Positions 1 to 64,000 of a stretch of DNA of 64,000 nt are shown one piece after another. The DNA is from an uncultured Gammaproteobacteria bacterium (GTDB taxonomy: Bacteria > Pseudomonadota > Gammaproteobacteria > Pseudomonadales > Pseudohongiellaceae). The notes beneath the pieces are model-generated. The model saw only the letters and a list, made by a program, of their open reading frames with translations. It searched no databases and was not told where the DNA came from. A program made the position numbers and the translations under genes. Positions within the stretch are counted from its first letter, which is position 1. The number at the start of each line of letters is the position of its first letter. The stretch spans positions 1 to 64,000 of the forward strand of contig CAINTJ010000044.1 in NCBI GenBank assembly GCA_903853385.1. Direction: 5' to 3'.

Positions 1-1536
1 ACCAACTTCAATTTGACCGGCCAGAACGCCAAGGATGTCCTGATCCCTTCCGACAATACGGCGTCGACCTTCTGGATCACCAATCCTGACAACACCTACC
101 GCGACAACGTGGCCGCGGGCTCCGACTCGACCGGTTTCTGGCTCGCCTTCCCGGAGCATCCGACCGGCGCGTTCGAAGGCTCGGATCTCAGCAAGTCCAC
201 CTGGCCGCGTCGCACGAAATTCCGCGAGTTCAAGGGCAACGTCTCCCATTCGAACTTCGACGGTTTCATGGGTGACCGCGCCCCCAGGGCCGATGGCCAT
301 TTCGCTGTCGGCGGCTATGTGGCCAATGTCAATCCCGCTGACGCGAACAGCGCGCAAGTGGAATCGGTTGTCGAGGATTTCACCAGCTACAAGAACCGCA
401 ATAGCGGCATCTGGGCCCGTGGTGAGCTGCACCTCTACAAGAACCTGAAGATGGCCGACAACGCCATTGGCTTCACGCATGCGTCCGGCAACGCTGGTCG
501 TGCGCCCTATACGTCACGGGTGGTTGACTCGCTGTTCGTTGGCGAAACCGAGAACATCGGCAACCCCAAGGCTGAATCGGAAAAGGCGTACGGCCGCAGC
601 TTGCCACAGCCCACTGTTGCGGATTTCCCGATCCGTGCTTACGAGTTCTATGACTACCATCATGAACTGGACAATGACACCTTCGTGAATTACCAGGACA
701 ACGCCACCCGCAAGACGGGAGCGATCTCGTACCTGCTGTTTACCAGCTTCGGCATGAGTTCCAACAACATCGTACAGCGCGCGAAATTCATCAACGCCAA
801 GCCGGTGTATTTCCCGCCGATTGACAACCGGTGGAGCAACGATGATTACGGCAATACCGTCTACAAGACCGCGGTGTTCAACGACAAGGATGGCTCCATC
901 ACCGGGGTCACCAATTCCTACATCGTCAACATCACCGGCATCGACGTCGATGAAGCTTGCGAGGTCAAACCCACCTGGAACGCTGCAGTGTGCAAGGGCG
1001 ATATCGGGCGCATGAATATTGGTGGCGGTGGTGGTGCTGTTGGCTTCGGTGGCGGCGCTGCTGGTGCTGGCGGTCCTCCGGGCGGTGCGCGTCCTGCCGG
1101 TGGTGCTGCACCAGCTGTACCTGCTGCACCAGCTGCCGTTGTGCTTGCCCCCGGCGGTGGTCGCATCAGAGGTACGCCTGCCCCTGCAGGTCCGCCAGTC
1201 GTGCTCAGCCGTAATGGCAAGCAGTTCACTGCCAGCGGCGAAACCAATGTACGCGCGGGCAGCGAGTACAAGGTCACCACCGAACGGCCGTTGGTGAACA
1301 TTAATGTAAAGGAACTGGACAAGGGTTCGTGGGTGATGTTCGAGCTGCCGGGCTTCACCGCTGCAAATGCGGGCACGGTGCAGGACAGCCTGGATGCGCT
1401 GCGCAAGGCCACCACCACTTCGTACTACAAGGCCAACGGTTCACTGTGGGTCAAGCTGGTCTCCACCGGAGACATCCTGGGCAGCGGGCCAGCCCAAGGT
1501 CCGGGTGCCGGCGACAGTCTGCAGGTCAGCCGGTAA
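1..1536 (+). CDS. CEMIP-like right-handed beta-helix protein, 5' part outside window
   Basis: The reading frame is already open at base 1, so only the C-terminal part, about 511 residues, is present. The sequence FWITNPDNTYRDNVAAGS, about 20 residues in, followed by a GFW..F..HPTG stretch, matches the beta-helix segment of the CEMIP/TMEM2/PKHDL1 group, which carry G8 domains and in animals bind or cut hyaluronan. A Gly/Ala/Pro-rich linker (bases about 1015-1190) joins the helix to a final domain of about 110 residues that contains SLWVKLV. It is probably a secreted or surface protein; the substrate is unknown. A hairpin terminator follows 24 bases after the stop. The family assignment comes from motif memory only. 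Confidence 0.6.
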   Translation, partial: TNFNLTGQNAKDVLIPSDNTASTFWITNPDNTYRDNVAAGSDSTGFWLAFPEHPTGAFEGSDLSKSTWPRRTKFREFKGNVSHSNFDGFMGDRAPRADGHFAVGGYVANVNPADANSAQVESVVEDFTSYKNRNSGIWARGELHLYKNLKMADNAIGFTHASGNAGRAPYTSRVVDSLFVGETENIGNPKAESEKAYGRSLPQPTVADFPIRAYEFYDYHHELDNDTFVNYQDNATRKTGAISYLLFTSFGMSSNNIVQRAKFINAKPVYFPPIDNRWSNDDYGNTVYKTAVFNDKDGSITGVTNSYIVNITGIDVDEACEVKPTWNAAVCKGDIGRMNIGGGGGAVGFGGGAAGAGGPPGGARPAGGAAPAVPAAPAAVVLAPGGGRIRGTPAPAGPPVVLSRNGKQFTASGETNVRAGSEYKVTTERPLVNINVKELDKGSWVMFELPGFTAANAGTVQDSLDALRKATTTSYYKANGSLWVKLVSTGDILGSGPAQGPGAGDSLQVSR

Positions 1537-1560
1537 GCTGAACACCGCCGCATGAACAAG

Positions 1561-1587
1561 AGCCCCGGCGAGAGTCGGGGGCTTTAT
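1561..1587 (+). terminator. Hairpin terminator after the CEMIP-like gene
   Basis: AGCCCCGGC and GTCGGGGGCT can pair around a GAGA loop and are followed by a short T-rich stretch. It lies between the CEMIP-like stop and the monooxygenase start, so the two genes are probably separate transcription units. Confidence 0.6.
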
Positions 1588-1625
1588 GCTTACCCCACCT
1601 GACAGACCTGATCAAGACACCCGGC

Positions 1626-3257
1626 ATGCGAATTAACCAAGCGACAACATCACAATCCGATGCAGAGGTGTTGATCATCGGCGGGGGCCCGGTTGGCATG
1701 GGCCTGGCCATCGAACTGGGGCAGCGCGGCGTGCGTTGTCTCGTCATCGAACGCTACCTGCAGCCACAGCCGATTCCCAAAGGTCAGAACCTGACGCAGC
1801 GGACGCTGGAGCACTTCCATTTCTGGGGCGCAGAAAAGCAGTTGCGGGCGGCGCGCACCATCCCGCCGGAATACGGCATCGGCGGACTGACGGCCTACGG
1901 CACACTGCTGGGGCCGCATGTACATGATTGGCTGCAGCGCGACCTGGTCAAGCAGTACTACTTCACCGCCAACGAACGCCTGCCGCAGTACGCGACTGAG
2001 GCGGTGCTGCGCGAAAGAGCGGGCAAATTGCCGTCGGTACAAACGCTTTATGGCTGGGACGCAGTCACCATCACCCAGGATGACGCGGGGGTGAGCGCCA
2101 CCATCACGGCGCGTGTAGATGGCGCAGAGCGTGTCGTTCGCGCCGCTTACGTCGTCGGCTGCGACGGCGCTCGTTCCCGGGTGCGCGAGCAGTCCGGCCT
2201 GACGCAGACACTTAACGCGCACGATCGCATGATGGTATTGCTGGTGTTCCGGTCGACGGGACTGCACGAGCTGCTCAAGTGCTATCCCGGCAAGTCCTTC
2301 TACAACGTGCTGCAACCCGCGCTGCAGGGCTATTGGAAGTTCTTTGGTCGTGTCGATCTTGGCAACACCTGGTTCTTCCATGCGCCGGTGCCGGCCGGCA
2401 CGACGGCAGACAACTTCGACTTTCGTGCCTATTTGCACGAGGCCGTCGGTGCAAAATTCGACGTCGAGTTCGAGCACATCGGTTTCTGGGACCTGAGATT
2501 TGCCATTGCTGATTGCTATCGTGCCGGGCGCATGTTCATCGCCGGAGATGCCGCCCACAGCCATCCGCCTTACGGTGGTTACGGCGTCAACTCGGGTCTG
2601 GAAGACGCGCGCAATCTGGGCTGGAAGCTGGCTGCCGTGTTGCAAGGCTGGGGCGACGAGAGACTGCTCGATTCCTATGACGGGGAGCGCCGCCCGGTGT
2701 TCAAGTCGACCATCGATGACTTCATTGCCAAGTCGATCGAAAACGATCGCGAATTTCTGGAAGCGTTCAGCCCGGAGCGTGATTCGGTTGCGTTCGCAAC
2801 AGCATTGCAGGCGCGGGCCCAGGGCGCTGTTGGCGAAGTGCATGCGTTCGAGCCGAATTACGAAGGTTCGGCCATCGTGTGGCATGCCGGCAGTGAACCC
2901 GGTGTCAGCAGCGCGCAAGGATCACATCGCTTCGAGGCCAGAGCCGGCCACCACCTGGCACCGGCAACGCTGGGTTCAGGTGCCAATGTGTTTGACATGC
3001 TTGGCAGCGGGTTTGCGTTGTTGGCCTTCGATGCACACCCAGACGCGATTCAGGCATTCCGGGATGCAGCGACCGGGCTGAACATGCCGCTGACCATCAT
3101 CGAGGCGCATGCTGAAGGTGAAGCGGCGCGTTACCAAGCGAGCCTGGTGCTGGTCCGGCCTGACCACTTCGTTGCCTGGTCGAACCGGGCGCCGCAGATT
3201 TCCCTCCAGGAGGCAGGCCGAATCCTGCAGCGGGCGAAAGGCACAGTCCGCCGCTAA
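1626..3257 (+). CDS. FAD-dependent aromatic-ring monooxygenase
   Basis: A 543-residue flavoprotein of the phenol / 3-(3-hydroxyphenyl)propionate hydroxylase type (MhpA/PheA/TfdB group), expected to hydroxylate an aromatic compound using NAD(P)H and O2 in the cytoplasm. The Rossmann motif GGGPVG lies at residues 19-24, the DG motif in GCDGARSR at about 178-185, and the FAD-ribityl motif GDAAH at 307-311, followed by a GGYGVNSGLEDARNLGWK stretch. Length is typical of the family. No ring-cleavage or transport gene lies next to it, so the substrate cannot be inferred from context. The ATG has a weak ribosome-binding site; the GxGxxG motif at residue 19 supports this start. Confidence 0.85.
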   Translation: MRINQATTSQSDAEVLIIGGGPVGMGLAIELGQRGVRCLVIERYLQPQPIPKGQNLTQRTLEHFHFWGAEKQLRAARTIPPEYGIGGLTAYGTLLGPHVHDWLQRDLVKQYYFTANERLPQYATEAVLRERAGKLPSVQTLYGWDAVTITQDDAGVSATITARVDGAERVVRAAYVVGCDGARSRVREQSGLTQTLNAHDRMMVLLVFRSTGLHELLKCYPGKSFYNVLQPALQGYWKFFGRVDLGNTWFFHAPVPAGTTADNFDFRAYLHEAVGAKFDVEFEHIGFWDLRFAIADCYRAGRMFIAGDAAHSHPPYGGYGVNSGLEDARNLGWKLAAVLQGWGDERLLDSYDGERRPVFKSTIDDFIAKSIENDREFLEAFSPERDSVAFATALQARAQGAVGEVHAFEPNYEGSAIVWHAGSEPGVSSAQGSHRFEARAGHHLAPATLGSGANVFDMLGSGFALLAFDAHPDAIQAFRDAATGLNMPLTIIEAHAEGEAARYQASLVLVRPDHFVAWSNRAPQISLQEAGRILQRAKGTVRR

Positions 3258-3317
3258 GTCCCGGGTTTTTGTCCCTGTGTTCCAGAAGAACGCTGTGGTG
3301 AATCTGGTGGAAGTGCG

Positions 3318-3359
3318 GTGGACATCAGCTTGAAGGAACTGGGCAAGGGTTCGCTCATG
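3318..3359 (+). pseudogene. Possible relic of a CEMIP-like C-terminal domain
   Basis: In one frame this segment reads VDISLKELGKGS, very close to VNINVKELDKGS in the last domain of the gene at 1-1536 (bases about 1297-1332). At DNA level 19 of 20 bases match across AAGGAACTGGACAAGGGTTC and its next base. There is no start and no long frame around it. It looks like the remains of a duplicated gene with the monooxygenase inserted between the copies, but the match is too short to rule out chance. Confidence 0.3.
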
Positions 3360-3417
3360 CTAAGCGGGATTACACAACTACAAATATGAATATGTTCAAA
3401 GCAATTGGCGCGGATAA

Positions 3418-4641
3418 CTAAAAGGCGGAGTAGAGCATAAACGTGATCATTCGGTCGCCATTTGCTGGCGTGCCATTGTAAGCGTTACCGGAATAGCTGG
3501 TGTAATTCAATTGTAGTTGTACATTTTGCACCAGCAAATATGTGCCGCCGAACATCCATGCGTTATCGGTACTGTTGATTGCATTCCCGTTTTTACCCTG
3601 ACGATAGCTAAGCAACACGGTTGACTTGCCAGGCACAACGCCTAATTGTCCGATTAGTGCTGTAGATTTTTTATCCATCGGGTTGCTGTTGAACAGGTTG
3701 CGGGTAAAAGATCCGACAGGGGTTCCCTGCGCAACGGCATGAGAAAAATACAGTCCAAGTGGCAGTTTGCCGATTGTTGCCTGTGCCTGGGCGTCAAATG
3801 CCCAGGCTTTGGTATTTACCTTGAACAACTGGGTGGGTTCGGTTGCATTGCCACTCCATGACTGCACCCCCAAGCCGAGATCCCAACTGCCTACTTGGGG
3901 GGTCATCGCCATACGCAAATAGTTTGCGGTGGGTGCCCCTGAATTATCTCCAAATGAACGAGGAGACCATTTGCTGAAGTTGGCAAAATATTTGCTATTG
4001 CTCACTACTGCTGCGATTCCCTGGGCTTTTGTGGCTGCGCCAATGTATTGCTGCGCCGAAATCGCACTGCGGTCTTCAGCAACACGGGAGAATCGGACAG
4101 CACCTGTATTCAAAAGTTCGAAACCATAGGCCGCACCTTGCGATGAGGTACTAAAGGGGATGGCTCCCACTACGGAGCCTTTTACTTTATAGAGAAATGG
4201 CAATTTAAGCCCACTCACTATCGTGTCTGCGCTATTTAGATCCAGTTCCACCATTACTCCAATATTGTTGTTAATGCGTGCTGCTGCGTTCAGTAACAAT
4301 TCACTGGGAAACTGGAACTCTCCATTATTGGTGTTGTTGAGGCCAGAAACCCTGGGGCCATTGGATTGTTGGTAGATAATTTTGGTTATTATCCCGGCGT
4401 TCAGAGCGTCTTTTAGCGGGATGCTCGTTGCCTGGCTGGGATCTTCCATTACTGCCATGGTATAGCCGTTTGACTTGAAACTTCGACCGAAGGGATTGAG
4501 CGCCGGAAAATTTTGATAATGACATACCGCGCAGGGCAATCCGGTTTGGCGCGCAAAAGTGGAAGTAGCCAGACTCGGCGCAGCGGCAGTGATGGCAATA
4601 ATCAGCGCAACAACTGAGGTAAATCGTTTTAGCAATAACAT
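3418..4641 (-). CDS. Cyc2-like outer-membrane cytochrome-porin
   Basis: A 407-residue exported protein. Residues 1-25 are a signal peptide. A single c-type heme site C37-A-V-C-H41 sits in FARQTGLPCAVCHYQNFPAL, followed by NPFGRSFKSNGYTM. This arrangement, a heme motif just after the signal peptide, a conserved FGR.FK..GY stretch and then about 350 residues of alternating beta-strand sequence, is that of the fused cytochrome-porin Cyc2 of iron oxidisers and related proteins of unknown role. The C-terminus ends in Phe (FMLYSAF), as outer-membrane barrels do. Expected role: electron transfer across the outer membrane. The gene is AT-rich compared with its surroundings and divergent from a b-type cytochrome gene. 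Function in iron oxidation is not proven by sequence. Confidence 0.65.
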   Translation of the reverse strand: MLLLKRFTSVVALIIAITAAAPSLATSTFARQTGLPCAVCHYQNFPALNPFGRSFKSNGYTMAVMEDPSQATSIPLKDALNAGIITKIIYQQSNGPRVSGLNNTNNGEFQFPSELLLNAAARINNNIGVMVELDLNSADTIVSGLKLPFLYKVKGSVVGAIPFSTSSQGAAYGFELLNTGAVRFSRVAEDRSAISAQQYIGAATKAQGIAAVVSNSKYFANFSKWSPRSFGDNSGAPTANYLRMAMTPQVGSWDLGLGVQSWSGNATEPTQLFKVNTKAWAFDAQAQATIGKLPLGLYFSHAVAQGTPVGSFTRNLFNSNPMDKKSTALIGQLGVVPGKSTVLLSYRQGKNGNAINSTDNAWMFGGTYLLVQNVQLQLNYTSYSGNAYNGTPANGDRMITFMLYSAF

Positions 4642-4714
4642 ATTGATATCCGTATATGATCAGGCTGTTTTGGCAAAGCCTCGTTAAATAACGCCATTTT
4701 ATGAAATGATATTT

Positions 4715-4758
4715 TTAAAAGAAAAAACATATAAAGCGCAGAATATCCTGCACTTTAT
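4715..4758 (-). terminator. Terminator-like hairpin in the leader of the Cyc2-like gene
   Basis: ATAAAGCGCAG (4731-4741) and CTGCACTTTAT (4748-4758) form an 11-base stem with one mismatch. Read on the minus strand, the hairpin is followed at once by ATG and then TTTTTTCTTTT, the pattern of an intrinsic terminator. It lies 90 to 117 bases upstream of the Cyc2-like ATG, so it would end or attenuate transcripts before they reach the gene. Confidence 0.45.
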
Positions 4759-5096
4759 GCTTTCCTGATTGTTTTATATTTTGGAGATTTTCTAAAAAAT
4801 GTAATTAAGTGATAAGGCCAGATAATGCGCGACAGATAATTAAAGTAATGCGTATTTACACTGGTCAATATGGAATCAAAGCGGATCTGCAGAAAATGCT
4901 ACTTAACAATATGCGGTAACAAGACTTTGTAATCGATAGCTATAGCAGCTCACCTCTTTGCATGAGGTCGCAGTGTAGCCTGCGCTAAAGCTGGCAAGCT
5001 TGCTACAGATCAAGATATTGAGAGAGCAGAAGAGTCTAATCGGAAAATCTCGCGAATCTTCGTAAAACCAATTTCCATTAAATAGCGTAAGCAGAA

Positions 5097-5122
5097 AAAC
5101 AGATCATCCCCTTTATCTGTTT
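5097..5122. repeat. Perfect inverted repeat upstream of b-type cytochrome gene
   Basis: AAACAGAT and ATCTGTTT form a perfect 8-base inverted repeat with a 10-base spacer, 61 bases before the ATG of the b-type cytochrome gene. It could be a regulator-binding site or an mRNA hairpin; nothing in the sequence identifies the regulator. Confidence 0.35.
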
Positions 5123-5183
5123 GATAATAATCACGTTGCGCGAACACTCTCATTCATTGTTTCCACTCTAACAGGCTATTTTT

Positions 5184-5936
5184 ATGACTGAATTAAAATC
5201 CTACGCGGCATGGGACGCTGTAACCCGCTGGTTTCACTGGATCAATGTGCTTTGTGTGTTTGCGCTGGCAGCTGTTGGAGTCGTGATTCTCAAGGATAGC
5301 GCTCTCGGGCTGACCAGTGATGGCAAGGTATTGGTCAAGATAACGCATAGCCTGATTGGCTATGTATTTGTGTTGAATCTGTTGTGGCGGTTTATCTGGG
5401 CTTTTGTGGGGAACCCTTATGCCAGATGGAAGTCAATAATCCCTGGCGGCAAAGGTTTCATACAGTCACTGCGTAATTATGTATTTGCCTTTATGTCAGG
5501 AAAGCCGGAGCACTATCTTGGCCACAACCCCTTGGGGCGTATCGCTGTTTTTGTGCTGTTCGTTTTACTCGCTATCCAGGCCATAACAGGTCTTGTGCTG
5601 GCAGGCACAGATATATTTTATCCTCCTTTCGGGCACTGGATTGCGCAATGGGTTGCTGCAAATGGCGTTCCGCCCGAAAGCTTATTGCCTTACTCGCCCG
5701 ACATGTATGATGCCATGGCTTATAAGAGCATGCGGGATTTCCGTTCTCCGTACATTGCTATTCACGAGTTCAATTTCTTTGTGCTGTGTTTCATCGTACT
5801 GTTACATATTGCAGCGGTAATCATCACCGAAGTGAAAGAGCAGGGTGCGATAATTTCAGCAATGTTTACCGGTAGGAAAATATTCAGCAAAGACCCGGTG
5901 GATGTTGACAAAAATGGCAGCGAGTTTCCTTCATAG
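5184..5936 (+). CDS. Di-heme cytochrome b561-family membrane protein
   Basis: A 250-residue inner-membrane protein of the bacterial cytochrome b561 / Ni-Fe hydrogenase cytochrome b subunit family. It shows four hydrophobic segments and the expected heme-ligand histidines: H18 in RWFHWINV, H55 in ITHSLIGY, H194 in AIHEFNFF and H208 in VLLHIAAV. Such proteins pass electrons between the quinone pool and a periplasmic partner. It is AT-rich like the divergent Cyc2-like gene, with which it may form one electron route; that link is inferred from position and composition. The ATG is preceded by an AT-rich leader with a perfect inverted repeat. Confidence 0.8.
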   Translation: MTELKSYAAWDAVTRWFHWINVLCVFALAAVGVVILKDSALGLTSDGKVLVKITHSLIGYVFVLNLLWRFIWAFVGNPYARWKSIIPGGKGFIQSLRNYVFAFMSGKPEHYLGHNPLGRIAVFVLFVLLAIQAITGLVLAGTDIFYPPFGHWIAQWVAANGVPPESLLPYSPDMYDAMAYKSMRDFRSPYIAIHEFNFFVLCFIVLLHIAAVIITEVKEQGAIISAMFTGRKIFSKDPVDVDKNGSEFPS

Positions 5937-6071
5937 CCTAACAGTCAAAGCCATGCATGGGCTGGCTCCTGGGGGTGGTTAATTAAGCGTGTGAATATCA
6001 CTGCTGTTGTGCTTCCATGTCAAAGCCAGATAGATCGGCTTGGTTCTATCCACAAGGAGGCAAGTTTAGCC

Positions 6072-6224
6072 ATGCGCCAGCGTTTTACCGAAATCAGGGA
6101 TTCCCTGCGCATGCTGGCTAGCCATCGCAGGGGGTGGCTCAACGCCGCCGGCAGTGGCAACCAAACTGCTGTTCATCAGCCGCAACGTAATGCTGTCAGT
6201 CTTGCTGGCAAGGTTATTACATGA
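6072..6224 (+). CDS. Possible 50-residue basic protein
   Basis: A short frame beginning MRQRFTEIRDSLRML has AAGGAGG at 6054-6060, 11 bases before its ATG, and its TGA overlaps the ATG of the pseudouridine synthase gene (ATGA at 6221-6224). Good initiation signals and translational coupling favour a real gene, but I recognise no family and the composition is unremarkable. It may be only the leader of the downstream gene. Confidence 0.3.
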   Translation: MRQRFTEIRDSLRMLASHRRGWLNAAGSGNQTAVHQPQRNAVSLAGKVIT

Positions 6225-7030
6225 GCAGAAACACCAAGTCGCCAGTCAAACCTGGTGTTTGGAGTCAGAGCAAGCCCGAGAGCAAGGCCAGCACCACCGG
6301 CACCGTGCCGCTGGTGCGCGCCTTGTCGAAACTCGGGCTGGCCTCGCGCACGCAAACCGAACAGTGGATTGCTGCGGGGCGGCTGGCGGTCAATGGCCGC
6401 GTCAGTCGCGACCCGAAACTGGCGGTGGTGCCGGAGCGTGACCAGTTCACGCTCGATGGCGTGTTGCTGCAGCAAGGCGAGCGCACTTGCATCGTGCTGC
6501 ACAAGCCGCGCGGTTATGTCACCACGCGCAGCGATGAAAACGGCCGCAAGACCGTGTTCGACCTGCTGCCGGAATCATTGCAACAGTTGCATGCAGTGGG
6601 CCGGCTCGACCTGCACACCAGTGGCTTGCTGCTGCTGACCAATGACACGCGCCTGTCGAGTTTTCTCACCGAACCCGTCAACGCGATACCGCGCGAATAT
6701 GTGATCAGTGTCGATGGCAAAGTTTCTGATGACACTTTGAAAAAACTGGTAGCGGGAGTCGACGACGACGGTGAAATGCTGCGTGCCAGCAAAGTGGAGG
6801 TACGCAAACTGAGCGGCCGCGAATCACATTTGTTTGTCACCTTGCAGGAAGGCAAGAACCGCGAATTGCGCCGTTTGTTCAAGGCGGTCGGGCATGAAGT
6901 CAACAAACTCAAGCGTATCGCCTTTGGTCCTTTCACGCTCGGCGAACTGGACAGCGGCAAACATCGTGATCTTTCCACTGCAGAGTGGAATACGCTCACC
7001 GCTTTGATGGGGTCGGCCGCGCGTCAATAG
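6221..7030 (+). CDS. RsuA/RluB-family rRNA pseudouridine synthase
   Basis: A 269-residue enzyme that converts a specific uridine in rRNA to pseudouridine. After a basic, probably flexible N-terminus come an S4 RNA-binding domain (residues about 30-75, LSKLGLASRTQTEQWIAAGR) and the catalytic domain with the signature VGRLDLHTSGLLLLTND, in which D130 is the catalytic Asp. The presence of an S4 domain points to RsuA, RluB or RluF rather than RluE; the exact target base cannot be told from sequence. The gene is convergent with the ruvX gene, with only 7 bases between stops. Confidence 0.88.
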   Translation: MSRNTKSPVKPGVWSQSKPESKASTTGTVPLVRALSKLGLASRTQTEQWIAAGRLAVNGRVSRDPKLAVVPERDQFTLDGVLLQQGERTCIVLHKPRGYVTTRSDENGRKTVFDLLPESLQQLHAVGRLDLHTSGLLLLTNDTRLSSFLTEPVNAIPREYVISVDGKVSDDTLKKLVAGVDDDGEMLRASKVEVRKLSGRESHLFVTLQEGKNRELRRLFKAVGHEVNKLKRIAFGPFTLGELDSGKHRDLSTAEWNTLTALMGSAARQ

Positions 7031-7037
7031 CCGCGTC

Positions 7038-7466
7038 TCAGTGATTCTCGAACCACGATTCCAGCAGCAACTGCGCGGCCATTGCATCCACCTGGCCCCG
7101 GTCGTTGTAGCGTTTGCCGCTTAAGTCGGCATTGTGGCGGCTGATGGCTTTAGCTTCGCGCGTGCTGAGGCGCTCGTCCACTCCATGCCATGGCAGTTGA
7201 TAGCGCTCGCTCAATCCCTGGGCAAATTCCTGCACGCGCACCATGATGTCGCTGTCGGTGCCATCCATGTTGTAGGGCATGCCGATCACCAGCGCCTGTG
7301 GCTTCCAGTGTTTGACCAGCTGATCCAGCTGCGGCCAGTCGGGTTCGCCATTGCGCACCGGCACCACGGCGATTCCCATCGCGGTGCGGGTCAGGGTCTG
7401 GCCTACGGCGATGCCGAGTTTGCGGGTGCCATAGTCGATGCCGAAATAACGCTGTGCAGTGCTCAT
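7038..7466 (-). CDS. ruvX: RuvX/YqgF pre-16S rRNA nuclease
   Basis: A 142-residue RNase H-fold protein, standard length for YqgF. The family helps mature the 5' end of 16S rRNA and was first proposed as a Holliday junction resolvase. Visible motifs are the N-terminal FGIDYGTRKLGIAVG with acidic D11, a central VIGMPYNMDGTDSD and VDERLSTREA. It is the last gene of gshB-tonB-yqgE-ruvX, and only 4 bases separate it from the yqgE stop. Confidence 0.93.
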   Translation of the reverse strand: MSTAQRYFGIDYGTRKLGIAVGQTLTRTAMGIAVVPVRNGEPDWPQLDQLVKHWKPQALVIGMPYNMDGTDSDIMVRVQEFAQGLSERYQLPWHGVDERLSTREAKAISRHNADLSGKRYNDRGQVDAMAAQLLLESWFENH

Positions 7467-7470
7467 CGTG

Positions 7471-8049
7471 TCAGCTGTATCCCACGTCGGAGGTCAGCTG
7501 CGCCATCGTGAAGCCGAGCGTGGCCGCGGCCATGTTGGGTTTGTTGGCAAAATCGGTGGAGAACAGGATCTCGCTGGAAGCCGGGCAGGTGAACCAGGAA
7601 TTTTCGGTGATCTCTTTTTCGAGCTGGCCCGGGTTCCAGCCCGAGCAACCCAGCGCCACCAGATAGTGCTCGGGGCCGTCGTTGTGGCCGATGGCTTCCA
7701 GAATCTCTTTCGAGGTGGTCAGCGTGAGGCCGGGTTTGAGCGCCATCGACGACGGCCAGTTCGGCTCGGCATCATGCAATACAAAGCCTTTTTCCTTCTC
7801 CACCGGGCCGCCGGCCAATACGGATTGCAGCGCAGATACCGGCCGCAGATCCTTGATGCCAAGCTGCTCGAACACTGCGTCCAGCTGGATCTGCATCGGG
7901 TGATTTACCACCAGGCCAAAGGCGCCGGCTTCATTGTGTTGCATTACATAGACCACGCTGTTGGCGAAAAACGGCTCGCGCAGGTTGGGCATCGCAATCA
8001 GGAAATGGTCCTTGAGCGAATTGGCACTGTCGAAAGCAGGTGCAGTCAT
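7471..8049 (-). CDS. yqgE: YqgE/AlgH family protein
   Basis: A 192-residue protein of the UPF0301 (DUF179) family. The start (LKDHFLIAMPNLREPFF, then VVYVMQHNEAGAFGLVVN) and the GCSGWNPGQLEKEI stretch are family hallmarks. Its biochemical role is not settled; in Pseudomonas the homologue AlgH affects alginate regulation. It sits directly before ruvX, the usual gammaproteobacterial order, and 12 bases after the tonB-like gene. Confidence 0.92.
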   Translation of the reverse strand: MTAPAFDSANSLKDHFLIAMPNLREPFFANSVVYVMQHNEAGAFGLVVNHPMQIQLDAVFEQLGIKDLRPVSALQSVLAGGPVEKEKGFVLHDAEPNWPSSMALKPGLTLTTSKEILEAIGHNDGPEHYLVALGCSGWNPGQLEKEITENSWFTCPASSEILFSTDFANKPNMAAATLGFTMAQLTSDVGYS

Positions 8050-8061
8050 GGAAGACTCCGA

Positions 8062-8931
8062 TCAGAAACTGGTGAAGGTATTGCCGCGCTGGAACTGCCA
8101 GGTGCGGATGATCTCGAGTATGTCGATGTCCTTGTGCATTGCCGGCGGCAGCGCTTCAAACGGCGCCGACAATTGCACAATGCGGATCGCAGCGGCATCC
8201 AGCACGCGTTCGCCGGACGAGCGCAGGATGCGGATGTCGTTGATGGTGCCATCGGGATTGATCGATACCATCAGCCGCAGCGTGCCATAGATGCCGTTTT
8301 TGGTGGCTTCTTCCGGATAATTGAGATTGCCGATGCCTTCAATGCGCTTGCGCCAGTTGTCGAGATAGACCGCATCGCGGCTTTCGCGCGTGGAGGCCGA
8401 GGAAATCGTGTAGCGCTTGGGGCGCTTGGCATATTCCTGCCGATGCACGTCGAGCTGGGCCTGCAGGCTGGCCACGGCATCGCCCAGCGATTTGCTGTCG
8501 AGTTTGCTGAGATCCTTTTTGTCAGGCACAGGTTCCTGCTTAGGCGGTTGCTCGCCGCTCTTGCGGCTGATGATGTCCTGTTGTTGCGGCACCGGCACCA
8601 CCGGCCGTTCTTTCATGAACTGGTCGAGCTTGTTGATCTTGTTGGCGACAAACGGCGCCTTGTAGAGGGCTGCAGGTGCCAGCGCCTTGTCTTCGGTGCC
8701 GCTGCCTTGCTGGTTGGCCTGGGCGAGAAAGTCGGCATGGTCGGGGGCTTTGTCGCTGCGGTAACTGGCCAGGGTGATTTCAAAGTTGCTGACAATTTTG
8801 GGTGCCATCGTCACGGTAAAGCCCACACCCAGAATCAGTACGGCGTGCACGCACAACGACATGAACAGCGTGAAGCCCAGGCGCTCTTGCGTCAGCCCCA
8901 GTGAATCACCTTGGTCAAGCTCGTCGTACAT
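8062..8931 (-). CDS. TonB-family energy transducer
   Basis: A 289-residue protein with a short cytoplasmic N-terminus, one membrane helix (about residues 18-40, including FMSLCVHAVLILGVGF), a long Pro/Gln/Lys-containing periplasmic spacer and a TonB C-terminal domain (about 195-285: NYPEEATKNGIYGTLRL, then SINPDGTINDIRILRSSG). Such proteins couple the proton-motive force to outer-membrane receptors. I took the ATG at 8931, 15 bases after the gshB stop; an upstream frame start would overlap gshB. A TonB-family gene between gshB and yqgE is the arrangement seen in Pseudomonas. No ExbB/ExbD gene is next to it. Confidence 0.88.
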   Translation of the reverse strand: MYDELDQGDSLGLTQERLGFTLFMSLCVHAVLILGVGFTVTMAPKIVSNFEITLASYRSDKAPDHADFLAQANQQGSGTEDKALAPAALYKAPFVANKINKLDQFMKERPVVPVPQQQDIISRKSGEQPPKQEPVPDKKDLSKLDSKSLGDAVASLQAQLDVHRQEYAKRPKRYTISSASTRESRDAVYLDNWRKRIEGIGNLNYPEEATKNGIYGTLRLMVSINPDGTINDIRILRSSGERVLDAAAIRIVQLSAPFEALPPAMHKDIDILEIIRTWQFQRGNTFTSF

Positions 8932-8945
8932 CGTGTGGTTACCGC

Positions 8946-9896
8946 TCAGGCTCCCAGCTTGCCGGCCAGGCAACGCATCAGGTCGCCGGCGATGTCGAGA
9001 TTGAACATGGTATTGAGTTCGCGCACACAGGTGGGCGATGTGACATTGATTTCGGTGAGGTAATCACCGATCACATCGAGCCCGACAAAGATCAGGCCCT
9101 TGGCTTTCAGCGTGGGGCCTACTTGTGCGCAAATCCATTTGTCGCGTTCACTCAACTCCACACCCTTGCCAGTGCCGCCGGCCGCAAGATTGCCGCGGGT
9201 TTCATTGGGCGCTGGAATACGTGCCAGCGCATAGCCCACATGCTCGCCGTCGATCATCAGGATGCGTTTGTCGCCTTGCGCAATTTCCGGAATGAATTTC
9301 TGCGCCATGATCTGCTGCTTGCCGTGGTTGGTCAGCGTTTCGATGATCACACTCACGTTGGGATCGCCCGGCTTGAGCCGGAAAATGCTGGAGCCACCCA
9401 TGCCGTCGAGCGGCTTGAAAATGACATCGCCGTGTTCGGCGTGGAATTCGCGCAGCAGAGAGGCCAGCCGCGTCACCAGCACCGGCGGCGTGCACTGCGG
9501 GAACTGCGTGCAAAACACCTTTTCATTGCAGTCGCGCAACGACTGCGGCTTGTTGACGATGAGTGTGCCTTCCTGTTCGGCGCGTTCCAGGATGTAGGTG
9601 CTGTATATGAACTCGTTGTCGAACGGCGGATCTTTGCGCATCAGCACTACTTGCATCTCGGCCAGCGGGCGCCGCACGCTGTCGCCCAGCGTGAACCAGT
9701 CGTTGGCGTCATAGCGCACTGTCACCGGCCGCATCTCGGCAAAAGCGCGGCCCTGATCCAGATACAGGTCTTTCTGCTCGAGGTACCACAATTCCCAGTC
9801 CAGCTTTTGCGCCGCCAGCAACATCGCCAGCGTGGTGTCTTTCTTGAAGTTGATGGCGGCGATGGGGTCCATCACTACGGCGAGTTTGATGCGCAT
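8946..9896 (-). CDS. gshB: Glutathione synthetase
   Basis: This 316-residue ATP-grasp enzyme joins gamma-glutamylcysteine and glycine, the second step of glutathione synthesis. The start at 9896 gives MRIKLAVVMDPI, matching the E. coli N-terminus; the 21 extra codons upstream are not conserved. Typical stretches include VLMRKDPPFDNEFIYSTYIL, VNKPQSLRDCNEK, FKPLDGMGGSSIF, ETRGNLAAGG and the C-terminal TEINVTSPTCVREL. The first enzyme of the pathway, GshA, lies far away at 45661-47229. Confidence 0.97.
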   Translation of the reverse strand: MRIKLAVVMDPIAAINFKKDTTLAMLLAAQKLDWELWYLEQKDLYLDQGRAFAEMRPVTVRYDANDWFTLGDSVRRPLAEMQVVLMRKDPPFDNEFIYSTYILERAEQEGTLIVNKPQSLRDCNEKVFCTQFPQCTPPVLVTRLASLLREFHAEHGDVIFKPLDGMGGSSIFRLKPGDPNVSVIIETLTNHGKQQIMAQKFIPEIAQGDKRILMIDGEHVGYALARIPAPNETRGNLAAGGTGKGVELSERDKWICAQVGPTLKAKGLIFVGLDVIGDYLTEINVTSPTCVRELNTMFNLDIAGDLMRCLAGKLGA

Positions 9897-10075
9897 GCGG
9901 GTAGTCCGGCTGAATGAATCTGGCCTGATTATAGGCGCGCAGTTGCAGCGCGGCCACACGCTGGCCGCAGAAAAACCGGCAGCCTGGCCCGGCCTGTGCT
10001 AAACAGTGGAGTAGCCGGTGCAGTACGTGCGTTGGCGGGGCTGGATAAGGGACAGGGACATCAGGAGCAGCGTGC

Positions 10076-10489
10076 ATGGCAGCACTTAACCCGGTTACAA
10101 AAGCAATTGCGCGGGCCGTTACCACCATTCTGGTAGTGGATGACAATAGCGCTGTACGCCAGACCGCCGAGGCCATGCTGGCCGCCGGCGACTGCAGCTG
10201 CATCACAGTAGCGGACAGCATCGCTGCCCTGTGTGCCGTGGTTGAGCACCAGCCCCAGGTGGTGGTGCTGGATGCCGATAGCGGGCCCCTGCAACCCTGG
10301 CAGTTTGTGCGCTTGCTGCAGGAGCATCCCCAGCACCAGTCCATCCGGGTGGTTTACACCAGTACGCGTGATGATGTGATTGAGCGCGCCCGGGCTTTGG
10401 CGGCCGGCATCGGGCTGTTCCTGCCCAAACCATTTACCTCGGAAGAATTGCTGGCCGCCGTCAGCGGCCAGCTGTCCTCTGCCGCATGA
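10076..10489 (+). CDS. PilG-like single-domain response regulator
   Basis: A 137-residue CheY-like receiver. The acidic pair D22-D23 (ILVVDDNSAVRQTAE), phosphoacceptor D66 (VVVLDADSG), T95/S96 and K118 (LPKPFTSEELL) are all present, so it should be phosphorylated. Its sequence and its position divergent from gshB correspond to PilG of the Pseudomonas Pil-Chp pathway, which governs type IV pilus activity. Unlike the normal cluster, no pilI, pilJ or pilK gene follows. It overlaps the next gene by four bases (ATGA). Confidence 0.7.
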   Translation: MAALNPVTKAIARAVTTILVVDDNSAVRQTAEAMLAAGDCSCITVADSIAALCAVVEHQPQVVVLDADSGPLQPWQFVRLLQEHPQHQSIRVVYTSTRDDVIERARALAAGIGLFLPKPFTSEELLAAVSGQLSSAA

Positions 10490-10848
10490 ACGCGCCGCTG
10501 GCCGTAGTGTGTGAGGAATCTGCCACGCTGGCGCTGCAGTTGCAGCGTGCGCTGGAAGCGTTGGGTTTTGCTGTGCAAGTGTGCGATCCAGCCGGACTGA
10601 ACTTGCCACTGCACCCTGCGCCGGCGTTGATCTGTGTAGAGCTGCTCGGCAGCCACAGCAACGGTTTCAAGCTGCTGCGACAGCTGGCCCTTCATCATGC
10701 CTGTCCGCGGCTGTTGCTGACTGCGAGTGGTCGCAGCTCGGATGTGTATTGGGCGCGCCGCTGTGGCGCCACCGCAGTGCTGGCCAGACCCTTTACGCTG
10801 CAGCAATTACAGCAGTGTGTGGCCGCGGCGCAGGAGCGGATGCAATGA
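10486..10848 (+). CDS. Degenerate receiver-domain protein, PilH position
   Basis: A 120-residue protein with the spacing of a receiver domain but altered key residues: the acidic pocket is C-E10-E11 (VVCEESATL), the phosphoacceptor position is Glu (ICVELLG, E52) and the conserved Lys is Arg (LARPFT, R101). A Glu at the acceptor site often mimics or replaces phosphorylation, so it may act as a constitutive or pseudo-receiver. Its place after the PilG-like gene matches PilH. It starts inside the previous stop codon and the next gene begins 10 bases after it ends. Confidence 0.6.
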   Translation: MNAPLAVVCEESATLALQLQRALEALGFAVQVCDPAGLNLPLHPAPALICVELLGSHSNGFKLLRQLALHHACPRLLLTASGRSSDVYWARRCGATAVLARPFTLQQLQQCVAAAQERMQ

Positions 10849-10858
10849 GCAGGCCATT

Positions 10859-12793
10859 ATGGCAACGCTAGTGGCCCCGCCAGCGCTGGCTGACAGTGCA
10901 GTGGGCTTGCTGCACCAGCTGATTGCCCGCCTCGAACAGATGCTCGGCTCACACAAGTCGCGCGTGGCAAGCGCCGCCGAACTGGCGCGGACCAGTACTG
11001 CGTTGCAACAGTTGCAGCACTGGTTGCCGAGCAGCCATGACTTGCAGTTGGCACTGGTCAAATTGCATAAATTGTTGCCAGCGCTGTTACAGCCGCAAGC
11101 GCCGGCCACCACCGTTCGCTTGCTGGCGGCGGTTTATCAAATCCAGCAAAGCCTGCTGGGGAGCGTGCCGGTGGAACTGACCGCGTTCCGTGCCAGTGCC
11201 AGGGTCACTGCGCAGGCACCACTGGGGCAGCTGTGGAGCTGGCAACAAGCGGCGGCGAACACCGGGACTGCCGACTTTATGCAACCCTTGCTGGCTGCAC
11301 TGCTGCAACAGCTGGTGGCAGTGGCGCGCCGACCGGCACCGGCTGCGCGTGAGATTGCCGATTCGTTGTGGTCGCTGCACGCCTTGCTGGAATTTGGCCA
11401 CCGTGAGCCGCCAGTGGCTGTGGCCAGTGAGCTGTTGCAGGCATTGAGTATGGTAATCCTGCATCCCGGGCTGTTCAGCTACCAGCAACAAGTCCACTGC
11501 TGGCAGCAGCTGTGGCAATTGTTGCAGCAACAGCAAGCGCCCCAGTCACCTGAACTGGCCTGCCACGATCTGGAATTGTTGCAAACGGTACAACTCGAAC
11601 TGGGGCGTTATCGCCGGCAATTACTGATGTTTTTACAACAGGCCGAAGCGGCGCCGGCGCCGGTGTTGTTGTCGTATCCGTTGCTGCTGCTGCATTATCG
11701 CTTGCCGTGGCTGCTGCTGGCAGCCGGGCAGCGCAGCCTGTCGTGGCTGTGCCAACTGTGGCATCAGTGCCTGATGGTGCACTGGTACCATCGCGTGCCG
11801 GTGGGTCGGCGCTTGTTGCGGATGTGGCATGACTTTGCCGCCGCACTGGATTTGTCGCAATGGCCGGGCAGTTCAGCCCGGCAGATCACTCGCGGGCACT
11901 TGCAGTTGCTGCAGCAGTGGCCGGCGTCGCCGGCACGTCTGGTGGATCGTGTGGCTTTCCAGGGCGTGTGCGAGGGGGAGCAAAATGAGGAAGCCATTCC
12001 GCTGGCGGGCATTCCCGAACGGCTGTCGCGCGCATTCGTAATGTTGTCGGAGCAAGTAGTGCCGGAGTGGTTTGCTGACTCGCACAGTTATGCACAGCAC
12101 GCACCGGCGCTCACCACGGAGCTGCTGTTGCTGGAGCAGGGCGCCGCTGCGGTGAAATTGCCGGTGATTGAGCGCTTCTGCAGCCTGCTGCTGGCACTGC
12201 ACCAGCAAGCAGCTACCCAGCCGCCGCCGGCCGGCTTGCTATGGCGTGCACACCTGCATTTACGCGATCTGCTCGATGAAGCCGCGGCCTGGCAGGAAGC
12301 CGTGCCCGACAAGCCACTGGCCGACTCAATCCGCCAGTGGCTGCAAACTGCTGCGCCGCCGTTGCCACCCACGATGCCGGCCACAGCTGCGTTGGCCGGC
12401 ATGCTGGCACGCCTGCATGACTTCGTAAATTTGCTTGCCGGCTTTGTCGAGCAGCCGCTGCGTTTTAACGTGGAGCTTGCCAGCGCCTTGCCTGAACCAC
12501 AGCTGCCCTTGTGCGAGGAAACGTTGATTGCGCTGTTGCGCTTTGTGGTGCTGGAGCAGGTGCAAAGCAGGGCGCAGCGCCGCCAGGCCTTGAAGCCGTT
12601 GGCCACCACACTGGTAGTGAAGCTGGCGCACAGTGAAGCGGGCATCACCGTAGTGATCACTGAAACCGGAGTGGAAACAGCGCCGGATGCGCCAACCCTG
12701 AAACGTTTGCGCCACAAGCTGCCCGATGCCGTGCAGCAACTGGAGTGCCGCACTCAGCCAGGCCGCGGCCGCAGTTTCCACTTGGTTATTTGA
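10859..12793 (+). CDS. Large Leu/Gln-rich protein with a decayed CheA-like ATPase end
   Basis: A 644-residue protein without a signal peptide. Most of it is helical, very rich in Leu, Gln and Ala, and I recognise no domain there. The last 100 residues resemble a CheA-type histidine kinase ATPase domain: an N-box-like LLRFVVLEQVQSRAQRRQAL in which the essential Asn is missing, then VVKLAHSEAGITVVITETGV at the G1 position, and a C-terminal QPGRGRSFHLVI like the usual pG.GT.f.l.. end. Coming after PilG- and PilH-like genes, it may be a degenerate ChpA. I start it at the ATG at 10859, with AGG five bases upstream. Its stop overlaps that of the convergent glycosyltransferase gene by 8 bases. Confidence 0.5.
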   Translation: MATLVAPPALADSAVGLLHQLIARLEQMLGSHKSRVASAAELARTSTALQQLQHWLPSSHDLQLALVKLHKLLPALLQPQAPATTVRLLAAVYQIQQSLLGSVPVELTAFRASARVTAQAPLGQLWSWQQAAANTGTADFMQPLLAALLQQLVAVARRPAPAAREIADSLWSLHALLEFGHREPPVAVASELLQALSMVILHPGLFSYQQQVHCWQQLWQLLQQQQAPQSPELACHDLELLQTVQLELGRYRRQLLMFLQQAEAAPAPVLLSYPLLLLHYRLPWLLLAAGQRSLSWLCQLWHQCLMVHWYHRVPVGRRLLRMWHDFAAALDLSQWPGSSARQITRGHLQLLQQWPASPARLVDRVAFQGVCEGEQNEEAIPLAGIPERLSRAFVMLSEQVVPEWFADSHSYAQHAPALTTELLLLEQGAAAVKLPVIERFCSLLLALHQQAATQPPPAGLLWRAHLHLRDLLDEAAAWQEAVPDKPLADSIRQWLQTAAPPLPPTMPATAALAGMLARLHDFVNLLAGFVEQPLRFNVELASALPEPQLPLCEETLIALLRFVVLEQVQSRAQRRQALKPLATTLVVKLAHSEAGITVVITETGVETAPDAPTLKRLRHKLPDAVQQLECRTQPGRGRSFHLVI

Positions 12794-15700
12794 GGATGGC
12801 TTGTAACTGACTGGTGGCCACCGCAAACGAAAAGTTGCATGCAAGATTGGCGAGCGCACCGCTGGAAAGTTGCTGCCACAGCTTTTCATCTTCATAGGCG
12901 CGCACAATCGCAGCTGCGAATGCCTCCGGTGAAGCGGCCACCAACACATCCACTTCGGTCTGCAGCCCCATGCCTTCGGCCGCAATCGGTGAGGCGACCA
13001 CCGGTACGCCGTAGGCCATGCTGGAATTGATCTTGCCTTTGACACCGGCGCCATAGCGCAGCGGGGCGATCGACAACCGCACTTGCTCGAATAGGGGCAC
13101 GATGTCGGGCACGAAGCCGATGAATTCCACCACGGCACTGGCCTTGGCTAGCAGCGCTTTCGGCGCGTGCGGACCAACGACCAGCAACTTGATGCCGGGG
13201 TGTTTGCGCTGCAAAAGCGGCATGATGTCATCGATGAAGTAGTGCATGGCATCAACATTGGGCGGATGTTCGAAATTGCCGATGAAGAGTATGTGTTCAC
13301 GCTGTGCCCAGCTGTTGTGGCAACCGTGCACGGCGTGGATGTTGGACACCAGTGCCACCTTCACATCGGGGGCTTCCTGATGGAACAACTCCACTTCCAC
13401 CGGACTCACTACCAGCGTCTGGTGGGCTTTGCGGGCAATGCACAGCTCCTGCAAGCGGCGCATTTCCGCGGCTTCGGCTTCCTGCTTGTTGCCGGACAGC
13501 GCGGCCAGGCGTCGCTCGCGCAGAAAGTGCAGATCGACGGTATCGAACAGGACCTGCGCCTGCGGCGCGTGTCGCAGCACCGCATCGATGTTGTTTTCGG
13601 CGACGTCGGCGCGGCTGAGGATGACCAGCGAATAAAGATGGCCGCATTGCACGAGATGATGCGTCACGTTGTGCTGGTAGGGGTTGTACCAGCATTCAAT
13701 GCCCAGCGCCTGCAGCATCGGCGTGTAGCGCTCGTGATATTCCATGTTGTCGGGCACGAAGGTCACTTTGTAACCGAGTGTCTGCAGGATCTTCAGCAGG
13801 TTGAACATGCGCAGCGAGCCGGAGTCGTTGTCGGGCATCAGCACGCGTGCATCGACTACCAGTGCGCGCTTGTAGACCTTGCGCTCCTTTTCCAGCTGCG
13901 GCTGGAACGCATTGGGGCGATGGTTTTCCAGCACGCTCTGCCAGCGTTCAAAAAATTTCGTGTGGTTGGCAGCCTGATACGCCTTGATGCCGCCGCTGGT
14001 GTCGGTGCCGTTGGTGATGCCTTCGAAATGCACCACGCGTGCCAGCGGCTGGTAATAAACCTGCTTGCCGGCGGCGCGCACCTTGAAGGCCAGATCGGTG
14101 TCTTCGTAATAGGCCGGCGTAAAGAAGGTGTCGAACTGGCCGAGCGCAAAATAGTCGGCGCGGCGCAGCAGCAGACAGGCGCCGGAGCAGTAATCGACTG
14201 CACGCAGATAGGAATATTCCGGCTTGTTGGGGTCATCACCACGGCCGAAATTCCATGCTGAGCCGTCGCGCCACACAATGCCGCCGGCTTCCTGCAGCTT
14301 GCCGCCGGCGAACAGCAGTTTGGCGCCGATCATGCCTGCGTCAGGCCGGTCGGCAAAGGTGTTGACCAAGGCGTCGAGCCAGCCGCTCTGCACTTCGGTG
14401 TCATTGTTCAGCATCAGCAGGAATTGGCCGCGCGCGGCTTGCGCGCCAGCGTTGCACGACAGGATGAAGCCGCTGTTGTGTTCATTGTGGAGAGTGACAA
14501 TGCCGTCAATTGACTTGAGCAAGTCGGCGGTGTCGTCGCTGGAGCAATCATCCACCACGATCACTTCATAAGGCAGCGCGCCGCTGTTGGCCAGCACTGC
14601 CTTCAGGCAGTGGTAGGTGTAATCGCTTTTGTTGAACACCGGGATCACGATGCTCACCAGCGGTTGCGCGTGCGGCGTGAAATGCAGCGGATCGCGCTGC
14701 TTGCCGGGTGTGGACACTTTTACCTGCGGCAGGCGTGGCGTGCGGCGGATCAGTTTGGCAATGATCCTGCGGATGACACCGCCCACGCCTTCCACGCGCA
14801 GGAAATACTGCACCTTTGACACCATCCGCAGCGGCCGTGTGAGTTTCCAGCTGCGGCTGCTGTAGATGAGGTTGAGATCATGCCGCAGCGCGGCGATGAA
14901 CTGGTGCTCGGCGTTGTAGTCATATTGCAGACTGGCCATCGCGGTTTTGGTCTGACTGAGCTCGGCGGTAACGTTGACGAGAGTTTCGCGCAACTCATAC
15001 TGGATTCTTTCCAGCTCCGCCAGGTTGGGGCCGAGACTTTCGATGTACTGCGCACCGCGATCGCGCTGCCGACGAAAATCGGCACTTTCATGGCGGTACT
15101 GCGCCAGGAATTTTTCCATGATGGCGAACGCGCGCACCCGCAGACTGGCGGGTGCCTGTGCAAAGCCGGCATCGGTCAGCACCTTGCGGCAGAACAGCAC
15201 CAGGTCCTGGTTGATTTCGCCGCTCTCCAGATTCTTCACGGACTGCTGGCCAGGATGAATGCGGAACACCGCCAGCGCCTCATCGACAAAGCCAATCCGA
15301 TAGTGCGCCATGATGCGCGCCCACATTTCGAAATCGATCAGGTGGATGAAGCCGGCATCAAACAAGCCAACGGTGCGGAACACTTCGCGGCGTATCAGCA
15401 CCGCCGTGGGTTCGCCGAGCTTGTTGGTGGGCTCGTCAAAAAACGCCGGGTTGTCGAGATAGCGCAGACCGTCCATGCTGGGGTCGATGGTGCCCCAGCC
15501 CAGATGCAAATCCTGGCAGCCGTCGAAAATGATGCGGCAGCTGTGGTTGTCGGCAGCGCCGCCGGACATCAGCAACTGGCGCCGGCAATAGACCAGCCCC
15601 AGGCTGGCATCGGTGAGCGCCAGCGCCACCAGCTTTTCCACGCAGTCGGCGGTGATGAGGTCATCCTGGAACATGAACTTCACGAACTCGCCGCTGGCGT

Positions 15701-15956
15701 GACGGATGCAGTTGTTCCAGTTGTTGACCATGCCCTGGTCGGGATTGGTGACTATCGTCATCGGCAGTGTGCCGCGCGCCTGATAGCGCTGCACGATGGC
15801 GAGCGTGTCGTCCTGCGACCCGTCATCCGACACCACGATTTCAAGCGGGCGATAGCTTTGTGCAAAAATGCAATCCAGCGCCTCGGCCAGGAATTGTTGT
15901 CCTTGCCAGGTCGGAACCAGGATGCTGACAAGTGGATTGGGGCTGGAATCAGTCAT
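12786..15956 (-). CDS. Three-domain glycosyltransferase (GT2-GT2-GT4)
   Basis: A 1056-residue cytoplasmic enzyme. The N-terminal GT2 domain (residues about 8-230) has VSDDGSQDD and FQDDL. A helical, probably coiled-coil region (about 290-370) ends in SRSWKLTRPLR, a linker often seen in O-antigen glycosyltransferases. A second GT2 domain (about 432-680) has VVDDCSSDDT and LNNDTEVQSGWL. The C-terminal third (about 698-1056) is a GT4-like domain, RALVVDARVLMPDNDSGSLR to the end. Such fusions build surface polysaccharide or glycosylate surface proteins; the product here is unknown. It forms a unit with the smaller GT2 gene 45 bases upstream. Confidence 0.85.
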   Translation of the reverse strand: MTDSSPNPLVSILVPTWQGQQFLAEALDCIFAQSYRPLEIVVSDDGSQDDTLAIVQRYQARGTLPMTIVTNPDQGMVNNWNNCIRHASGEFVKFMFQDDLITADCVEKLVALALTDASLGLVYCRRQLLMSGGAADNHSCRIIFDGCQDLHLGWGTIDPSMDGLRYLDNPAFFDEPTNKLGEPTAVLIRREVFRTVGLFDAGFIHLIDFEMWARIMAHYRIGFVDEALAVFRIHPGQQSVKNLESGEINQDLVLFCRKVLTDAGFAQAPASLRVRAFAIMEKFLAQYRHESADFRRQRDRGAQYIESLGPNLAELERIQYELRETLVNVTAELSQTKTAMASLQYDYNAEHQFIAALRHDLNLIYSSRSWKLTRPLRMVSKVQYFLRVEGVGGVIRRIIAKLIRRTPRLPQVKVSTPGKQRDPLHFTPHAQPLVSIVIPVFNKSDYTYHCLKAVLANSGALPYEVIVVDDCSSDDTADLLKSIDGIVTLHNEHNSGFILSCNAGAQAARGQFLLMLNNDTEVQSGWLDALVNTFADRPDAGMIGAKLLFAGGKLQEAGGIVWRDGSAWNFGRGDDPNKPEYSYLRAVDYCSGACLLLRRADYFALGQFDTFFTPAYYEDTDLAFKVRAAGKQVYYQPLARVVHFEGITNGTDTSGGIKAYQAANHTKFFERWQSVLENHRPNAFQPQLEKERKVYKRALVVDARVLMPDNDSGSLRMFNLLKILQTLGYKVTFVPDNMEYHERYTPMLQALGIECWYNPYQHNVTHHLVQCGHLYSLVILSRADVAENNIDAVLRHAPQAQVLFDTVDLHFLRERRLAALSGNKQEAEAAEMRRLQELCIARKAHQTLVVSPVEVELFHQEAPDVKVALVSNIHAVHGCHNSWAQREHILFIGNFEHPPNVDAMHYFIDDIMPLLQRKHPGIKLLVVGPHAPKALLAKASAVVEFIGFVPDIVPLFEQVRLSIAPLRYGAGVKGKINSSMAYGVPVVASPIAAEGMGLQTEVDVLVAASPEAFAAAIVRAYEDEKLWQQLSSGALANLACNFSFAVATSQLQAILK

Positions 15957-16001
15957 TTCAATTCATTGGTGGCGGGCTGCAGGAACAGCCGGAGATGGAT
16001 A

Positions 16002-16949
16002 TCATGATAGCAAGCGGCGCAGCCAACGCGGCAAACGGTTGTCATCATGGCTGGGGGTTTGGGTTGGCAGCGCAGTCAGTTGCTGTTGCACTGCGGCATG
16101 GGTGGCCAGCAGCGTCTGCTGTTCATGCTGCAGTTGCGCATGCTGGCTTGCCAGCAGCTGCAATGCCGAATGCAATCGTTGCGCTTCACCTTGATGGTGC
16201 GCCACCACTCCCCACAATCGCACAATCTCGCTGAACACCACATCCATGTGTTGTTCATACAAGCCCTGGTGATTGTGATAGATCTGCACATGGGCCCGCA
16301 CAAAGCGCGCATGGTCATCCGCCATGGCGGCGTTGCGCGAGTTGTGGCGAATGCGGTAATAGAACAGTGTGTCAGGCAGTTGCTGCACTTCACGGCCGAG
16401 TCCGATCAAGGCCAGCCAGAAATCAAAATCTTCCCAGCCCTCGTGCATGTTGGGGTTGTAGCCGCCCACACTTTCCCAGTCAGCGCGCCGGAACACGCCG
16501 GCATTGAAGATCACATTACCGATCAGGATTTCCGGAAAACGGTAAGGTGGCAGCTCCCATGGCCCGCTCTTGTCACCGAAATACTCGGCTTTGCAGTAGA
16601 CAATGCCAAGCGCCGGCTTGGCGTCAAGCCGGGCGACGGCCTGTTCCAGATAGCCAGGCCCGATCTTGTCGTCGGCATCCAGCGCCAAAATGTAACTGCC
16701 CCGCGCTGCGGCGATGCCGGTATTGCGTGCATGAATCACACCCTGGTTGCTGGTGCGGATCAGGCTGCTTACTTGTGATTCGAGCCGGGCCAGTGCTGCC
16801 AGTGACCCGGCATCGGTGGAACCATCATCAACCACGATGATTTCAAAGTCCTGGAAACTTTGCTGATGGATCGATTGCAGTGCATCGCCCAGGTAGATGC
16901 CATGATTGAAGCAGGGGATGACGACCGAGACGGTGGGATTATTGGCCAT
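16002..16949 (-). CDS. GT2-family glycosyltransferase
   Basis: A 315-residue enzyme with a GT-A fold: VSVVIPCFNHGIYLGDAL at the start, VVDDGSTDAG (D41-D42) and the metal-binding LALDADDKIGPGYLEQA. An EGWEDFDFWLAL stretch supplies the usual catalytic acidic region. The last 60 residues are rich in Gln, His and Leu and look like a coiled coil. Sugar donor and acceptor are unknown. It lies between DUF484 and the three-domain glycosyltransferase; in many relatives xerC occupies this position. Confidence 0.85.
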   Translation of the reverse strand: MANNPTVSVVIPCFNHGIYLGDALQSIHQQSFQDFEIIVVDDGSTDAGSLAALARLESQVSSLIRTSNQGVIHARNTGIAAARGSYILALDADDKIGPGYLEQAVARLDAKPALGIVYCKAEYFGDKSGPWELPPYRFPEILIGNVIFNAGVFRRADWESVGGYNPNMHEGWEDFDFWLALIGLGREVQQLPDTLFYYRIRHNSRNAAMADDHARFVRAHVQIYHNHQGLYEQHMDVVFSEIVRLWGVVAHHQGEAQRLHSALQLLASQHAQLQHEQQTLLATHAAVQQQLTALPTQTPSHDDNRLPRWLRRLLS

Positions 16950-16961
16950 CGTGGCTCGGGC

Positions 16962-17693
16962 TCACCGCAGCAGGTTTTGCAGGTGAATGGCCAGCACTTC
17001 ACCGAGAAAGTCGAGGAACAGGGTGTCGAGTGAACTGTTGAAATGTTCGCGGTCGGCACTGGCGATCAACAGCAAGGGCAGGCTGTTGCCCAGCGCCGCC
17101 CGGGCAGCGTCATTCAGTTTGAGCGGCACAATGGCGGCTGATACCAGGGGGTCGGGATGCTGCGGGAACAACAAATCGCATTGCACCTGGTTGAGCGGCC
17201 CGCAATAAGTGGTCTGCTTCTGGTAAAGCTCGCCCAGCGCAGTGCGCACGGCAGTGGAAGCAATGCATGACAGCGAACAGTCGAGCAGCAGCCCGGCATC
17301 ATTGACCAGCACCAGCGCGGAAGCGGAGGCATGGAATTCGTTGTTGAAGCGGTGTTCGATCAAGGCCTTGACGGCGTCAATCGAAGGGCACTGCAACAGC
17401 GCAAGTATCATCACGCGGGTTTTTTCAAACAGGTTGTCGTTGGCGTGAGCGTTGCTGAGGAATTCGTGGAACTGGTCTTGCAGCAGTTCCTGGCGTTCAC
17501 GAAACAGCGTCACCTGCCGTTCCAGCAGTGAAATGGCTTTGCCACTTTCATGCGGAATGGACAGTTCCATCAGCAGATCCGAGTGGTCGTGGAAAAACTG
17601 TGGATGCTGCAGCAGGAAATCGGCCACAGCCGCGGCTGTCAGCGCAGACTCGGCGGCTTCTTCAACAACGCTCAGGTCGCTTGCATCATTCAT
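16962..17693 (-). CDS. DUF484 family protein
   Basis: A 243-residue GAF-like protein of the DUF484 family, recognised by VADFLLQHPQFFHDHSDLL, SLLERQVTLFRERQ and ILALLQCPSIDAVKALIE, and by its position directly after dapF, with which it shares an ATGA overlap. Its function is unknown; it usually lies between dapF and xerC. Here xerC does not follow and glycosyltransferase genes take its place. Confidence 0.9.
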   Translation of the reverse strand: MNDASDLSVVEEAAESALTAAAVADFLLQHPQFFHDHSDLLMELSIPHESGKAISLLERQVTLFRERQELLQDQFHEFLSNAHANDNLFEKTRVMILALLQCPSIDAVKALIEHRFNNEFHASASALVLVNDAGLLLDCSLSCIASTAVRTALGELYQKQTTYCGPLNQVQCDLLFPQHPDPLVSAAIVPLKLNDAARAALGNSLPLLLIASADREHFNSSLDTLFLDFLGEVLAIHLQNLLR

Positions 17694-18520
17694 AATTCGA
17701 TTTGTCCTTCAAATACAGTAACTGCCGGGCCGGTTTTCCACACACTGGCACCGTCGCCGGCCCAGTCGATATGCAGGTCGCCGCCATGGGTGTGCACCAG
17801 CACCTGTGCATCCAGCCGGCCGAGCAAGCGGCCAGCCACTACCGCCGCACAGGCGCCGGTACCGCAAGCCAGCGTTTCGCCGGCACCGCGCTCATAGACC
17901 CGCAAGCGGATTTCGCCGCGATTGATGATCTGCATGAAACCGGCGTTGACGCGCTGCGGGAAAGCCGGATGGTGTTCTATCTGCGGGCCAAGTTCCAGCA
18001 CCGGGAATGATTCGACCTTGTCCACTACCATTACCGCATGCGGATTGCCCATGGATATGGCGCAAATCTGCAACTGCTGGCCCGCCACACACAGTGGATA
18101 GCTCACAGCCTGCTGCGTGGCATTAAAAGGAATCAGGGCCGGCGCCAGCACAGGCGGGCGCATATCCACAGTGACCTGGCCGTCCGCTTGCAGACGGGTG
18201 GCAATGGTGCCGCGCGCCATCGCGAAGGTGAGTGCGGTCTTGCTGGTAAGGCCTTGGTCGATTGCATAGCGCGTAATGCAGCGGGCGCCATTGCCGCAAT
18301 GTTCCACTTCGTCACCATCGGCGTTGAAGATGCGGTAGGCAAAATCACAGCCCGGGCTAGCGGTGGCTTCAAGGATCAGCAGCTGGTCGAAGCCGATGCC
18401 GGTCTTGCGATGACTCCACGCACGCACCAGGGTAGGGCTTAACTCAACCTGCTGTTGCAACAGATTCAGCACCATGAAGTCATTGCCGAGGCCGTGCATT
18501 TTGGTAAAGCGCAGTTGCAT
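17690..18520 (-). CDS. dapF: Diaminopimelate epimerase
   Basis: This 276-residue enzyme interconverts LL- and meso-diaminopimelate for lysine and peptidoglycan synthesis. Both catalytic cysteines are visible: C75 in EHCGNGARC and C219 in LACGTGACAA. The N-terminus MQLRFTKMHGLGNDFMV is canonical. It lies 8 bases after lysA and overlaps DUF484 by 4 bases, forming lptM-lysA-dapF-DUF484. Confidence 0.97.
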   Translation of the reverse strand: MQLRFTKMHGLGNDFMVLNLLQQQVELSPTLVRAWSHRKTGIGFDQLLILEATASPGCDFAYRIFNADGDEVEHCGNGARCITRYAIDQGLTSKTALTFAMARGTIATRLQADGQVTVDMRPPVLAPALIPFNATQQAVSYPLCVAGQQLQICAISMGNPHAVMVVDKVESFPVLELGPQIEHHPAFPQRVNAGFMQIINRGEIRLRVYERGAGETLACGTGACAAVVAGRLLGRLDAQVLVHTHGGDLHIDWAGDGASVWKTGPAVTVFEGQIEL

Positions 18521-18528
18521 GGTTGGTC

Positions 18529-19782
18529 TCAGTTGGCCAGCATGGATTCAAGGGCCAGCTGATCGGCATAGGTTTCACGCCGGCGCACCAGCGAGTGGTG
18601 AGTACCGTCCACCATCACTTCGGCAGCCCGATTGCGGGTGTTGTAGTTGGAGCTCATCGCAAAACAATAGGCGCCGGCCGACAACACGGCCAGCAAATCC
18701 CCTGGCTGCAGCGCCAGCGAGCGATCGCGCCCGAGAAAATCCGCTGATTCGCATACCGGGCCCACAATGTCCCACTGCAGCGCTGTCGCGCTGGCTGCGG
18801 GCTGCACAACCGGCACGATCTGCATTTGGGCCTGATACAGCGCCGGACGGATGATGTCATTCATGGCGCCATCAACGATTGCAAAATTCTTGGTGCCGGT
18901 TTGCTTCAGATATTCAACCCTGGTCAGCATCACGCCGGCATTGGCACAAATTGAACGACCGGGTTCAAACACCAGCGTCAGCGGGCGCGTGCCGATTTTC
19001 TGCAACAGCGCCTGCATGTATTCCTGTGGCGCCGGCGGTTGTTCCTGCTGGTATTGCACGCCGAGGCCGCCGCCCAGATCAAGATGCTCGATCACGATGC
19101 CGGCGGCTGCCAGCTGGTCAATCAGTGCCAGCATGCGGTCGAGCGCATCCAGAAACGGCGCCATCGTCGTCAACTGGGAGCCGATGTGGCAGTCCAGGCC
19201 AATGATGCGCAAGCCTGGCAAGGTGCCGGCCTGTTGATAGACCGCCAGGGCTTGCTCGATCGGGATGCCGAACTTGTTGTCTTTCATGCCGGTAGATATA
19301 TAGGGATGGGTATTGGCATCCACATCCGGATTCACGCGCAGTGAAATCGCCGCCACTTTGCCCATGGCGTGCGCAACTGCCGACAGGCGTTCCAGTTCGG
19401 GCACCGATTCCACATTGAAGCAGTGAATGCCGGCTTTGAGTGCAGCCTCCATTTCGGCGACGCTTTTGCCCACACCCGAGAAGATGATTTTGCCGGGGTC
19501 GGCGCCGGCCGCCAGCGCACGCGCCAGCTCACCGCCGGACACGATGTCGAAACCGGCACCCAGCCGGGCCAGCAGGTTCAGTACTGCCAGGTTGGAATTG
19601 GCTTTCATGGCGTAACAGATCAGGTGGGGACGCCCCTGCAGCGGTGCTTGATAGGCCAGGAAACGCTCTTCCAGCATGGCCCGGGAATAGACAAAACACG
19701 GAGTGCCATAAAGGGCGGCCACGGCGTCCAGCGACACGGCTTCGGCAAACAGCTGATGATTCTGATAGTGAAAGGCGTTCAT
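18529..19782 (-). CDS. lysA: Diaminopimelate decarboxylase
   Basis: This 417-residue PLP enzyme of the alanine-racemase-fold group turns meso-diaminopimelate into lysine. K60 in YAMKANSNLAVL is the PLP-binding lysine; HIGSQ, GGGLGVQYQ, EPGRSICANAGVM and the active-site Cys in VCESADFLGRDR are present. Its ATG overlaps the stop of the lptM gene (ATGA), so the two are translationally coupled. Confidence 0.97.
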   Translation of the reverse strand: MNAFHYQNHQLFAEAVSLDAVAALYGTPCFVYSRAMLEERFLAYQAPLQGRPHLICYAMKANSNLAVLNLLARLGAGFDIVSGGELARALAAGADPGKIIFSGVGKSVAEMEAALKAGIHCFNVESVPELERLSAVAHAMGKVAAISLRVNPDVDANTHPYISTGMKDNKFGIPIEQALAVYQQAGTLPGLRIIGLDCHIGSQLTTMAPFLDALDRMLALIDQLAAAGIVIEHLDLGGGLGVQYQQEQPPAPQEYMQALLQKIGTRPLTLVFEPGRSICANAGVMLTRVEYLKQTGTKNFAIVDGAMNDIIRPALYQAQMQIVPVVQPAASATALQWDIVGPVCESADFLGRDRSLALQPGDLLAVLSAGAYCFAMSSNYNTRNRAAEVMVDGTHHSLVRRRETYADQLALESMLAN

Positions 19783-19898
19783 GCGGAGGCAGGCCCGGCA
19801 ACGTGGGTCTTCGCAGGCGGCGGCACCAGCGGGCCTTTCTGGCCACAGCTGGCCAAAGCGAGGCAGGATACGACCAGCAACACGGTCAGCAGTTTCAT
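19779..19898 (-). CDS. lptM: LptM (YifL) small lipoprotein
   Basis: A 39-residue lipoprotein. MKLLTVLLVVSCLALASC is a lipoprotein signal peptide with lipobox LASC (Cys18), followed by GQKGPLVPPP, the hallmark of LptM. In E. coli LptM binds the LptDE translocon and helps its disulfide formation. The position directly upstream of lysA, with overlapping stop and start, is the usual one. Confidence 0.92.
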   Translation of the reverse strand: MKLLTVLLVVSCLALASCGQKGPLVPPPAKTHVAGPASA

Positions 19899-20030
19899 CG
19901 GGAACGACTCGTAGGTAACAGGCGCGGAATTATACCCGTGTGAGGGGGCAGGACGGAGAGGAAAATGCGGGAAATATGGTGTTGCCAGCGCGCCAGTGAC
20001 TACAATGCCGCTCTCTCCGGGATCCTAGTC

Positions 20031-20363
20031 ATGACTGAAGCCGAATTCCTTGCCCGCTACCAGGCCACCCTCAAGCAAATCGAAGAAGTCGTGGAGGCCG
20101 CCATCAATGACGACGATGCCGATATCGACTATGAAAGCGGCAATGACATGCTGACGCTGAGTTTTGGCAACAAGTCAGTGGCCATCATCAGCCGGCAGAC
20201 GGCAATTAGCCAGTTATGGCTGGCTGCGCGTTCAGGCGGGTTTCATTTTGACTACAAGCCGGGTCTGCAAACCTGGGTCTGCACCAGTACCGGCCAGATG
20301 CTGCCGCATATGCTGGAGACCATCTGCCAGCAGCAGGGCGGTGTGGCTATCAGTTTTGCCTAA
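20031..20363 (+). CDS. cyaY: Frataxin-like protein CyaY
   Basis: A 110-residue frataxin homologue that regulates Fe-S cluster assembly at IscS. The acidic first helix (EEVVEAAINDDDADIDYES), then LTLSFGNKSVAIISRQ and GFHFDYKPGLQTWVC are typical. I chose the ATG at 20031; a longer frame reaches across TACAAT at 20001-20006, a likely -10 box. It is divergent from lptM-lysA-dapF, the usual gammaproteobacterial arrangement, and its stop overlaps that of the convergent HDOD gene. Confidence 0.95.
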   Translation: MTEAEFLARYQATLKQIEEVVEAAINDDDADIDYESGNDMLTLSFGNKSVAIISRQTAISQLWLAARSGGFHFDYKPGLQTWVCTSTGQMLPHMLETICQQQGGVAISFA

Positions 20364-21736
20364 AGTGCCAAATCCGGCAGTGCCTGCACAGCCGCTTCCT
20401 GCTGCTGGGCCTTGCGGATCAGGTCCTGCAATACCATTGGCAACGGGGCTGAACGCGATTTGATGGCGGGCAGCAATCTGCCCAGCAGGAAGTGATCCAG
20501 CGTCTGGTCGCGGCAGCCGAGCCGGGCCAGCCAGGGGCGGGCCTGGTTGGGATTGGGCGCCGGCGCCTGCATGTTGCGCAGCCTCTCAAAGCTGCAATGG
20601 GCCAGATGCAGCACGGCGATATTGTCGCGGTGCAGCAGGGGAATGCTGTCGGGGGGCACCAGCTCGGGCCAGCTCTGGTATTGCAGGGCTGCGCTGATGT
20701 TGTCGGGAATCTGCCACTCCCGCAGCAGCATCATGCCGACAATGTCGGGATCGAGCAGGCTCATCAGAAAATCCTGTTTCGGGTTCTGGCGGCGCAACAG
20801 CAAAACCACGCTCTTGCCGATGTCATGCAGGATGCCGAGCGTGCTCAGCATCTGGGCCGAACCGGCCTTGAGGGTGAGGCTGATCTCGCTGCACAGCACG
20901 GAAATCATCATGGAATGCGCCTGCAACTGCCGGAATTCCGGGGTGTTGGGCATCGTGCTTTGCACGCCGGTGTTGATCAGCAACTGTTGCATCTGGTTGA
21001 AGCCCAGCATCATCACCGCGTGCTGGAAATCCTTGATCTTGTGGGTCAGCCCGAACCAGGCCGAGTTCACAGTGCTCAACACCGACGCAGTCAGGGACGG
21101 GTCCTGGCGCGCAATTTCAACGATGGTGCGGGTGTTGGCATTGGGATCACTCATCAAACTGGTGATCTTGGTCGAGTAGGGCGGCAACTTTGGCAGGTTG
21201 GCCAGCATGGTTTGCAGTGAAATGGCGCTCAGATAGGGCGCTTGCCGTGCCAGCAACGCGGCAGCGACGGCTGTGGCATCTGCTGCCGGCGCGGCACCTT
21301 GGGATGGACTAGTCTGGGCCAGCTGGGTGAACAGTCGGGTAAAGGTCGGCATCAGGTTCTTGTGCAAGGTCAGCTGGCTGGCCTCATCCATTTGCTGGAC
21401 CGCACTGGTATCCAGTTGCAAAACTGTCAGGGCCTGGTTGGCTTTGCAGTCGAAGGTGTAGCTGCCCTCCCATTGCAACAGCGAGGCGGGGAGGTAATCG
21501 CCGGCCAGCAATTGCATGGCGACCTGCGCGGGTTCTTGCTGGCGATAGCAGCTGACATTGCCTTCAAAAATCAGGAAGCCGGTGGTGGCGGCCTCGCCAG
21601 AGCGGAACAGCCATTCCTGCGCTTGCAGCATGCGAACACCGCCCGCGTTGAAGAGGGCAGTCAGTGCTTTTTCACTCAATCCCAGCAGGGCCGGGTGCTG
21701 GTATTTGCGAAACGGCGAATTGGTAATTGCATTCAT
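20360..21736 (-). CDS. HDOD-domain protein with cyclic-nucleotide-binding-like domain
   Basis: A 458-residue soluble protein. Residues about 20-125 resemble a cNMP-binding barrel (EWLFRSGEAATTGFLIFEG, then LLAGDYLPASLL). Residues about 190-380 are an HDOD domain (LPKLPPYSTKITSLMSDPN, then ARQDPSLTASVLSTVNSAWFG and LGILHDIGKSVVLLL). HDOD proteins are signalling or regulatory proteins usually without the catalytic HD pair. A ligand-sensing role is likely but the ligand is unknown. Its ATG lies 77 bases before the stop of the upstream MscS gene on the same strand. Confidence 0.85.
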   Translation of the reverse strand: MNAITNSPFRKYQHPALLGLSEKALTALFNAGGVRMLQAQEWLFRSGEAATTGFLIFEGNVSCYRQQEPAQVAMQLLAGDYLPASLLQWEGSYTFDCKANQALTVLQLDTSAVQQMDEASQLTLHKNLMPTFTRLFTQLAQTSPSQGAAPAADATAVAAALLARQAPYLSAISLQTMLANLPKLPPYSTKITSLMSDPNANTRTIVEIARQDPSLTASVLSTVNSAWFGLTHKIKDFQHAVMMLGFNQMQQLLINTGVQSTMPNTPEFRQLQAHSMMISVLCSEISLTLKAGSAQMLSTLGILHDIGKSVVLLLRRQNPKQDFLMSLLDPDIVGMMLLREWQIPDNISAALQYQSWPELVPPDSIPLLHRDNIAVLHLAHCSFERLRNMQAPAPNPNQARPWLARLGCRDQTLDHFLLGRLLPAIKSRSAPLPMVLQDLIRKAQQQEAAVQALPDLAL

Positions 21737-21813
21737 GGCGCATCAAAACTTCAGAGTCCTGTCCCTCCTAATCGACAGCAAAGAGGTTTTACTTGAGCCT
21801 GCGCGGGTGCTGC

Positions 21814-22629
21814 CTAAAGCTGCGGCGGCATCTGCAGGTAAACCGGTGCCGGGCGGGGCGGGATCATGATGCCGGCCTGGTCGAGCGCCAGTTTCAGTTG
21901 TTCCTGCAGTTCCGCCTTGATCGAGGCATAGTCGCTGGTAAGGACCCAGGGTCGCACAAACAGCTCGATGCTGGTGCTGCCGAGTTTGTCCACGCCGACC
22001 GTGGGGGCAGGATAAGTCAGCAGGCGCGTGTTCAGCGCCAGCACCTGCTCAATGGTCTGTTTGGCAGCAAGGAGGTTGTCTTCGCCGCTGATGCAGACCA
22101 CAAGATCGACGCGCCGGGTCGGCAGTGTGGTGGCATTGATGATGATGCCGCTGATGATGGTGGAATTGGGAATGATGATGCGCTGATTGTCAGGGGTGTT
22201 GAGCATCGTGCAGAAAATACCGATGTCATCCACCACGCCACTGCTGATGCCGGTGGTGATCGAGTCGCCGCTTTTGAAGGGCCTGAACATGATGATCATC
22301 ACGCCGGCGGCAAAATTCGACAGCGAATCCTTCAGCGCCAGGCCCACCGCCAGGCCGGCCGCACCCAGCAGCGCCAGTAACGAGGAGATATTGACGCCCA
22401 GCGTCTGCACCGAAATCAGCACCACCGCAATCATCAGGAAGCCGTAGCACAGATGGCTCAGGAACTTGACGAGGGTGTCTTCCAGATTCGACTTCTTCAT
22501 TACACGCAGCAGCACCTTGCTGAGGTGATCGACCAGCCATTTGCCCATCACAAAGATCACCAGTGCCAGTACGATCTTGCCCAGCCAGGGAGTCAGATAA
22601 AGGTCGATCAGGGGGATGTCGGTATGCAT
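21814..22629 (-). CDS. Small-conductance mechanosensitive channel (MscS family)
   Basis: A 271-residue inner-membrane protein of short MscS type. It has three hydrophobic segments, the pore-lining helix ALLGAAGLAVGLALKDSLSN with the usual Gly/Ala pattern, then AAGVMIIMFRPFKSGDSI and the beta domain with RIIIPNSTIISGII. It opens under membrane tension to release solutes during osmotic downshock. It is divergent from the ABC-F gene. Confidence 0.92.
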   Translation of the reverse strand: MHTDIPLIDLYLTPWLGKIVLALVIFVMGKWLVDHLSKVLLRVMKKSNLEDTLVKFLSHLCYGFLMIAVVLISVQTLGVNISSLLALLGAAGLAVGLALKDSLSNFAAGVMIIMFRPFKSGDSITTGISSGVVDDIGIFCTMLNTPDNQRIIIPNSTIISGIIINATTLPTRRVDLVVCISGEDNLLAAKQTIEQVLALNTRLLTYPAPTVGVDKLGSTSIELFVRPWVLTSDYASIKAELQEQLKLALDQAGIMIPPRPAPVYLQMPPQL

Positions 22630-22700
22630 GCGGGGCCTGAAGATGCGGGAAAGGGGGGGTTGGCGGGCATTCTAAGAGTGCCAAGCCACGCAAGCCACTC

Positions 22701-22706
22701 TATAAT
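22701..22706 (+). promoter_or_regulatory. Likely -10 box of the ABC-F gene
   Basis: TATAAT, followed by GCGCCCCC, lies 83 bases before the ABC-F ATG in the divergent gap with the MscS gene. The -35 element is not clear. Confidence 0.4.
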
Positions 22707-22788
22707 GCGCCCCCTTTAATGACCGGCGGCGTTCCGCCAGGTCACGGGGCCGCCTGCTGGCTCCCCCACGGACATCATTACCGCCTTC

Positions 22789-24690
22789 ATGATTACCCTC
22801 CAAGACGTCACCCTTTATCAGGGCGCCACTGCCCTGCTGGAAAAAGCCAATCTGGCCATCTATCCCGGCCAGAAAATCGGCGTGATCGGTCGCAATGGCG
22901 CTGGCAAGTCCACGCTGTTCAAGCTGTTGATGGGCGAGATGCAGCTGGATGGCGGCGAAATCCAGATGCCGGAGTGGCTGCAGCGCGCCCAGATGATGCA
23001 GGAAACCGAATCCTCCGATCGTTCGGCTGTGGACTATGTCATTGATGGCCACGTGCGTTTCCGCCAGGTGGAGCGCGCACTGGATGAGGCCACGCTGAAG
23101 GACGATCACGAGGCCATGATGCATTGCTATGCCGACATGGACGAACTTGACGGCTACAGTTTGACCAACCGCGCCGAGCAGCTGTTGATGGGGCTGGGTT
23201 TCGCGGTCAGCGATTTCACCAAGACCGTTGCCGAATTTTCCGGCGGCTGGCGCATTCGTTTGAACCTGGCACAGGCGCTGCTGCAACCTTCTGATTTGCT
23301 GCTGCTTGATGAGCCGACCAACCATCTAGATCTGGAAGCCACGCTGTGGCTGCGCAGCTGGTTGCTGAAATATCCCGGCACCGTGCTGCTGATTTCCCAC
23401 GATCGCCAGTTTCTCGATGAAGTGGTGGGCCACGTCATCAGCTTCGAGAACAAGAAGCTGATCACCTACCGCGGCAACTATTCACAATATGAATTGCAGA
23501 AAGCCGAGCGGCTGTCGCAGCAACAGGCGGTGTACGAGAAGCAGCAGTTGCGCAAGGGCGAGATCGAGGATTTTGTGCGCCGTTTCCGCGCCAAGGCCAG
23601 CAAGGCCAAGCAGGCGCAGAGTCGTCTCAAGGAATTGCAGCGCATGGTCGACATCGAGCCGGCCCATATTGATTCGCCGTTCCAGTTCCGCTTTCGCGAA
23701 GCGCCCAAGCTGCCCGATGTGGTGCTGACCTGTGAAGATGTCACCGTCGGGTACAGCACGCCGCTGTTCAGTGATTTTTCCATCACCATCAATGGCAGCT
23801 CGCGCATCGGTTTGCTTGGCCCCAACGGCCAGGGTAAATCCACCTTTCTCAAATCACTAATGGGCCATCAGCCACTGCTCGGCGGCAAGATCCATTTTCA
23901 TGAACACACGCGCGTGGGTTACTGCGCACAGCAACAGACCGACGTGCTCGACCAGGACGCCAGCCCGATGCTGCTGATGCGCCGCATCGACGAAAAAACC
24001 CCGGAACAGGAACTGCGCAACTTCCTCGGTTCGTTCGCGTTTCGCGGCGAACAGGCCGACGCCTGTATCCGGCCGTTCTCCGGCGGCGAAAAATCCCGGC
24101 TCGCCTTGGCATTGGTGGCGTGGCAGAAACCCAACCTGATGCTGATGGACGAACCCACCAACCATCTGGATCTGGAAATGGTGCATGCCTTGACGCGCGC
24201 GCTGCAGGAATATGGTGGCGCGCTGATCCTGGTGTCGCATGACCGTCATTTGCTCAACAACACGGTTGACGAATTTCTGGTGATTCGTGGTGGCCAGGTC
24301 GAGTTCTTCGACGGCTCACTCGATGACTATGAAAAAATGGTGATGGACGGTTCCACCAAGGCCCGCGACGGCGCGCCCAAGGCCAGCGCTGCGGTGGCTG
24401 CCAAACAGAACAATGACAGCAAGGAAAAACGCCAGCTGTCGGCGCAAGCGCGGGAAGACCTGAAGCCGCTGAAAGAAAAGATCCGCAAACTGGAACAGCA
24501 GCTGGACAAGGAACACAAGCAAGTGGCCACGCTGGAGCAACAGCTGGCGGATCCCGCGCTCTATGAGGACACCAACAAAGCCAAGCTGGCCAAGCTGGTG
24601 CAGCAGCAGGGCGAATTGAAACGGCTGCTCGCAGTGACTGAAGAGAACTGGTTGCAGGCGACGACGGAGCTGGAAGCCATCTCACTCTAA
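22789..24690 (+). CDS. yheS: ABC-F family ATPase, YheS type
   Basis: A 633-residue soluble protein with two ABC ATPase domains and no membrane segment. The Walker A motifs are GRNGAGKST (about residue 34) and GPNGQGKST (about 343); signature motifs are FSGGWRIRLNLAQALL and FSGGEKSRLALALVAW; Walker B regions are LLLLDEPTNHLDLEA and LMLMDEPTNHLDLEM. A charged coiled-coil C-terminus (REDLKPLKEKIRKLEQQL) fits YheS. ABC-F proteins act on the ribosome; YheS is thought to relieve stalled translation. Confidence 0.92.
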   Translation: MITLQDVTLYQGATALLEKANLAIYPGQKIGVIGRNGAGKSTLFKLLMGEMQLDGGEIQMPEWLQRAQMMQETESSDRSAVDYVIDGHVRFRQVERALDEATLKDDHEAMMHCYADMDELDGYSLTNRAEQLLMGLGFAVSDFTKTVAEFSGGWRIRLNLAQALLQPSDLLLLDEPTNHLDLEATLWLRSWLLKYPGTVLLISHDRQFLDEVVGHVISFENKKLITYRGNYSQYELQKAERLSQQQAVYEKQQLRKGEIEDFVRRFRAKASKAKQAQSRLKELQRMVDIEPAHIDSPFQFRFREAPKLPDVVLTCEDVTVGYSTPLFSDFSITINGSSRIGLLGPNGQGKSTFLKSLMGHQPLLGGKIHFHEHTRVGYCAQQQTDVLDQDASPMLLMRRIDEKTPEQELRNFLGSFAFRGEQADACIRPFSGGEKSRLALALVAWQKPNLMLMDEPTNHLDLEMVHALTRALQEYGGALILVSHDRHLLNNTVDEFLVIRGGQVEFFDGSLDDYEKMVMDGSTKARDGAPKASAAVAAKQNNDSKEKRQLSAQAREDLKPLKEKIRKLEQQLDKEHKQVATLEQQLADPALYEDTNKAKLAKLVQQQGELKRLLAVTEENWLQATTELEAISL

Positions 24691-24762
24691 CTCACAAATA
24701 TTTGCCGGGACTTGCGCGGGTTCATGCTGCCAATCGTCGCATGCAGTCTGGGGGGTCATGCT

Positions 24763-24786
24763 GTTACCGCAAGGAATGCCGGTAAC
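24763..24786. repeat. Short inverted repeat between yheS and cytochrome b561 genes
   Basis: GTTACC and GGTAAC flank a 12-base spacer in the 241-base gap between two convergent genes. It may act as a terminator, but no T-tract follows. I see no gene in the gap. Confidence 0.3.
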
Positions 24787-24931
24787 GAAAGCTGCCATTA
24801 TTTCCCCAACACAAATTCTGCGGGCGCTGGTGCTGTCACGAGGGGGCGGTTTGCGCATGGGTGTCCCCTTGCTACAGGCAGGATATTGTTATTTTGACCC
24901 GGCCGATCCTCGGTGGCAGATGCTCAGCGAG

Positions 24932-25498
24932 TCAATCCTTGGTGGCTTTACTGCGCACCAGCCAGCGCGGCATCATCGAGGCCAATACCCCATCCTTGAG
25001 TATCAGGTGGTGGTAGAGCGCAGCCACGGCATGCAAGCCGGCCAGCCACAGGATGACATCGCCGAGCCAGCCATGCAGTTCGGCAATACTGGCTCCCACA
25101 CTATGCGACTCACTCACCAGCGAATTGAGGTTGATGCCACCCAGCAGGGTCAGCGGATGTCCGGTCAGCCAGGCGCCGGCGATGGCAGTCAGCGGCACCG
25201 CCAGCAACAGCACATACAAACCACGCTGAACAATTTTGGCCGAGAGAGTCATCCAGCGCGCTGCGGGCGGCTCTTGCGGCACCACCGCATTGGCGCGCCA
25301 GAGGATGCGCAGCACGGCCAGCACCAGCACGATCATGCCCAGTGTCTCGTGCAGCTGGCGATCAGCATCACGGCCGGCCGCATAGACGCGTGCTTCCGAA
25401 CCGCCGGGCCCGTAAATAAAGGCAATCACCACCAGGATGGCAGTGAGCCAGTGCAGAATCAGACCGACGGTGCTGTAGCGGGTGGTGACTGTGTTCAT
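24932..25498 (-). CDS. Cytochrome b561 (CybB/YodB type)
   Basis: A 188-residue inner-membrane di-heme b cytochrome with four membrane helices. H16 in LILHWLTAILV, HETLGMIVLVLAVLRILWR, a third His in LHGWLGDVILWLAGLHAVAALYHH and the final YHHLILKDGVL are typical. The family oxidises ubiquinol and can pass electrons to superoxide or periplasmic carriers. It is a different branch from the b cytochrome at 5184-5936. It follows argH on the same strand after a 73-base gap. Confidence 0.9.
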   Translation of the reverse strand: MNTVTTRYSTVGLILHWLTAILVVIAFIYGPGGSEARVYAAGRDADRQLHETLGMIVLVLAVLRILWRANAVVPQEPPAARWMTLSAKIVQRGLYVLLLAVPLTAIAGAWLTGHPLTLLGGINLNSLVSESHSVGASIAELHGWLGDVILWLAGLHAVAALYHHLILKDGVLASMMPRWLVRSKATKD

Positions 25499-25571
25499 GT
25501 GGGGTTACTTCCTGAGGTGGGTGAACGCCAGGCTTTAAGCGCTTGTTGTTGCTTCTACTTAGTCGGCAGTG

Positions 25572-26951
25572 TCAGACGAGTTTGGCCCGGGCCCTGGCAA
25601 TTGCTGCCTTCACCTGTGTGGGGGCAGTGCCGCCGATATGGTTGCGGGCGTTCACCGAACCTTCCAGGCTCAGCACACCATAAACATCGTTGTCGATGGT
25701 TGCGCTGAATTGTTGCAGTTCGGTCAGCGACAGCTCGCTCAGGTCTTTGCTGTGGCGGATACCGTAGGCCACGCTCTTGCCCACCACTTCATGCGCGTCA
25801 CGGAACGGCATGCCTTTCTTCACCAGATAGTCGGCAAGGTCGGTGGCGGTGGCGTAGCCTTTGGCAGCGGCGAGGCGCATGTGGGCTTTCTTCGGCTTGA
25901 TGGCCGGAATCATGTCGGCATAGGCTTTCAGGCAATCCTTGATGGTATCGAGCGTATCGAACAGCGGCTCTTTGTCTTCCTGGTTGTCCTTGTTGTAGGC
26001 CAGCGGCTGGCCTTTCATCAGCATCAGCAGACTTACCAGATGGCCGGTCACGCGGCCGCTCTTGCCACGCACCAGCTCGGGCACGTCGGGATTTTTCTTT
26101 TGCGGCATGATCGAGGAGCCGGTGCAGAAACGGTCAGGCAGGTCGATGAAGTCGAACTGCGAGGAGGTCCACAGCACCAGTTCTTCCGAGAAGCGCGACA
26201 GGTGGGTCATGATCAGGCTGGCAGCGGCGCACAGCTCGATCGCGAAATCACGGTCACTGACCGAGTCGAGTGAATTCTCGGTAGGTTTGTCGAAACCGAG
26301 CAGCGCAGCAGTGAGTTCGCGATCAATCGGATAAGTGGTGCCGGCCAGCGCTGCCGCGCCCAGCGGGCACTGGTTCATGCGCTTGCGACAATCCCGCATG
26401 CGGCTGTGATCACGTTCCAGCATTTCAAACCACGCCAGCAAATGGTGGCCAAAGGTCACCGGCTGTGCGGTTTGCAGATGCGTGAAGCCGGGCATGATGG
26501 TGCCGGCTTCATGCTCAGCCACATCCAGGAGGCCGGTTTGCACAGCACGGATCAGTGCAAGCACGGTGTCGATTTCATCGCGCACAAACAAGCGGATGTC
26601 GGTGGCCACCTGATCATTGCGCGAGCGGCCGGTGTGCAATTTCTTGCCGGTGGCACCGATGCGGTCAGTGAGGCGGCTCTCGATGTTCATGTGCACATCT
26701 TCCAGCTTTACCGACCACTCGAAGCGGCCGGCTTCGATGTCCTCTTTAATGGCAGCAAGCCCGTCAATGATCTGCTGCTTTTCCTCCTCAGTGAGAATGC
26801 CGACCTGGGCCAGCATGGTGGCATGCGCGATCGAGCCACGGATGTCGACCGCATACAAGCGCTGGTCAAAACCGACGGAGGCGGTAAAACGCTCAACGAA
26901 GGCGTCAGTGGGTTCGGAAAAGCGGCCGCCCCAGAGTTTGTCCTGGCTCAT
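25572..26951 (-). CDS. argH: Argininosuccinate lyase
   Basis: This 459-residue enzyme splits argininosuccinate into arginine and fumarate. The N-terminus [20 protein letters not shown] and the superfamily signature [15 protein letters not shown] are canonical, as are [11 protein letters not shown] and [16 protein letters not shown]. It is divergent from hemC, as in Pseudomonas. Confidence 0.97.
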
Positions 26952-27166
26952 GTGAATTCCTTGTAACGGGCCGGCGCTGTGATAGTCCGGCGGAAAATTG
27001 GCCTGAATTATAACAACGGGCTGTGGTGGCAGGATAGGAAATTAACCTGCCTGTACCGGCCCGGATCAAGTTGTACAAAGCCTGGATTCAGCTATTTCAT
27101 TGGATCTGCTGCAGGAGTGGACGCGAGCTTCTAGTACAATGCCCCTTCATTTGCATGAGTTTGTTT

Positions 27167-28090
27167 ATGTCAGCTTCTTTGGTCCGTATTGCCACCCGCG
27201 AAAGCCCGCTTGCCCTGTGGCAGGCCGAATATGTCAAAGCCTGCCTGCTGGCGGCTCACCCTGGCTTGCAGGTGGAGCTGGTGCCTATGACTACCAAGGG
27301 CGACCAGAACCTGTCTTCCCCGCTGTCGCAGATCGGCGGCAAGGGCCTGTTCATCAAGGAGCTGGAAGTGGCCATGCTGGAAGATCGTGCCGACATTGCG
27401 GTGCATTCCATGAAGGATGTGCCGATGGAATTCCCCGAAGGTCTCGGGCTGGTGGCCATCTGTGAGCGCGAAGATTGCCGTGATGCCTTCGTTTCCAACC
27501 GCTATGCCAGTTTGCAGGAGCTGCCGCAGGGCGCGGTGATCGGGTCATCATCACTGCGGCGCCAATGCCAGCTGCGGGCCTGGCGTCCGGATCTGGTGCT
27601 GCGTGATCTGCGCGGCAATGTCGGCACCCGGTTGCGCAAGCTGGATGAAGGGGAATATGACGCCATTATCCTGGCCAGTGCCGGCTTGATCCGGCTGGGT
27701 TTGCCTGAGCGCATAAGCCAGTTTCTGCCCCCGGAATTGTCGTTACCGGCGGGTGGTCAGGGTGCCGTGGGTGTGGAATGCCGGCTGGAAGATGTCGACA
27801 CCATCATGCTGCTGCAGTGTCTGCATCACGAGCCCACGTCAGTGTGCGTGCGCGCCGAACGGGCGATGAATGCCAAACTGCAGGGCGGTTGCCAGGTGCC
27901 GATCGCGGCCTTGGCCATCCTGGAGGCTGGCGACAATCTTTATGTGCGCGGCCTGGTGGGCAGTGTCGATGGCAGCACGGTGCTGCGCAGCGAAATTCGC
28001 GGGGCCGCGCATCTGAGCGAGGACCTTGGCGAAATTCTCGCAGAAGATCTGCTGCGGCAAGGTGCTGCCGCCTTGTTGGAAGCAATGTGA
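27167..28090 (+). CDS. hemC: Porphobilinogen deaminase (hydroxymethylbilane synthase)
   Basis: This 307-residue enzyme links four porphobilinogens into hydroxymethylbilane in heme synthesis. I chose the ATG at 27167 ([19 protein letters not shown]), which puts the dipyrromethane-binding Cys (GGCQVP) at 242 as in E. coli; another ATG four codons upstream is possible. TACAAT at 27135-27140 is a likely -10 box. It heads hemC-hemD-hemX-hemY. Confidence 0.97.
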
Positions 28091-28103
28091 CTCTGGTGCC
28101 GCG

Positions 28104-28913
28104 ATGAGTGGATGCTCCCAGCAGAACCAACCGCTCACGGACTGTACGCTGTGGCTGACACGTCCTGCTGCCCAGGTACAACAACTGCAATTGCAGCTGG
28201 AGCAGCTCGGTGCCAGGGTGCGGTGTTTGCCCATGCTGCTGATCGAGCCAGTGCCGCTGACCGGTGCCAGCAAGTTACGCATATTGGATCTGGATCGTTA
28301 CGACCTGGTGTTCTATGTCAGCAGCAATGCCGCCGTGCTGGGGTTGGAAGCCATTTTCAGCTACTGGCCGCAATACCCGTCGCATCTGCTCAATTTTGCG
28401 GTTGGGCCCGGCACCGCTGCGGTGCTGGAAAGCTTTGGTCTTGACGTCAGTTATCCCACAGAGCGGATGAGCAGTGAAGCCATGCTGGCCTTGCCGCAGT
28501 TGCAAGCCATCCAGGGCAAGAAAGCCTTGATTGTGCGCGGCATTGGCGGCCGCGAAATCCTGGCCGAGTCGCTGCAGGAGCGTGGTGTCAGCGTGGATTA
28601 TGCCGAGCTTTACCAGCGCAAGCGGCCTGAGTATGACGCGACTATGCTGCAGCAACTGTTTCAACAGGAAAAGCCGCAGGCAGTGGTGGTCAGCAGTGCC
28701 GAATCGCTCGATAATCTGCGGCATTTCTGTGCCACTGCCACGCTTTGGCAGGCCTTGCCCCTGTTTGTATCATCCGAGCGCCTGGCCGGGCATGCACATC
28801 AATTGGGAAATGGCCGCGCCATCGTCATGGCGGGGGCCAGTGATAACGCTATAATCAGCGGGCTGCTCGCGTCGTTGACGCCGGCACCGGCAGGTCATAC
28901 CCAGCGCCAATAG
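28104..28913 (+). CDS. hemD: Uroporphyrinogen-III synthase
   Basis: A 269-residue enzyme that cyclises hydroxymethylbilane with ring-D inversion. The family is poorly conserved, but TLWLTRPAAQVQQLQLQLEQ, FYVSSNAAVLGLEA, AVGPGTAAVLESFG and VRGIGGREILAESLQERG are typical, and the position between hemC and hemX is decisive. The start at 28104 is 13 bases after the hemC stop. Confidence 0.92.
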   Translation: MSGCSQQNQPLTDCTLWLTRPAAQVQQLQLQLEQLGARVRCLPMLLIEPVPLTGASKLRILDLDRYDLVFYVSSNAAVLGLEAIFSYWPQYPSHLLNFAVGPGTAAVLESFGLDVSYPTERMSSEAMLALPQLQAIQGKKALIVRGIGGREILAESLQERGVSVDYAELYQRKRPEYDATMLQQLFQQEKPQAVVVSSAESLDNLRHFCATATLWQALPLFVSSERLAGHAHQLGNGRAIVMAGASDNAIISGLLASLTPAPAGHTQRQ

Positions 28914-28952
28914 CCAAGTTCATTCAGTTGAACCAGACCAACAGAACAATAT

Positions 28953-30101
28953 ATGAGCGACAATTCAAGCAGTGGCTCGATCCGCAAGGACTTTGGTGTC
29001 AGTGAGCCCCGGCCTGCGCGTGCCGGCGGCAGGCTCGCATTGTTGTTGCTGTTGATAGCGGCCAGCACCCTCGGCTTTTTCAGCTGGCAACAGCAACAAA
29101 CCCTGGCTGGCATGCAAACCAATTACCAGAGTCTCTCGGTGGCAGCTGCCACTATTACTTCGTTGCAGCAACAACAGACCCAACAGGACAAAAACCAGGA
29201 ACTGCTCGATCAGCGCCTTAAGCTGCTGGAACAAGGGCAGCAGCAATTGCTCGGTTCACAGCAGCAAGCGCAACTCACGATGCAGCAGCAGCTGCAGATG
29301 GGGCTTGCCAGTCTCAATGAGCAAGCGGGCCAGTTGAACACGATGAGCCAGGAGCTCAACACCCTGCGCAGCAAGGTTGCCGACACCGGCAGCGCTGCGC
29401 TGCGCTCGCAGATTCTGGCAGAGGCGTCCGGCATGTTGCGGATGGCTGAATTGCGCTTGCAGGTGGCCCAAGACCTTGATTCGGCCATGGCGCTGCTGCG
29501 CAGTGCCGATGCGATGCTGGCCAAGCTGCCGGAAGCGCCGGTGACTGCGTTGCGTTCGCAGCTGAATGACGATCTCACTGCGCTGCAGGCTGCGCAGCAG
29601 AGTGATTCGCGCAAGGTCTATCAGCAACTGGGCGAAGCGATTTCCCAGCTCGGTAGCCTCACCGCCGTGTCGAAAACTGCCAGCAATGATACAAGCGTCA
29701 GAGCTCCCAACACGGGCAAGCCGGCCGAGCCCGGCTGGATCAACCATACGCTGGATTTTCTCGGCCAGTATTTTGTGATCACCCAGCGTGATGCCGCCAT
29801 CACGCCGTTGCTGTCGCCCGAACAAATCTGGTTTATCCGCAAAAGTATTGAACTGCAATTGCAGCAGGCGCGCATGGCGGCGCTTAACAATGATCCGGCG
29901 CTCTACAAAATGTCGCTGGCGGAAGCACAAGCGGCAATCAGTGACAGCCTGCAAGGCTCATCCAAGGAGGCCTTGTTGAAAAAACTGGTTGAGCTGCAGG
30001 CGGCAACGCTGCGTCCCGGCGTGCATTCGCTGGCTGCCAGCATCAGTAGCTTGCAACAGCTGCAAGCGCAGGTCCCCGCCAAAACGGGCAGCAAACAATG
30101 A
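28953..30101 (+). CDS. hemX: HemX membrane-anchored protein
   Basis: A 382-residue protein with a cytoplasmic N-terminus, one membrane helix (about residues 28-46, LALLLLLIAASTLGFFSW), a Gln-rich coiled coil (about 60-150) and a helical domain matching the HemX family (RMAELRLQVAQDLDSAMALL, then ITPLLSPEQIWFIRKSIELQ). Its exact role is unsettled; it always travels with hemCD and hemY. It overlaps hemY by four bases (ATGA). Confidence 0.92.
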   Translation: MSDNSSSGSIRKDFGVSEPRPARAGGRLALLLLLIAASTLGFFSWQQQQTLAGMQTNYQSLSVAAATITSLQQQQTQQDKNQELLDQRLKLLEQGQQQLLGSQQQAQLTMQQQLQMGLASLNEQAGQLNTMSQELNTLRSKVADTGSAALRSQILAEASGMLRMAELRLQVAQDLDSAMALLRSADAMLAKLPEAPVTALRSQLNDDLTALQAAQQSDSRKVYQQLGEAISQLGSLTAVSKTASNDTSVRAPNTGKPAEPGWINHTLDFLGQYFVITQRDAAITPLLSPEQIWFIRKSIELQLQQARMAALNNDPALYKMSLAEAQAAISDSLQGSSKEALLKKLVELQAATLRPGVHSLAASISSLQQLQAQVPAKTGSKQ

Positions 30102-31297
30102 AGCGCGTTCTGCTGATCCTGTTGCTGCTGGCAGGTTTGGCCACGCTGGCATATGTGATGTTGCGCGGCTTCAATCCCGGCTATGTGCTGATCTATGTGG
30201 GCGGTTACAGTTTTGAAACCACCCTGGCGGCGCTGGTGCTGGCAGTGGTGGCACTGGTAGTCACGATCAATGTGCTGTTCTGGCTGGTGCGTACACTGAA
30301 TCCACTGCGGCTGCGCAACACGCGGTTTTTGCGCCGATTCTTCGCGCCGCATGATCCGCTGGCTGCCACTCAGCAAGGCATGCAGGATCTGTTGCTCGGC
30401 AATTGGCAGCAGGCTTATCGCTTGTTGGTTGAAAATGCCGACAAAGTGCAAAATCCGGGCATGAATTATCTGGCGGCCGCTATCGCCGCTTTTCAGAGGG
30501 GCGACCGGCCGGGCTGGTCGTTTTGTCTGGATCGCGCCGAGAAAAAATCAGGCGTGCATGCGATGGGCGTGCGCAGCCTGCGTGCGCTGCTGGAATCCAG
30601 AAGTGGCGAGCGCCAACAAGCCCTGAGCCTGCTGCAGGGTTTGCAGCGTGTGATTCCCAACCAGCCTTTTGTGCTGACACAGTTGGCTGAAATCTATCGC
30701 GCCACCGGTGACTGGAACACGCTGGAACAAATGTTGCCTGACATGGAGCGCCGCCACGTGTTGGCGCCGGAGGCGCTATTGGCTTTGCAGGACCAGGTCT
30801 ATCAGCATCAGCTGCAGCAAGCCGGCAGCGAAAGTGAACAATCGCTGCAATACTGCTGGAAACAAATGCCGAAAGCCTTGCGCGCGCATGCACACATCAC
30901 TGGCGCCTACATCCAGCAATTGCTGCGGGTGGGGCAGGATGCGGAAGCGGCTTCAATGCTCACCAGCTTTCTCAAGAAAAGCTGGAGCGACGAGATCGTT
31001 GCGCTGGTGGCTCAGCTCGACAACGGCAAGCCGCAGCAACAACTGGCGCTGCTGGAAAACTGTCTCAAGCAGCATCCGGACAACCCGGTGCTGCTGACGA
31101 CGCTGGGCCGGGTGTCAGTCCGCAACCAGTTATGGCGCAAGGCGCGCGATTATTTCGAGAAGGCTTTGCAGTTGGCCACCACCGCGCAGCAGAGTGCGCA
31201 AATATGTACTGAGCTGGCCAAGCTGCTGGAACAATTGGGTGAACGTGACAAGAGCCTGCAGTATTACCAACGGGCTGTACAAATGCTGGAGCAATGA
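30098..31297 (+). CDS. hemY: HemY TPR membrane protein
   Basis: A 399-residue proteobacterial HemY, not the oxidase of the same name. Two N-terminal membrane helices (about 4-23 and 41-64) are followed by RNTRFLRRFFAPHDPLAA and a long TPR-type helical repeat region ending in YQRAVQMLEQ. It is thought to support the late heme pathway, perhaps as a scaffold. The quinoprotein gene begins at the base directly after its stop codon, so the operon appears to continue. Confidence 0.93.
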   Translation: MKRVLLILLLLAGLATLAYVMLRGFNPGYVLIYVGGYSFETTLAALVLAVVALVVTINVLFWLVRTLNPLRLRNTRFLRRFFAPHDPLAATQQGMQDLLLGNWQQAYRLLVENADKVQNPGMNYLAAAIAAFQRGDRPGWSFCLDRAEKKSGVHAMGVRSLRALLESRSGERQQALSLLQGLQRVIPNQPFVLTQLAEIYRATGDWNTLEQMLPDMERRHVLAPEALLALQDQVYQHQLQQAGSESEQSLQYCWKQMPKALRAHAHITGAYIQQLLRVGQDAEAASMLTSFLKKSWSDEIVALVAQLDNGKPQQQLALLENCLKQHPDNPVLLTTLGRVSVRNQLWRKARDYFEKALQLATTAQQSAQICTELAKLLEQLGERDKSLQYYQRAVQMLEQ

Positions 31298-33361
31298 ATG
31301 AAAAAATTTTTGACGGGTGCATTGTGTGTGGTGTTGTCGGTTACTGCGGTTACTGCCGCTTTGGCGCAAAAGCTGCTTGATCCCAAAGCCCTGGCCGCGC
31401 CACCGACGGCAGGCTGGCTCACCAACGGCGGCAATCTGACCAACCAGCGCTGGTCGCCGCTCACCAGCATCAATCGCGACAATGTCGCCCAGTTGAAAGG
31501 CGTGTGGCGCACGCATCTGCACGGCTCCGGCATGGATACCAAGAATTCCGGCGAGTCGCAGCCGCTGGTGCAGGACGGCGTGATCTATACCGTCACCGGT
31601 AACGATGATGTGTTTGCACTCAGTGTGGAGACAGGCGCCATCCTCTGGCAATACAAAGCCGAATTCGACAAGGCCATGGGTGACCAGGTCTGCTGTGGCT
31701 GGACCAGTCGCGGTGTGGCGATCAGCGACGATCTCGTGTTCGTTGGTCAACTGGATGCCAGATTGGTGGCGCTCGACAAGAAGACCGGCAAAGTTCGCTG
31801 GCTGACGCAAGCCCGTTTGTGGCAGGAAGGCTACAGCATTACCAGTGCCCCGCTTTATTACGACGGCATGGTGATCACCGGTTATGCCGGTGCCGAGCGC
31901 GGTGTGCGCGGCGTAGTGGATGCGTTTGATGCGAAGACCGGCAAACTGAAGTGGAGTTTTTATACCGTCCCCGGTCCCGGCGAGTTCGGTCACGACAGCT
32001 GGCCAAGCAACAATGAAGTGTGGAAATTCGGCGGTGGTACCGTGTGGCAGACGCCGGCGGTGGATCCGGAACTGGGTTTGCTGTATTTCTCCACCGGTAA
32101 TCCCGGCCCTGATTACAACGGCTATGTGCGCGCGGGCGACAACTTGTTCACGGCCTCGGTAGTGGCCCTCGATGTACGCACCGGCAAATATCGTTGGCAC
32201 TTCCAGGAAGTGCATCATGATATCTGGGATTATGACGCCCCCAACCCCGTCATACTGTTTGACATTGAGCTGAGCGGGGCCAAACGCAAAGGCCTGGCCA
32301 GTGCCAGCAAAAACGGCTGGATCTTTTTGCTGGATCGCACCAATGGCAAACCGCTGATCGGCATCGATGAAAAGCCGGTGATGCAGGAACCTGCCCAAAA
32401 AACTGCGGCCACCCAGCCGTTTCCGCGCGGTGATTCCTTTGTGCCGCAATTCATCGATATCCCGCCGGAAAACATGCCACTGGTCAATGGCGGCAAACTT
32501 TATACGACTTTCACTTACGCCAAGCCCGCGCTGATACAACCGGGTCCGGCCGGCGCTGCCAACTGGCCGCCCAGCAGTATCGATCCCGAGCGCCATATGA
32601 TGTTTGTGTGCGGCAGTGAAAACAGTTTCATGCTGGTAGGTGGTGATCCGGAACTGAAAATCCCCACTTCTGCCACCGGTGCTTCCTTCACTGGCGGCAC
32701 CTTCACTGGTACCCGGCCACCCCAGCGCGGCATCATTGCGGCGATGAATCTGGCGACCAACAAGCTGGCCTGGCAATATCGCTTGAACGACAACAGTTGC
32801 TACAGTGGCTTTGTTTCTACCGCAGGCGGCCTGCTGTTCCAGGGCCGCAATGACGGTCGCCTGACTGCACTCAACAGCGACACCGGACTGAAGGTATGGG
32901 AATTCCAGACCGGTGCCGGCATGAATGCGCCGGTGACGGTGTTCGAACACAAAGGCAAACAATATGTACTGGCGTATTCTGCAGGCAACCTGTTTGCAGG
33001 GTCAGCGCATGGCGACAGCATCTGGCTGTTCGCGCTCGACGGCAAAATGGAACCTGCCACTGCCGGTGATACCCAGAAGATCAATACCGCCAATGTGGAT
33101 CCCATCGCTGCGGCCGGTGGCAAGCCTGATGTAAAGGCCGGTGAACAGCTCTACAAGCAAACCTGCCTGCCTTGCCATGGTGAAGACGGCACTGGTGGTC
33201 ACGGCGGCGGCAAAACACTGGCGGAATTGAAAAGTGCCGCCGATGCCATCGCGGTCATCGCTGATGGTCGCAACAACATGCCGGCGTTCAAGGCCGCCTT
33301 GAGTGCTGACCAGATTCGCGATATCGGCATCTTTGTGGTGGATGTTTTAATCAAACACTGA
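31298..33361 (+). CDS. PQQ-dependent quinohemoprotein dehydrogenase
   Basis: A 687-residue periplasmic enzyme with signal peptide (1-23), an eight-bladed PQQ propeller and a C-terminal cytochrome c domain with C623-L-P-C-H627 and a likely Met ligand in NNMPAF. The vicinal Cys pair C132-C133 is typical of PQQ alcohol dehydrogenases. Metal-site residues match the methanol/alcohol dehydrogenase group: E200 in GAERGVRG, N268 in STGNPGP, catalytic D311 and an extra D313 in DIWDYDAP. An Asp two places after the catalytic Asp marks lanthanide-dependent enzymes (XoxF, PedH) and is Ala or Ser in calcium enzymes. The substrate is unknown. It is fused by position to the hem operon; no pqq gene is in the window. 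Confidence 0.85.
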   Translation: MKKFLTGALCVVLSVTAVTAALAQKLLDPKALAAPPTAGWLTNGGNLTNQRWSPLTSINRDNVAQLKGVWRTHLHGSGMDTKNSGESQPLVQDGVIYTVTGNDDVFALSVETGAILWQYKAEFDKAMGDQVCCGWTSRGVAISDDLVFVGQLDARLVALDKKTGKVRWLTQARLWQEGYSITSAPLYYDGMVITGYAGAERGVRGVVDAFDAKTGKLKWSFYTVPGPGEFGHDSWPSNNEVWKFGGGTVWQTPAVDPELGLLYFSTGNPGPDYNGYVRAGDNLFTASVVALDVRTGKYRWHFQEVHHDIWDYDAPNPVILFDIELSGAKRKGLASASKNGWIFLLDRTNGKPLIGIDEKPVMQEPAQKTAATQPFPRGDSFVPQFIDIPPENMPLVNGGKLYTTFTYAKPALIQPGPAGAANWPPSSIDPERHMMFVCGSENSFMLVGGDPELKIPTSATGASFTGGTFTGTRPPQRGIIAAMNLATNKLAWQYRLNDNSCYSGFVSTAGGLLFQGRNDGRLTALNSDTGLKVWEFQTGAGMNAPVTVFEHKGKQYVLAYSAGNLFAGSAHGDSIWLFALDGKMEPATAGDTQKINTANVDPIAAAGGKPDVKAGEQLYKQTCLPCHGEDGTGGHGGGKTLAELKSAADAIAVIADGRNNMPAFKAALSADQIRDIGIFVVDVLIKH

Positions 33362-33492
33362 CGCAAAGCCCGGTAAGCGCCAGAGGCTATGCGCAGTCAT
33401 TGGTCAGACAATTATGCGGCATGGTTATTGGCCTGGCGTAGCTGGCGAGGATGCGGGCGCTTGTACGCGGGCTGCCTTGCTGTTTTGGGATT

Positions 33493-34257
33493 TTATTGCA
33501 CCCGGTTTTCAATAGCGTTGCCGTAGCTGGGATCACAGTCATAAGGATAGACATGATCAGTCGGCTTGCCCTTGCTGAGTGGAATCAGCCGGGCCGCACG
33601 CCCTTTGAACACGGCCGGGTCTTCGTATTCCTGCATGATTGCCAGCGTCTTGCCGTCCGGGCTGAGCCGGAAGTGCTCAATCAGATGCATGTTGTCGCTG
33701 TGGTCGAGGCCGTTGTTCAGCATCGTGGAAGACTGGATACGGGTGGTGTCGACCACCAGGGTGTCGCCTTGCCAGTGACCGATGGAATGGCCGGACACTG
33801 ACAGCGGCCATTTTTCTGGATGCGTCTTTTCGTTCATAAAGATCACGCGCACCACATCGAAATATTCCATTTTGATGACGATGAGATCACGACCCTGGAA
33901 AATTTCAAACGGGAACGGGCCTTGCATCGAATAAATGAGGCTGGGTGGTCGGCAGGTGGTGGAGGTGGAGCGCTGCACTTCTACGTCGTAGGTATCGGCC
34001 TTGGCCTTGTATTGCTTGCTTACTTCCAGGCCGCCGAAATCGCCGGGTGGAAATTCCACCAGGCCGGTGTCGGCCAGCAGCCTGGTACCCGTCGGCAATT
34101 GGTCGATGAGGCTTTGTTCAAAAGGCGTGGCGGGGCGCACTGGCGGAATCGGGCCAAAGCTGATCAGCCAGTAGCCGGACAGGTCCGGTTGCGCAAACAC
34201 GGGCATGGCACACAGCAGGCCCAGCACTAACACAGCAGAGGGTTTCAGAACTTTCAT
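33493..34257 (-). CDS. Exported hypothetical protein, partner of the DUF6152 gene
   Basis: A 254-residue protein with a clear signal peptide (MKVLKPSAVLVLGLLCAMPVFA) followed by QPDLSGYW, a start seen in a family of exported proteins of unknown function. Later stretches include YSMQGPFPFEI, VRVIFMNEKTHPE and SVSGHSIGHWQGDTLVVDTT. I chose the ATG at 34257, one base after the stop of the upstream DUF6152 gene (TAAGATG); an ATG nine bases earlier is also possible. The two genes are clearly translated together. I do not know the role. Confidence 0.7.
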   Translation of the reverse strand: MKVLKPSAVLVLGLLCAMPVFAQPDLSGYWLISFGPIPPVRPATPFEQSLIDQLPTGTRLLADTGLVEFPPGDFGGLEVSKQYKAKADTYDVEVQRSTSTTCRPPSLIYSMQGPFPFEIFQGRDLIVIKMEYFDVVRVIFMNEKTHPEKWPLSVSGHSIGHWQGDTLVVDTTRIQSSTMLNNGLDHSDNMHLIEHFRLSPDGKTLAIMQEYEDPAVFKGRAARLIPLSKGKPTDHVYPYDCDPSYGNAIENRVQ

Positions 34258-34258
34258 C

Positions 34259-34678
34259 TTAGTCATCAATCCTGGTGGAGACGCCGACCATGGTGCCATC
34301 GGCCTTGGTGACGGCAGTGATGCGCATCAGTTTGGTACCGTCGCTGGCCGGAATGCCTTCGATGGTGACCATTTCTCCCACATTGATGCTCTCCTGGCTC
34401 CAGCCGCGCCGGCGCAGTGCCGAGGGTGCCGAGGTTTCGCAAGTCCAGCGCTCGCTTTCACCCTTGTCGTTTTTCACCAGCAGATCAACGATTGCGTGCG
34501 GGTTACGGAAATTGAAGCGGGTCACCTCGCCTTTGAGGGTGATCTTCTCCCCCATGGAATAAAACAGCGCGGCACTGTGGTGGGCAAACAGCGGGGCGCA
34601 CGGCAGCAATGTGACTGCAGCCAGCAACAGCGCACGGGCCGGTTTGCAGAAGCGTGTGTAACAAGTTGACGCAGGCAT
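34259..34678 (-). CDS. DUF6152-family exported protein
   Basis: A 139-residue protein with a signal peptide ending near PLFA-HHSAALF. The start AHHS, then TLKGEVTRFNFRNPHAIVDL, RWTCETSAPSALRRRGW and VGEMVTIEGIPASDGT match the DUF6152 family of small periplasmic beta proteins. AGGAG lies five bases upstream of the ATG. Its function is unknown. It is translationally coupled to the following exported protein, and both lie just beyond the PQQ dehydrogenase on the opposite strand. Confidence 0.75.
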   Translation of the reverse strand: MPASTCYTRFCKPARALLLAAVTLLPCAPLFAHHSAALFYSMGEKITLKGEVTRFNFRNPHAIVDLLVKNDKGESERWTCETSAPSALRRRGWSQESINVGEMVTIEGIPASDGTKLMRITAVTKADGTMVGVSTRIDD

Positions 34679-34746
34679 GAGGGCTCCTGTGATTCGGTTG
34701 TTTTGGCTAAGGAGTTTGCAACAGCCTGATCATAGCGGAGAAAAAC

Positions 34747-34848
34747 ATGGATGACAGCAGCAAGGGCGGCTGGTTGCCTGGGAAAATTCACATTTGGGCC
34801 ACAGGTCAGTGCCGGAAACCATGTGGTGATTTCCCAAAAATCAGCTAG
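34747..34848 (+). CDS. Candidate 33-residue small protein
   Basis: A short frame MDDSSKGGWLPGKIHIWATG... with GGAG at 34737-34740, six bases before the ATG. It has two Cys four residues apart (QCRKPCG) and no hydrophobic segment. It lies in the 221-base gap between two divergent genes. It is not PqqA, since the Glu-x3-Tyr motif is missing. The initiation signal is good but the frame could be chance. Confidence 0.25.
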   Translation: MDDSSKGGWLPGKIHIWATGQCRKPCGDFPKIS

Positions 34849-34899
34849 CATTTCGTCTCCTGCGCCGGTCCGCGCAGCTTCTTCGTAAAGGTGATTGCA

Positions 34900-35673
34900 A
34901 TGCGTTCTTCCCTGGTTTTGGCAGCACTCTCGCTGATGTTGGTCGCGCGCGTACAAGCCGCGTTGCCGGATGAAATCCAGGTCTATGTTGACGACATCAA
35001 CAAACCCGGCGATTTCGGTCTGGAACTGCACGCCAACACCACGCTCAATGGCCTCGATCAGCAGGATTATCCTGACGAAACTACCACTCATCATGGCTTG
35101 CGCATGACCCCGGAATTTTCTTATGGGCTGTCCGAGGATTTTGAAGCGGGTCTTTATGTGCCTACCGCCTACAAGGACGGCAGCTACCGGCTTGCCGGCT
35201 ACAAGCTGCGCATGAAATGGCTGCCGCTGAAAACAGTGGATGGCCGCGGCTGGTTCGCCGGCGCCAATCTGGAACTGAGCAATATATCCAGACAGTTCGA
35301 TGCCGCCCGTTACGGTGCCGAGCTGCGCACAATGATTGGCTATCGTACCGATGACTGGCTGTTCGCCGTCAACCCGGTATTCGGCTCCACGCTCTCGCAC
35401 AGCCAGGAAAGCACCCAGCCCCATAATCCGGATTTTTCACTGGGCTACAAGGCTTCGCGCCGGGTGGCGGAAGGTGTCTCGGTTGGACTCGAGTACTACA
35501 ACGAGAAAGGCTCGTGGCACGAGTTTGATGCCCGCAAGGACCAGGCGCAGATGTTGTTCATCGCCGCGGATGTTGAGGCCGGGCCATTACCGTTCAACTT
35601 CGGTATCGGCAAGGGTCTTAATGGCAGTACCGACCCCTGGACGGTGAAAATGATTTTCGAAATCCCGATTTAG
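34900..35673 (+). CDS. Predicted outer-membrane beta-barrel protein
   Basis: A 257-residue protein with signal peptide (MRSSLVLAALSLMLVARVQA) followed by alternating strand-like sequence (FGLELHANTTLNGLD, FSYGLSEDFEAGLYVPTAY, WFAGANLELSNIS, VSVGLEYYNEKGSW) and ending VKMIFEIPI. Similar proteins are annotated only as hypothetical or transporter-like barrels. The ATG at 34900 has AAAGGTG upstream; a GTG three codons earlier is less likely. A hairpin lies between it and the convergent hydrolase gene. Confidence 0.7.
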   Translation: MRSSLVLAALSLMLVARVQAALPDEIQVYVDDINKPGDFGLELHANTTLNGLDQQDYPDETTTHHGLRMTPEFSYGLSEDFEAGLYVPTAYKDGSYRLAGYKLRMKWLPLKTVDGRGWFAGANLELSNISRQFDAARYGAELRTMIGYRTDDWLFAVNPVFGSTLSHSQESTQPHNPDFSLGYKASRRVAEGVSVGLEYYNEKGSWHEFDARKDQAQMLFIAADVEAGPLPFNFGIGKGLNGSTDPWTVKMIFEIPI

Positions 35674-35697
35674 AAAATTCTGATCAGAGCTGCATTG

Positions 35698-35736
35698 CCC
35701 TACTCTCCCCCTTGCTCATCTGTTGCGGAGAGAGGG
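35698..35736. terminator. Inverted repeat between convergent genes
   Basis: CCCTACTCTCC and GGAGAGAGGG pair with one bulge around an 18-base loop, between the outer-membrane protein gene and the hydrolase gene, which face each other. It probably ends transcription from one or both sides, although no strong T-tract is present. Confidence 0.4.
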
Positions 35737-35756
35737 AAAGTGGCTTTAACACCAAT

Positions 35757-36584
35757 TCATTCTTGCAGGAAGCGGGCGGCCTCGCTGTTGAACAGCGCCG
35801 TGGTCGGCAGGTTCTGATGGATGGTTTTAGGCACGACCAGCAGCCGGCCCTGGTTCAGATTGTTTAACATTTCACGAAAGTGTTCTGCTTTGATCAGATC
35901 CTGTTCCGCTCCGATCAACAGCACTGGCGTGTGAATCGTGCGCAGCTGCTGCAACGAAATGTGCGGTTCATCGAGGTCCTGTTCAAGCTGGCGCTGCAGC
36001 CGGCTCCAGTTTTCGCGCTTGTCACCGGCAAGCAGCTGGTTGTTCACGTAGGCCAGACTCTGTTTCATGCTGGCAAGCAGTGCATCCACCAAGGCGTCGG
36101 GGCGCAGGTTGGGTGATGCGGCCACAATGCGGTTCACCTGGTCGGGATGACGGATGCCCATCAAAAGCGCAATGATGCCACCATCGCTGTGCCCCAGCAG
36201 ATCAGCCTTGGCGATATGTTCATGGTCGAGCAGTTCGGCGAAATCATCGGCCTGCAGTTCGAAGGTGAAGCGGGCTTTGCCATCTTCACTGTTGCCGCGA
36301 CCGCGACCATCCACTGCAATCACTCGATGGGCGCCAGAGAAGTAGGCAATCTGGCAGGACATGCTGACAATCGAGCCATCATTACCGTGCATGATCAATA
36401 GCGGCGGACCCGCTCCGTAGATTTCATAATAGAGCCGGACGCCATTCACCGTGGCGTAGTGACCGGCAGCCTTGTTGTTGCCGTAGTGGATGGGAGATGG
36501 GCAAGGTGATGATTGCGAGAGTGCTACATCAGAGCTGAGCGCGATGCTGAACAGCCCCATCAAGTACCAGAAGACAGGTCGCAT
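35757..36584 (-). CDS. Exported alpha/beta hydrolase
   Basis: A 275-residue alpha/beta-hydrolase-fold protein with an N-terminal signal-like segment (MRPVFWYLMGLFSIALSSDV). The oxyanion-region motif is LLIMHGNDGS, the nucleophile elbow is GHSDGG, and an Asp and a final His (VVPKTIHQNLP) complete the likely triad. AAGGAG lies 8 bases before the ATG at 36584, which is why I prefer it to the longer frame. Substrate unknown. Confidence 0.8.
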   Translation of the reverse strand: MRPVFWYLMGLFSIALSSDVALSQSSPCPSPIHYGNNKAAGHYATVNGVRLYYEIYGAGPPLLIMHGNDGSIVSMSCQIAYFSGAHRVIAVDGRGRGNSEDGKARFTFELQADDFAELLDHEHIAKADLLGHSDGGIIALLMGIRHPDQVNRIVAASPNLRPDALVDALLASMKQSLAYVNNQLLAGDKRENWSRLQRQLEQDLDEPHISLQQLRTIHTPVLLIGAEQDLIKAEHFREMLNNLNQGRLLVVPKTIHQNLPTTALFNSEAARFLQE

Positions 36585-36624
36585 CACCGTTCTCCTTGCG
36601 GGCTCCAAGTCAAAGTAATTGAAT

Positions 36625-38085
36625 TCAAATCCCCAGATCATTCCACAGCGCATCAACGCGCTCTTTCACTTCCTTGCTCATGCTCAGTGGCCGGCCCCAT
36701 TCGCGTGTGGTTTCCGGGCCGATCTTGGTGGTGGCATCAAAACCCATTTTGGAACCCAGTCCTGACACTGGCGACGCAAAATCCAGATAATCAATCGGCG
36801 TGTGTTCCATGCTGATGGTGTCACGCACCGGATCCATGCGGGTGGTCATCGCCCAGATCACATCTTTCCAGTCACGAATGTTGACATCAGCATCCACCAC
36901 AATCACAAACTTGGTGTACATGAACTGCCGCAGAAACGACCACACGCCCATCATCACCCGCTTGGCATGGCCTGGATATTGTTTGCGGATGCTGACCACG
37001 GCCAGGCGATAGGAGCAACCTTCCGGCGGCAAATAAAAATCGACGATCTCCGGATATTGTTTCTGGATCAGCGGTATAAACACCTCATTGAGTGCCACGC
37101 CGAGTATCGCCGGCTCATCCGGTGGCCTGCCTGTGTAGGTGCTGTGATAAATCGGGTTCTTGCGGTGGGTGATGGTGGTGACTGTGAACACCGGAAATTG
37201 TTCGACTTCGTTGTAGTAACCGGTGTGATCGCCGAACGGACCTTCATCAGCAATGTCACCGGGATGCAGCACACCTTCAAGAATGATTTCAGCTGTGGCG
37301 GGCACTTGCAGATTGCAGGTGAGCGCTTTGGCTACTTCGGTTTTGCTGCCACGCAACAAGCCGGCAAAACCATATTCAGACAAGCTGTCGGGAATCGGCG
37401 TCACTGTGGCGAGTGTTGTGGCCGGATCAGCGCCCAGCGCTACCACTACCGGAAACGGCTGGCCCGGATGTTTTTCCTGGAAGTCACGGAAATCCAGTGC
37501 ACCACCGCGTTGCGGCAGCCAGCGCATGATCAGCCGGTTCTTGCTGATTTTCTGCATGCGATAGATGCCGAGATTCTGCCGCTCTTTCAGCGGGCCCCGC
37601 GTGATCACCAGCGGCCAGGTCATCAGTGGACCGACGTCTTCTGGCCAGCAGGTTTGAATCGGAAACAGATCGAGATCAACCTGGTCGCCAGTCAAGACTA
37701 CTTCCTGGCATACGGGCTTGCTGATTTCCCTGGGGGCCAGGTTGAGCGCCTGCTTGAACAACGGCGCCTTGTCGAGCAGATCGCGAAAACCTTTCGGCGG
37801 CTCCGGCTCTTTCAGGAAAGCGAGCAGTTTGCCGACATCGCGCAGCGATGCCACATCCTGCTGTCCCATCGCCAGCGCCACCCGTTTCGGCGTGCCGAAC
37901 AGATTGCCGAGTACCGGCATCGAATAACCCGTGGGATTTTCAAACAGCAGCGCCGGCCCTTCTGCGCGCAGCGTGCGGTCACAGATCTCCGTCATCTCCA
38001 GTTTGGGATCGACAGGAATCTTGATGCGTTTCAGTTCGCCAATTTTTTCGAGGTGGGCAAGGAATGCACGAAGATCGCTGAACAT
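36625..38085 (-). CDS. ubiD: 4-hydroxy-3-polyprenylbenzoate decarboxylase UbiD
   Basis: This 486-residue prenylated-FMN enzyme decarboxylates the ubiquinone precursor. The start [59 protein letters not shown] and [12 protein letters not shown] are canonical. It needs the prenyltransferase UbiX, not in this window. It follows rho on the same strand after 178 bases that hold a long inverted repeat. Confidence 0.96.
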
Positions 38086-38145
38086 AGTTTTATAGGTGTA
38101 TCACGAATCCCGAAGTGTCAGAGCCGAATAGCTCCGATGTCGGAA

Positions 38146-38224
38146 AGCCGATCGCGGCGAGCCAGTCGTGCCAAGGAGGAGCGTAAGCGACGGATGCACG
38201 ACTGGGGAGCGCAAGCGATTGGCT
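38146..38224. repeat. Large nested inverted repeat between rho and ubiD
   Basis: Outer arms AGCCGATCGC and GCGATTGGCT (one mismatch) enclose perfect inner arms CCAGTCGTGC (38162-38171) and GCACGACTGG (38196-38205). Two copies of GGAGCG(T/C)AAGCGA lie in the right half. It is directly downstream of the rho stop, so it may act as a terminator or RNA stabiliser, or be an intergenic repeat element present elsewhere in the genome. Confidence 0.55.
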
Positions 38225-38263
38225 GCAGGCCACCCCCAATTCGATACTGGCACCTGTTTCCTC

Positions 38264-39940
38264 TTATTTGCGTTTCATTGAGTTGAAAAACTCATCATTG
38301 GTCTTGGTATCTTTGAGCTTGTCGAGAATGAACTCGGTAGCCGGCACATCTTCCATCGTCGTCAGCAACTTGCGCAAAATCCACATGCGCTGCAGTTCTT
38401 CTTCGGTCGTCAGCAAATCTTCACGACGGGTACCGGAGCGGCGTACGTTGATGGCAGGATAAACGCGCTTCTCGGCCATTTTGCGGTCGAGATGCAATTC
38501 CATGTTGCCGGTGCCCTTGAATTCTTCGTAGATAACTTCGTCCATCTTCGAGCCGGTTTCGATCAAACAAGTGGCGATGATGGTCAAGCTGCCGCCTTCT
38601 TCAATGTTACGCGCAGCCCCGAAGAAACGTTTGGGCCGTTCGAGCGCATGCGCATCCACACCGCCGGTCAGTACTTTGCCGGAGGAGGGGATGATGGTGT
38701 TGTAGGCGCGCGCCAGACGCGTGATCGAGTCGAGCAGGATCACCACATCTTCCTTGTGTTCCACCAGCCGTTTGGCTTTTTCAATCACCATCTCGGCTAC
38801 TTGCACGTGACGTGAAGGTGGTTCGTCGAAAGTGGAGGCGACGACTTCGCCGCGCACGGAGCGCTGCATTTCGGTCACTTCTTCCGGACGTTCGTCGATC
38901 AGCAGCACGATCAGTCGGCATTCCGGCGAATTGCGCGTGATGGCCTGGGCGATGTTCTGCAGAATCAGGGTTTTACCGGCTTTCGGCGGCGATACGATCA
39001 AACCGCGCTGGCCTTTGCCGATTGGCGCTATCAGGTCGATGGTGCGCGAGCTCAGATCTTCGGTGCTGCCATTGCCGGCTTCGAGTTTGAGGCGTTTGTC
39101 CGGGAACAGCGGCGTCAGGTTTTCAAACAAGACTTTGGTGCGTGAATTTTCCGGGCGGTCGAAGTTGATTTCATCGACCTTCAGCAATGCGAAATAGCGC
39201 TCGCCTTCTTTGGGCGGGCGGATCTTGCCGCTGATGCTGTCACCAGTGCGCAGATTGAAGCGGCGGATCTGGCTGGGGCTTACGTAGATGTCATCCGGGC
39301 CGGCCAGGTAGGAGCCGTCCGCGGTGCGCAGAAAGCCGAAACCGTCCTGCAGGATTTCCAGTACACCATCGCTGTGGATGTCTTCACCGTTGCGGGCATG
39401 ACGCTTTAGTAGCTGGAAGATTACATCCTGCTTGCGGGTGCGCGAGACGTTCTCGATGCCCATCGCTTCGGCGGTTTGCAGCAATTCGGAAATCGGTTTT
39501 TTCTTGAGCTCGGTCAGGCTCATCGGGGCGCTCAGGCTGGGATGCAGCAAGGCTCGCTGTTCTTTCTCGGCAAGGGTTTCCACATCGGCAACATCGTTGG
39601 CTTCCCCACGGTTGCCGCGATCGAAATTGCGGTCGCCGCCGCTATGGCGATTGCCATTGCGTTCGCCACCGCCGTTGTTGTTGCGCTCTCCGCCACCGTT
39701 GCCGCGTTCTGGCCGTTCGCCACGATCGTGACGCGCCCCGCCCCCCGCATTGCGGTGATGGCCACGACCTTGCGGACGTTCACCGGAACGTTCGTTGGAG
39801 CGCTCGGAGCGTTCGTTCGAGCGTTCGTTGGTCCGCTCACTGGAGCGCTCGGCAGAGCGTTCGGTCGAGCGCTCGGCTGCTGCAGCTTCTACAGGCGGAT
39901 TTTCTTGGGGTTGATCGTCGTTACGATCGTTGGCAGGCAT
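38264..39940 (-). CDS. rho: Transcription termination factor Rho with long N-terminal extension
   Basis: A 558-residue hexameric RNA helicase, against 419 in E. coli. The conserved Rho begins at M140 ([20 protein letters not shown]), followed by the RNA-binding domain ([20 protein letters not shown]), Walker A (SPPKAGKT), [13 protein letters not shown] and [17 protein letters not shown]. The first 139 residues are low-complexity: repeats of SER/NER in residues 23-55, then Gly/Asn/Arg-rich sequence. This arm is probably disordered and positively charged in part, and may bind RNA. The frame is continuous and the ATG at 39940 opens it; no start nearer the core is better supported. Confidence 0.96.
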
Positions 39941-40050
39941 GGTGAGGGTGCGGGTGCTAATGGGAATAACCTGGATTTGTCAGAGGGTTGATGGAAGCCT
40001 GCAAGGCAGCAGGCATGCGGATGCAGTTAATGCGAATATAGGAATACCGT

Positions 40051-40110
40051 AGTGTTTTTGATTTGTTTGGGTATGGTTTTTGGGTTTTTGTCTAGACGGT
40101 TTTGTGTGAA
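40051..40110 (-). promoter_or_regulatory. C-rich, G-poor segment in the rho leader, candidate Rut site
   Basis: Read on the minus strand, these 60 bases contain 19 C and only 2 G, and 40 bases in a row (40051-40090) have no G. Unstructured C-rich, G-poor RNA is what Rho loads on. The segment ends 111 bases before the rho ATG. Autogenous control of rho through its leader is known in E. coli, so this may be the loading site. Whether it is transcribed depends on a promoter I could not place. Confidence 0.4.
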
Positions 40111-40288
40111 CAGTTAAGTCTGAACTGACAGTCGAATTTGCTAGCAGATCCGCGTGATTGTGCTGTGCGGTAACTATGGAGTCTGCTAAGGGATAAGGGG
40201 TTTGGAGCGAGAGATGGCTGAAATCTAGCACCGTATTTTCAGGATGTCCAGAAAATATTATGGCTGAATTGCCGGGGGCTGAGGCTAT

Positions 40289-40314
40289 GCAGGAGCCACT
40301 ATTGTGGCTCCTGC
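40289..40314. repeat. Perfect 11-base hairpin downstream of trxA
   Basis: GCAGGAGCCAC and GTGGCTCCTGC pair perfectly around TATT. It lies 63 bases beyond the trxA stop and probably ends or protects the trxA transcript; no T-tract is present. A smaller hairpin (GTCCGC/GCGGAC, 40327-40343) and three imperfect copies of GCTGGTTA (40351-40378) lie between it and trxA. Confidence 0.45.
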
Positions 40315-40376
40315 TGCCAGAATCCGGTCCGCCGGTAGCGGACAGTAAAAATGGCTGGTTAGCTGGTTAGAGCTGG

Positions 40377-40706
40377 TTAAATAGTGCTATCAATAAACGC
40401 GGCCAACTGCGATTTGCTCATCGCGCCCACTTTCTTGCCGGCGACTTCACCATTCTTGAACAGGATCAAGGTCGGGATGCCTTTTACATTGAATTTGGGG
40501 GCGGTGGCACGATTGGCATCCACATCCATCTTGCAGATCTTGAGTTTGCCGGCATATTCCTCGGCCAGTTCATCCAGCACAGGGGCAATCATTTTACAGG
40601 GGCCGCACCAGGTGGCCCAGAAATCCACCAACACGGGACCGGATGCTTTCAATACATCTTGTTCGAAACTGTCATCAGTGGTGTGACTGAGATGCTGACT
40701 ACTCAT
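40377..40706 (-). CDS. trxA: Thioredoxin 1
   Basis: A 109-residue thioredoxin with the active site W33-C34-G-P-C37-K in [14 protein letters not shown] and the cis-Pro region [13 protein letters not shown]. It reduces protein disulfides in the cytoplasm. It lies upstream of rho on the same strand, the common trxA-rho order, but separated from it by 436 bases. Confidence 0.97.
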
Positions 40707-40792
40707 AAAAGTACCTGTGATTAAACTGTTGCATTGCTTGCTTATAATAAGGGCTAAGGATGGGGAATCAAGGGAGGAAGCCGTAGTCCTGG

Positions 40793-41938
<1,146 letters not shown>

Positions 41939-41945
41939 TCAGATT

Positions 41946-42896
41946 ATGGAGTTCAAGGATTACTACAAGATCCTCGGCGTCGAGCCCAAGGCTACCGCCG
42001 AGGAAATCAAGAAAGCCTATAAAAAACTGGCGCGTCGTTATCATCCGGACGTGAGCAAGGAAAAGGACGCCGAACAGAAGTTCAAGGAAATGGCAGAAGC
42101 CTACGAAGTGCTCAAGGATGATGGCAAGCGGCACGAATATGACCAGCTCAAAGCCAGCGGTGGCATGGGTGGTAGTGGCCAGTTCCGGCCCCCGCCGGGT
42201 TGGGAATCAGCTACGCATTATTCTGCTTCCCCCGGCGAGCAGAAGGATTTCAGCGACTTCTTTGAAGCCATGTTCGGGCGCAAAGGCGGTTTCCATCGTC
42301 CGCAGGGTGCTGGCGATCAGATGCGCATGGATGGCGAAGATGTGCATGCGGAACTTGCGTTGCTGCTGGAAGAACTCCATCAGGGCTGTGAGCAAACCGT
42401 GCAAATAAAGGTGCCGCAGGCCGACGAATATGGTCTGGTTACTCATCAAATCAAAAAGCTGCGCGTAAAAGTGCCGGCCGGTACCGCCGAAGGCGCAGTG
42501 TTGCGCATCAAGGGTCAGGGTGGTGCTGCCATCGGAGGAGGTGCTGCGGGCGATTTGCTGCTGAAAATCAAATTGGCTCCGCACCCCTTGTTCGCGGTGG
42601 ATGGCAAGGATGTTGCGTTGGTGGTGCCGGTGTTGCCGTGGGAAGCAGCGCTCGGCTGCAAGGTAACGATTCCGACTCTTCAGCATCCCACCCGCGTCAG
42701 CATCCCACCTGGCAGTCAGACCGGCCAGAAGTTGCGGCTCGCTGGTCTGGGCTTGCCAGGCACTCCCAAAGGCGATTTCCATGTGATCGTGAAAGTGGTG
42801 ATGCCCGACTTAATCAATGAAGCCGCCAAAGCCCTGTATCAACAACTCGCAGAACAACAGGGGCACAGTCCGCGTCCCTGGGAGAAACAGCCATGA
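41946..42896 (+). CDS. cbpA: DnaJ-like co-chaperone CbpA
   Basis: A 316-residue J-domain protein without the zinc-finger domain of DnaJ. The J domain is at residues 1-70 with H33-P-D35 (ARRYHPDVSK), followed by a Gly/Pro-containing linker and two client-binding beta domains (LRVKVPAGTAEGAVLRIKGQ, then PWEAALGCKVTIPTL). It stimulates DnaK and can bind curved DNA. It overlaps the cbpM gene by four bases. Confidence 0.95.
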   Translation: MEFKDYYKILGVEPKATAEEIKKAYKKLARRYHPDVSKEKDAEQKFKEMAEAYEVLKDDGKRHEYDQLKASGGMGGSGQFRPPPGWESATHYSASPGEQKDFSDFFEAMFGRKGGFHRPQGAGDQMRMDGEDVHAELALLLEELHQGCEQTVQIKVPQADEYGLVTHQIKKLRVKVPAGTAEGAVLRIKGQGGAAIGGGAAGDLLLKIKLAPHPLFAVDGKDVALVVPVLPWEAALGCKVTIPTLQHPTRVSIPPGSQTGQKLRLAGLGLPGTPKGDFHVIVKVVMPDLINEAAKALYQQLAEQQGHSPRPWEKQP

Positions 42897-43222
42897 CGAC
42901 ATTGTTTACCGTCGAACAGAATGGTGAGGAACTGTGGTGGAGCTTGCAGGAACTGAGTAACAGCAGCGCACTGCAGCCCGAGTTCATTGTGCAATGTGTG
43001 GAGCTGGGTCTGGTCGATGCCAGCGGCGTGCAAACCCAGTGGCGCTTCAACAGTGATGGCAGGTTTCGCCTGCAGAAAGCCTGGCGCTTGCATCGCGATC
43101 TGGAAGTGCAGGTGAGCGCCTTGCCGCTGGTGTTGCAGCTGCTTGATGAGCTTGGCGAGTTGCGGCAGGAAGCGGCTTACCTGCGCAAGCGCTTGCAGCA
43201 TTGGGAACAAAGTCAGGGCTGA
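42893..43222 (+). CDS. cbpM: Chaperone modulator CbpM
   Basis: A 109-residue MerR-like helical protein that binds the J domain of CbpA and inhibits it. EEL..SLQELSNSSALQPEFIVQCVELGLV and a C-terminal helical stretch (RQEAAYLRKRLQHWEQ) are typical. It overlaps the cbpA stop (ATGA), and the FtsH paralog gene follows 40 bases later on the same strand. Confidence 0.88.
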   Translation: MTTLFTVEQNGEELWWSLQELSNSSALQPEFIVQCVELGLVDASGVQTQWRFNSDGRFRLQKAWRLHRDLEVQVSALPLVLQLLDELGELRQEAAYLRKRLQHWEQSQG

Positions 43223-43262
43223 TGCAGAAGCATATCTATCAACCAGGGTGCAGTGAAACAGC

Positions 43263-45092
43263 ATGGCAGCGATGGAAAAAAAACACCAATTCAATTTTGC
43301 CTATCTGGTAATCGCACTGTGGGCGATCGTGCTGTTCCAGTACTGGTTCGGGCCAGCTTCCCAGCGTGTTGACATCAGCTATAGCCAGTTTGAAAGCTAT
43401 TTGCAGGAAGGCAAGATCAAACTGGTGGCGGTGGACGACCGTTATATTCACGGCGAGTTCAAGGATCCGCTCGCAGGCAAGACCCGCTTCCTGACTCCAC
43501 GACTGGAAGTGGCGCTGGCCGACAAACTGGCCAAATATCAGGTGGAATACACCGGCGTGGTTGAAAACACTTTGCTTGCTTCGGTTATCTCGTGGGTGGC
43601 GCCCACGTTGCTGTTCCTGCTTGGCTGGTTCTTCCTGTTTCGCAGGTTTGCCGACAAGCAAGGCATGGGGGGGCTGATGAGCATCGGCAAAAGCCGCGCA
43701 CGTGTGATGGTGGAAAAAAGTACTGGTGTGTCGTTTGCTGATGTTGCCGGTGTCGACGAAGCCAAACAGGAGCTGGTGGAAGTAGTACAGTTTCTGAAAG
43801 AGCCTGAGCATTTCCGGCGGCTGGGCGCGCGTATTCCGAAAGGGGTATTGCTGGTGGGGCCGCCCGGCACCGGCAAGACCTTGCTGGCGCGTGCGGTGGC
43901 GGGTGAAGCGCAAGTGCCGTTTTTTTCCATCAGTGGTTCTGAATTCATCGAAATGTTTGTCGGTGTTGGTGCAGCCCGTGTCCGCGATTTGTTTGAGCAG
44001 GCCAAGGAACAGGCCCCTGCCATCATCTTCATTGACGAACTGGATGCGCTGGGTCGGGCCCGTGGCGTGGGACCAGTGGCCGGGGGGCATGACGAGCGCG
44101 AGCAAACCCTCAACCAGCTGCTGGCCGAGATGGACGGCTTCAACACCGCAGTGGGCGTGATCATTCTGGCGGCCACCAATCGCCCGGAAATTCTCGATCC
44201 GGCCCTGTTGCGCGCTGGTCGCTTCGACCGGCAAGTGCTGGTGGACCGGCCGGACAAGGTAGGACGTGAACAAATCCTGCGCGTGCACAGCAAAAAAATA
44301 CAGCTGGACCCTGCGGTTGAGATGGCGACCATTGCGGCCCTGACTACGGGCTTCACAGGCGCGGATCTGGCCAACCTCGTCAACGAAGCCGCGATTGTGG
44401 CTACCCGCCGCAATGCGGACAAAGTAGTGCTGGATGATTTTGTCAGTGCAATAGAGCGGATTGTAGCGGGTCTGGAGAAGCGCAACCGGTTGATCAATCC
44501 CAACGAGAAGAGCATCGTCGCGCATCATGAAATGGGACATGCACTGGTGGGCATGCTGCTGAACCCGAACCAGCCGATCCAAAAAGTATCAGTGATTCCG
44601 CGCGGTATCGGCGCGCTTGGCTACACCATCCAGCGGCCTTCGGAAGATCGCTACTTGCTCAGCAGTCAGGAACTGCGCGACCGTATGGCGATTTTGCTGG
44701 CAGGCCGGGCGGCCGAGCAACTCATATTCAATGAAGTTACCACCGGCGCTGCTGATGATCTGGCAAAAGCCACCGACATAGCGCGCGCGATGGTGCTGCG
44801 CTATGGCATGTCAGCGGAAGTAGGATTGCAGTCGCTGGAACTGCAGCAGCCGTTGTTTCTGGCAAATGCCCAGATGCCAATGCATCAGGATCACGGGCCG
44901 CGCATGGCAGAACGCATCTCGCATGCTGTCGGCGCATTGCTGGAGGTGGCAATCGCGCGCGCCACGGAATTGTTGCAGGAGAATGCCGAAGTATTGAAAC
45001 AAGCGTCGCAGCAATTGATACAGAAGGAAATCTTGAATGAGCAGGAATTGAAGCTGTTCAGTCAACGGCTGCGACGCCCTCCGCCGCCATAA
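43263..45092 (+). CDS. FtsH-family ATP-dependent membrane zinc protease (likely paralog)
   Basis: A 609-residue AAA protease. Two membrane helices (about 12-29 and 105-126) flank a periplasmic domain. Walker A is GPPGTGKT (199-206), the SRH region lies in [20 protein letters not shown], and the zinc site is H422-E-M-G-H426, with a third ligand expected in [14 protein letters not shown]. The usual FtsH has HEAGH. Housekeeping ftsH normally follows rlmE (ftsJ); this copy follows cbpA-cbpM, so it is probably an accessory FtsH of the kind linked with stress tolerance. I left the symbol blank because a main ftsH is expected elsewhere. Confidence 0.9.
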
Positions 45093-45121
45093 CCGGAGTG
45101 GGCAGGAGCGGGAGCAGCAGC

Positions 45122-45637
45122 TCAGCTCTTGCGCAGTGCTTGCCATAAACAAACGCCGATCAGCATCATAAAGCCCAGCAAGGCCAGTTGCGGAATCGTG
45201 AAGAAGTTGAAAAGCGGGTCGCGCCAGGTGATTTCGGCGCAGCTGCCGTCGCCGTAGAATAGTGCTTTCACCAAGCGTTTCAGCGGGAAATCCGCTTCCC
45301 ACATGTAGCTGAGGCTGGGTTCGCAGACAGGCACTTTGTCAGCCGGTAACATTTGCAAATAGATCTGGCGGGCAGCAAAGCCGCTGCCGACCAGCGCCAT
45401 CAGTGCCGACAGTGTGCCGTAAACAGTTCTGCCGCGGGTTGCCGGGTTGTGGATGGCGCCAACAAGAGCCACCAGGCCGGCAGCGATAAAGAACACGCGC
45501 TGCATGATGCACAGCGGGCAGGGTTCCAGCAGCAAGGCTTGTTCCATGTAGAGCGCAATGGCGATCATGGCTGCGCAGAACAGGAAGATACCGAGATTGA
45601 CCAGGCGGGGTTTCAGGAAAGTTGTTGCTGCGCTCAT
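45122..45637 (-). CDS. dsbB: Disulfide bond formation protein B
   Basis: A 171-residue inner-membrane protein with four helices that reoxidises DsbA using ubiquinone. The two essential Cys pairs are C40-P-L-C43 (EPCPLCIMQR) and C105/C133 (VPVCEPSLSYMWEADFPL and GDGSCAEI), close to the E. coli spacing. It is convergent with the FtsH gene. Confidence 0.96.
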   Translation of the reverse strand: MSAATTFLKPRLVNLGIFLFCAAMIAIALYMEQALLLEPCPLCIMQRVFFIAAGLVALVGAIHNPATRGRTVYGTLSALMALVGSGFAARQIYLQMLPADKVPVCEPSLSYMWEADFPLKRLVKALFYGDGSCAEITWRDPLFNFFTIPQLALLGFMMLIGVCLWQALRKS

Positions 45638-45660
45638 CGCTCGGCCTCGCTCACTTACGT

Positions 45661-47229
45661 TTACTTGTTGTTGGACTGCAGCAGATAGGCTGCAAAGTCC
45701 ATACTGTCGGCGGCTTCTATCGCTTCACGTTCACGGTTCGAAGTCTCGCTCAGGCGTTTGAATTCTTCCATTTTGTCGCCAGGCATTTGCAGGCCCCGGA
45801 AATAATCACTGCTGGCGAGTGACTGGTTCATCGCAAAGCGGAAATACGAAGTCTTGAGATCACGCATGCGTTCCAGTACGCGCGCCGACGGCGTCAGATT
45901 GCTGTCAGCGACCTTGGCTTGCTGGGCTGCGGTTGCTGCCTTGTGTACGCCGCTGGTATGGGCGCGATCAAGCAGGCCGGCAGTGTCGGCCACCCCTTTG
46001 AGGATTTCATTGGCCCAGGCGGTGAGAGTCAGTGCCTGGCCGTCGCGCTGCAGTTGCAGGCCGGGTTCACGACCGCGCTTGACCACGCTTTTGAGATTGG
46101 CGTCAATTTCAACAGATTCGGTTGGCGAGGAGAGGTGGCTGGGCTGCAACACGCAATAGACCAGGAAGCTGTTGAGAAAGTGCATGGTTTCTTCATCGAT
46201 TCCCACTGCCAGGAACGGATTCAAATCCAGGCAGCGCACTTCCACATATTCAACACCATGATTGCGCAGTGCCTGCACAGGCCGCTCGTCGGGACCGGGA
46301 ATGCGCTTGGGGCGGATAGTGCTGTAGAACTCGGCTTCCATCTGCAGGATGTTGCTGTTGACCTGGCACGGCGAGCCATCTTCACTCACGTAAGCGGCAT
46401 AGGCTGCATAGGGTGTCTTGATGGCTTTGCTGAGGCCGTCGGTATAGTCGGCGAGGCTGTTGTAGTTGATGGTCAGCCCCGATTGCGCCTTGCTGGTGTA
46501 GCCAAGATCGCCCATGCGCAGGGAAGTGCCGTAAGGCATGTAGAGACTGCCGTCATCAAAGCTTTCCAGGCCGTGGTTGGGATTGTTGCGCACAAAACTC
46601 TTGCACAGCGCCGGCGAAGCACCAAACAAGTACAGCAACAACCACGACAGCCGGCGAAAGTTGCGGATCAGCGCGAAATATTGGGCGGTGCGGAAATCTT
46701 CCAGCGAGTCGGGCGAGCCGTTCAGTTCGTGCAGGATTTTCCAGAAACTGTCGGGCAGCGAAAAATTGTAGTGGATGCCGGCAATGGTTTGCATGGTGCG
46801 GCCATAACGATAGCCCAGCCCTTTGCGATACAGCGTTTTCAGTTGGGCGATGTTGGAGTTGCCGTAGCGGGCCAGCGGGATGTTGTCGTTGTTGGCTATC
46901 ACGCACGGCATGCTGGACGTCCACAGCAGTTCTTCCCGCGACAACTGCGTGAACGTGAAGGTGTGCAGGTCGGCCAGAAAGTCGACCGTATCCTGCGGAT
47001 TGCGGAATACCGGCGTAATGAATTCCATCAGCGCTTCCGAAAAATCGGTGGTAATGCAGGAATGCGTCAACGCCGAACCGAGTCCGGCCGGGTGCGGAGT
47101 CTGGGCCAGATGTCCGTTGGGATCGACCCGCAGGCTTTCCTTCTCGACGCCATGGCTGATCGCAGACAGCGCAGCCAGCCCGAACGGTTGCCTCAGCTTG
47201 GTGAGGTAAAGCTGTAGTTGTTCTGACAA
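45661..47229 (-). CDS. gshA: Glutamate-cysteine ligase
   Basis: This enzyme makes gamma-glutamylcysteine, the first step of glutathione synthesis. GVEKESLRVDPNGHLA, THSCITTDFSEALMEFITP, IAGIHYNFSLP, YLFGASPALCKSF and VEYVEVRCLDLNPF match the gammaproteobacterial GshA family. The frame is open to 47301, but the extra N-terminus is not conserved; TTG at 47229 gives SEQLQLYLTKL, near the E. coli length (522 residues). The start is therefore uncertain. Confidence 0.95.
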   Translation of the reverse strand: MSEQLQLYLTKLRQPFGLAALSAISHGVEKESLRVDPNGHLAQTPHPAGLGSALTHSCITTDFSEALMEFITPVFRNPQDTVDFLADLHTFTFTQLSREELLWTSSMPCVIANNDNIPLARYGNSNIAQLKTLYRKGLGYRYGRTMQTIAGIHYNFSLPDSFWKILHELNGSPDSLEDFRTAQYFALIRNFRRLSWLLLYLFGASPALCKSFVRNNPNHGLESFDDGSLYMPYGTSLRMGDLGYTSKAQSGLTINYNSLADYTDGLSKAIKTPYAAYAAYVSEDGSPCQVNSNILQMEAEFYSTIRPKRIPGPDERPVQALRNHGVEYVEVRCLDLNPFLAVGIDEETMHFLNSFLVYCVLQPSHLSSPTESVEIDANLKSVVKRGREPGLQLQRDGQALTLTAWANEILKGVADTAGLLDRAHTSGVHKAATAAQQAKVADSNLTPSARVLERMRDLKTSYFRFAMNQSLASSDYFRGLQMPGDKMEEFKRLSETSNREREAIEAADSMDFAAYLLQSNNK

Positions 47230-47458
47230 AACAAAGTTCCCAAAAAGTGCTGAGGTCTTACTGCTGTTAGGGGCGCAATGACAACAGTCAATGGCTGCCA
47301 ATAGAGTGGTCGGAGTGTTTATTTATTACAGACCTGGTTAGTGCAAGTATGGAAAAACCAAGGAATTACTGTGGCTATAGTGGTTCCCGACTCCTACAGC
47401 AGGCCGGGATTATGCCACAGGATTGTGAGGAACAAAGGGGGAAGCACGCCGGCGGCGA

Positions 47459-48004
47459 TCAGCGGGCCAGCAGCGCCCAGCGTTCATGGTCTTTCCAGCG
47501 GCCGCGTACCTTCAGGTAGCGCGGTGAAAAACCCTCCTTGCTGAACCCACAGGACTGGGCCAGTGCCAGCGAGGCCAGGTTGTCCGGCTGGATATTGGCT
47601 TCCAGCCGGTGCAGCTTCAGGGTTTTGAAGGCATGGCGCATGACCAGCTGCACGCCTTCCCGCATCAAGCCCTGGCGCTCATGTCCGGCGAACACGTAGT
47701 AGCCCAGATAGGCGCTTTGCAGCACACCGAAGATGATGCCGGTCAGGCTGACGACTCCCACGATGGCCTTGGTGTCATTGCGGCACACCAGATACGCCTG
47801 GCTGGCCGGCTGCTGCATGCGCAGCAGCCAGGTATGAAACTCGGAGGGGAAGCGGGGTGTGTGGGTCCAGCTGTGATGCAGGGTGCGACTGTGCAGGGCC
47901 GAGGCCAGGAACTCTGTTTCATCCGCTAGCGTAGGCGCGCGCAGGCTGACTTGCTGGCCGGCCGGCAGCAGGGCGGCGGCCAAAGCTGGTTTCTTGCCAG
48001 TCAT
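47459..48004 (-). CDS. GNAT acetyltransferase, RimJ/RimL type
   Basis: A 181-residue N-acetyltransferase of the group that modifies ribosomal proteins or antibiotics. LRAPTLADETEFLASALHSR, VGVVSLTGIIFGVLQSAYLGYY, RQGLMREGVQLVMRHAFKTL and the final LKVRGRWKDHERWALL are typical. The substrate cannot be told from sequence; ribosomal protein Ser5 or L12 type activity is most common in this group. Confidence 0.85.
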   Translation of the reverse strand: MTGKKPALAAALLPAGQQVSLRAPTLADETEFLASALHSRTLHHSWTHTPRFPSEFHTWLLRMQQPASQAYLVCRNDTKAIVGVVSLTGIIFGVLQSAYLGYYVFAGHERQGLMREGVQLVMRHAFKTLKLHRLEANIQPDNLASLALAQSCGFSKEGFSPRYLKVRGRWKDHERWALLAR

Positions 48005-48078
48005 CGGCAGCGGCCTCGACAGTCGGCATGCAGAGTGCGAACAGTGATGGATATGTGGTCAGGCAGGTGCATGGGCGC

Positions 48079-48507
48079 TCACTCTTCGTCCCGGAAAAAT
48101 TCTTCCTTGAAACGATGAATCCTTCTGCGATCCTGTTTGCTGGGGCGGCCGCTGTGATCAGTCATCATTGCATTCTGGGCCTTGCGCAGGGCGCTCGCGG
48201 CTTCGCGGCTGGCGATGCTGGCAGGCGTTTCGGCATACAAGCGCGCCGCTTCCGGCGCACCCCGCCGGTGTTCATCGAGCGTGGTGACGATGACGGTTTT
48301 TTCATCGAAGCCCTGGCGGATGCGCAGTTCATAGCCTACTTCCAGTTCGCGGCTGGCTTTGCAGCGTTCACCGTTGCAATGGATTTTGCCGCCTTCAATC
48401 GCCGCCTTGGCCAGTGAGCGGGTCTTGAAGAAGCGCGCTGCCCACAGCCATTTGTCGACGCGGACGCGCGCAGCACTGGTGGCAGCCGGGCTGGGTGGCG
48501 GGTTCAT
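48079..48507 (-). CDS. hslR: Heat shock protein 15 (S4-domain, HslR)
   Basis: A 142-residue RNA-binding protein with an S4 domain (VRVDKWLWAARFFKTRSLAK, then GKIHCNGERCKASRELEVG) and a basic tail (KQDRRRIHRFKEEF). Hsp15 binds free 50S subunits that carry a nascent chain and helps to rescue them. It overlaps the upstream HAD phosphatase gene by four bases, as in E. coli yrfG-hslR. Confidence 0.93.
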   Translation of the reverse strand: MNPPPSPAATSAARVRVDKWLWAARFFKTRSLAKAAIEGGKIHCNGERCKASRELEVGYELRIRQGFDEKTVIVTTLDEHRRGAPEAARLYAETPASIASREAASALRKAQNAMMTDHSGRPSKQDRRRIHRFKEEFFRDEE

Positions 48508-49157
48508 GCGGGCATGATCTCCTCGAAGTGAACGATGCCGGCAAATTCCGAGCGCGGTCGTACTGGCAGCGTAGTATCCGGCTGCAGCACCTGCAGCAAA
48601 TGCGGCAGGCCTTCGGCGGCGGCGCAGCGCAACACATTGAGGCTGTCATCAATGAACAGACTGCGCTGATAGTCGAGCCCGGCTGCCTGCTGCAGTTTGG
48701 CCCAGAAGCCGGTGTTTTCCTTGGCCAGTTGCAACGAGTGTGAGCTGTAGCGCGCATGCAGATAGGGGCCGAGTCCGGACGCCACCAGCTTGAGCTCCAG
48801 CGCCTTCGGATGCGCATTGGTCACCAGGATGCAGCGCTTATTGTGATCATGCAGGAACTGCAGAAACCCCAGTGCGCCCGGGCGAAAATGCACCCGGTCC
48901 TGTACTTCCAGCTTCAAGGCTTCCACATCCATGCCCAGCGCGTCGCTCCAGTAATCGAGGCAATACCAGTTGAGCGTGCCGTGCAGCGAGTCGGAAAACG
49001 CCTGCAGCCACTTGAGGGCGGCCTCCACCGTCATTCCGGTTTTGGCGGCATAACGCAGCGGCAGATACTCCAGCCAGAAATAATTGTCGAAGCGCAGATC
49101 GAGCAGCGTGCCGTCCATGTCGAGCAGCACGGTATCGATCCGGGACCAGTTCACCAT
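48504..49157 (-). CDS. yrfG: HAD-family 5'-nucleotidase, YrfG type
   Basis: A 217-residue haloacid-dehalogenase-fold phosphatase. Motif I is VLLDMDGTLLDL, motif II is CILVTNAHP, and the late acidic motif is SLFIDDSLNVL. E. coli YrfG hydrolyses GMP and IMP. Its coupling to hslR supports the assignment. It shares a divergent promoter region with cysQ. Confidence 0.85.
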   Translation of the reverse strand: MVNWSRIDTVLLDMDGTLLDLRFDNYFWLEYLPLRYAAKTGMTVEAALKWLQAFSDSLHGTLNWYCLDYWSDALGMDVEALKLEVQDRVHFRPGALGFLQFLHDHNKRCILVTNAHPKALELKLVASGLGPYLHARYSSHSLQLAKENTGFWAKLQQAAGLDYQRSLFIDDSLNVLRCAAAEGLPHLLQVLQPDTTLPVRPRSEFAGIVHFEEIMPA

Positions 49158-49176
49158 GTCGGGGCCTTTCCTCTCC

Positions 49177-49194
49177 TATAATGGTGGCATTATA
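49177..49194. promoter_or_regulatory. Back-to-back -10 boxes in one palindrome
   Basis: TATAATGGTGGCATTATA contains TATAAT on each strand, six bases apart, between the divergent yrfG and cysQ genes (69-base gap). The two promoters would overlap face to face and so interfere with each other. The -35 elements are not clear. Confidence 0.4.
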
Positions 49195-49226
49195 GAGAGA
49201 TTGTCTCCGCTTCCCGAGAACCTTGC

Positions 49227-50039
49227 ATGACTTCATCCGAAATGCTGCCGGCCGTAGTTGCCTTGTGCAGACAGGCGGGCGCTGCCATCCTCACGATTTA
49301 CCACAGTGGCGACCTCGGCGTGAGCCGCAAGCAGGATGAATCACCGCTGACTGCGGCCGACATGGCGGCCCATCAGGTGCTGGTCAGCGGCTTGCAGGCA
49401 CTGACGCCGGACGTACCGGTATTATCCGAGGAATCCGCCGCGGTGCCGTGGAGTGAGCGGCAGCGGTGGTCGCGTTACTGGCTGGTGGATCCTCTCGATG
49501 GCACCAAGGAGTTCATCAAGCGCAACGGTGAATTCACCGTCAATGTCGCCTTGATTGAAGCGGGTGTGCCGGTGCTGGGTGTGGTCTATGTGCCGGTGCT
49601 GGACTGGTGTTATGCCGGCGTGCAGGGCGCGGGTGCCCACGTCGAAAAGGCAGGTCTTACCGCTTCTATCCATGTAGCACCACTGCCAGTGCACCAGCCG
49701 CGGTTGCGGGTAGTGGCCAGCCGCAGCCATGGCGGCGAGCAGCTGGAAGCGTGGCTGGCGCGGGTGGAGCGCGATTATCCGCAGCTGGAACTGCTCAGCA
49801 TCGGCAGCTCGCTCAAAATTTGTCTGGTGGCCGAAGGCAAGGCTGACATCTATCCACGGCTGGCGCCTACTTGCGAGTGGGATACGGCGGCCGCGCAGGC
49901 GGTGCTGGAAGCGGCCGGTGGCCTGCTGGTGGACCCCAATGGCAAGCCCTATCGTTATAACTGCAAGCAAGAGCTCTTGAACCCGCACTTTTTTGCAGTA
50001 GGCGACCAGGACACAGCGCTGGCACTGGTGTTTGCCTGA
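49227..50039 (+). CDS. cysQ: 3'(2'),5'-bisphosphate nucleotidase CysQ
   Basis: A 270-residue inositol-monophosphatase-fold enzyme that removes PAP formed during sulfate assimilation. ESPLTAADMAAHQVL, VLSEESAAVPW, the metal motif WLVDPLDGTKEFIKRNGEFT and CEWDTAAAQAVLEAAGG are canonical. It is divergent from yrfG. Confidence 0.95.
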   Translation: MTSSEMLPAVVALCRQAGAAILTIYHSGDLGVSRKQDESPLTAADMAAHQVLVSGLQALTPDVPVLSEESAAVPWSERQRWSRYWLVDPLDGTKEFIKRNGEFTVNVALIEAGVPVLGVVYVPVLDWCYAGVQGAGAHVEKAGLTASIHVAPLPVHQPRLRVVASRSHGGEQLEAWLARVERDYPQLELLSIGSSLKICLVAEGKADIYPRLAPTCEWDTAAAQAVLEAAGGLLVDPNGKPYRYNCKQELLNPHFFAVGDQDTALALVFA

Positions 50040-50066
50040 TCCATTATGTAGTTGGAGTAATGCTTG

Positions 50067-51668
50067 ATGAAGTTCAGTAGTAAAGCGCACAGATGCGCAG
50101 CTTTGGATGTAGCGGCGCTAGTGTGTGTGTTTGTCGTGGTCATCATCCCCAACCGGCTCGAGTGGATCACGCCCGGCGCCTTCGTATTTCTGCCGCTGGA
50201 GCCGATTGTGGCCGGTCTGTTGCTGGCAGTCAGTGGGTGGGCCGGCCGCGCACTGCGCGCTGTGCTGGCCGTGCTGCTCGCGATCGGTCTGGTGTTCAAG
50301 GTGGCCGATCTCATCGTCTACGAAGTATTCGCACGGCCGTTCAATCCGGTGTTCGATCTGTATTTGCTCGATGATGGCCTGCGGCTGGTCACCGGCGCCT
50401 TTGGCCGCGTCGATGCCATCGTGCTGGCGCTGCTGTTGCTGTTGGTGTTCGCCCTTATTTTCCTGTTGGCATTTGGGGTGCTGGGTCGTTTGCAGCAACG
50501 TCTGCAGCAGAGCCCACGCTATTCGCTGCCGGCACTGGGTGGCTTGCTGGGCCTGTGGCTGGCACTGTACTTGGCGGGGTTCCCCCGCGTGAATACCTAT
50601 TTCTATGACGAAATGGTCGAGCATGTGTCTGCCATCGTGGCCAGCGTGGAAGACATCAAAACCTTCGCGGCCACCGTCAATGATGACAAGTTTGCCACCA
50701 CCAACGGCGAGCAGCTGCTCACCAAGCTGCGTGGCAAGGATGTGCTGGTGATCTTCGTCGAGTCCTATGGCCGCACAGTGTTTGATGATGCCGAGTTTGC
50801 CAAGGACATCAAACCCAGCTTTGAACAAGCCGGTTTTCAGCTGTCGCTCAATGGCTTGCAGGTGCGCACCGCCTACCTCACGTCGCCCACCGTGGGCGGC
50901 ATCAGTTGGTTGGCGCATGGCACCTTGTTGTCGGGGTTGTGGATCAACAGCCAGCTGCGCTATGACTCGCTGGTGCTCAGTGAACGCGCCACTTTGAATC
51001 GCCTGTTCAAGCGTGCCGGCTGGCGCACACTCGGCGTGATGCCGGCCATCAGCATGGCGTGGCCGGAAGGCCAGTATTTCGGTTTCGACCAGATCTACAA
51101 CGCCGGCAATCTCGGCTACAAGGGGCTGCCGTTCAACTGGATCACCATGCCCGATCAATTTGTGATGGCGGCGCTGCAAGGGCTCGAACGTAACCAGAGT
51201 CCGCGCCCGCCGCTGATGGCAGAAATTGCGCTGATCTCGTCGCATGCGCCTTGGACGCCAGTCCCCGAGTTGATCCGCTGGAGTGAAGTGGGTGATGGCA
51301 CTGTCTTCAATGGCCAGGCCGTGGCCGGCCCCGATCCGGATGCCGTGTGGGAAGACACCAATCGCATCCGCACGCAGTACCGGCTGTCCATTGATTACGT
51401 CATTAACACCTTGGCGTCCTATGCGATTCAGTTCGGCGATGACAACCTTGTGATGCTGGTGGTGGGTGATCACCAGCCGGCGCCGCTGGTCACCAACGAC
51501 AGCCCCTCCAATGATGTGCCGGTGCATATCATTGCGCGCGACCCGGCCGTGTTTGCGGCGATTGCCGACTGGCACTGGAGCGAAGGTCTGGTGCCGGCCA
51601 GTGATGCGCCGGTGTGGCGCATGGACAGCCTGCGTGACCGGTTCGTAGAGGCGTTTTCAAAACCGTGA
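50067..51668 (+). CDS. Membrane sulfatase/LTA-synthase-like protein
   Basis: A 533-residue inner-membrane protein. Four or five hydrophobic segments fill the first 180 residues; the rest is an extracytoplasmic alkaline-phosphatase-fold domain (VLVIFVESYGRTVF at the metal-nucleophile site, AYLTSPTVGGISWLAHGTLL, ALISSHAPWTP, MLVVGDHQPAPLV). Members transfer phosphoglycerol or phosphoethanolamine groups or act as hydrolases. GGAG lies nine bases before the ATG. With opgG-opgH in the same window, a role in decorating periplasmic glucans or lipids is possible, but it is not linked to them by position. Confidence 0.75.
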   Translation: MKFSSKAHRCAALDVAALVCVFVVVIIPNRLEWITPGAFVFLPLEPIVAGLLLAVSGWAGRALRAVLAVLLAIGLVFKVADLIVYEVFARPFNPVFDLYLLDDGLRLVTGAFGRVDAIVLALLLLLVFALIFLLAFGVLGRLQQRLQQSPRYSLPALGGLLGLWLALYLAGFPRVNTYFYDEMVEHVSAIVASVEDIKTFAATVNDDKFATTNGEQLLTKLRGKDVLVIFVESYGRTVFDDAEFAKDIKPSFEQAGFQLSLNGLQVRTAYLTSPTVGGISWLAHGTLLSGLWINSQLRYDSLVLSERATLNRLFKRAGWRTLGVMPAISMAWPEGQYFGFDQIYNAGNLGYKGLPFNWITMPDQFVMAALQGLERNQSPRPPLMAEIALISSHAPWTPVPELIRWSEVGDGTVFNGQAVAGPDPDAVWEDTNRIRTQYRLSIDYVINTLASYAIQFGDDNLVMLVVGDHQPAPLVTNDSPSNDVPVHIIARDPAVFAAIADWHWSEGLVPASDAPVWRMDSLRDRFVEAFSKP

Positions 51669-51754
51669 AGGTTGCATCTATTTAGGCCGCCGGGCATAGT
51701 GCGCGAGGCCGGCCCTGGTGCCAGCCTCTCATTCAATCCCCGGGGAATTACCCT

Positions 51755-52228
51755 ATGAACAAGAAGTTTTTCCTGATTTCATTTCTGCTGAGCGTCCTTA
51801 TGTCTACCACTGTGCAAGCCCAAAACTACGGCCCCAACATCTCCCTGGAACAAGCCAAAGTGGTGCTGGCAGCGGCGGAAGCCGAAGCCAGAAAACAAGG
51901 CTGGCCGATGGCCATTGCCGTGGTGGATACCGCCGGCAACCTGGTGGCATTTTCCAAACTCGACAACACCCAGATTGCCAGCGTGAAAATCTCGCAAGGC
52001 AAAGCCAACTCGGCGATCGGTTTCAAACGCCCCACCAAAGCGCTGCAGGATGCGCTGGAAAAAGGCGGTGTGAATCTGCGGGTGTTGAGTCTGGACGGTG
52101 CCGTACCGGCTGAAGGCGGCATTCCGCTGGTACACAATGGCCTGTTCGTTGGCGCCATCGGCGTGTCAGGCATGGCCTCCGATCAGGATGGCGTCGTCGC
52201 TACCGCCGGCGCTGCTGCCCTTAAATAA
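51755..52228 (+). CDS. Exported GlcG/HbpS-family protein
   Basis: A 157-residue protein with a signal peptide (MNKKFFLISFLLSVLMSTTVQA) and a GlcG/HbpS domain: LEQAKVVLAAAEAEARKQGW, AIAVVDTAGNLVAF, then GGIPLVHNGLFVGAIGVSG. HbpS of Streptomyces binds heme, and other members act in cofactor or glycolate metabolism; the function here is unknown. A strong hairpin follows. Confidence 0.85.
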   Translation: MNKKFFLISFLLSVLMSTTVQAQNYGPNISLEQAKVVLAAAEAEARKQGWPMAIAVVDTAGNLVAFSKLDNTQIASVKISQGKANSAIGFKRPTKALQDALEKGGVNLRVLSLDGAVPAEGGIPLVHNGLFVGAIGVSGMASDQDGVVATAGAAALK

Positions 52229-52235
52229 GTGCATT

Positions 52236-52259
52236 GCTGCCGGCCGTGTGGCCGGCAGC
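52236..52259. terminator. Perfect 10-base hairpin between convergent genes
   Basis: GCTGCCGGCC and GGCCGGCAGC pair perfectly around GTGT, eight bases after the GlcG-like stop and before the stop of the convergent methyltransferase gene. No long T-tract follows, but position and stability suggest a terminator for both directions. Confidence 0.55.
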
Positions 52260-52303
52260 TGCAACAGCTTTCATCATGATGTTCTGAGCTGCGGCTGACC
52301 GGT

Positions 52304-53128
52304 TCAAGGCAGTGCCAGCACATCGACATGGCCAACGCTGCAGCTGCCGCTCGTTGCATGGGCCAGCCGGAATTCGCGCCAGTTCGCCAATCGCTTGGCA
52401 TCCAGACCTGGACTGACGGCAACCGCCGCGGCGATGCCGGTGATGAGAGCCTCGACCATGGCGGCATCGGTTGCGCCCAGCAGCCAGGGGCTGCTTGCTG
52501 TTTGTACCTTGAAGCCGGCGTGTGTCAACGCGCTGACCAGATGGCCGCCGGCTTCCGGCCCCAGTGCCAGGCCTGTACCCTTGTCGCGGCGCTGGTCGTC
52601 ATTGAAGGCAGCCAGCACTGCAGCATCATCAGCATGGGGAGGATCCCACACTGTTGTGCCATCGTAATTAAGCGCGGCATAGAGCCCGCTGGCCCAACTG
52701 CCGCGCACAGAGGCTAGTCGTAGCACCAGCGCCTCAATGAATGCCGCTGACATCAAATCGAACAGCGCGGAGGCGGTCACCAGCCGGGCCCCGCCCAGTG
52801 GTAATTCACCAATTACCGTCAAATCACTTTGGTAGTCTTCGATCCGGTAATGTTTGCCATGACGACGCAAGGCTTCATCGAGCAGCGCGCCATCGTGGTC
52901 GACCAGGCGCCATACCAGCCGCTGGGAACCGGGTGCGGCCAATGCGCGCAAAGTGGAGCCGGTGCCGGCGCCGAGATCGACCACGATGGCTTCCCCCGCT
53001 TGTGGTTGCGTATGGGCATCACCCGCCAGGCCAAGCCAGGCCAGCGCTTGTTCGCGTAAATGGGGCGCGCGGGCGCGCTGGTCAGCGGCTTCGCGCAGAT
53101 TCAGCCATTCAACAGAAAATCCACTCAT
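52304..53128 (-). CDS. Class I SAM-dependent methyltransferase
   Basis: A 274-residue protein with motif I VVDLGAGTGSTLRAL and an acidic WRLVDHDGALLDEA at the next strand; GARLVTASALFDLM fits the later motifs. The substrate is unknown. Its ATG overlaps the glycosyltransferase stop by one base, so both are made from one mRNA, transcribed away from the ribA operon. I infer that the two modify the product of that operon. Confidence 0.8.
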   Translation of the reverse strand: MSGFSVEWLNLREAADQRARAPHLREQALAWLGLAGDAHTQPQAGEAIVVDLGAGTGSTLRALAAPGSQRLVWRLVDHDGALLDEALRRHGKHYRIEDYQSDLTVIGELPLGGARLVTASALFDLMSAAFIEALVLRLASVRGSWASGLYAALNYDGTTVWDPPHADDAAVLAAFNDDQRRDKGTGLALGPEAGGHLVSALTHAGFKVQTASSPWLLGATDAAMVEALITGIAAAVAVSPGLDAKRLANWREFRLAHATSGSCSVGHVDVLALP

Positions 53129-54177
53129 CAGACAGTTACTCGGGTTAGTGCTTCACGCACGGTCAAGGCGGTTTGTTGCCAGGTAGGCAAGTTAAGTGCG
53201 GCGGCCTGGGCGCCTGCCTGCAAGCGTCGGCGCAGTCCGGCATCCGTCAGTACAGCTTGCAGGGCGCTGCGCAGTGTATCGACATCGCCGGGCGCTACCA
53301 GCAAACCGGCTGAAACAGGCACCACATCGGGCACAGCACCGGCGCGGGCGGCAATGATCGGCAAGCCGTACGACAGCGCTTCGGCGAACGCCATGCCATA
53401 GCCTTCAAACAAGGACGGCAGTACGAACAGGTCGGCAGCCATATAGTCAGCATGCAAATCGGTGCTGGCGCCGGCAAACGTGATGCGCTGCTGCAGGCCC
53501 AGCGCCTGCACTTGTTGTCTGAGTTGCGCAGACCACCGGGGATCAAAATCACCGCCACCGACCAAACTGGCCTGCCACGGCAGGTGCTGCAGCTGTGCGA
53601 GTGCAGCAATCAGGAGATGGTGGGCCTTGCGCGGCGTGAGCGAGGCCACTGTCAGCAAGCGGGGCGGGTCGCCGTTGCAAGCGGCATGGCCACGGCGATC
53701 GGTGCCCGGCAAGGCGACGGTAATGCGGGATGCCGGCACTGCAAATTGCTTGGTCAGCAGTTGGGCGGTGCAAGTGCTGGTAACGATTACCGCTGTCGCT
53801 GCCGCCAGTGCCCGCTGTTCACTTTGCTGCAGCAAGGCCTGGGTGGGCGCATTGAGTCCGGTTTCCAGTGCCAGTGGATGATGACACAGGGCGCAAAAGT
53901 GCAGGCGCGGGCTGTGTTGGGCCACCACGCCATCCATCACCCCGTAAGCCAGCCCATCCACCAGCACGGTGCTGTGGTCCGGCAAACTGTGCAGCCAGCG
54001 GTCGGTATCGGTTAAATCCGCACTGTCAGGGTGTGGAAAGCCGGCAGCAAGGCGGTGATAGTGGATCGGAAGGCCCAGGCGCTGCAGCTCGAGCAACAGC
54101 CGTCTGTCATAGCCATAGCCGCCGGTCAGACTGGCCAGATCACCCGGAATTGCAAAGTAAACATTGTGCATGCTCAT
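53128..54177 (-). CDS. GT4-family glycosyltransferase
   Basis: A 349-residue GT-B-fold enzyme. The N-terminal VYFAIPGDLASLTGGYGYDR, the central RLLTVASLTPRKAHHLLIAA and the C-terminal donor-site region PSLFEGYGMAFAEALSYGLP are typical of GT4. I start it at 54177 (MSMHNVYFAIPG), since the frame upstream runs into the divergent ribA start and is not conserved. It lies 91 bases from ribA on the opposite strand and probably shares its regulatory region. Donor and acceptor are unknown. Confidence 0.85.
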   Translation of the reverse strand: MSMHNVYFAIPGDLASLTGGYGYDRRLLLELQRLGLPIHYHRLAAGFPHPDSADLTDTDRWLHSLPDHSTVLVDGLAYGVMDGVVAQHSPRLHFCALCHHPLALETGLNAPTQALLQQSEQRALAAATAVIVTSTCTAQLLTKQFAVPASRITVALPGTDRRGHAACNGDPPRLLTVASLTPRKAHHLLIAALAQLQHLPWQASLVGGGDFDPRWSAQLRQQVQALGLQQRITFAGASTDLHADYMAADLFVLPSLFEGYGMAFAEALSYGLPIIAARAGAVPDVVPVSAGLLVAPGDVDTLRSALQAVLTDAGLRRRLQAGAQAAALNLPTWQQTALTVREALTRVTV

Positions 54178-54268
54178 GGCGTGCGCTCGGGGCAGGCCTG
54201 ATGCGGCTTGCCTCGCCCGGAGCCGGGACGTAACATGCCGGTGCAATTCCTGTCTGTATTTTTCCTCA

Positions 54269-54919
54269 ATGTCCAAACCCTCTGTTACTCGTATGGCCTG
54301 TGCCAGAATCCCGACCGAATTCGGGGATTTCCAGCTGTGCTATTACAACAATTCGCTTGATACCAAAGAGCATCTGGCTCTGATCATGGGCGATATTACC
54401 GCGGCTGACTCTGTGCTGGTGCGGGTTCATTCCGAATGCTTCACCGGAGATGTGCTGGGTTCACGCCGTTGTGATTGCGGCGAGCAATTGAAACGTTCGT
54501 TGTCGCTGGTGGCAAGCGAAGGCTTGGGGCTTGTGCTGTACATGCGTCAGGAAGGCCGCGGCATAGGACTGCTGGAAAAACTGCGCGCCTACAATTTGCA
54601 GGATCAGGGCTATGACACGGTGGAAGCCAACCTGATGCTGGGGCACGGTGCCGACGAGCGTGACTACACACTGGCCGCCTGCATGCTGGAAGAGCTGGGT
54701 GTGAAAGGAGTGCGTCTTATCACCAACAATCCCACCAAAATATCCGCACTCAAAGCCAAGGGCATCAATGTGACGGAGCGGGTGCCGCTGGAAATCCCGG
54801 CCAATACCGATAACGCCGGCTATCTGCTCACCAAGCTGCAGCGCATGGATCATCATTTGCACATCCAGCCGGTTGCAGCAGCCAACGGTGAGCCACATGA
54901 ACCTCAATCAACGAATTGA
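54269..54919 (+). CDS. ribA: GTP cyclohydrolase II
   Basis: A 216-residue enzyme that opens GTP to 2,5-diamino-6-ribosylamino-4-pyrimidinone 5'-phosphate. The zinc site is CFTGDVLGSRRCDCGEQL (three Cys), and LYMRQEGRGIGLLEKLRAYN, QDQGYDTVEANLMLG and ITNNPTKISALKAKGI are canonical. There is no DHBP synthase (RibB) domain. The ATG at 54269 is chosen over an upstream frame that reads into the divergent gene. It overlaps the RibD-like gene and is not beside ribE or ribH, so it is probably not the housekeeping riboflavin copy. Confidence 0.93.
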   Translation: MSKPSVTRMACARIPTEFGDFQLCYYNNSLDTKEHLALIMGDITAADSVLVRVHSECFTGDVLGSRRCDCGEQLKRSLSLVASEGLGLVLYMRQEGRGIGLLEKLRAYNLQDQGYDTVEANLMLGHGADERDYTLAACMLEELGVKGVRLITNNPTKISALKAKGINVTERVPLEIPANTDNAGYLLTKLQRMDHHLHIQPVAAANGEPHEPQSTN

Positions 54920-55619
54920 AGACTGGCTGCAGCAGACCCGCACCCGCTTTGCCGACAGCCCGGCTGCCAGTCAGCGTCCCTTTGTCACTCTGTGTTATGC
55001 CCAGAGTCTTGATGGCAGTCTGACCAATCGCGCCGGCGAAAAACTGCAGCTGAGCAGCGTCGCCTCCACCCGCATCACTCATCAGTTGCGCAGCCTGCAT
55101 GACGGCATCATGGTGGGTATAGGCACGGTGCTGTCAGACGATCCGCAACTGACGGTGCGTGAATGGAGCGGCCCGAGCCCACAACCAATAGTACTCGACA
55201 GCCAGCTGCGCATGCCGGCCGCAGCTCGCTTGTGTATGTCCTCCGGCAAACGCTGCTGGGTGTTGACCAGTCAGCAATCCGATGCAGTTGTGCGTGACTA
55301 TGAATTATTAACGGTGGCTGGCACCCAGGCTGGCCAGGTCGATTTGGCGGCCGCGCTGCGCTTGCTGCATCAGCGCGGAATTCGCTCACTGATGGTGGAG
55401 GGCGGTGCCTCGGTGATTACTGCACTGCTGCAAAACCGCCTGGTGGATGCGCTGGTGATGACCGTGGCGCCGCTGATGATCGGCGGTTACAAGGCCGTGG
55501 GCGAACTGGGCCTTTCATCGCAGCAGCCGTTTCCCTCGCTGGCACCTATCCACAGCGAGAAACTCGGCGATGACCTGATTGTCTGGGGTGCGCTCAACTT
55601 TGCGGCAGGTGAGGCATGA
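54897..55619 (+). CDS. RibD C-terminal-type reductase, stand-alone
   Basis: A 240-residue protein of the dihydrofolate-reductase-like RibD_C family: RPFVTLCYAQSLDGSLTN, HQLRSLHDGIMVGIGTVLSD, and IRSLMVEGGASVITALLQN near the end. In riboflavin synthesis this domain reduces the ribosyl side chain to ribityl, normally fused to a deaminase that is absent here. The gene overlaps ribA by 23 bases and the next gene by four. It should act on the RibA product or a derivative. Confidence 0.85.
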   Translation: MNLNQRIEDWLQQTRTRFADSPAASQRPFVTLCYAQSLDGSLTNRAGEKLQLSSVASTRITHQLRSLHDGIMVGIGTVLSDDPQLTVREWSGPSPQPIVLDSQLRMPAAARLCMSSGKRCWVLTSQQSDAVVRDYELLTVAGTQAGQVDLAAALRLLHQRGIRSLMVEGGASVITALLQNRLVDALVMTVAPLMIGGYKAVGELGLSSQQPFPSLAPIHSEKLGDDLIVWGALNFAAGEA

Positions 55620-56668
55620 GCAGTACTGGCATCACTGCCCAACAATTGTGGTTCACGGCTCCCGGTCAGGTGGAGGTCCGCACACTGCTGCTGGAGGCGC
55701 CGGCAGCGGGCATGATGCTGGTGGCGGTAAAGTGTTCAGCGGTCAGCGCCGGTACCGAGCTGCTGGTCTATCGCGGGTTGCTGCCCGACCACATGACCCT
55801 GGATGCCACACTGCCGGGCATGCAACACAATGCCAACTATCCGCTGCAATATGGTTATGCCAGTGTAGGTGAAGTGGTGAATATTGGTGCGGGTGTGGCA
55901 GCACACTGGCTGGGCCAGCGGGTGTTTGCATTCCAGCCACATGCCAGTCATTTTGTGGCTGAGCCCGCGCAAGTCATCGCGGTGCCCGACGACATCAGCA
56001 CGGAGGCCGCGCTGTTCCTGGCCAACATGGAAACCGCGGTGAATCTGGTGCAGGACGGCAATCCGCAGTTGGGTGAACATGCAGTCGTGCTGGGCCAGGG
56101 CATTGTCGGCGTGTTGCTGCTGCAGGTGTTAAGGCAGTTTCCGCTGGCCAGCCTCAATGCGATTGATGCAACAGTCGCCCGCCGCCAGCGCGCGGAAGCA
56201 CTGGGTGCGCATGCGGTGGCCGACCCCGCCGATCCGCAAGCACTGGCCGGGCTGATGCAGCAGCTCGGCCAGCGTGGTGCCGATCTTGTTTTTGAAGTCA
56301 GTGGTGTGCCGGATGCGCTCAATCTGGCAATCAGTCTCGCCGGCTTTGCCAGTCGCATCGTGATTGGCAGTTGGTATGGCAGCAAGAGCGCGCAGATCGC
56401 GCTGGGTGGTGCGGCTCATCGCAATCGTTTGCAGCTCATCACCAGCCAGGTCAGCACGGTGGCACCGGCGTTGAGCGGTCGTTGGGACAAGTCAAGGCGC
56501 TTCACTCTGGCTTGGGAGCTGATTCGCCAGTTACGACCCCAGCAGTGGATCGGTGAGCGGGTGGTGCTGGCCGCCGCCGCTTCCTTGTACCAGCGCTTGC
56601 ATCAGCAGCAGCAAGCCGCCAGCAGTGCGCACGATGTACTGCAAGCAGTTTTCGTTTACGACAATTAA
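55616..56668 (+). CDS. Medium-chain zinc-type dehydrogenase/reductase
   Basis: A 350-residue MDR-superfamily protein: GTELLVYRGLLPDHM, YPLQYGYASVGEVVNIG, the cofactor-binding VVLGQGIVGVLLLQVLRQ and DLVFEVSGVPDALNLAI. The structural-zinc Cys cluster of alcohol dehydrogenases is missing, as in many MDR reductases. It is co-translated with the RibD-type gene (ATGA overlap) and is followed 11 bases later by the PTPS-like gene. Substrate unknown; a pterin or pyrimidine side-chain alcohol is plausible from context. Confidence 0.8.
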   Translation: MSSTGITAQQLWFTAPGQVEVRTLLLEAPAAGMMLVAVKCSAVSAGTELLVYRGLLPDHMTLDATLPGMQHNANYPLQYGYASVGEVVNIGAGVAAHWLGQRVFAFQPHASHFVAEPAQVIAVPDDISTEAALFLANMETAVNLVQDGNPQLGEHAVVLGQGIVGVLLLQVLRQFPLASLNAIDATVARRQRAEALGAHAVADPADPQALAGLMQQLGQRGADLVFEVSGVPDALNLAISLAGFASRIVIGSWYGSKSAQIALGGAAHRNRLQLITSQVSTVAPALSGRWDKSRRFTLAWELIRQLRPQQWIGERVVLAAAASLYQRLHQQQQAASSAHDVLQAVFVYDN

Positions 56669-56679
56669 CCGGAGAGCGT

Positions 56680-57057
56680 ATGTATACCGTTGCAGTCAGT
56701 CGCGAATTCATTGCCAACCACTTCCTGATTGGAGGTGACTGGGGCAGCGAGAATTTTCCGCATGCCCATCACTATGTGGCTGAACTCAGCATCGAGAGTC
56801 CTTCACTGGACCGCCATGGTTATCTGGTCGACATCGTTGAAATCGAAGCGGCACTCAATAACACGGTGGGTTATTTTCGTGACAGCATGCTCAATGACAA
56901 GCCGGAATTTGCGGGACTCAATCCCAGCATAGAACATTTCAGCCGCATCATCTGCGAGCTGCTGCTGGCGCAAATCAAGCCGCCCGGCACCGGTTCGATC
57001 AATGTGAAACTGTGGGAAAACGCCACCTGCTGGGCGGCTTACCGCAGGGCTTTCTGA
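56680..57057 (+). CDS. PTPS/QueD-fold protein with altered active site
   Basis: A 125-residue member of the 6-pyruvoyl-tetrahydropterin synthase / 6-carboxytetrahydropterin synthase family. The zinc histidines are kept: H14 (FIANHFL), H28 and H30 (FPHAHHY). The pterin-anchoring Glu near the end also seems kept (KLWENATCW). The catalytic Cys, four places before the HxH in E. coli QueD, is Glu (E24), and the LDHHYLND triad region reads FRDSMLND, so the catalytic Asp-His pair is gone. It may therefore bind a pterin-like compound but catalyse a different step. It ends the ribA operon. Confidence 0.8.
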   Translation: MYTVAVSREFIANHFLIGGDWGSENFPHAHHYVAELSIESPSLDRHGYLVDIVEIEAALNNTVGYFRDSMLNDKPEFAGLNPSIEHFSRIICELLLAQIKPPGTGSINVKLWENATCWAAYRRAF

Positions 57058-57548
57058 AGCGGCAAGGCCAGCTCCATCACATAGTCATCCATCACATAAC
57101 CATTGCCAATGTCGAACACGGCAGCCTGCACCACACAAAACCCGAGTTTTTCGTAGAAGCCCTTGGCAATGTTTTTTTTGTTCACTTGCAGTTGCAGTGA
57201 TTGTGCCCCGGCGGCTGTGACGAGATCGACAATGGTGGTGATGATGAACCTGCCGGCGCCCTTGCCGTGCCACGCCGGCAACACATAAAGTTTCTCCATT
57301 TTGAACTTGCCGTGGCCGTTATCCACAAAGGCAGAGAATCCCGCAGGAGTTACGTCGTCGTAACACAGCAGATAGTGCACGCCACTCTGTATTTGTTGCT
57401 GCAGCGAAGCGGGGCTGTACATCCACTCCAGCATGAAGTCGATCTGCGGCTGTGCCAAGATGCTGGCATAGGTTTGTGGCCATACCTGCAGGCACAACTC
57501 GCGGATCAGCGGAATGTCATCAACAGTGGCGGGGCGGATCGAATACAT
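57039..57548 (-). CDS. GNAT-family acetyltransferase
   Basis: A 169-residue N-acetyltransferase beginning MYSIRPATVDDIPLIRELCL, with the acetyl-CoA loop LPAWHGKGAGRFIITTIVD and the late LQVNKKNIAKGFYEKLGF. I start it at 57548, where the conserved domain begins. It is convergent with the PTPS-like gene and overlaps it by 19 bases. Substrate unknown; it need not belong to the ribA cluster. Confidence 0.82.
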   Translation of the reverse strand: MYSIRPATVDDIPLIRELCLQVWPQTYASILAQPQIDFMLEWMYSPASLQQQIQSGVHYLLCYDDVTPAGFSAFVDNGHGKFKMEKLYVLPAWHGKGAGRFIITTIVDLVTAAGAQSLQLQVNKKNIAKGFYEKLGFCVVQAAVFDIGNGYVMDDYVMELALPLQKALR

Positions 57549-57737
57549 GATTGCAGGTAATCCCTGAAGCGAAGGTGAGCAGTGTTGGTGGTATGTTACT
57601 TCAAGTATCCAGGATCGCTGCCAGTGCCAGCCTGATCGCCAAGCGTGCAGGATCTGCCAACGGCACGATCGGCAACCGGCATTCTTGCTGGCGCAGGCCG
57701 TGGGCTGGACCACAGATTTCTGACAAATTCATCAGCA

Positions 57738-58721
57738 TCATTTGCCAAGGCGCTGCAGGCGCCACAAACAGGCAAGTCCAAAGCCCAACACCACCACATC
57801 ACGCAAGCGAGTCAAGGCAATCATGCCAAGCGCTGCCGTTGCCGGCAGGTGCAGCAAACGAAACGACCACACCAGTGCCGCTTCCACCGGGCCGATGCCG
57901 CCAGGCAAGGGCAGCAACATCGACAAGCGCATCGACACCAGCATCAATATGAATGCGTTGGGTGAAAGCGACAGCTCCAGCAAGTGCAGCAACAACACCA
58001 GCTCACTCATCAATGCGGCCCACAACAGCAAGGACAACAGCAAGGCCCGCCACAGCAAGCGCTGTCCGTGGCGGAACGCCTGCCGCAAGGCCTCACCGCC
58101 ATGCTGCCAGTGATGCTCGATCCTGCTTTGCTGCGGATGCAGATGAAAGCGAGTTGCTATCGACCTGAATCTGGCCGTGAGCCAGCGTGGCTGCATCAGA
58201 ATCAATGTAGCGGCAGCAACGATGGCCGCTAATGACGCCAGCAAAAGCAGTGCCACATGCAGCCAGTTTTGCGTGGCGAAAGAGGTAAAGCCCAGCAGCA
58301 ACACCAGCGTGAGCAGCGTCAGCATGTTGATGGTGGTTTCACAGAAACGATCAAGGCCGAGTACCAGCACTGCCTGTTGCAGCGGCAATTTGAACACCCG
58401 GTGCAGCCACAATACCTGCAAAGGTTCACCGCCGAATTGCGGGCCGGGGGTCAGGAAATTGATTGCACTGCCGGCTTGGCGGACTTGCACAAGTTGATGC
58501 AGTGGAAGTTCAACCCCGAGCGCGCGCGCCAATGCCTGCCAGCGTAGCGAGGCAAGCAGCAGGATCAGCAGATTCAAGGCCAGCCATGACAGCCAGTTGT
58601 AGCCGGACAGTGAGTGAATGCTGTGGACAATTCCGGCAAACGGCAGCTGGCTCAAGCTCCAGCCGGCCAGCAGTAAAGCCAGTGGCCACAACAAGAGCCA
58701 GAGCTTTGACCAAGGTTGCAT
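57738..58721 (-). CDS. Flippase-like membrane protein (LPG synthase TM family)
   Basis: A 327-residue integral membrane protein with about eight hydrophobic segments, matching the lysylphosphatidylglycerol-synthase transmembrane family (UPF0104): LASLRWQALARALG, then FLTPGPQFGGEPLQVLWL, RFCETTINMLTLLTL, and the C-terminal LLPLPGGIGPVEAALVWSFR. Relatives act as lipid flippases or membrane transferase domains; no soluble catalytic domain is present. Its start overlaps the stop of the phosphatidyltransferase gene (TGATG), so the two are coupled. Confidence 0.82.
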   Translation of the reverse strand: MQPWSKLWLLLWPLALLLAGWSLSQLPFAGIVHSIHSLSGYNWLSWLALNLLILLLASLRWQALARALGVELPLHQLVQVRQAGSAINFLTPGPQFGGEPLQVLWLHRVFKLPLQQAVLVLGLDRFCETTINMLTLLTLVLLLGFTSFATQNWLHVALLLLASLAAIVAAATLILMQPRWLTARFRSIATRFHLHPQQSRIEHHWQHGGEALRQAFRHGQRLLWRALLLSLLLWAALMSELVLLLHLLELSLSPNAFILMLVSMRLSMLLPLPGGIGPVEAALVWSFRLLHLPATAALGMIALTRLRDVVVLGFGLACLWRLQRLGK

Positions 58722-59830
58722 CAGGCCGGGTCCTGGCGGGTGATCACGTCGCCATCGCGTTGCCAGAGGCTCATGCGACCGGTGCCGAATATGATTATCC
58801 CTACTGCTGCAAATAACGTGGTTACTGCTGCAGCACTGGCCAAGTCATAGCCGGGATAAAAATTCAGCAGCAACAGTAGCGCCATGGCACAACTGCGGCC
58901 GGCAATGCCGCCAACAACGCCCAGTCCAGTCAACCAGATCCCCGCTTCAAGCGCGGTGGTGTGGGCAACATCATGAGGTCGCCAGCTGGCCCACAGTGCT
59001 GCCACCAACAACAGGCGTAACAAGGGCAACAATCGTTGTGACGCGTGAGCGGCAAACTGTTGGCATGCAGAGTTGACGCTGTCGATGTTCAGGCGCGCAC
59101 TGACCACCAGCCAGTCAATGCAGAAGCCCAGCAGCAAGGGCAACATGAAGGCAACGCCAGTGACTTGCGATAGCTGGGGTTGTATCGGTGGCCACAGCGC
59201 CGTCGCCACAAATCCCATCTGGGCACCTGCCAGCGTGCGTCGCAAGGCGCTGGGGGGTAACGGCAACACCGGCAAATTGCGGTGATGGCGCCAGCGGATG
59301 CCAAACACAAACAGGTAATAGGCTGCACTTGCCAGTAGATAGGACGGCAGAATCTTGCCGTACTGGATTGCCAATAATGGCGCGATCAGCAGACCGATTG
59401 CGTCATAGCTCGTATCGAGTCGGGAGCCCAAGACTGTGGTCGTGCCGCTGCGACGTGCTAACGCACCATCACAACGATCTCCCAGCGCAGCCAGGGTATA
59501 GCATATCGCTGGCAGGAAACCGGCCAGGCCAGTGCGAGCCGGCAGCCACAAAAAGCCGGCGATAGCGGCAATCAAACCGCCCCGCACCAGGGTCAAGCGG
59601 TTGGCCCAGCCGAGCGAAGTCTGCAAAGGCGCAGTGCCGGAGCTGCGGTTGTGATACCGGTTCACCCAGAGTTGCTGCCAGAGCAAAGCCCACACCAGCA
59701 AGCTTTGCCACAAGCGCTGGCGGGCATCCGGCCAGTTAACAAACAGCAGTGGAGAAATGACGAGCATCAGCAGCAGCAAGCTGCCGAGGAGTGCGGTTAT
59801 GAACAGCTCCTGGCGGAGTTTGCTGTTCAC
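58721..59830 (-). CDS. CDP-alcohol phosphatidyltransferase family protein
   Basis: A 369-residue membrane enzyme with about nine hydrophobic segments. The full family motif is present: DRCDGALARRSGTTTVLGS followed by RLDTSYD, matching D-x2-DG-x2-AR-x8-G-x3-D-x3-D. Such enzymes move a phosphatidyl or similar phospho group from a CDP-alcohol to an acceptor alcohol. It is longer than PgsA or PssA and not either of them. It is coupled to the flippase-like gene. Together they suggest making and moving a lipid, perhaps linked to the neighbouring ribA cluster. Confidence 0.85.
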   Translation of the reverse strand: MNSKLRQELFITALLGSLLLLMLVISPLLFVNWPDARQRLWQSLLVWALLWQQLWVNRYHNRSSGTAPLQTSLGWANRLTLVRGGLIAAIAGFLWLPARTGLAGFLPAICYTLAALGDRCDGALARRSGTTTVLGSRLDTSYDAIGLLIAPLLAIQYGKILPSYLLASAAYYLFVFGIRWRHHRNLPVLPLPPSALRRTLAGAQMGFVATALWPPIQPQLSQVTGVAFMLPLLLGFCIDWLVVSARLNIDSVNSACQQFAAHASQRLLPLLRLLLVAALWASWRPHDVAHTTALEAGIWLTGLGVVGGIAGRSCAMALLLLLNFYPGYDLASAAAVTTLFAAVGIIIFGTGRMSLWQRDGDVITRQDPA

Positions 59831-59837
59831 ACCGCGC

Positions 59838-61949
59838 TCATGCCACAGTCAGGCGAGCGGTGGTATCGATAACTATGGGGCTGTGCAACAACGCCATATA
59901 TTCAGCGGGTACCAGCCAGCTTTCGAGTTTTTCCGGAGAGTCACTGCGCTCGGCTTTGTATTGCGCCAGCTTCAATTCCGGCTCAAAGCTCGACAGCGAG
60001 TTGGCGTCCAGGGGTTTGGTGATCTGGGCGTTGTGCCAGCTGCGGAATTTTTCATCCTTCAACAAAGTACCAAGCGGACAGCTGCCCATGTTGTCGTGGG
60101 CGGCGGCTTCGTTGGCTACTACGGCAGCCACGATTGCGGGATTGCGTCGCTCTTCCGGCGTGTTGAGAATGCCGAAAAAACGCAGGAATTTGCCGAGCCA
60201 ATCTTTGCCGCTGATCCATGACAGCAGTGCCGACAACATCAGGCCGGAGGTGACCGGCAACAGCCAGAAGAACAAGCCGTGGTTGTAATACCAGGTGAGT
60301 CCGGCCGCAGCCAGGCCCAGCGACATATGCCACCGGTGCATCTTGATGGCGACGCCGAGCGAGATGGAGCCATCGTTGCGACGTTGCGGTTTCCAGCCAC
60401 TGTCACTGCCAGTGAGAATTTCCCGCACCATCTGGCTCTGCGCCAGCATCATCACCGGGGCGAACAACGCGGACAGCACGGTTTCCACCAATACGCTCAA
60501 GGTCAGCAGAATCGGGCCGCCATAATCAAAGCAGCGGCGAAAGCTCAGCAGCCCGGAACACCAGGCCAGAAATTTGGGCAACAACACAATTTCCATCGAC
60601 AGTACAAACAGCGTGATGGCGCGCTCGGAGTCAAACACTGGCCAGGTGGGGAACAGTGAACGTTCCGGGAAATAATTGGTGGGTGTGAAACCGGCCTGGA
60701 TTGCCAGCACCATACCTACCACCAACAACATGAACCAGAACAGGGCGCTGGCATAAGCCATGATGCCGGATAAAATGTGCAGCCGATTGGTCAGCGCCAG
60801 CCCACGCGCAAACAGAAAACGTGAATGCTGCAGATTGCCCTGGCACCAGCGACGGTCGCGGACCAGCACATCACTCATCGAGGGTGGTGATTCTTCGTAA
60901 CTTGCTTGCAGATCGGTATCGAAGCGTACACTCCAGCCGGCGCGACGCAACAACGCAGCTTCGATAAAATCATGACTGATCACGTGGCCGCCAAACGGTG
61001 GGTTGCCGGACAATACCGGTAAATGCGCCGCGGAAGCGAAGGCGGCGGTGCGAATGATTGCGTTGTGGCCCCAGAAATTACTGCCGTTGCCGTGCCAGGC
61101 GGCGAGGCCGTTGGCAAACACCGGCCCGTACAAGCGGTTGGCAAATTGCTGCAAGCGGGCATAGAGCGTAGTGCCCAGCACAATATTGGGCAGTGTTTGC
61201 AACAAGCCCAGCGCAGGCTCGGCCTCCAGTCGGCGTGTCATTTCGATCATGGTGGCGCCACTCATGATGCTGTCGGCATCCAGCACCAGCATGGCTTCAT
61301 AGCCGCCACCCCAGCGCATCACCCAGTCAGCAATATTGCCAGCCTTGCGCTCACTGTTCTTGCGGCGATGGCGGTAATAGATCGGACAATCCGGAGAGGC
61401 TGCTTCAATCAATTTCTGGAAAGCATGTTCTTCGCGTAACCACGCTGCTGGATTGGTGGTGTCACTGAGGATGAAAAAGGTAAAGCAGCCGGGCGCTTGT
61501 TGGGCCAGCTCGCTACTCATGGCCTTGAGGCCTGCCATTACCCGCGCCGGGTCTTCGTTGTAGACCGGTGCCAGCACGGCGGTGCGTATGCCCGGCACGC
61601 GATCGTGGATATTGTTAATGCCGAACACATCCTGTTTGACCAGCAACAGAAAACCCAGAATGGCCTGGCAACCAGCAAAGCAGATCCACACGTAGTTGAT
61701 AGAGAACAGTACCAAGAACACCCACTGCACCAGCGTCAGAGTTCCAGTCATTACTTCATGCATTTCCTGGATGCCATAGGCTGACATCTGATAGGTGGCA
61801 GCTATCAGCAACAGGCGTACCAGAATGATTTTGCCATCTTCCCAGAGTCGGAAGCGGCTACGAGCACGCTGGCCCTTGGCATGCAAGGGCTGCCGAGGCA
61901 TTGCTAGAGGCTGCTCAGGCGGCAGGGCGAGACGCGCAGTAGTGGTCAT
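59838..61949 (-). CDS. opgH: Glucan biosynthesis glucosyltransferase H
   Basis: A 703-residue inner-membrane processive GT2 enzyme that makes the beta-1,2 glucan backbone of osmoregulated periplasmic glucans. The metal motif is VLDADSIMSG, followed later by VRDRRWCQGNLQHSRFL (the Q..RW-type motif), with several membrane helices at both ends of the catalytic domain. It follows opgG on the same strand by 63 bases, the usual operon. Confidence 0.95.
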   Translation of the reverse strand: MTTTARLALPPEQPLAMPRQPLHAKGQRARSRFRLWEDGKIILVRLLLIAATYQMSAYGIQEMHEVMTGTLTLVQWVFLVLFSINYVWICFAGCQAILGFLLLVKQDVFGINNIHDRVPGIRTAVLAPVYNEDPARVMAGLKAMSSELAQQAPGCFTFFILSDTTNPAAWLREEHAFQKLIEAASPDCPIYYRHRRKNSERKAGNIADWVMRWGGGYEAMLVLDADSIMSGATMIEMTRRLEAEPALGLLQTLPNIVLGTTLYARLQQFANRLYGPVFANGLAAWHGNGSNFWGHNAIIRTAAFASAAHLPVLSGNPPFGGHVISHDFIEAALLRRAGWSVRFDTDLQASYEESPPSMSDVLVRDRRWCQGNLQHSRFLFARGLALTNRLHILSGIMAYASALFWFMLLVVGMVLAIQAGFTPTNYFPERSLFPTWPVFDSERAITLFVLSMEIVLLPKFLAWCSGLLSFRRCFDYGGPILLTLSVLVETVLSALFAPVMMLAQSQMVREILTGSDSGWKPQRRNDGSISLGVAIKMHRWHMSLGLAAAGLTWYYNHGLFFWLLPVTSGLMLSALLSWISGKDWLGKFLRFFGILNTPEERRNPAIVAAVVANEAAAHDNMGSCPLGTLLKDEKFRSWHNAQITKPLDANSLSSFEPELKLAQYKAERSDSPEKLESWLVPAEYMALLHSPIVIDTTARLTVA

Positions 61950-62012
61950 GGCTTGATGGAGCGGCAGGGTAATTCGGAGCCGCGATTCTACGCGGCCAGC
62001 GGCCGTTTAGCA

Positions 62013-63557
62013 TCACTGGCCGGCGGCCAGCCAGCGGTAGAGGATGGTTTCACCAAGCGGTTTGCCCTGGTAGCGGGTCTGCACGCGGATTTCCGTCATG
62101 GACGCACGCTCAGGATCAAAGGTCATGAACAGGCGGATGCCGTTGGGGCCGTTATGTACTGCCTGGGTTTCCAGCACGCGGCCATTGCTGACGCTGGCCA
62201 CGAATCGCAGCTCATCCAGATTTAAATCCGTCGGCATGTTGGAAAAATCGACGGCCATTTGCGGGAACTGCGTAAAGAGTTTTATACCGGCAGCAGTGCG
62301 GGTAACCCGGCCGAATTTTTCCGGCAGCGGGCTGTCATCAGGCCAGGCCAGATTATAGGCAAATTCGAATGAGGAGCCGGGTTCTAGCGGCTTTTTGGGG
62401 CGCCAGTAGGCAACAATATTGTCATTGGTTTCAATGGAGGTGGGAATTTCCACCAGCACCACGACCCCTTCACCCCAGTCGCCTACCGGGCTTACCCAGG
62501 TGGACGGCCGCTTGTGGTAGTTGGCTTCCAGGTCTTCATAATCACTTTGCTGGCGGGCGCGCTGTATCAGTCCGAATCCGCGGGGATTATTGTCGACAAA
62601 AGCACTGATTTGCAGGGTCTTGGGGTTATTGAGCGGGCGCCAGATGTATTCGCCGGCTCCACTAAGCATCGACAGGCCATTGGAATCATGCACGGCATTG
62701 CGGTAGTCGGGGCCATCGCTGTGGTCCATGCCGCCGAACAAGAACATCGACGTCAGCGAGCCCAGTCCGATATGGCTGAGTTTGGTGCGCGGAAACAGGG
62801 TCGCTTTGATTTCCATACGGGTTGGACTGCCCGGATGGATGGTGAATTGATAGGCGCCGGTCACTCGCAGGCTGTCGAGCAGGGCATGGACCACGATGGC
62901 GTCAGACTTGTTGGCGGGACGTTCGATCCAGAATTGACGAAAAATCGGGTATTCCTCGCCCGTGGGCTCGGCTACGTCAATGGCTAGGCCACGTGCCGAT
63001 AGGCCGTAGTTCTGGCCTTTGGAGACCGCGCGGAAATAACTGGCGCCGGCGAATACCACGAACTCGTCCTGGTACTTCGGCGTGTTGAGTGGATAGTGCA
63101 GGCGAAAGCCCGCGACCTTGTTGAACTCGGCCAGCAAATCAGTGATTTCGGGGCTGGGGGTGACAAAGGTGCTTTTGTCGATCTGGACCGGCTTGGCCAC
63201 GCCGTTTTCAATGGTATGAACACGTATGCCGTAGGTGTAATAAAGCCCGGGGGCGAACATTTCAACTGAGAACGGGGTACGGGTGCCAGCCCACACGGCG
63301 GCTTTTTTGTCGAACCGGATTTGCCGATAGCGGTCGTAATCCAGCTTCTTCAGTTTTTCCGGCACTTCCATCGGGGGAATGAAAGGATGCTCAGACAGGG
63401 CGCGCGCGATATCCAGTACGACATTCGGGCTGAATGTTGGGGTCGTAGCATCAGCGGCAGCAACGCTGGCAATCGGTTCAATTGCCAAGGTGCCCAGCGC
63501 AGCAGTGAGACGAGCCAGGAAACTGCGTCTTTTTAGCAACCGGGATGGAGATGACAT
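62013..63557 (-). CDS. opgG: Periplasmic glucan biosynthesis protein OpgG/OpgD
   Basis: A 514-residue exported beta-sandwich protein needed for glucan branching or release. LDIARALSEHPFIPPMEVPE, YDRYRQIRFDKKAAVW, VHTIENGVAKPVQIDKSTF and GLIQRARQQSDYEDLEANYH are typical. The N-terminus MSSPSRLLKRRSFLARLTAAL has a twin-arginine pattern, which is known for OpgD rather than for the Sec-exported OpgG, so it could be called either. I start it at the ATG at 63557; an ATG 24 bases earlier lies five bases from the tRNA end. Confidence 0.9.
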   Translation of the reverse strand: MSSPSRLLKRRSFLARLTAALGTLAIEPIASVAAADATTPTFSPNVVLDIARALSEHPFIPPMEVPEKLKKLDYDRYRQIRFDKKAAVWAGTRTPFSVEMFAPGLYYTYGIRVHTIENGVAKPVQIDKSTFVTPSPEITDLLAEFNKVAGFRLHYPLNTPKYQDEFVVFAGASYFRAVSKGQNYGLSARGLAIDVAEPTGEEYPIFRQFWIERPANKSDAIVVHALLDSLRVTGAYQFTIHPGSPTRMEIKATLFPRTKLSHIGLGSLTSMFLFGGMDHSDGPDYRNAVHDSNGLSMLSGAGEYIWRPLNNPKTLQISAFVDNNPRGFGLIQRARQQSDYEDLEANYHKRPSTWVSPVGDWGEGVVVLVEIPTSIETNDNIVAYWRPKKPLEPGSSFEFAYNLAWPDDSPLPEKFGRVTRTAAGIKLFTQFPQMAVDFSNMPTDLNLDELRFVASVSNGRVLETQAVHNGPNGIRLFMTFDPERASMTEIRVQTRYQGKPLGETILYRWLAAGQ

Positions 63558-63585
63558 AAGGGGGAATTGTTCCAATGCCATGAAA

Positions 63586-63661
63586 TGGTGCCCAGAGGCG
63601 GAATCGAACCACCGACACAGGGATTTTCAATCCCTTGCTCTACCTACTGAGCTATCTGGGC
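63586..63661 (-). tRNA. tRNA-Phe (GAA)
   Basis: A 76-base tRNA with encoded CCA. On the minus strand it starts GCCCAGATAGCTCAG and has the anticodon stem AGGGA/TCCCT around TTGAAAA (anticodon GAA), the T-arm GGTTCGATTCC and a 7-base acceptor stem GCCCAGA/TCTGGGC. It closely matches other proteobacterial tRNA-Phe. Confidence 0.98.
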
Positions 63662-63679
63662 GTGCGCAAAGAGGCGCGT

Positions 63680-63708
63680 ATTAAACCCGCGAGCCGCCTC
63701 TTGGTCAA
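63680..63708 (-). promoter_or_regulatory. Sigma-70 promoter of tRNA-Phe
   Basis: On the minus strand TTGACC (63703-63708) and TTTAAT (63680-63685) are separated by exactly 17 bases. The bases after the -10 box (ACGCGCC) form a GC-rich discriminator, as in stable-RNA promoters under stringent control. The tRNA begins 18 bases beyond the -10 box. Confidence 0.7.
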
Positions 63709-63719
63709 GCTGGAACCGG

Positions 63720-63986
63720 CTATTCCGGCACGAAACCGCTGGCTTTTTCGAACTCTTCGTTATTGAAAAATTTATCCATTTCCTGTTGCAAAAATTTTCT
63801 ATGCTCGGGATTGATCATGCTGAGCGCTTTTTCATTGATCAGCCTGACCTGGTGGGCTTGCCATTCCTGCCAGGCTTTCAGCGAGATATTGTTGAAAATA
63901 TCGAGGCCTTTCGGGCCTGGGAACGGCGGCATGACCATGCCTTCCATTTCCTGCTGGTATTTACGGCAAAACACTTTGGCTGGCAT
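63720..63986 (-). CDS. yggX: Fe(2+)-trafficking protein YggX
   Basis: An 88-residue protein that protects Fe-S clusters from oxidative damage. The N-terminus [14 protein letters not shown] with its conserved Cys, [16 protein letters not shown] and [17 protein letters not shown] are characteristic. In relatives it lies directly after mutY, which would lie upstream, just beyond the right edge of the window. Confidence 0.96.
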
Positions 63987-64000
63987 GGCGGTGCTCCGGA

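Follow-up and report, generated by a model that had tools for sequence, protein, structure and literature searches.

A group of genes in an uncultured gammaproteobacterium (contig CAINTJ010000044.1) appears, by a modest balance of evidence, to encode a biosynthetic pathway, conserved and spread horizontally, that uses the first intermediate of riboflavin synthesis. The set resembles an assembly line, which probably opens GTP, remodels it to a pterin-like molecule, adds a sugar and a methyl group, and attaches the result to the membrane; the product and its lipid link are what we infer from the genes. At the loci read, the gene for a PTPS-like protein has recurring partners across five bacterial and archaeal lineages, and a metabolite made from GTP, probably membrane-bound and common to them, would represent a new kind of pterin biology. 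Gene swaps between lineages predict the first intermediate closely enough for an isotope-labelling search for the product.

Organisation of the gene set

Open reading frames were re-derived in the window (the whole 64,000-nucleotide stretch of DNA that was analysed), and families were assigned by Pfam and NCBIfam profile scans. Four genes form a tight operon on the plus strand, and here the re-derived reading frames agree with the initial annotation. They encode RibA, a GTP cyclohydrolase II (54269-54919, with an ATG start; PF00925, E 1e-67); a stand-alone RibD_C reductase without a deaminase domain (54897-55619; PF01872, E 2e-44; TIGR00227 above cut-off); an MDR-family dehydrogenase (55616-56668; PF00107, E 5e-10); and a PTPS-like tunnel-fold protein with an ExxxHxH motif (56680-57057; PF01242, E 1e-23). 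RibA and RibD_C overlap by 23 bases and RibD_C and MDR by 4, while 11 bases separate MDR from the PTPS gene.

The remaining couplings were also as first described. On the minus strand, the gene for a GT4 glycosyltransferase (53128-54177; PF13692, E 2e-28, and PF00534) shares one base with that for a class I SAM-dependent methyltransferase (MT; 52304-53128, recognised by Methyltransf matches of its orthologues), and the ATG of GT4, at 54177, lies 91 bases from that of RibA. Beyond a GNAT gene (57039-57548, minus strand, a re-derived reading frame), an LPG_synthase_TM or flippase-like membrane protein (LPG_TM; 57738-58721; PF03706, E 7e-34; TIGR00374 above cut-off) is encoded on the minus strand, overlapping by one base the gene for a CDP-alcohol phosphatidyltransferase (CDP-OH-PT; 58721-59830, minus strand; PF01066, E 9e-12).

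Families, strands and spacing had therefore been read correctly, but the extent of the set has to be redrawn. The GNAT gene, with an orthologue in one of 101 loci scanned (L042, the closest relative), falls outside the conserved set. The conserved unit starts upstream, with a plus-strand gene at 50064-51668 whose predicted fold is that of an LtaS/EptA(MCR)/BcsG-type membrane transferase of the alkaline-phosphatase superfamily, a candidate headgroup transferase. Between this gene and MT lies an HbpS-like gene (51755-52228), which adjoins the cluster solely in L042 and L049 among 80 loci and was left out of the set.

Distribution and conservation

A co-occurrence search across genomes found the GT4, MT and membrane genes to be strongly conserved in relatives. 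Six genomes of its order repeat the whole layout, with protein identities of about 39-82%, and in one of them the stretch read lacks the LtaS-like gene; four further lineages have parts of the layout. Overall, the set extends to other gammaproteobacteria, alphaproteobacteria, actinomycetes, Chloroflexota and haloarchaea. Judged from these sequence comparisons, the recurrence of the layout is more than chance. A sole GTP cyclohydrolase II combined with a lack of conservation of the GT4, MT and membrane genes, the outcome against which the initial annotation had set its proposal, is not what was found, conservation being strong.

Gene counts are based on 80 genome loci that were fetched by PTPS profile match, with the best 80 kept; they lean to close relatives, and PTPS presence in these loci is a selection criterion and no measured count. 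Fifty-three loci are well flanked (44 proteobacterial and nine from Chloroflexota). All 44 proteobacterial loci carry RibD_C, MDR and GT4, while CDP-OH-PT is found in 39, MT and LPG_TM in 35 each, the LtaS-like gene in 28, and RibA in 35, as counted with a profile built from RibA stretches alone. MDR and PTPS lie on one strand, less than 200 bases apart, in 71 of the 75 loci having both. The strand of the membrane genes is often opposite to that of the core genes, and the flippase gene has been lost in L042, the nearest relative. Among the nine well-flanked Chloroflexota loci, six are without RibD_C, seven without RibA and eight without CDP-OH-PT. The Anaerolineae locus L121 carries CDP-OH-PT, LPG_TM, MDR, PTPS, GT4, MT and RibD_C consecutively on one strand.

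Plasmids add 22 loci, in 20 of which PTPS was recognised by annotation or profile (the exceptions are L124 and L140). In the profile scan, overlap handling dropped PTPS in L033, L092, L111, L134 and L142. Clusters on Rhizobium, Agrobacterium and Thiodictyon plasmids also include CDP-OH-PT and an LtaS-like gene. The haloarchaeal plasmid loci number 11 of 12 matching records, the twelfth repeating a strain already covered, and the Streptomyces plasmid loci four of six. A PTPS-IV-type gene stands without cluster partners within 8 kb in two of these four Streptomyces loci, and no RibD_C was found in Streptomyces L125. Two Natrarchaeobaculum loci have the archaeal GTP cyclohydrolase III (GCH III) and MDR, and PTPS was not found in them. 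Three Haloarcula loci carry a second GT4 on the opposite strand (38-40 bits), which was excluded from the counts, and plasmid records tag the PTPS gene with a queuosine process. At least 509 genome stretches encode a relative of the PTPS protein (tblastn, E 1e-3), some of which may belong to other subfamilies.

Entry into the pathway

The window RibA scores 259.8 bits against TIGR00505 (cut-off 205.85), as expected of a GTP cyclohydrolase II. Its three zinc Cys positions are kept in 60, 60 and 61 of 61 aligned rows, and the Tyr equivalent to Tyr105 of E. coli RibA (2BZ0) in 59 of 61, the window included in each case. The entry enzyme differs elsewhere. Met replaces this Tyr in the two Streptomyces loci with RibA, both of which have a creatininase-family gene; the profile of that family had no match in any Tyr-type locus. 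In five of the 11 haloarchaeal loci, GCH III abuts MDR (PF05165, E 2e-82 and 2e-87 in the two proteins scanned), and in three of those five, from Haloarcula, CDP-OH-PT, GCH III, MDR, PTPS and MT are consecutive. BrbF, a creatininase-family enzyme, deformylates the GCH III product, as described in part of PMC9478397.

Such swapping between lineages of RibA, Met-type RibA with creatininase, and GCH III points to a pyrimidine as the starting compound, formed by ring opening of GTP with the 2-amino group retained. The entry compound is thus very probably a GTP-derived, non-deaminated pyrimidine. The initial annotation, which had proposed a decorated GTP-derived pyrimidine or pterin, is borne out in part: the swaps strengthen the entry compound, while the GNAT gene drops out. 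RibD_C is fused to RibA in L029 and L031, is kept in nine loci without RibA in reach, and was found in none of the 11 haloarchaeal clusters, as should be the case if haloarchaea obtain the reduced diamino compound from the archaeal riboflavin route.

Membrane and lipid genes

The CDP-OH-PT motif, DxxDGxxAR(x8)GxxxDxxxD, has all eight residues invariant in 16 of 16 members from five lineages, and the nearest structures are PgsA and PssA. LPG_TM has an orthologue in 50 of the 80 genome loci; its profile matched no plasmid locus, though L128, L129 and L139 have one according to their record annotation. Orthologues of the LtaS-like protein occur in 33 of the 80 genome loci and in three alpha- and gammaproteobacterial plasmid clusters (L127, L128, L139). 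This protein has no Pfam or NCBIfam match. Its model (pLDDT 88.5) has a predicted catalytic fold like that of the phospho-alcohol transferases LtaS/LtaP, GacH, EptA/MCR and BcsG, with VIA-align Z scores of 20-21 to LtaS, LtaP, MCR-2, GacH and BcsG over about 260-280 residues (259-278 in the top rows, with rmsd 3.3-3.8). In contrast, the family profile matched no PDB chain at E 0.01, and the placement comes from fold searches only. In the alignment, all 24 members share E233, T276, D469 and H470, which are candidates for the catalytic Thr and metal ligands.

A lipid-linked product is plausible, if a little short of probable. The cluster might instead make a soluble glycosylated and methylated pterin or ribityl-pyrimidine (a pigment, UV screen, signal or redox mediator), with the membrane genes serving a separate lipid function next door, although we regard this as unlikely. 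Such a product would fit the strand of the window membrane genes, opposite to that of RibA-RibD_C-MDR-PTPS, and the 13 of 53 well-flanked loci in which CDP-OH-PT is out of reach (five proteobacterial, eight Chloroflexota). It would also fit the reported bacterial pterin glycosides, which bear no lipid in the relevant passages of PMC13259868 and PMC5683033. However, CDP-OH-PT lies beside the core in gammaproteobacteria, alphaproteobacteria, actinomycetes, the single-strand run of one Anaerolineae locus and six of the 11 haloarchaeal loci, and recurrence of this kind is hardly expected of an unrelated neighbourhood.

Riboflavin genes elsewhere in the genomes

The genome of the window encodes two PF00925 proteins, namely the window RibA and a RibB fusion on contig C112. 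The latter is no intact second GTP cyclohydrolase II, as its three zinc Cys are replaced by Asp, Leu and Ser and its Tyr by Phe. To judge from these residues, this assembly probably has no working GTP cyclohydrolase II other than the window RibA, which may also feed riboflavin, so that the location of this RibA could partly reflect riboflavin supply. A second ribA, proposed at the outset as a point to check, is thus present here in degenerate form only, but eight of the nine other cluster-bearing genomes have an intact one, a PF00925 protein encoded away from the cluster that keeps all three Cys and the Tyr. In those eight, the cluster copy is therefore an extra one. In G010 (96% complete), the cluster is without RibA, and a degenerate PF00925 protein was all that was found in place of an intact GTP cyclohydrolase II.

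Contig C112 groups RibE (PF00677), RibB with its PF00925 tail, RibH (PF00885) and NusB, adjoined by a 371-residue RibD-like reading frame (PF01872) whose deaminase half was recognised by eye. The absence of RibE, RibH and RibB near the cluster, noted initially, holds for all window genes, which also include no deaminase domain.

These arrangements make it improbable that RibA and RibD_C simply form a supply branch that serves or raises flavin flux. In this genome, the ordinary window RibA keeps its zinc Cys and Tyr while the C112 domain has lost them, and it very likely has to serve riboflavin for that reason. Nevertheless, the deaminase, RibB, RibH and RibE are located elsewhere, the extra RibD_C is unexplained given that C112 encodes a full-length RibD, reductase half included, and eight of the nine relatives retain a separate intact RibA. 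We know of no role for MDR, PTPS, GT4 or MT in riboflavin synthesis.

Core enzymes beyond the entry step

Solved relatives of MDR are mostly alcohol and polyol dehydrogenases. S44, G46, E48, Y79, G80 and Y81 are invariant in 20 of 20 aligned proteins, none of whose positions is an invariant or near-invariant Cys; the family does not read as a zinc MDR dehydrogenase, the ligand positions being judged by what we take to be the zinc motif. The GT4 profile is nearest to Tll1590 (6kih), which is presumably of the sucrose-phosphate-synthase type, and to D-inositol 3-phosphate and phosphatidylinositol-mannoside glycosyltransferases. The window MT has no Pfam match itself and is assigned to class I through its orthologues: Methyltransf families match eight of the nine scanned, several below the Pfam cut-off (eight of eight at E 0.01; none for L134 at E 0.001). 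Among the matches listed, no NCBIfam equivalog was above cut-off for MDR, PTPS, MT, GT4, CDP-OH-PT or the LtaS-like protein.

The PTPS-like protein (AF2 pLDDT 90.5) has SCO6650 (3D7J) as its top fold match and QueD as the next, and the active-site Cys, Asp and His of QueD align to Glu, Arg and Asp. Across its clade, Glu stands at the Cys in 93 of 94 rows, with one gap, and the catalytic His position is Asp, Glu or Asn, which sets it apart from PTPS-I/QueD (CxxxHGH with an Asp-His dyad). The motif region contains no Cys in the aligned clade, unlike that of PTPS-II (CxxxxxHGH). The Glu lies four residues before the first His, one place off PTPS-III (ExxHGH), and the residue three before is Asn in 88 rows and Gly in five, with one gap. 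The window has WGSEN at the PTPS-IV signature, which is FGPAQ in 11 of 12 PTPS-IV-like rows and FGSAQ in one; as in PTPS-IV neighbourhoods, RibA (PF00925) and RibD_C (PF01872) adjoin the gene.

A known pterin pathway in disguise, be it folate (PTPS-III), queuosine (PTPS-I), biopterin (PTPS-II) or F420 (PTPS-IV, linked to its synthesis as unpublished work in a passage of PMC5041015), is the least probable reading despite the PTPS fold: the motif is ExxxHxH and not CxxxHGH, CxxxxxHGH, ExxHGH or FGPAQ, the genome's own FolE, FolB and CxxxHGH QueD (contig C110) lie outside the cluster as dedicated folate and queuosine enzymes, and CofH reaches 20 bits against a cut-off of 374, which rejects F420 for this genome.

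Proposed pathway

A pathway on the first riboflavin intermediate would start with RibA opening GTP to 2,5-diamino-6-(ribosylamino)pyrimidinone 5'-phosphate, a step well supported by the family and by enzyme replacement. RibD_C without a deaminase would then turn the ribose into a ribityl chain and leave the 2-amino group, according to established family chemistry. MDR may oxidise a hydroxyl of this chain. If the 2'-hydroxyl were chosen, the 5-amino group could close on the ketone to give a 7,8-dihydropterin (dihydroneopterin phosphate), which the PTPS-fold protein might bind and reshape, as it keeps the pterin-anchoring Glu without the usual catalytic residues. A pterin ring is slightly more probable than not. 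Oxidation at C2' would only regenerate a dihydroneopterin phosphate, already reached by FolE chemistry, so this step needs another justification.

A sugar would be added by GT4 and a methyl group by MT. As co-conservation suggests, CDP-OH-PT may then join the polyol or glycoside to phospholipid from CDP-diacylglycerol, LPG_TM may help the lipid product to cross the inner membrane, and the headgroup may be transferred to a periplasmic acceptor, or the lipid turned over, by the LtaS/EptA-type enzyme. A broader and tentative idea, which we consider possible but doubtful, is a widespread new class of membrane lipids. Their headgroup would be a glycosylated, methylated, redox-active GTP-derived pterin, made via RibA, RibD_C, MDR and PTPS without FolE and exposed at the periplasmic or outer face, and in some lineages a cytochrome b561 and the LtaS/EptA-type transferase would serve it. 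If true, this would mean a membrane-tethered pterin electron carrier or a cell-surface pterin modification common to Bacteria and Archaea.

Relationship to known systems

Part of this gene set appears in the 2017 AGeNNT paper (PMC5445326), which places PF00925 and PF01872 genes beside PTPS-IV. PF00925 is read there as FolE2, and the PTPS-IV section names no glycosyl, methyl or lipid genes. PTPS-IV (FGPAQ; SCO6650, PDB 3D7J) shares the tunnel fold and these neighbours with the window, whereas window-type clusters add MDR, GT4, MT and CDP-OH-PT. The second metal His is kept in 94 of 94 rows of the window clade, in contrast to Ala in 12 of 12 PTPS-IV-like rows.

SCO6655, a Streptomyces GTP cyclohydrolase II paralogue, is close to SCO6650 by locus number. 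Spoonamore et al. reportedly found in 2006 that Met for Tyr in SCO6655 leads to a formylated pyrimidine. The same replacement is present in both Streptomyces RibA loci, while the window RibA has Tyr and no creatininase adjoining, and should therefore release the deformylated product directly. The archaeal riboflavin entry (ArfA/GCH III, ArfB and ArfC), with BrbF as described in part of PMC9478397, is alike in GTP opening and deformylation. Its GCH III and creatininase-family genes also occur in the haloarchaeal and Streptomyces clusters, where the annotated neighbours include no ribH, ribE or ribB, and MDR, PTPS, GT4 and MT are found instead.

Cyanobacterial and Chlorobium pterin glycosides (cyanopterin, CtPGT) resemble the proposed product in having a sugar on a pterin. 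To our knowledge, those systems involve no RibA, RibD_C, CDP-OH-PT or flippase. The substrate of CtPGT is tetrahydrobiopterin, as stated in a passage of PMC5683033.

Gene layout in the window

The core of the cluster is a tight plus-strand operon of four genes, encoding RibA (PF00925; positions 54269-54919), a RibD_C protein (PF01872; 54897-55619), an MDR dehydrogenase (55616-56668) and a PTPS-like protein (56680-57057), with successive junctions of a 23-base overlap, a 4-base overlap and an 11-base gap. Genes for a GT4 glycosyltransferase (53128-54177) and a methyltransferase (MT; 52304-53128), which have one base in common, run in the opposite direction, and the distance from the GT4 ATG to the RibA ATG is 91 bases. 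Past a GNAT gene (57039-57548), an LPG_synthase_TM/flippase-like gene (LPG_TM; 57738-58721) and a CDP-alcohol phosphatidyltransferase gene (CDP-OH-PT; 58721-59830) lie on the minus strand with a one-base overlap. These nine genes and their positions were correct in the initial annotation, as judged by re-derived open reading frames and Pfam family assignments. Contig 44, which carries the window, belongs to a 2.95-Mb genome assembled as 143 contigs and with a stated completeness of 100.

An HbpS-like gene (PF03928; 51755-52228) with a signal-like N-terminus is found between an LtaS/EptA-like gene (50064-51668) and MT, and also adjoins the cluster in L042 and L049, two loci from other genomes. 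Genes for opgH/opgG (mdoH) occur near the cluster in the window (59838-63581), in L040, L041, L065, L068, L079 and L090 (Saccharospirillum and similar), and in the Methylosinus locus L126 (6079-7881). Periplasmic glucans could be a headgroup acceptor.

Conservation and spread of the cluster

The PTPS protein has a patchy distribution within its class and order, since among 274 genomes from the class it matches 19 at E 1e-8 (only 4 below 1e-30, window genome counted) and among 194 from the order it matches 7 at E 1e-12, its own included. A profile scan using one genome per species confirmed at least 509 PTPS relatives, from which the best 80 loci were kept. At least 6 kb was available on either side of PTPS in 53 of these, comprising 44 proteobacterial loci (by record title) and 9 from Chloroflexota, which are not independent, as L046 and L047 are contigs of one assembly and many others share genera.

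The initial annotation had linked glycosyltransferase, methyltransferase and membrane genes to the operon, and relatives retain this association. Among the 44 proteobacterial loci from the best 80, RibD_C, MDR and GT4 are universal, followed by CDP-OH-PT (39), RibA, MT and LPG_TM (35 each) and the LtaS/EptA-like gene (28). The 9 Chloroflexota loci have MDR (9), GT4 (9), MT (4), RibD_C (3), RibA (2), LPG_TM (2) and CDP-OH-PT (1), and none has the LtaS-like gene. MDR and PTPS are on the same strand and no more than 200 bases apart in 71 of the 75 loci in which both were detected. Strains with the set include Methylomonas sp. LW13 (L077), Cellvibrio and Methylosinus trichosporium OB3b. The closest relative among the matches listed, a gammaproteobacterial MAG (L042; 92% in PTPS), has lost the flippase gene.

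The cluster is also present, whole or in part, in plasmid records of actinomycetes, proteobacteria and haloarchaea. Actinomycete loci are from Streptomyces (L125, L145 (unannotated)), Microbacterium (L129) and Arthrobacter (L144, unannotated; MDR, PTPS and GT4), and proteobacterial loci from Rhizobium (L128), Agrobacterium (L139), Palleronia (L137), a Rhodobacteraceae strain (L138), Methylosinus (L126) and Thiodictyon (L127). The haloarchaeal loci are L033-L035, L122-L124, L134, L135 and L140-L142. A lone PTPS-IV-type gene on two Streptomyces plasmids (L136, L143) is a counter-example. In the Anaerolineae locus L121, CDP-OH-PT, LPG_TM, MDR, PTPS, GT4, MT and RibD_C form seven consecutive genes on a single strand. 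An orthologue of the window gene at 50064-51668 follows CDP-OH-PT in Thiodictyon, and lies within the Rhizobium and Agrobacterium clusters.

Additional genes accompany the cluster in particular lineages. A ComB-like (2-phosphosulfolactate-phosphatase-family) gene lies between MDR and PTPS in Chloroflexota loci L111 (9287-9973; PF04029, E 7e-39), L117 and L119. An extra FkbM-family methyltransferase gene is found in alphaproteobacterial clusters L128 (5151-5906) and L137 (4981-5706).

The entry step

Window-type RibA keeps the three zinc cysteines and a tyrosine aligned with Tyr105 of E. coli RibA. This tyrosine is found in 59 of 61 aligned rows. Of the other two, one is a truncated sequence and the other, from Streptomyces L125, has methionine, as does the second RibA-bearing Streptomyces locus, L145. 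Spoonamore and colleagues reportedly found that a methionine-for-tyrosine change halts the SCO6655 enzyme at the formylated pyrimidine. Both of these Streptomyces loci carry a creatininase-family gene, and a family profile built from two sequences matched only L125 and the Haloarcula loci L035 and L123 among 112 loci. According to PMC9478397, the creatininase-family enzyme BrbF deformylates the formylated pyrimidine, which is also produced by GTP cyclohydrolase III, an enzyme from a different family to RibA.

A GTP cyclohydrolase III gene adjoins MDR in 5 of 11 haloarchaeal loci, and profiles detected RibA and RibD_C in none of the 11. Archaea reportedly reduce the pyrimidine first and deaminate it afterwards, as the titles of two references in PMC8305020 indicate, although PMC9478397 describes a bifunctional RibD for both domains. 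With reduction first, archaeal housekeeping metabolism would provide the reduced, non-deaminated compound by itself. In bacteria, deamination precedes reduction, which would explain why, of the early genes, only the deaminase-less RibD_C is retained throughout the 44 proteobacterial loci of the best-80 set, including 9 without RibA in reach.

The entry slot is exchanged rather than missing between lineages, being filled by RibA, by methionine-type RibA with a creatininase, or by GTP cyclohydrolase III. The strongest evidence for the start compound is that three chemically equivalent solutions occupy one genomic slot, and because of this the pathway can, with good confidence, be predicted to begin at a 2,5-diamino-6-ribosylamino- or ribitylamino-pyrimidinone phosphate. 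In two distantly placed members of the class, a single frame encodes a RibA-RibD_C fusion (L029, 11073-12413; L031, 7004-8302), which supports consecutive steps.

The initial annotation proposed an undescribed GTP-derived pyrimidine or pterin pathway with glycosyl, methyl and lipid steps. As far as genomes allow, this interpretation is well supported, with the reservation that in the window genome RibA probably serves riboflavin synthesis too.

RibA and housekeeping pathways

On contig 112 of the window genome, RibE, RibH and NusB are grouped with a RibB that bears a PF00925 tail, and are adjoined by a RibD-like open reading frame carrying its own RibD_C. The RibB-PF00925 fusion (locus L002, 1495-2607) has Asp, Leu and Ser at the three zinc cysteine positions and Phe at the tyrosine. 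Consequently, the cluster RibA is probably the sole working GTP cyclohydrolase II in the assembly, and may feed riboflavin too. The possibility that this RibA is its genome's only such enzyme, raised initially as one half of a two-part objection to the proposed pathway, thus probably holds for the window genome but not for 8 of the 9 other cluster-bearing genomes, in which a separate PF00925 protein with all three cysteines and the tyrosine lies outside the cluster. Only a degenerate PF00925 protein was found in the ninth (G010), whose cluster is without RibA. All but one of these 9 relatives have PF00925 proteins without the three cysteines.

The window genome also encodes FolE, FolB and a CxxxHGH-type QueD. 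For CofH, of the F420 pathway, it scored 20 bits, where the cut-off is 374.

Putative later steps

Ring closure, sugar addition, the methyl position and lipid attachment are putative later steps of the pathway. The PTPS protein has a predicted PTPS fold (pLDDT 90.5), and its fold search was headed by SCO6650 and QueD. In a profile alignment, Glu24 falls on the catalytic cysteine of QueD and Arg67/Asp68 on the QueD Asp-His dyad. Across 94 sequences of the clade, Glu24 is kept in 93 (with one gap), His30 and Glu113 in all 94, and position 28 is occupied by His (87 sequences), Asn (6) or Ala (1). Glu113 is the residue that anchors the pterin in PTPS structures, so a 2-amino-4-oxo pteridine or pyrimidine should still fit this site. 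Asn replaces the first His of the HxH motif in six Chloroflexota alignment rows and in L111.

Judged against the motifs of QueD, PTPS-II and PTPS-III given by Zallot et al. (PMC5041015), the predicted chemistry is different from that of all three. The same paper cites a PTPS-IV role in F420 synthesis as unpublished, and the AGeNNT paper (PMC5445326) describes PF00925 and PF01872 as adjoining PTPS-IV, interpreting PF00925 as FolE2. Searches of an open-access library for the wider gene set and for pterin-lipid and pterin-glycoside terms found no description of the cluster.

The MDR alignment has no conserved cysteine, and solved relatives include polyol dehydrogenases such as galactitol-1-phosphate dehydrogenase. 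The MDR enzyme might oxidise the ribityl 2'-OH, after which the 5-amino group would close on the ketone to give a dihydropterin. The nearest structures to GT4 are of enzymes acting on sugar or inositol phosphates, and those to CDP-OH-PT are PgsA and PssA, which use CDP-diacylglycerol. The predicted fold of the 50064-51668 protein resembles LtaS, MCR/EptA, GacH and BcsG, which transfer phospho-alcohol headgroups at the outer face of the membrane. A Gfo/Idh/MocA oxidoreductase gene lies upstream of CDP-OH-PT in three Haloarcula GTP cyclohydrolase III operons (L134, 4072-5421; L141 and L142, both 3682-5421).

Mosaic history

In trees of MDR, PTPS and RibD_C, the window groups with Methylomonas, SAR86-like and Chloroflexota versions, separate from PTPS-IV-type clusters (support 1.000, 1.000 and 0.995, respectively). 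In the GT4 and MT trees, its partners are instead the alphaproteobacterial, Thiodictyon and actinomycete clusters of PTPS-IV type (support 0.999 and 1.000, respectively). Average identities follow this division: window GT4 is 42-48% identical to alpha- and gammaproteobacterial IV-type versions but 24-26% to those of Methylomonas, SAR86-like and Chloroflexota clusters, whereas the corresponding values for MDR are 31-34% and 45-58%. The decorating pair of GT4 and MT has therefore been transferred between the two cluster types, and its transfer suggests that both make related products.

Alphaproteobacterial and Thiodictyon clusters have a cytochrome b561-type gene beside or near RibD_C (L127, 11528-12085; L128, 12026-12565; L139, 11011-11544; PRK11513 matches under the cut-off), a neighbour that hints at a redox role for the cluster product.
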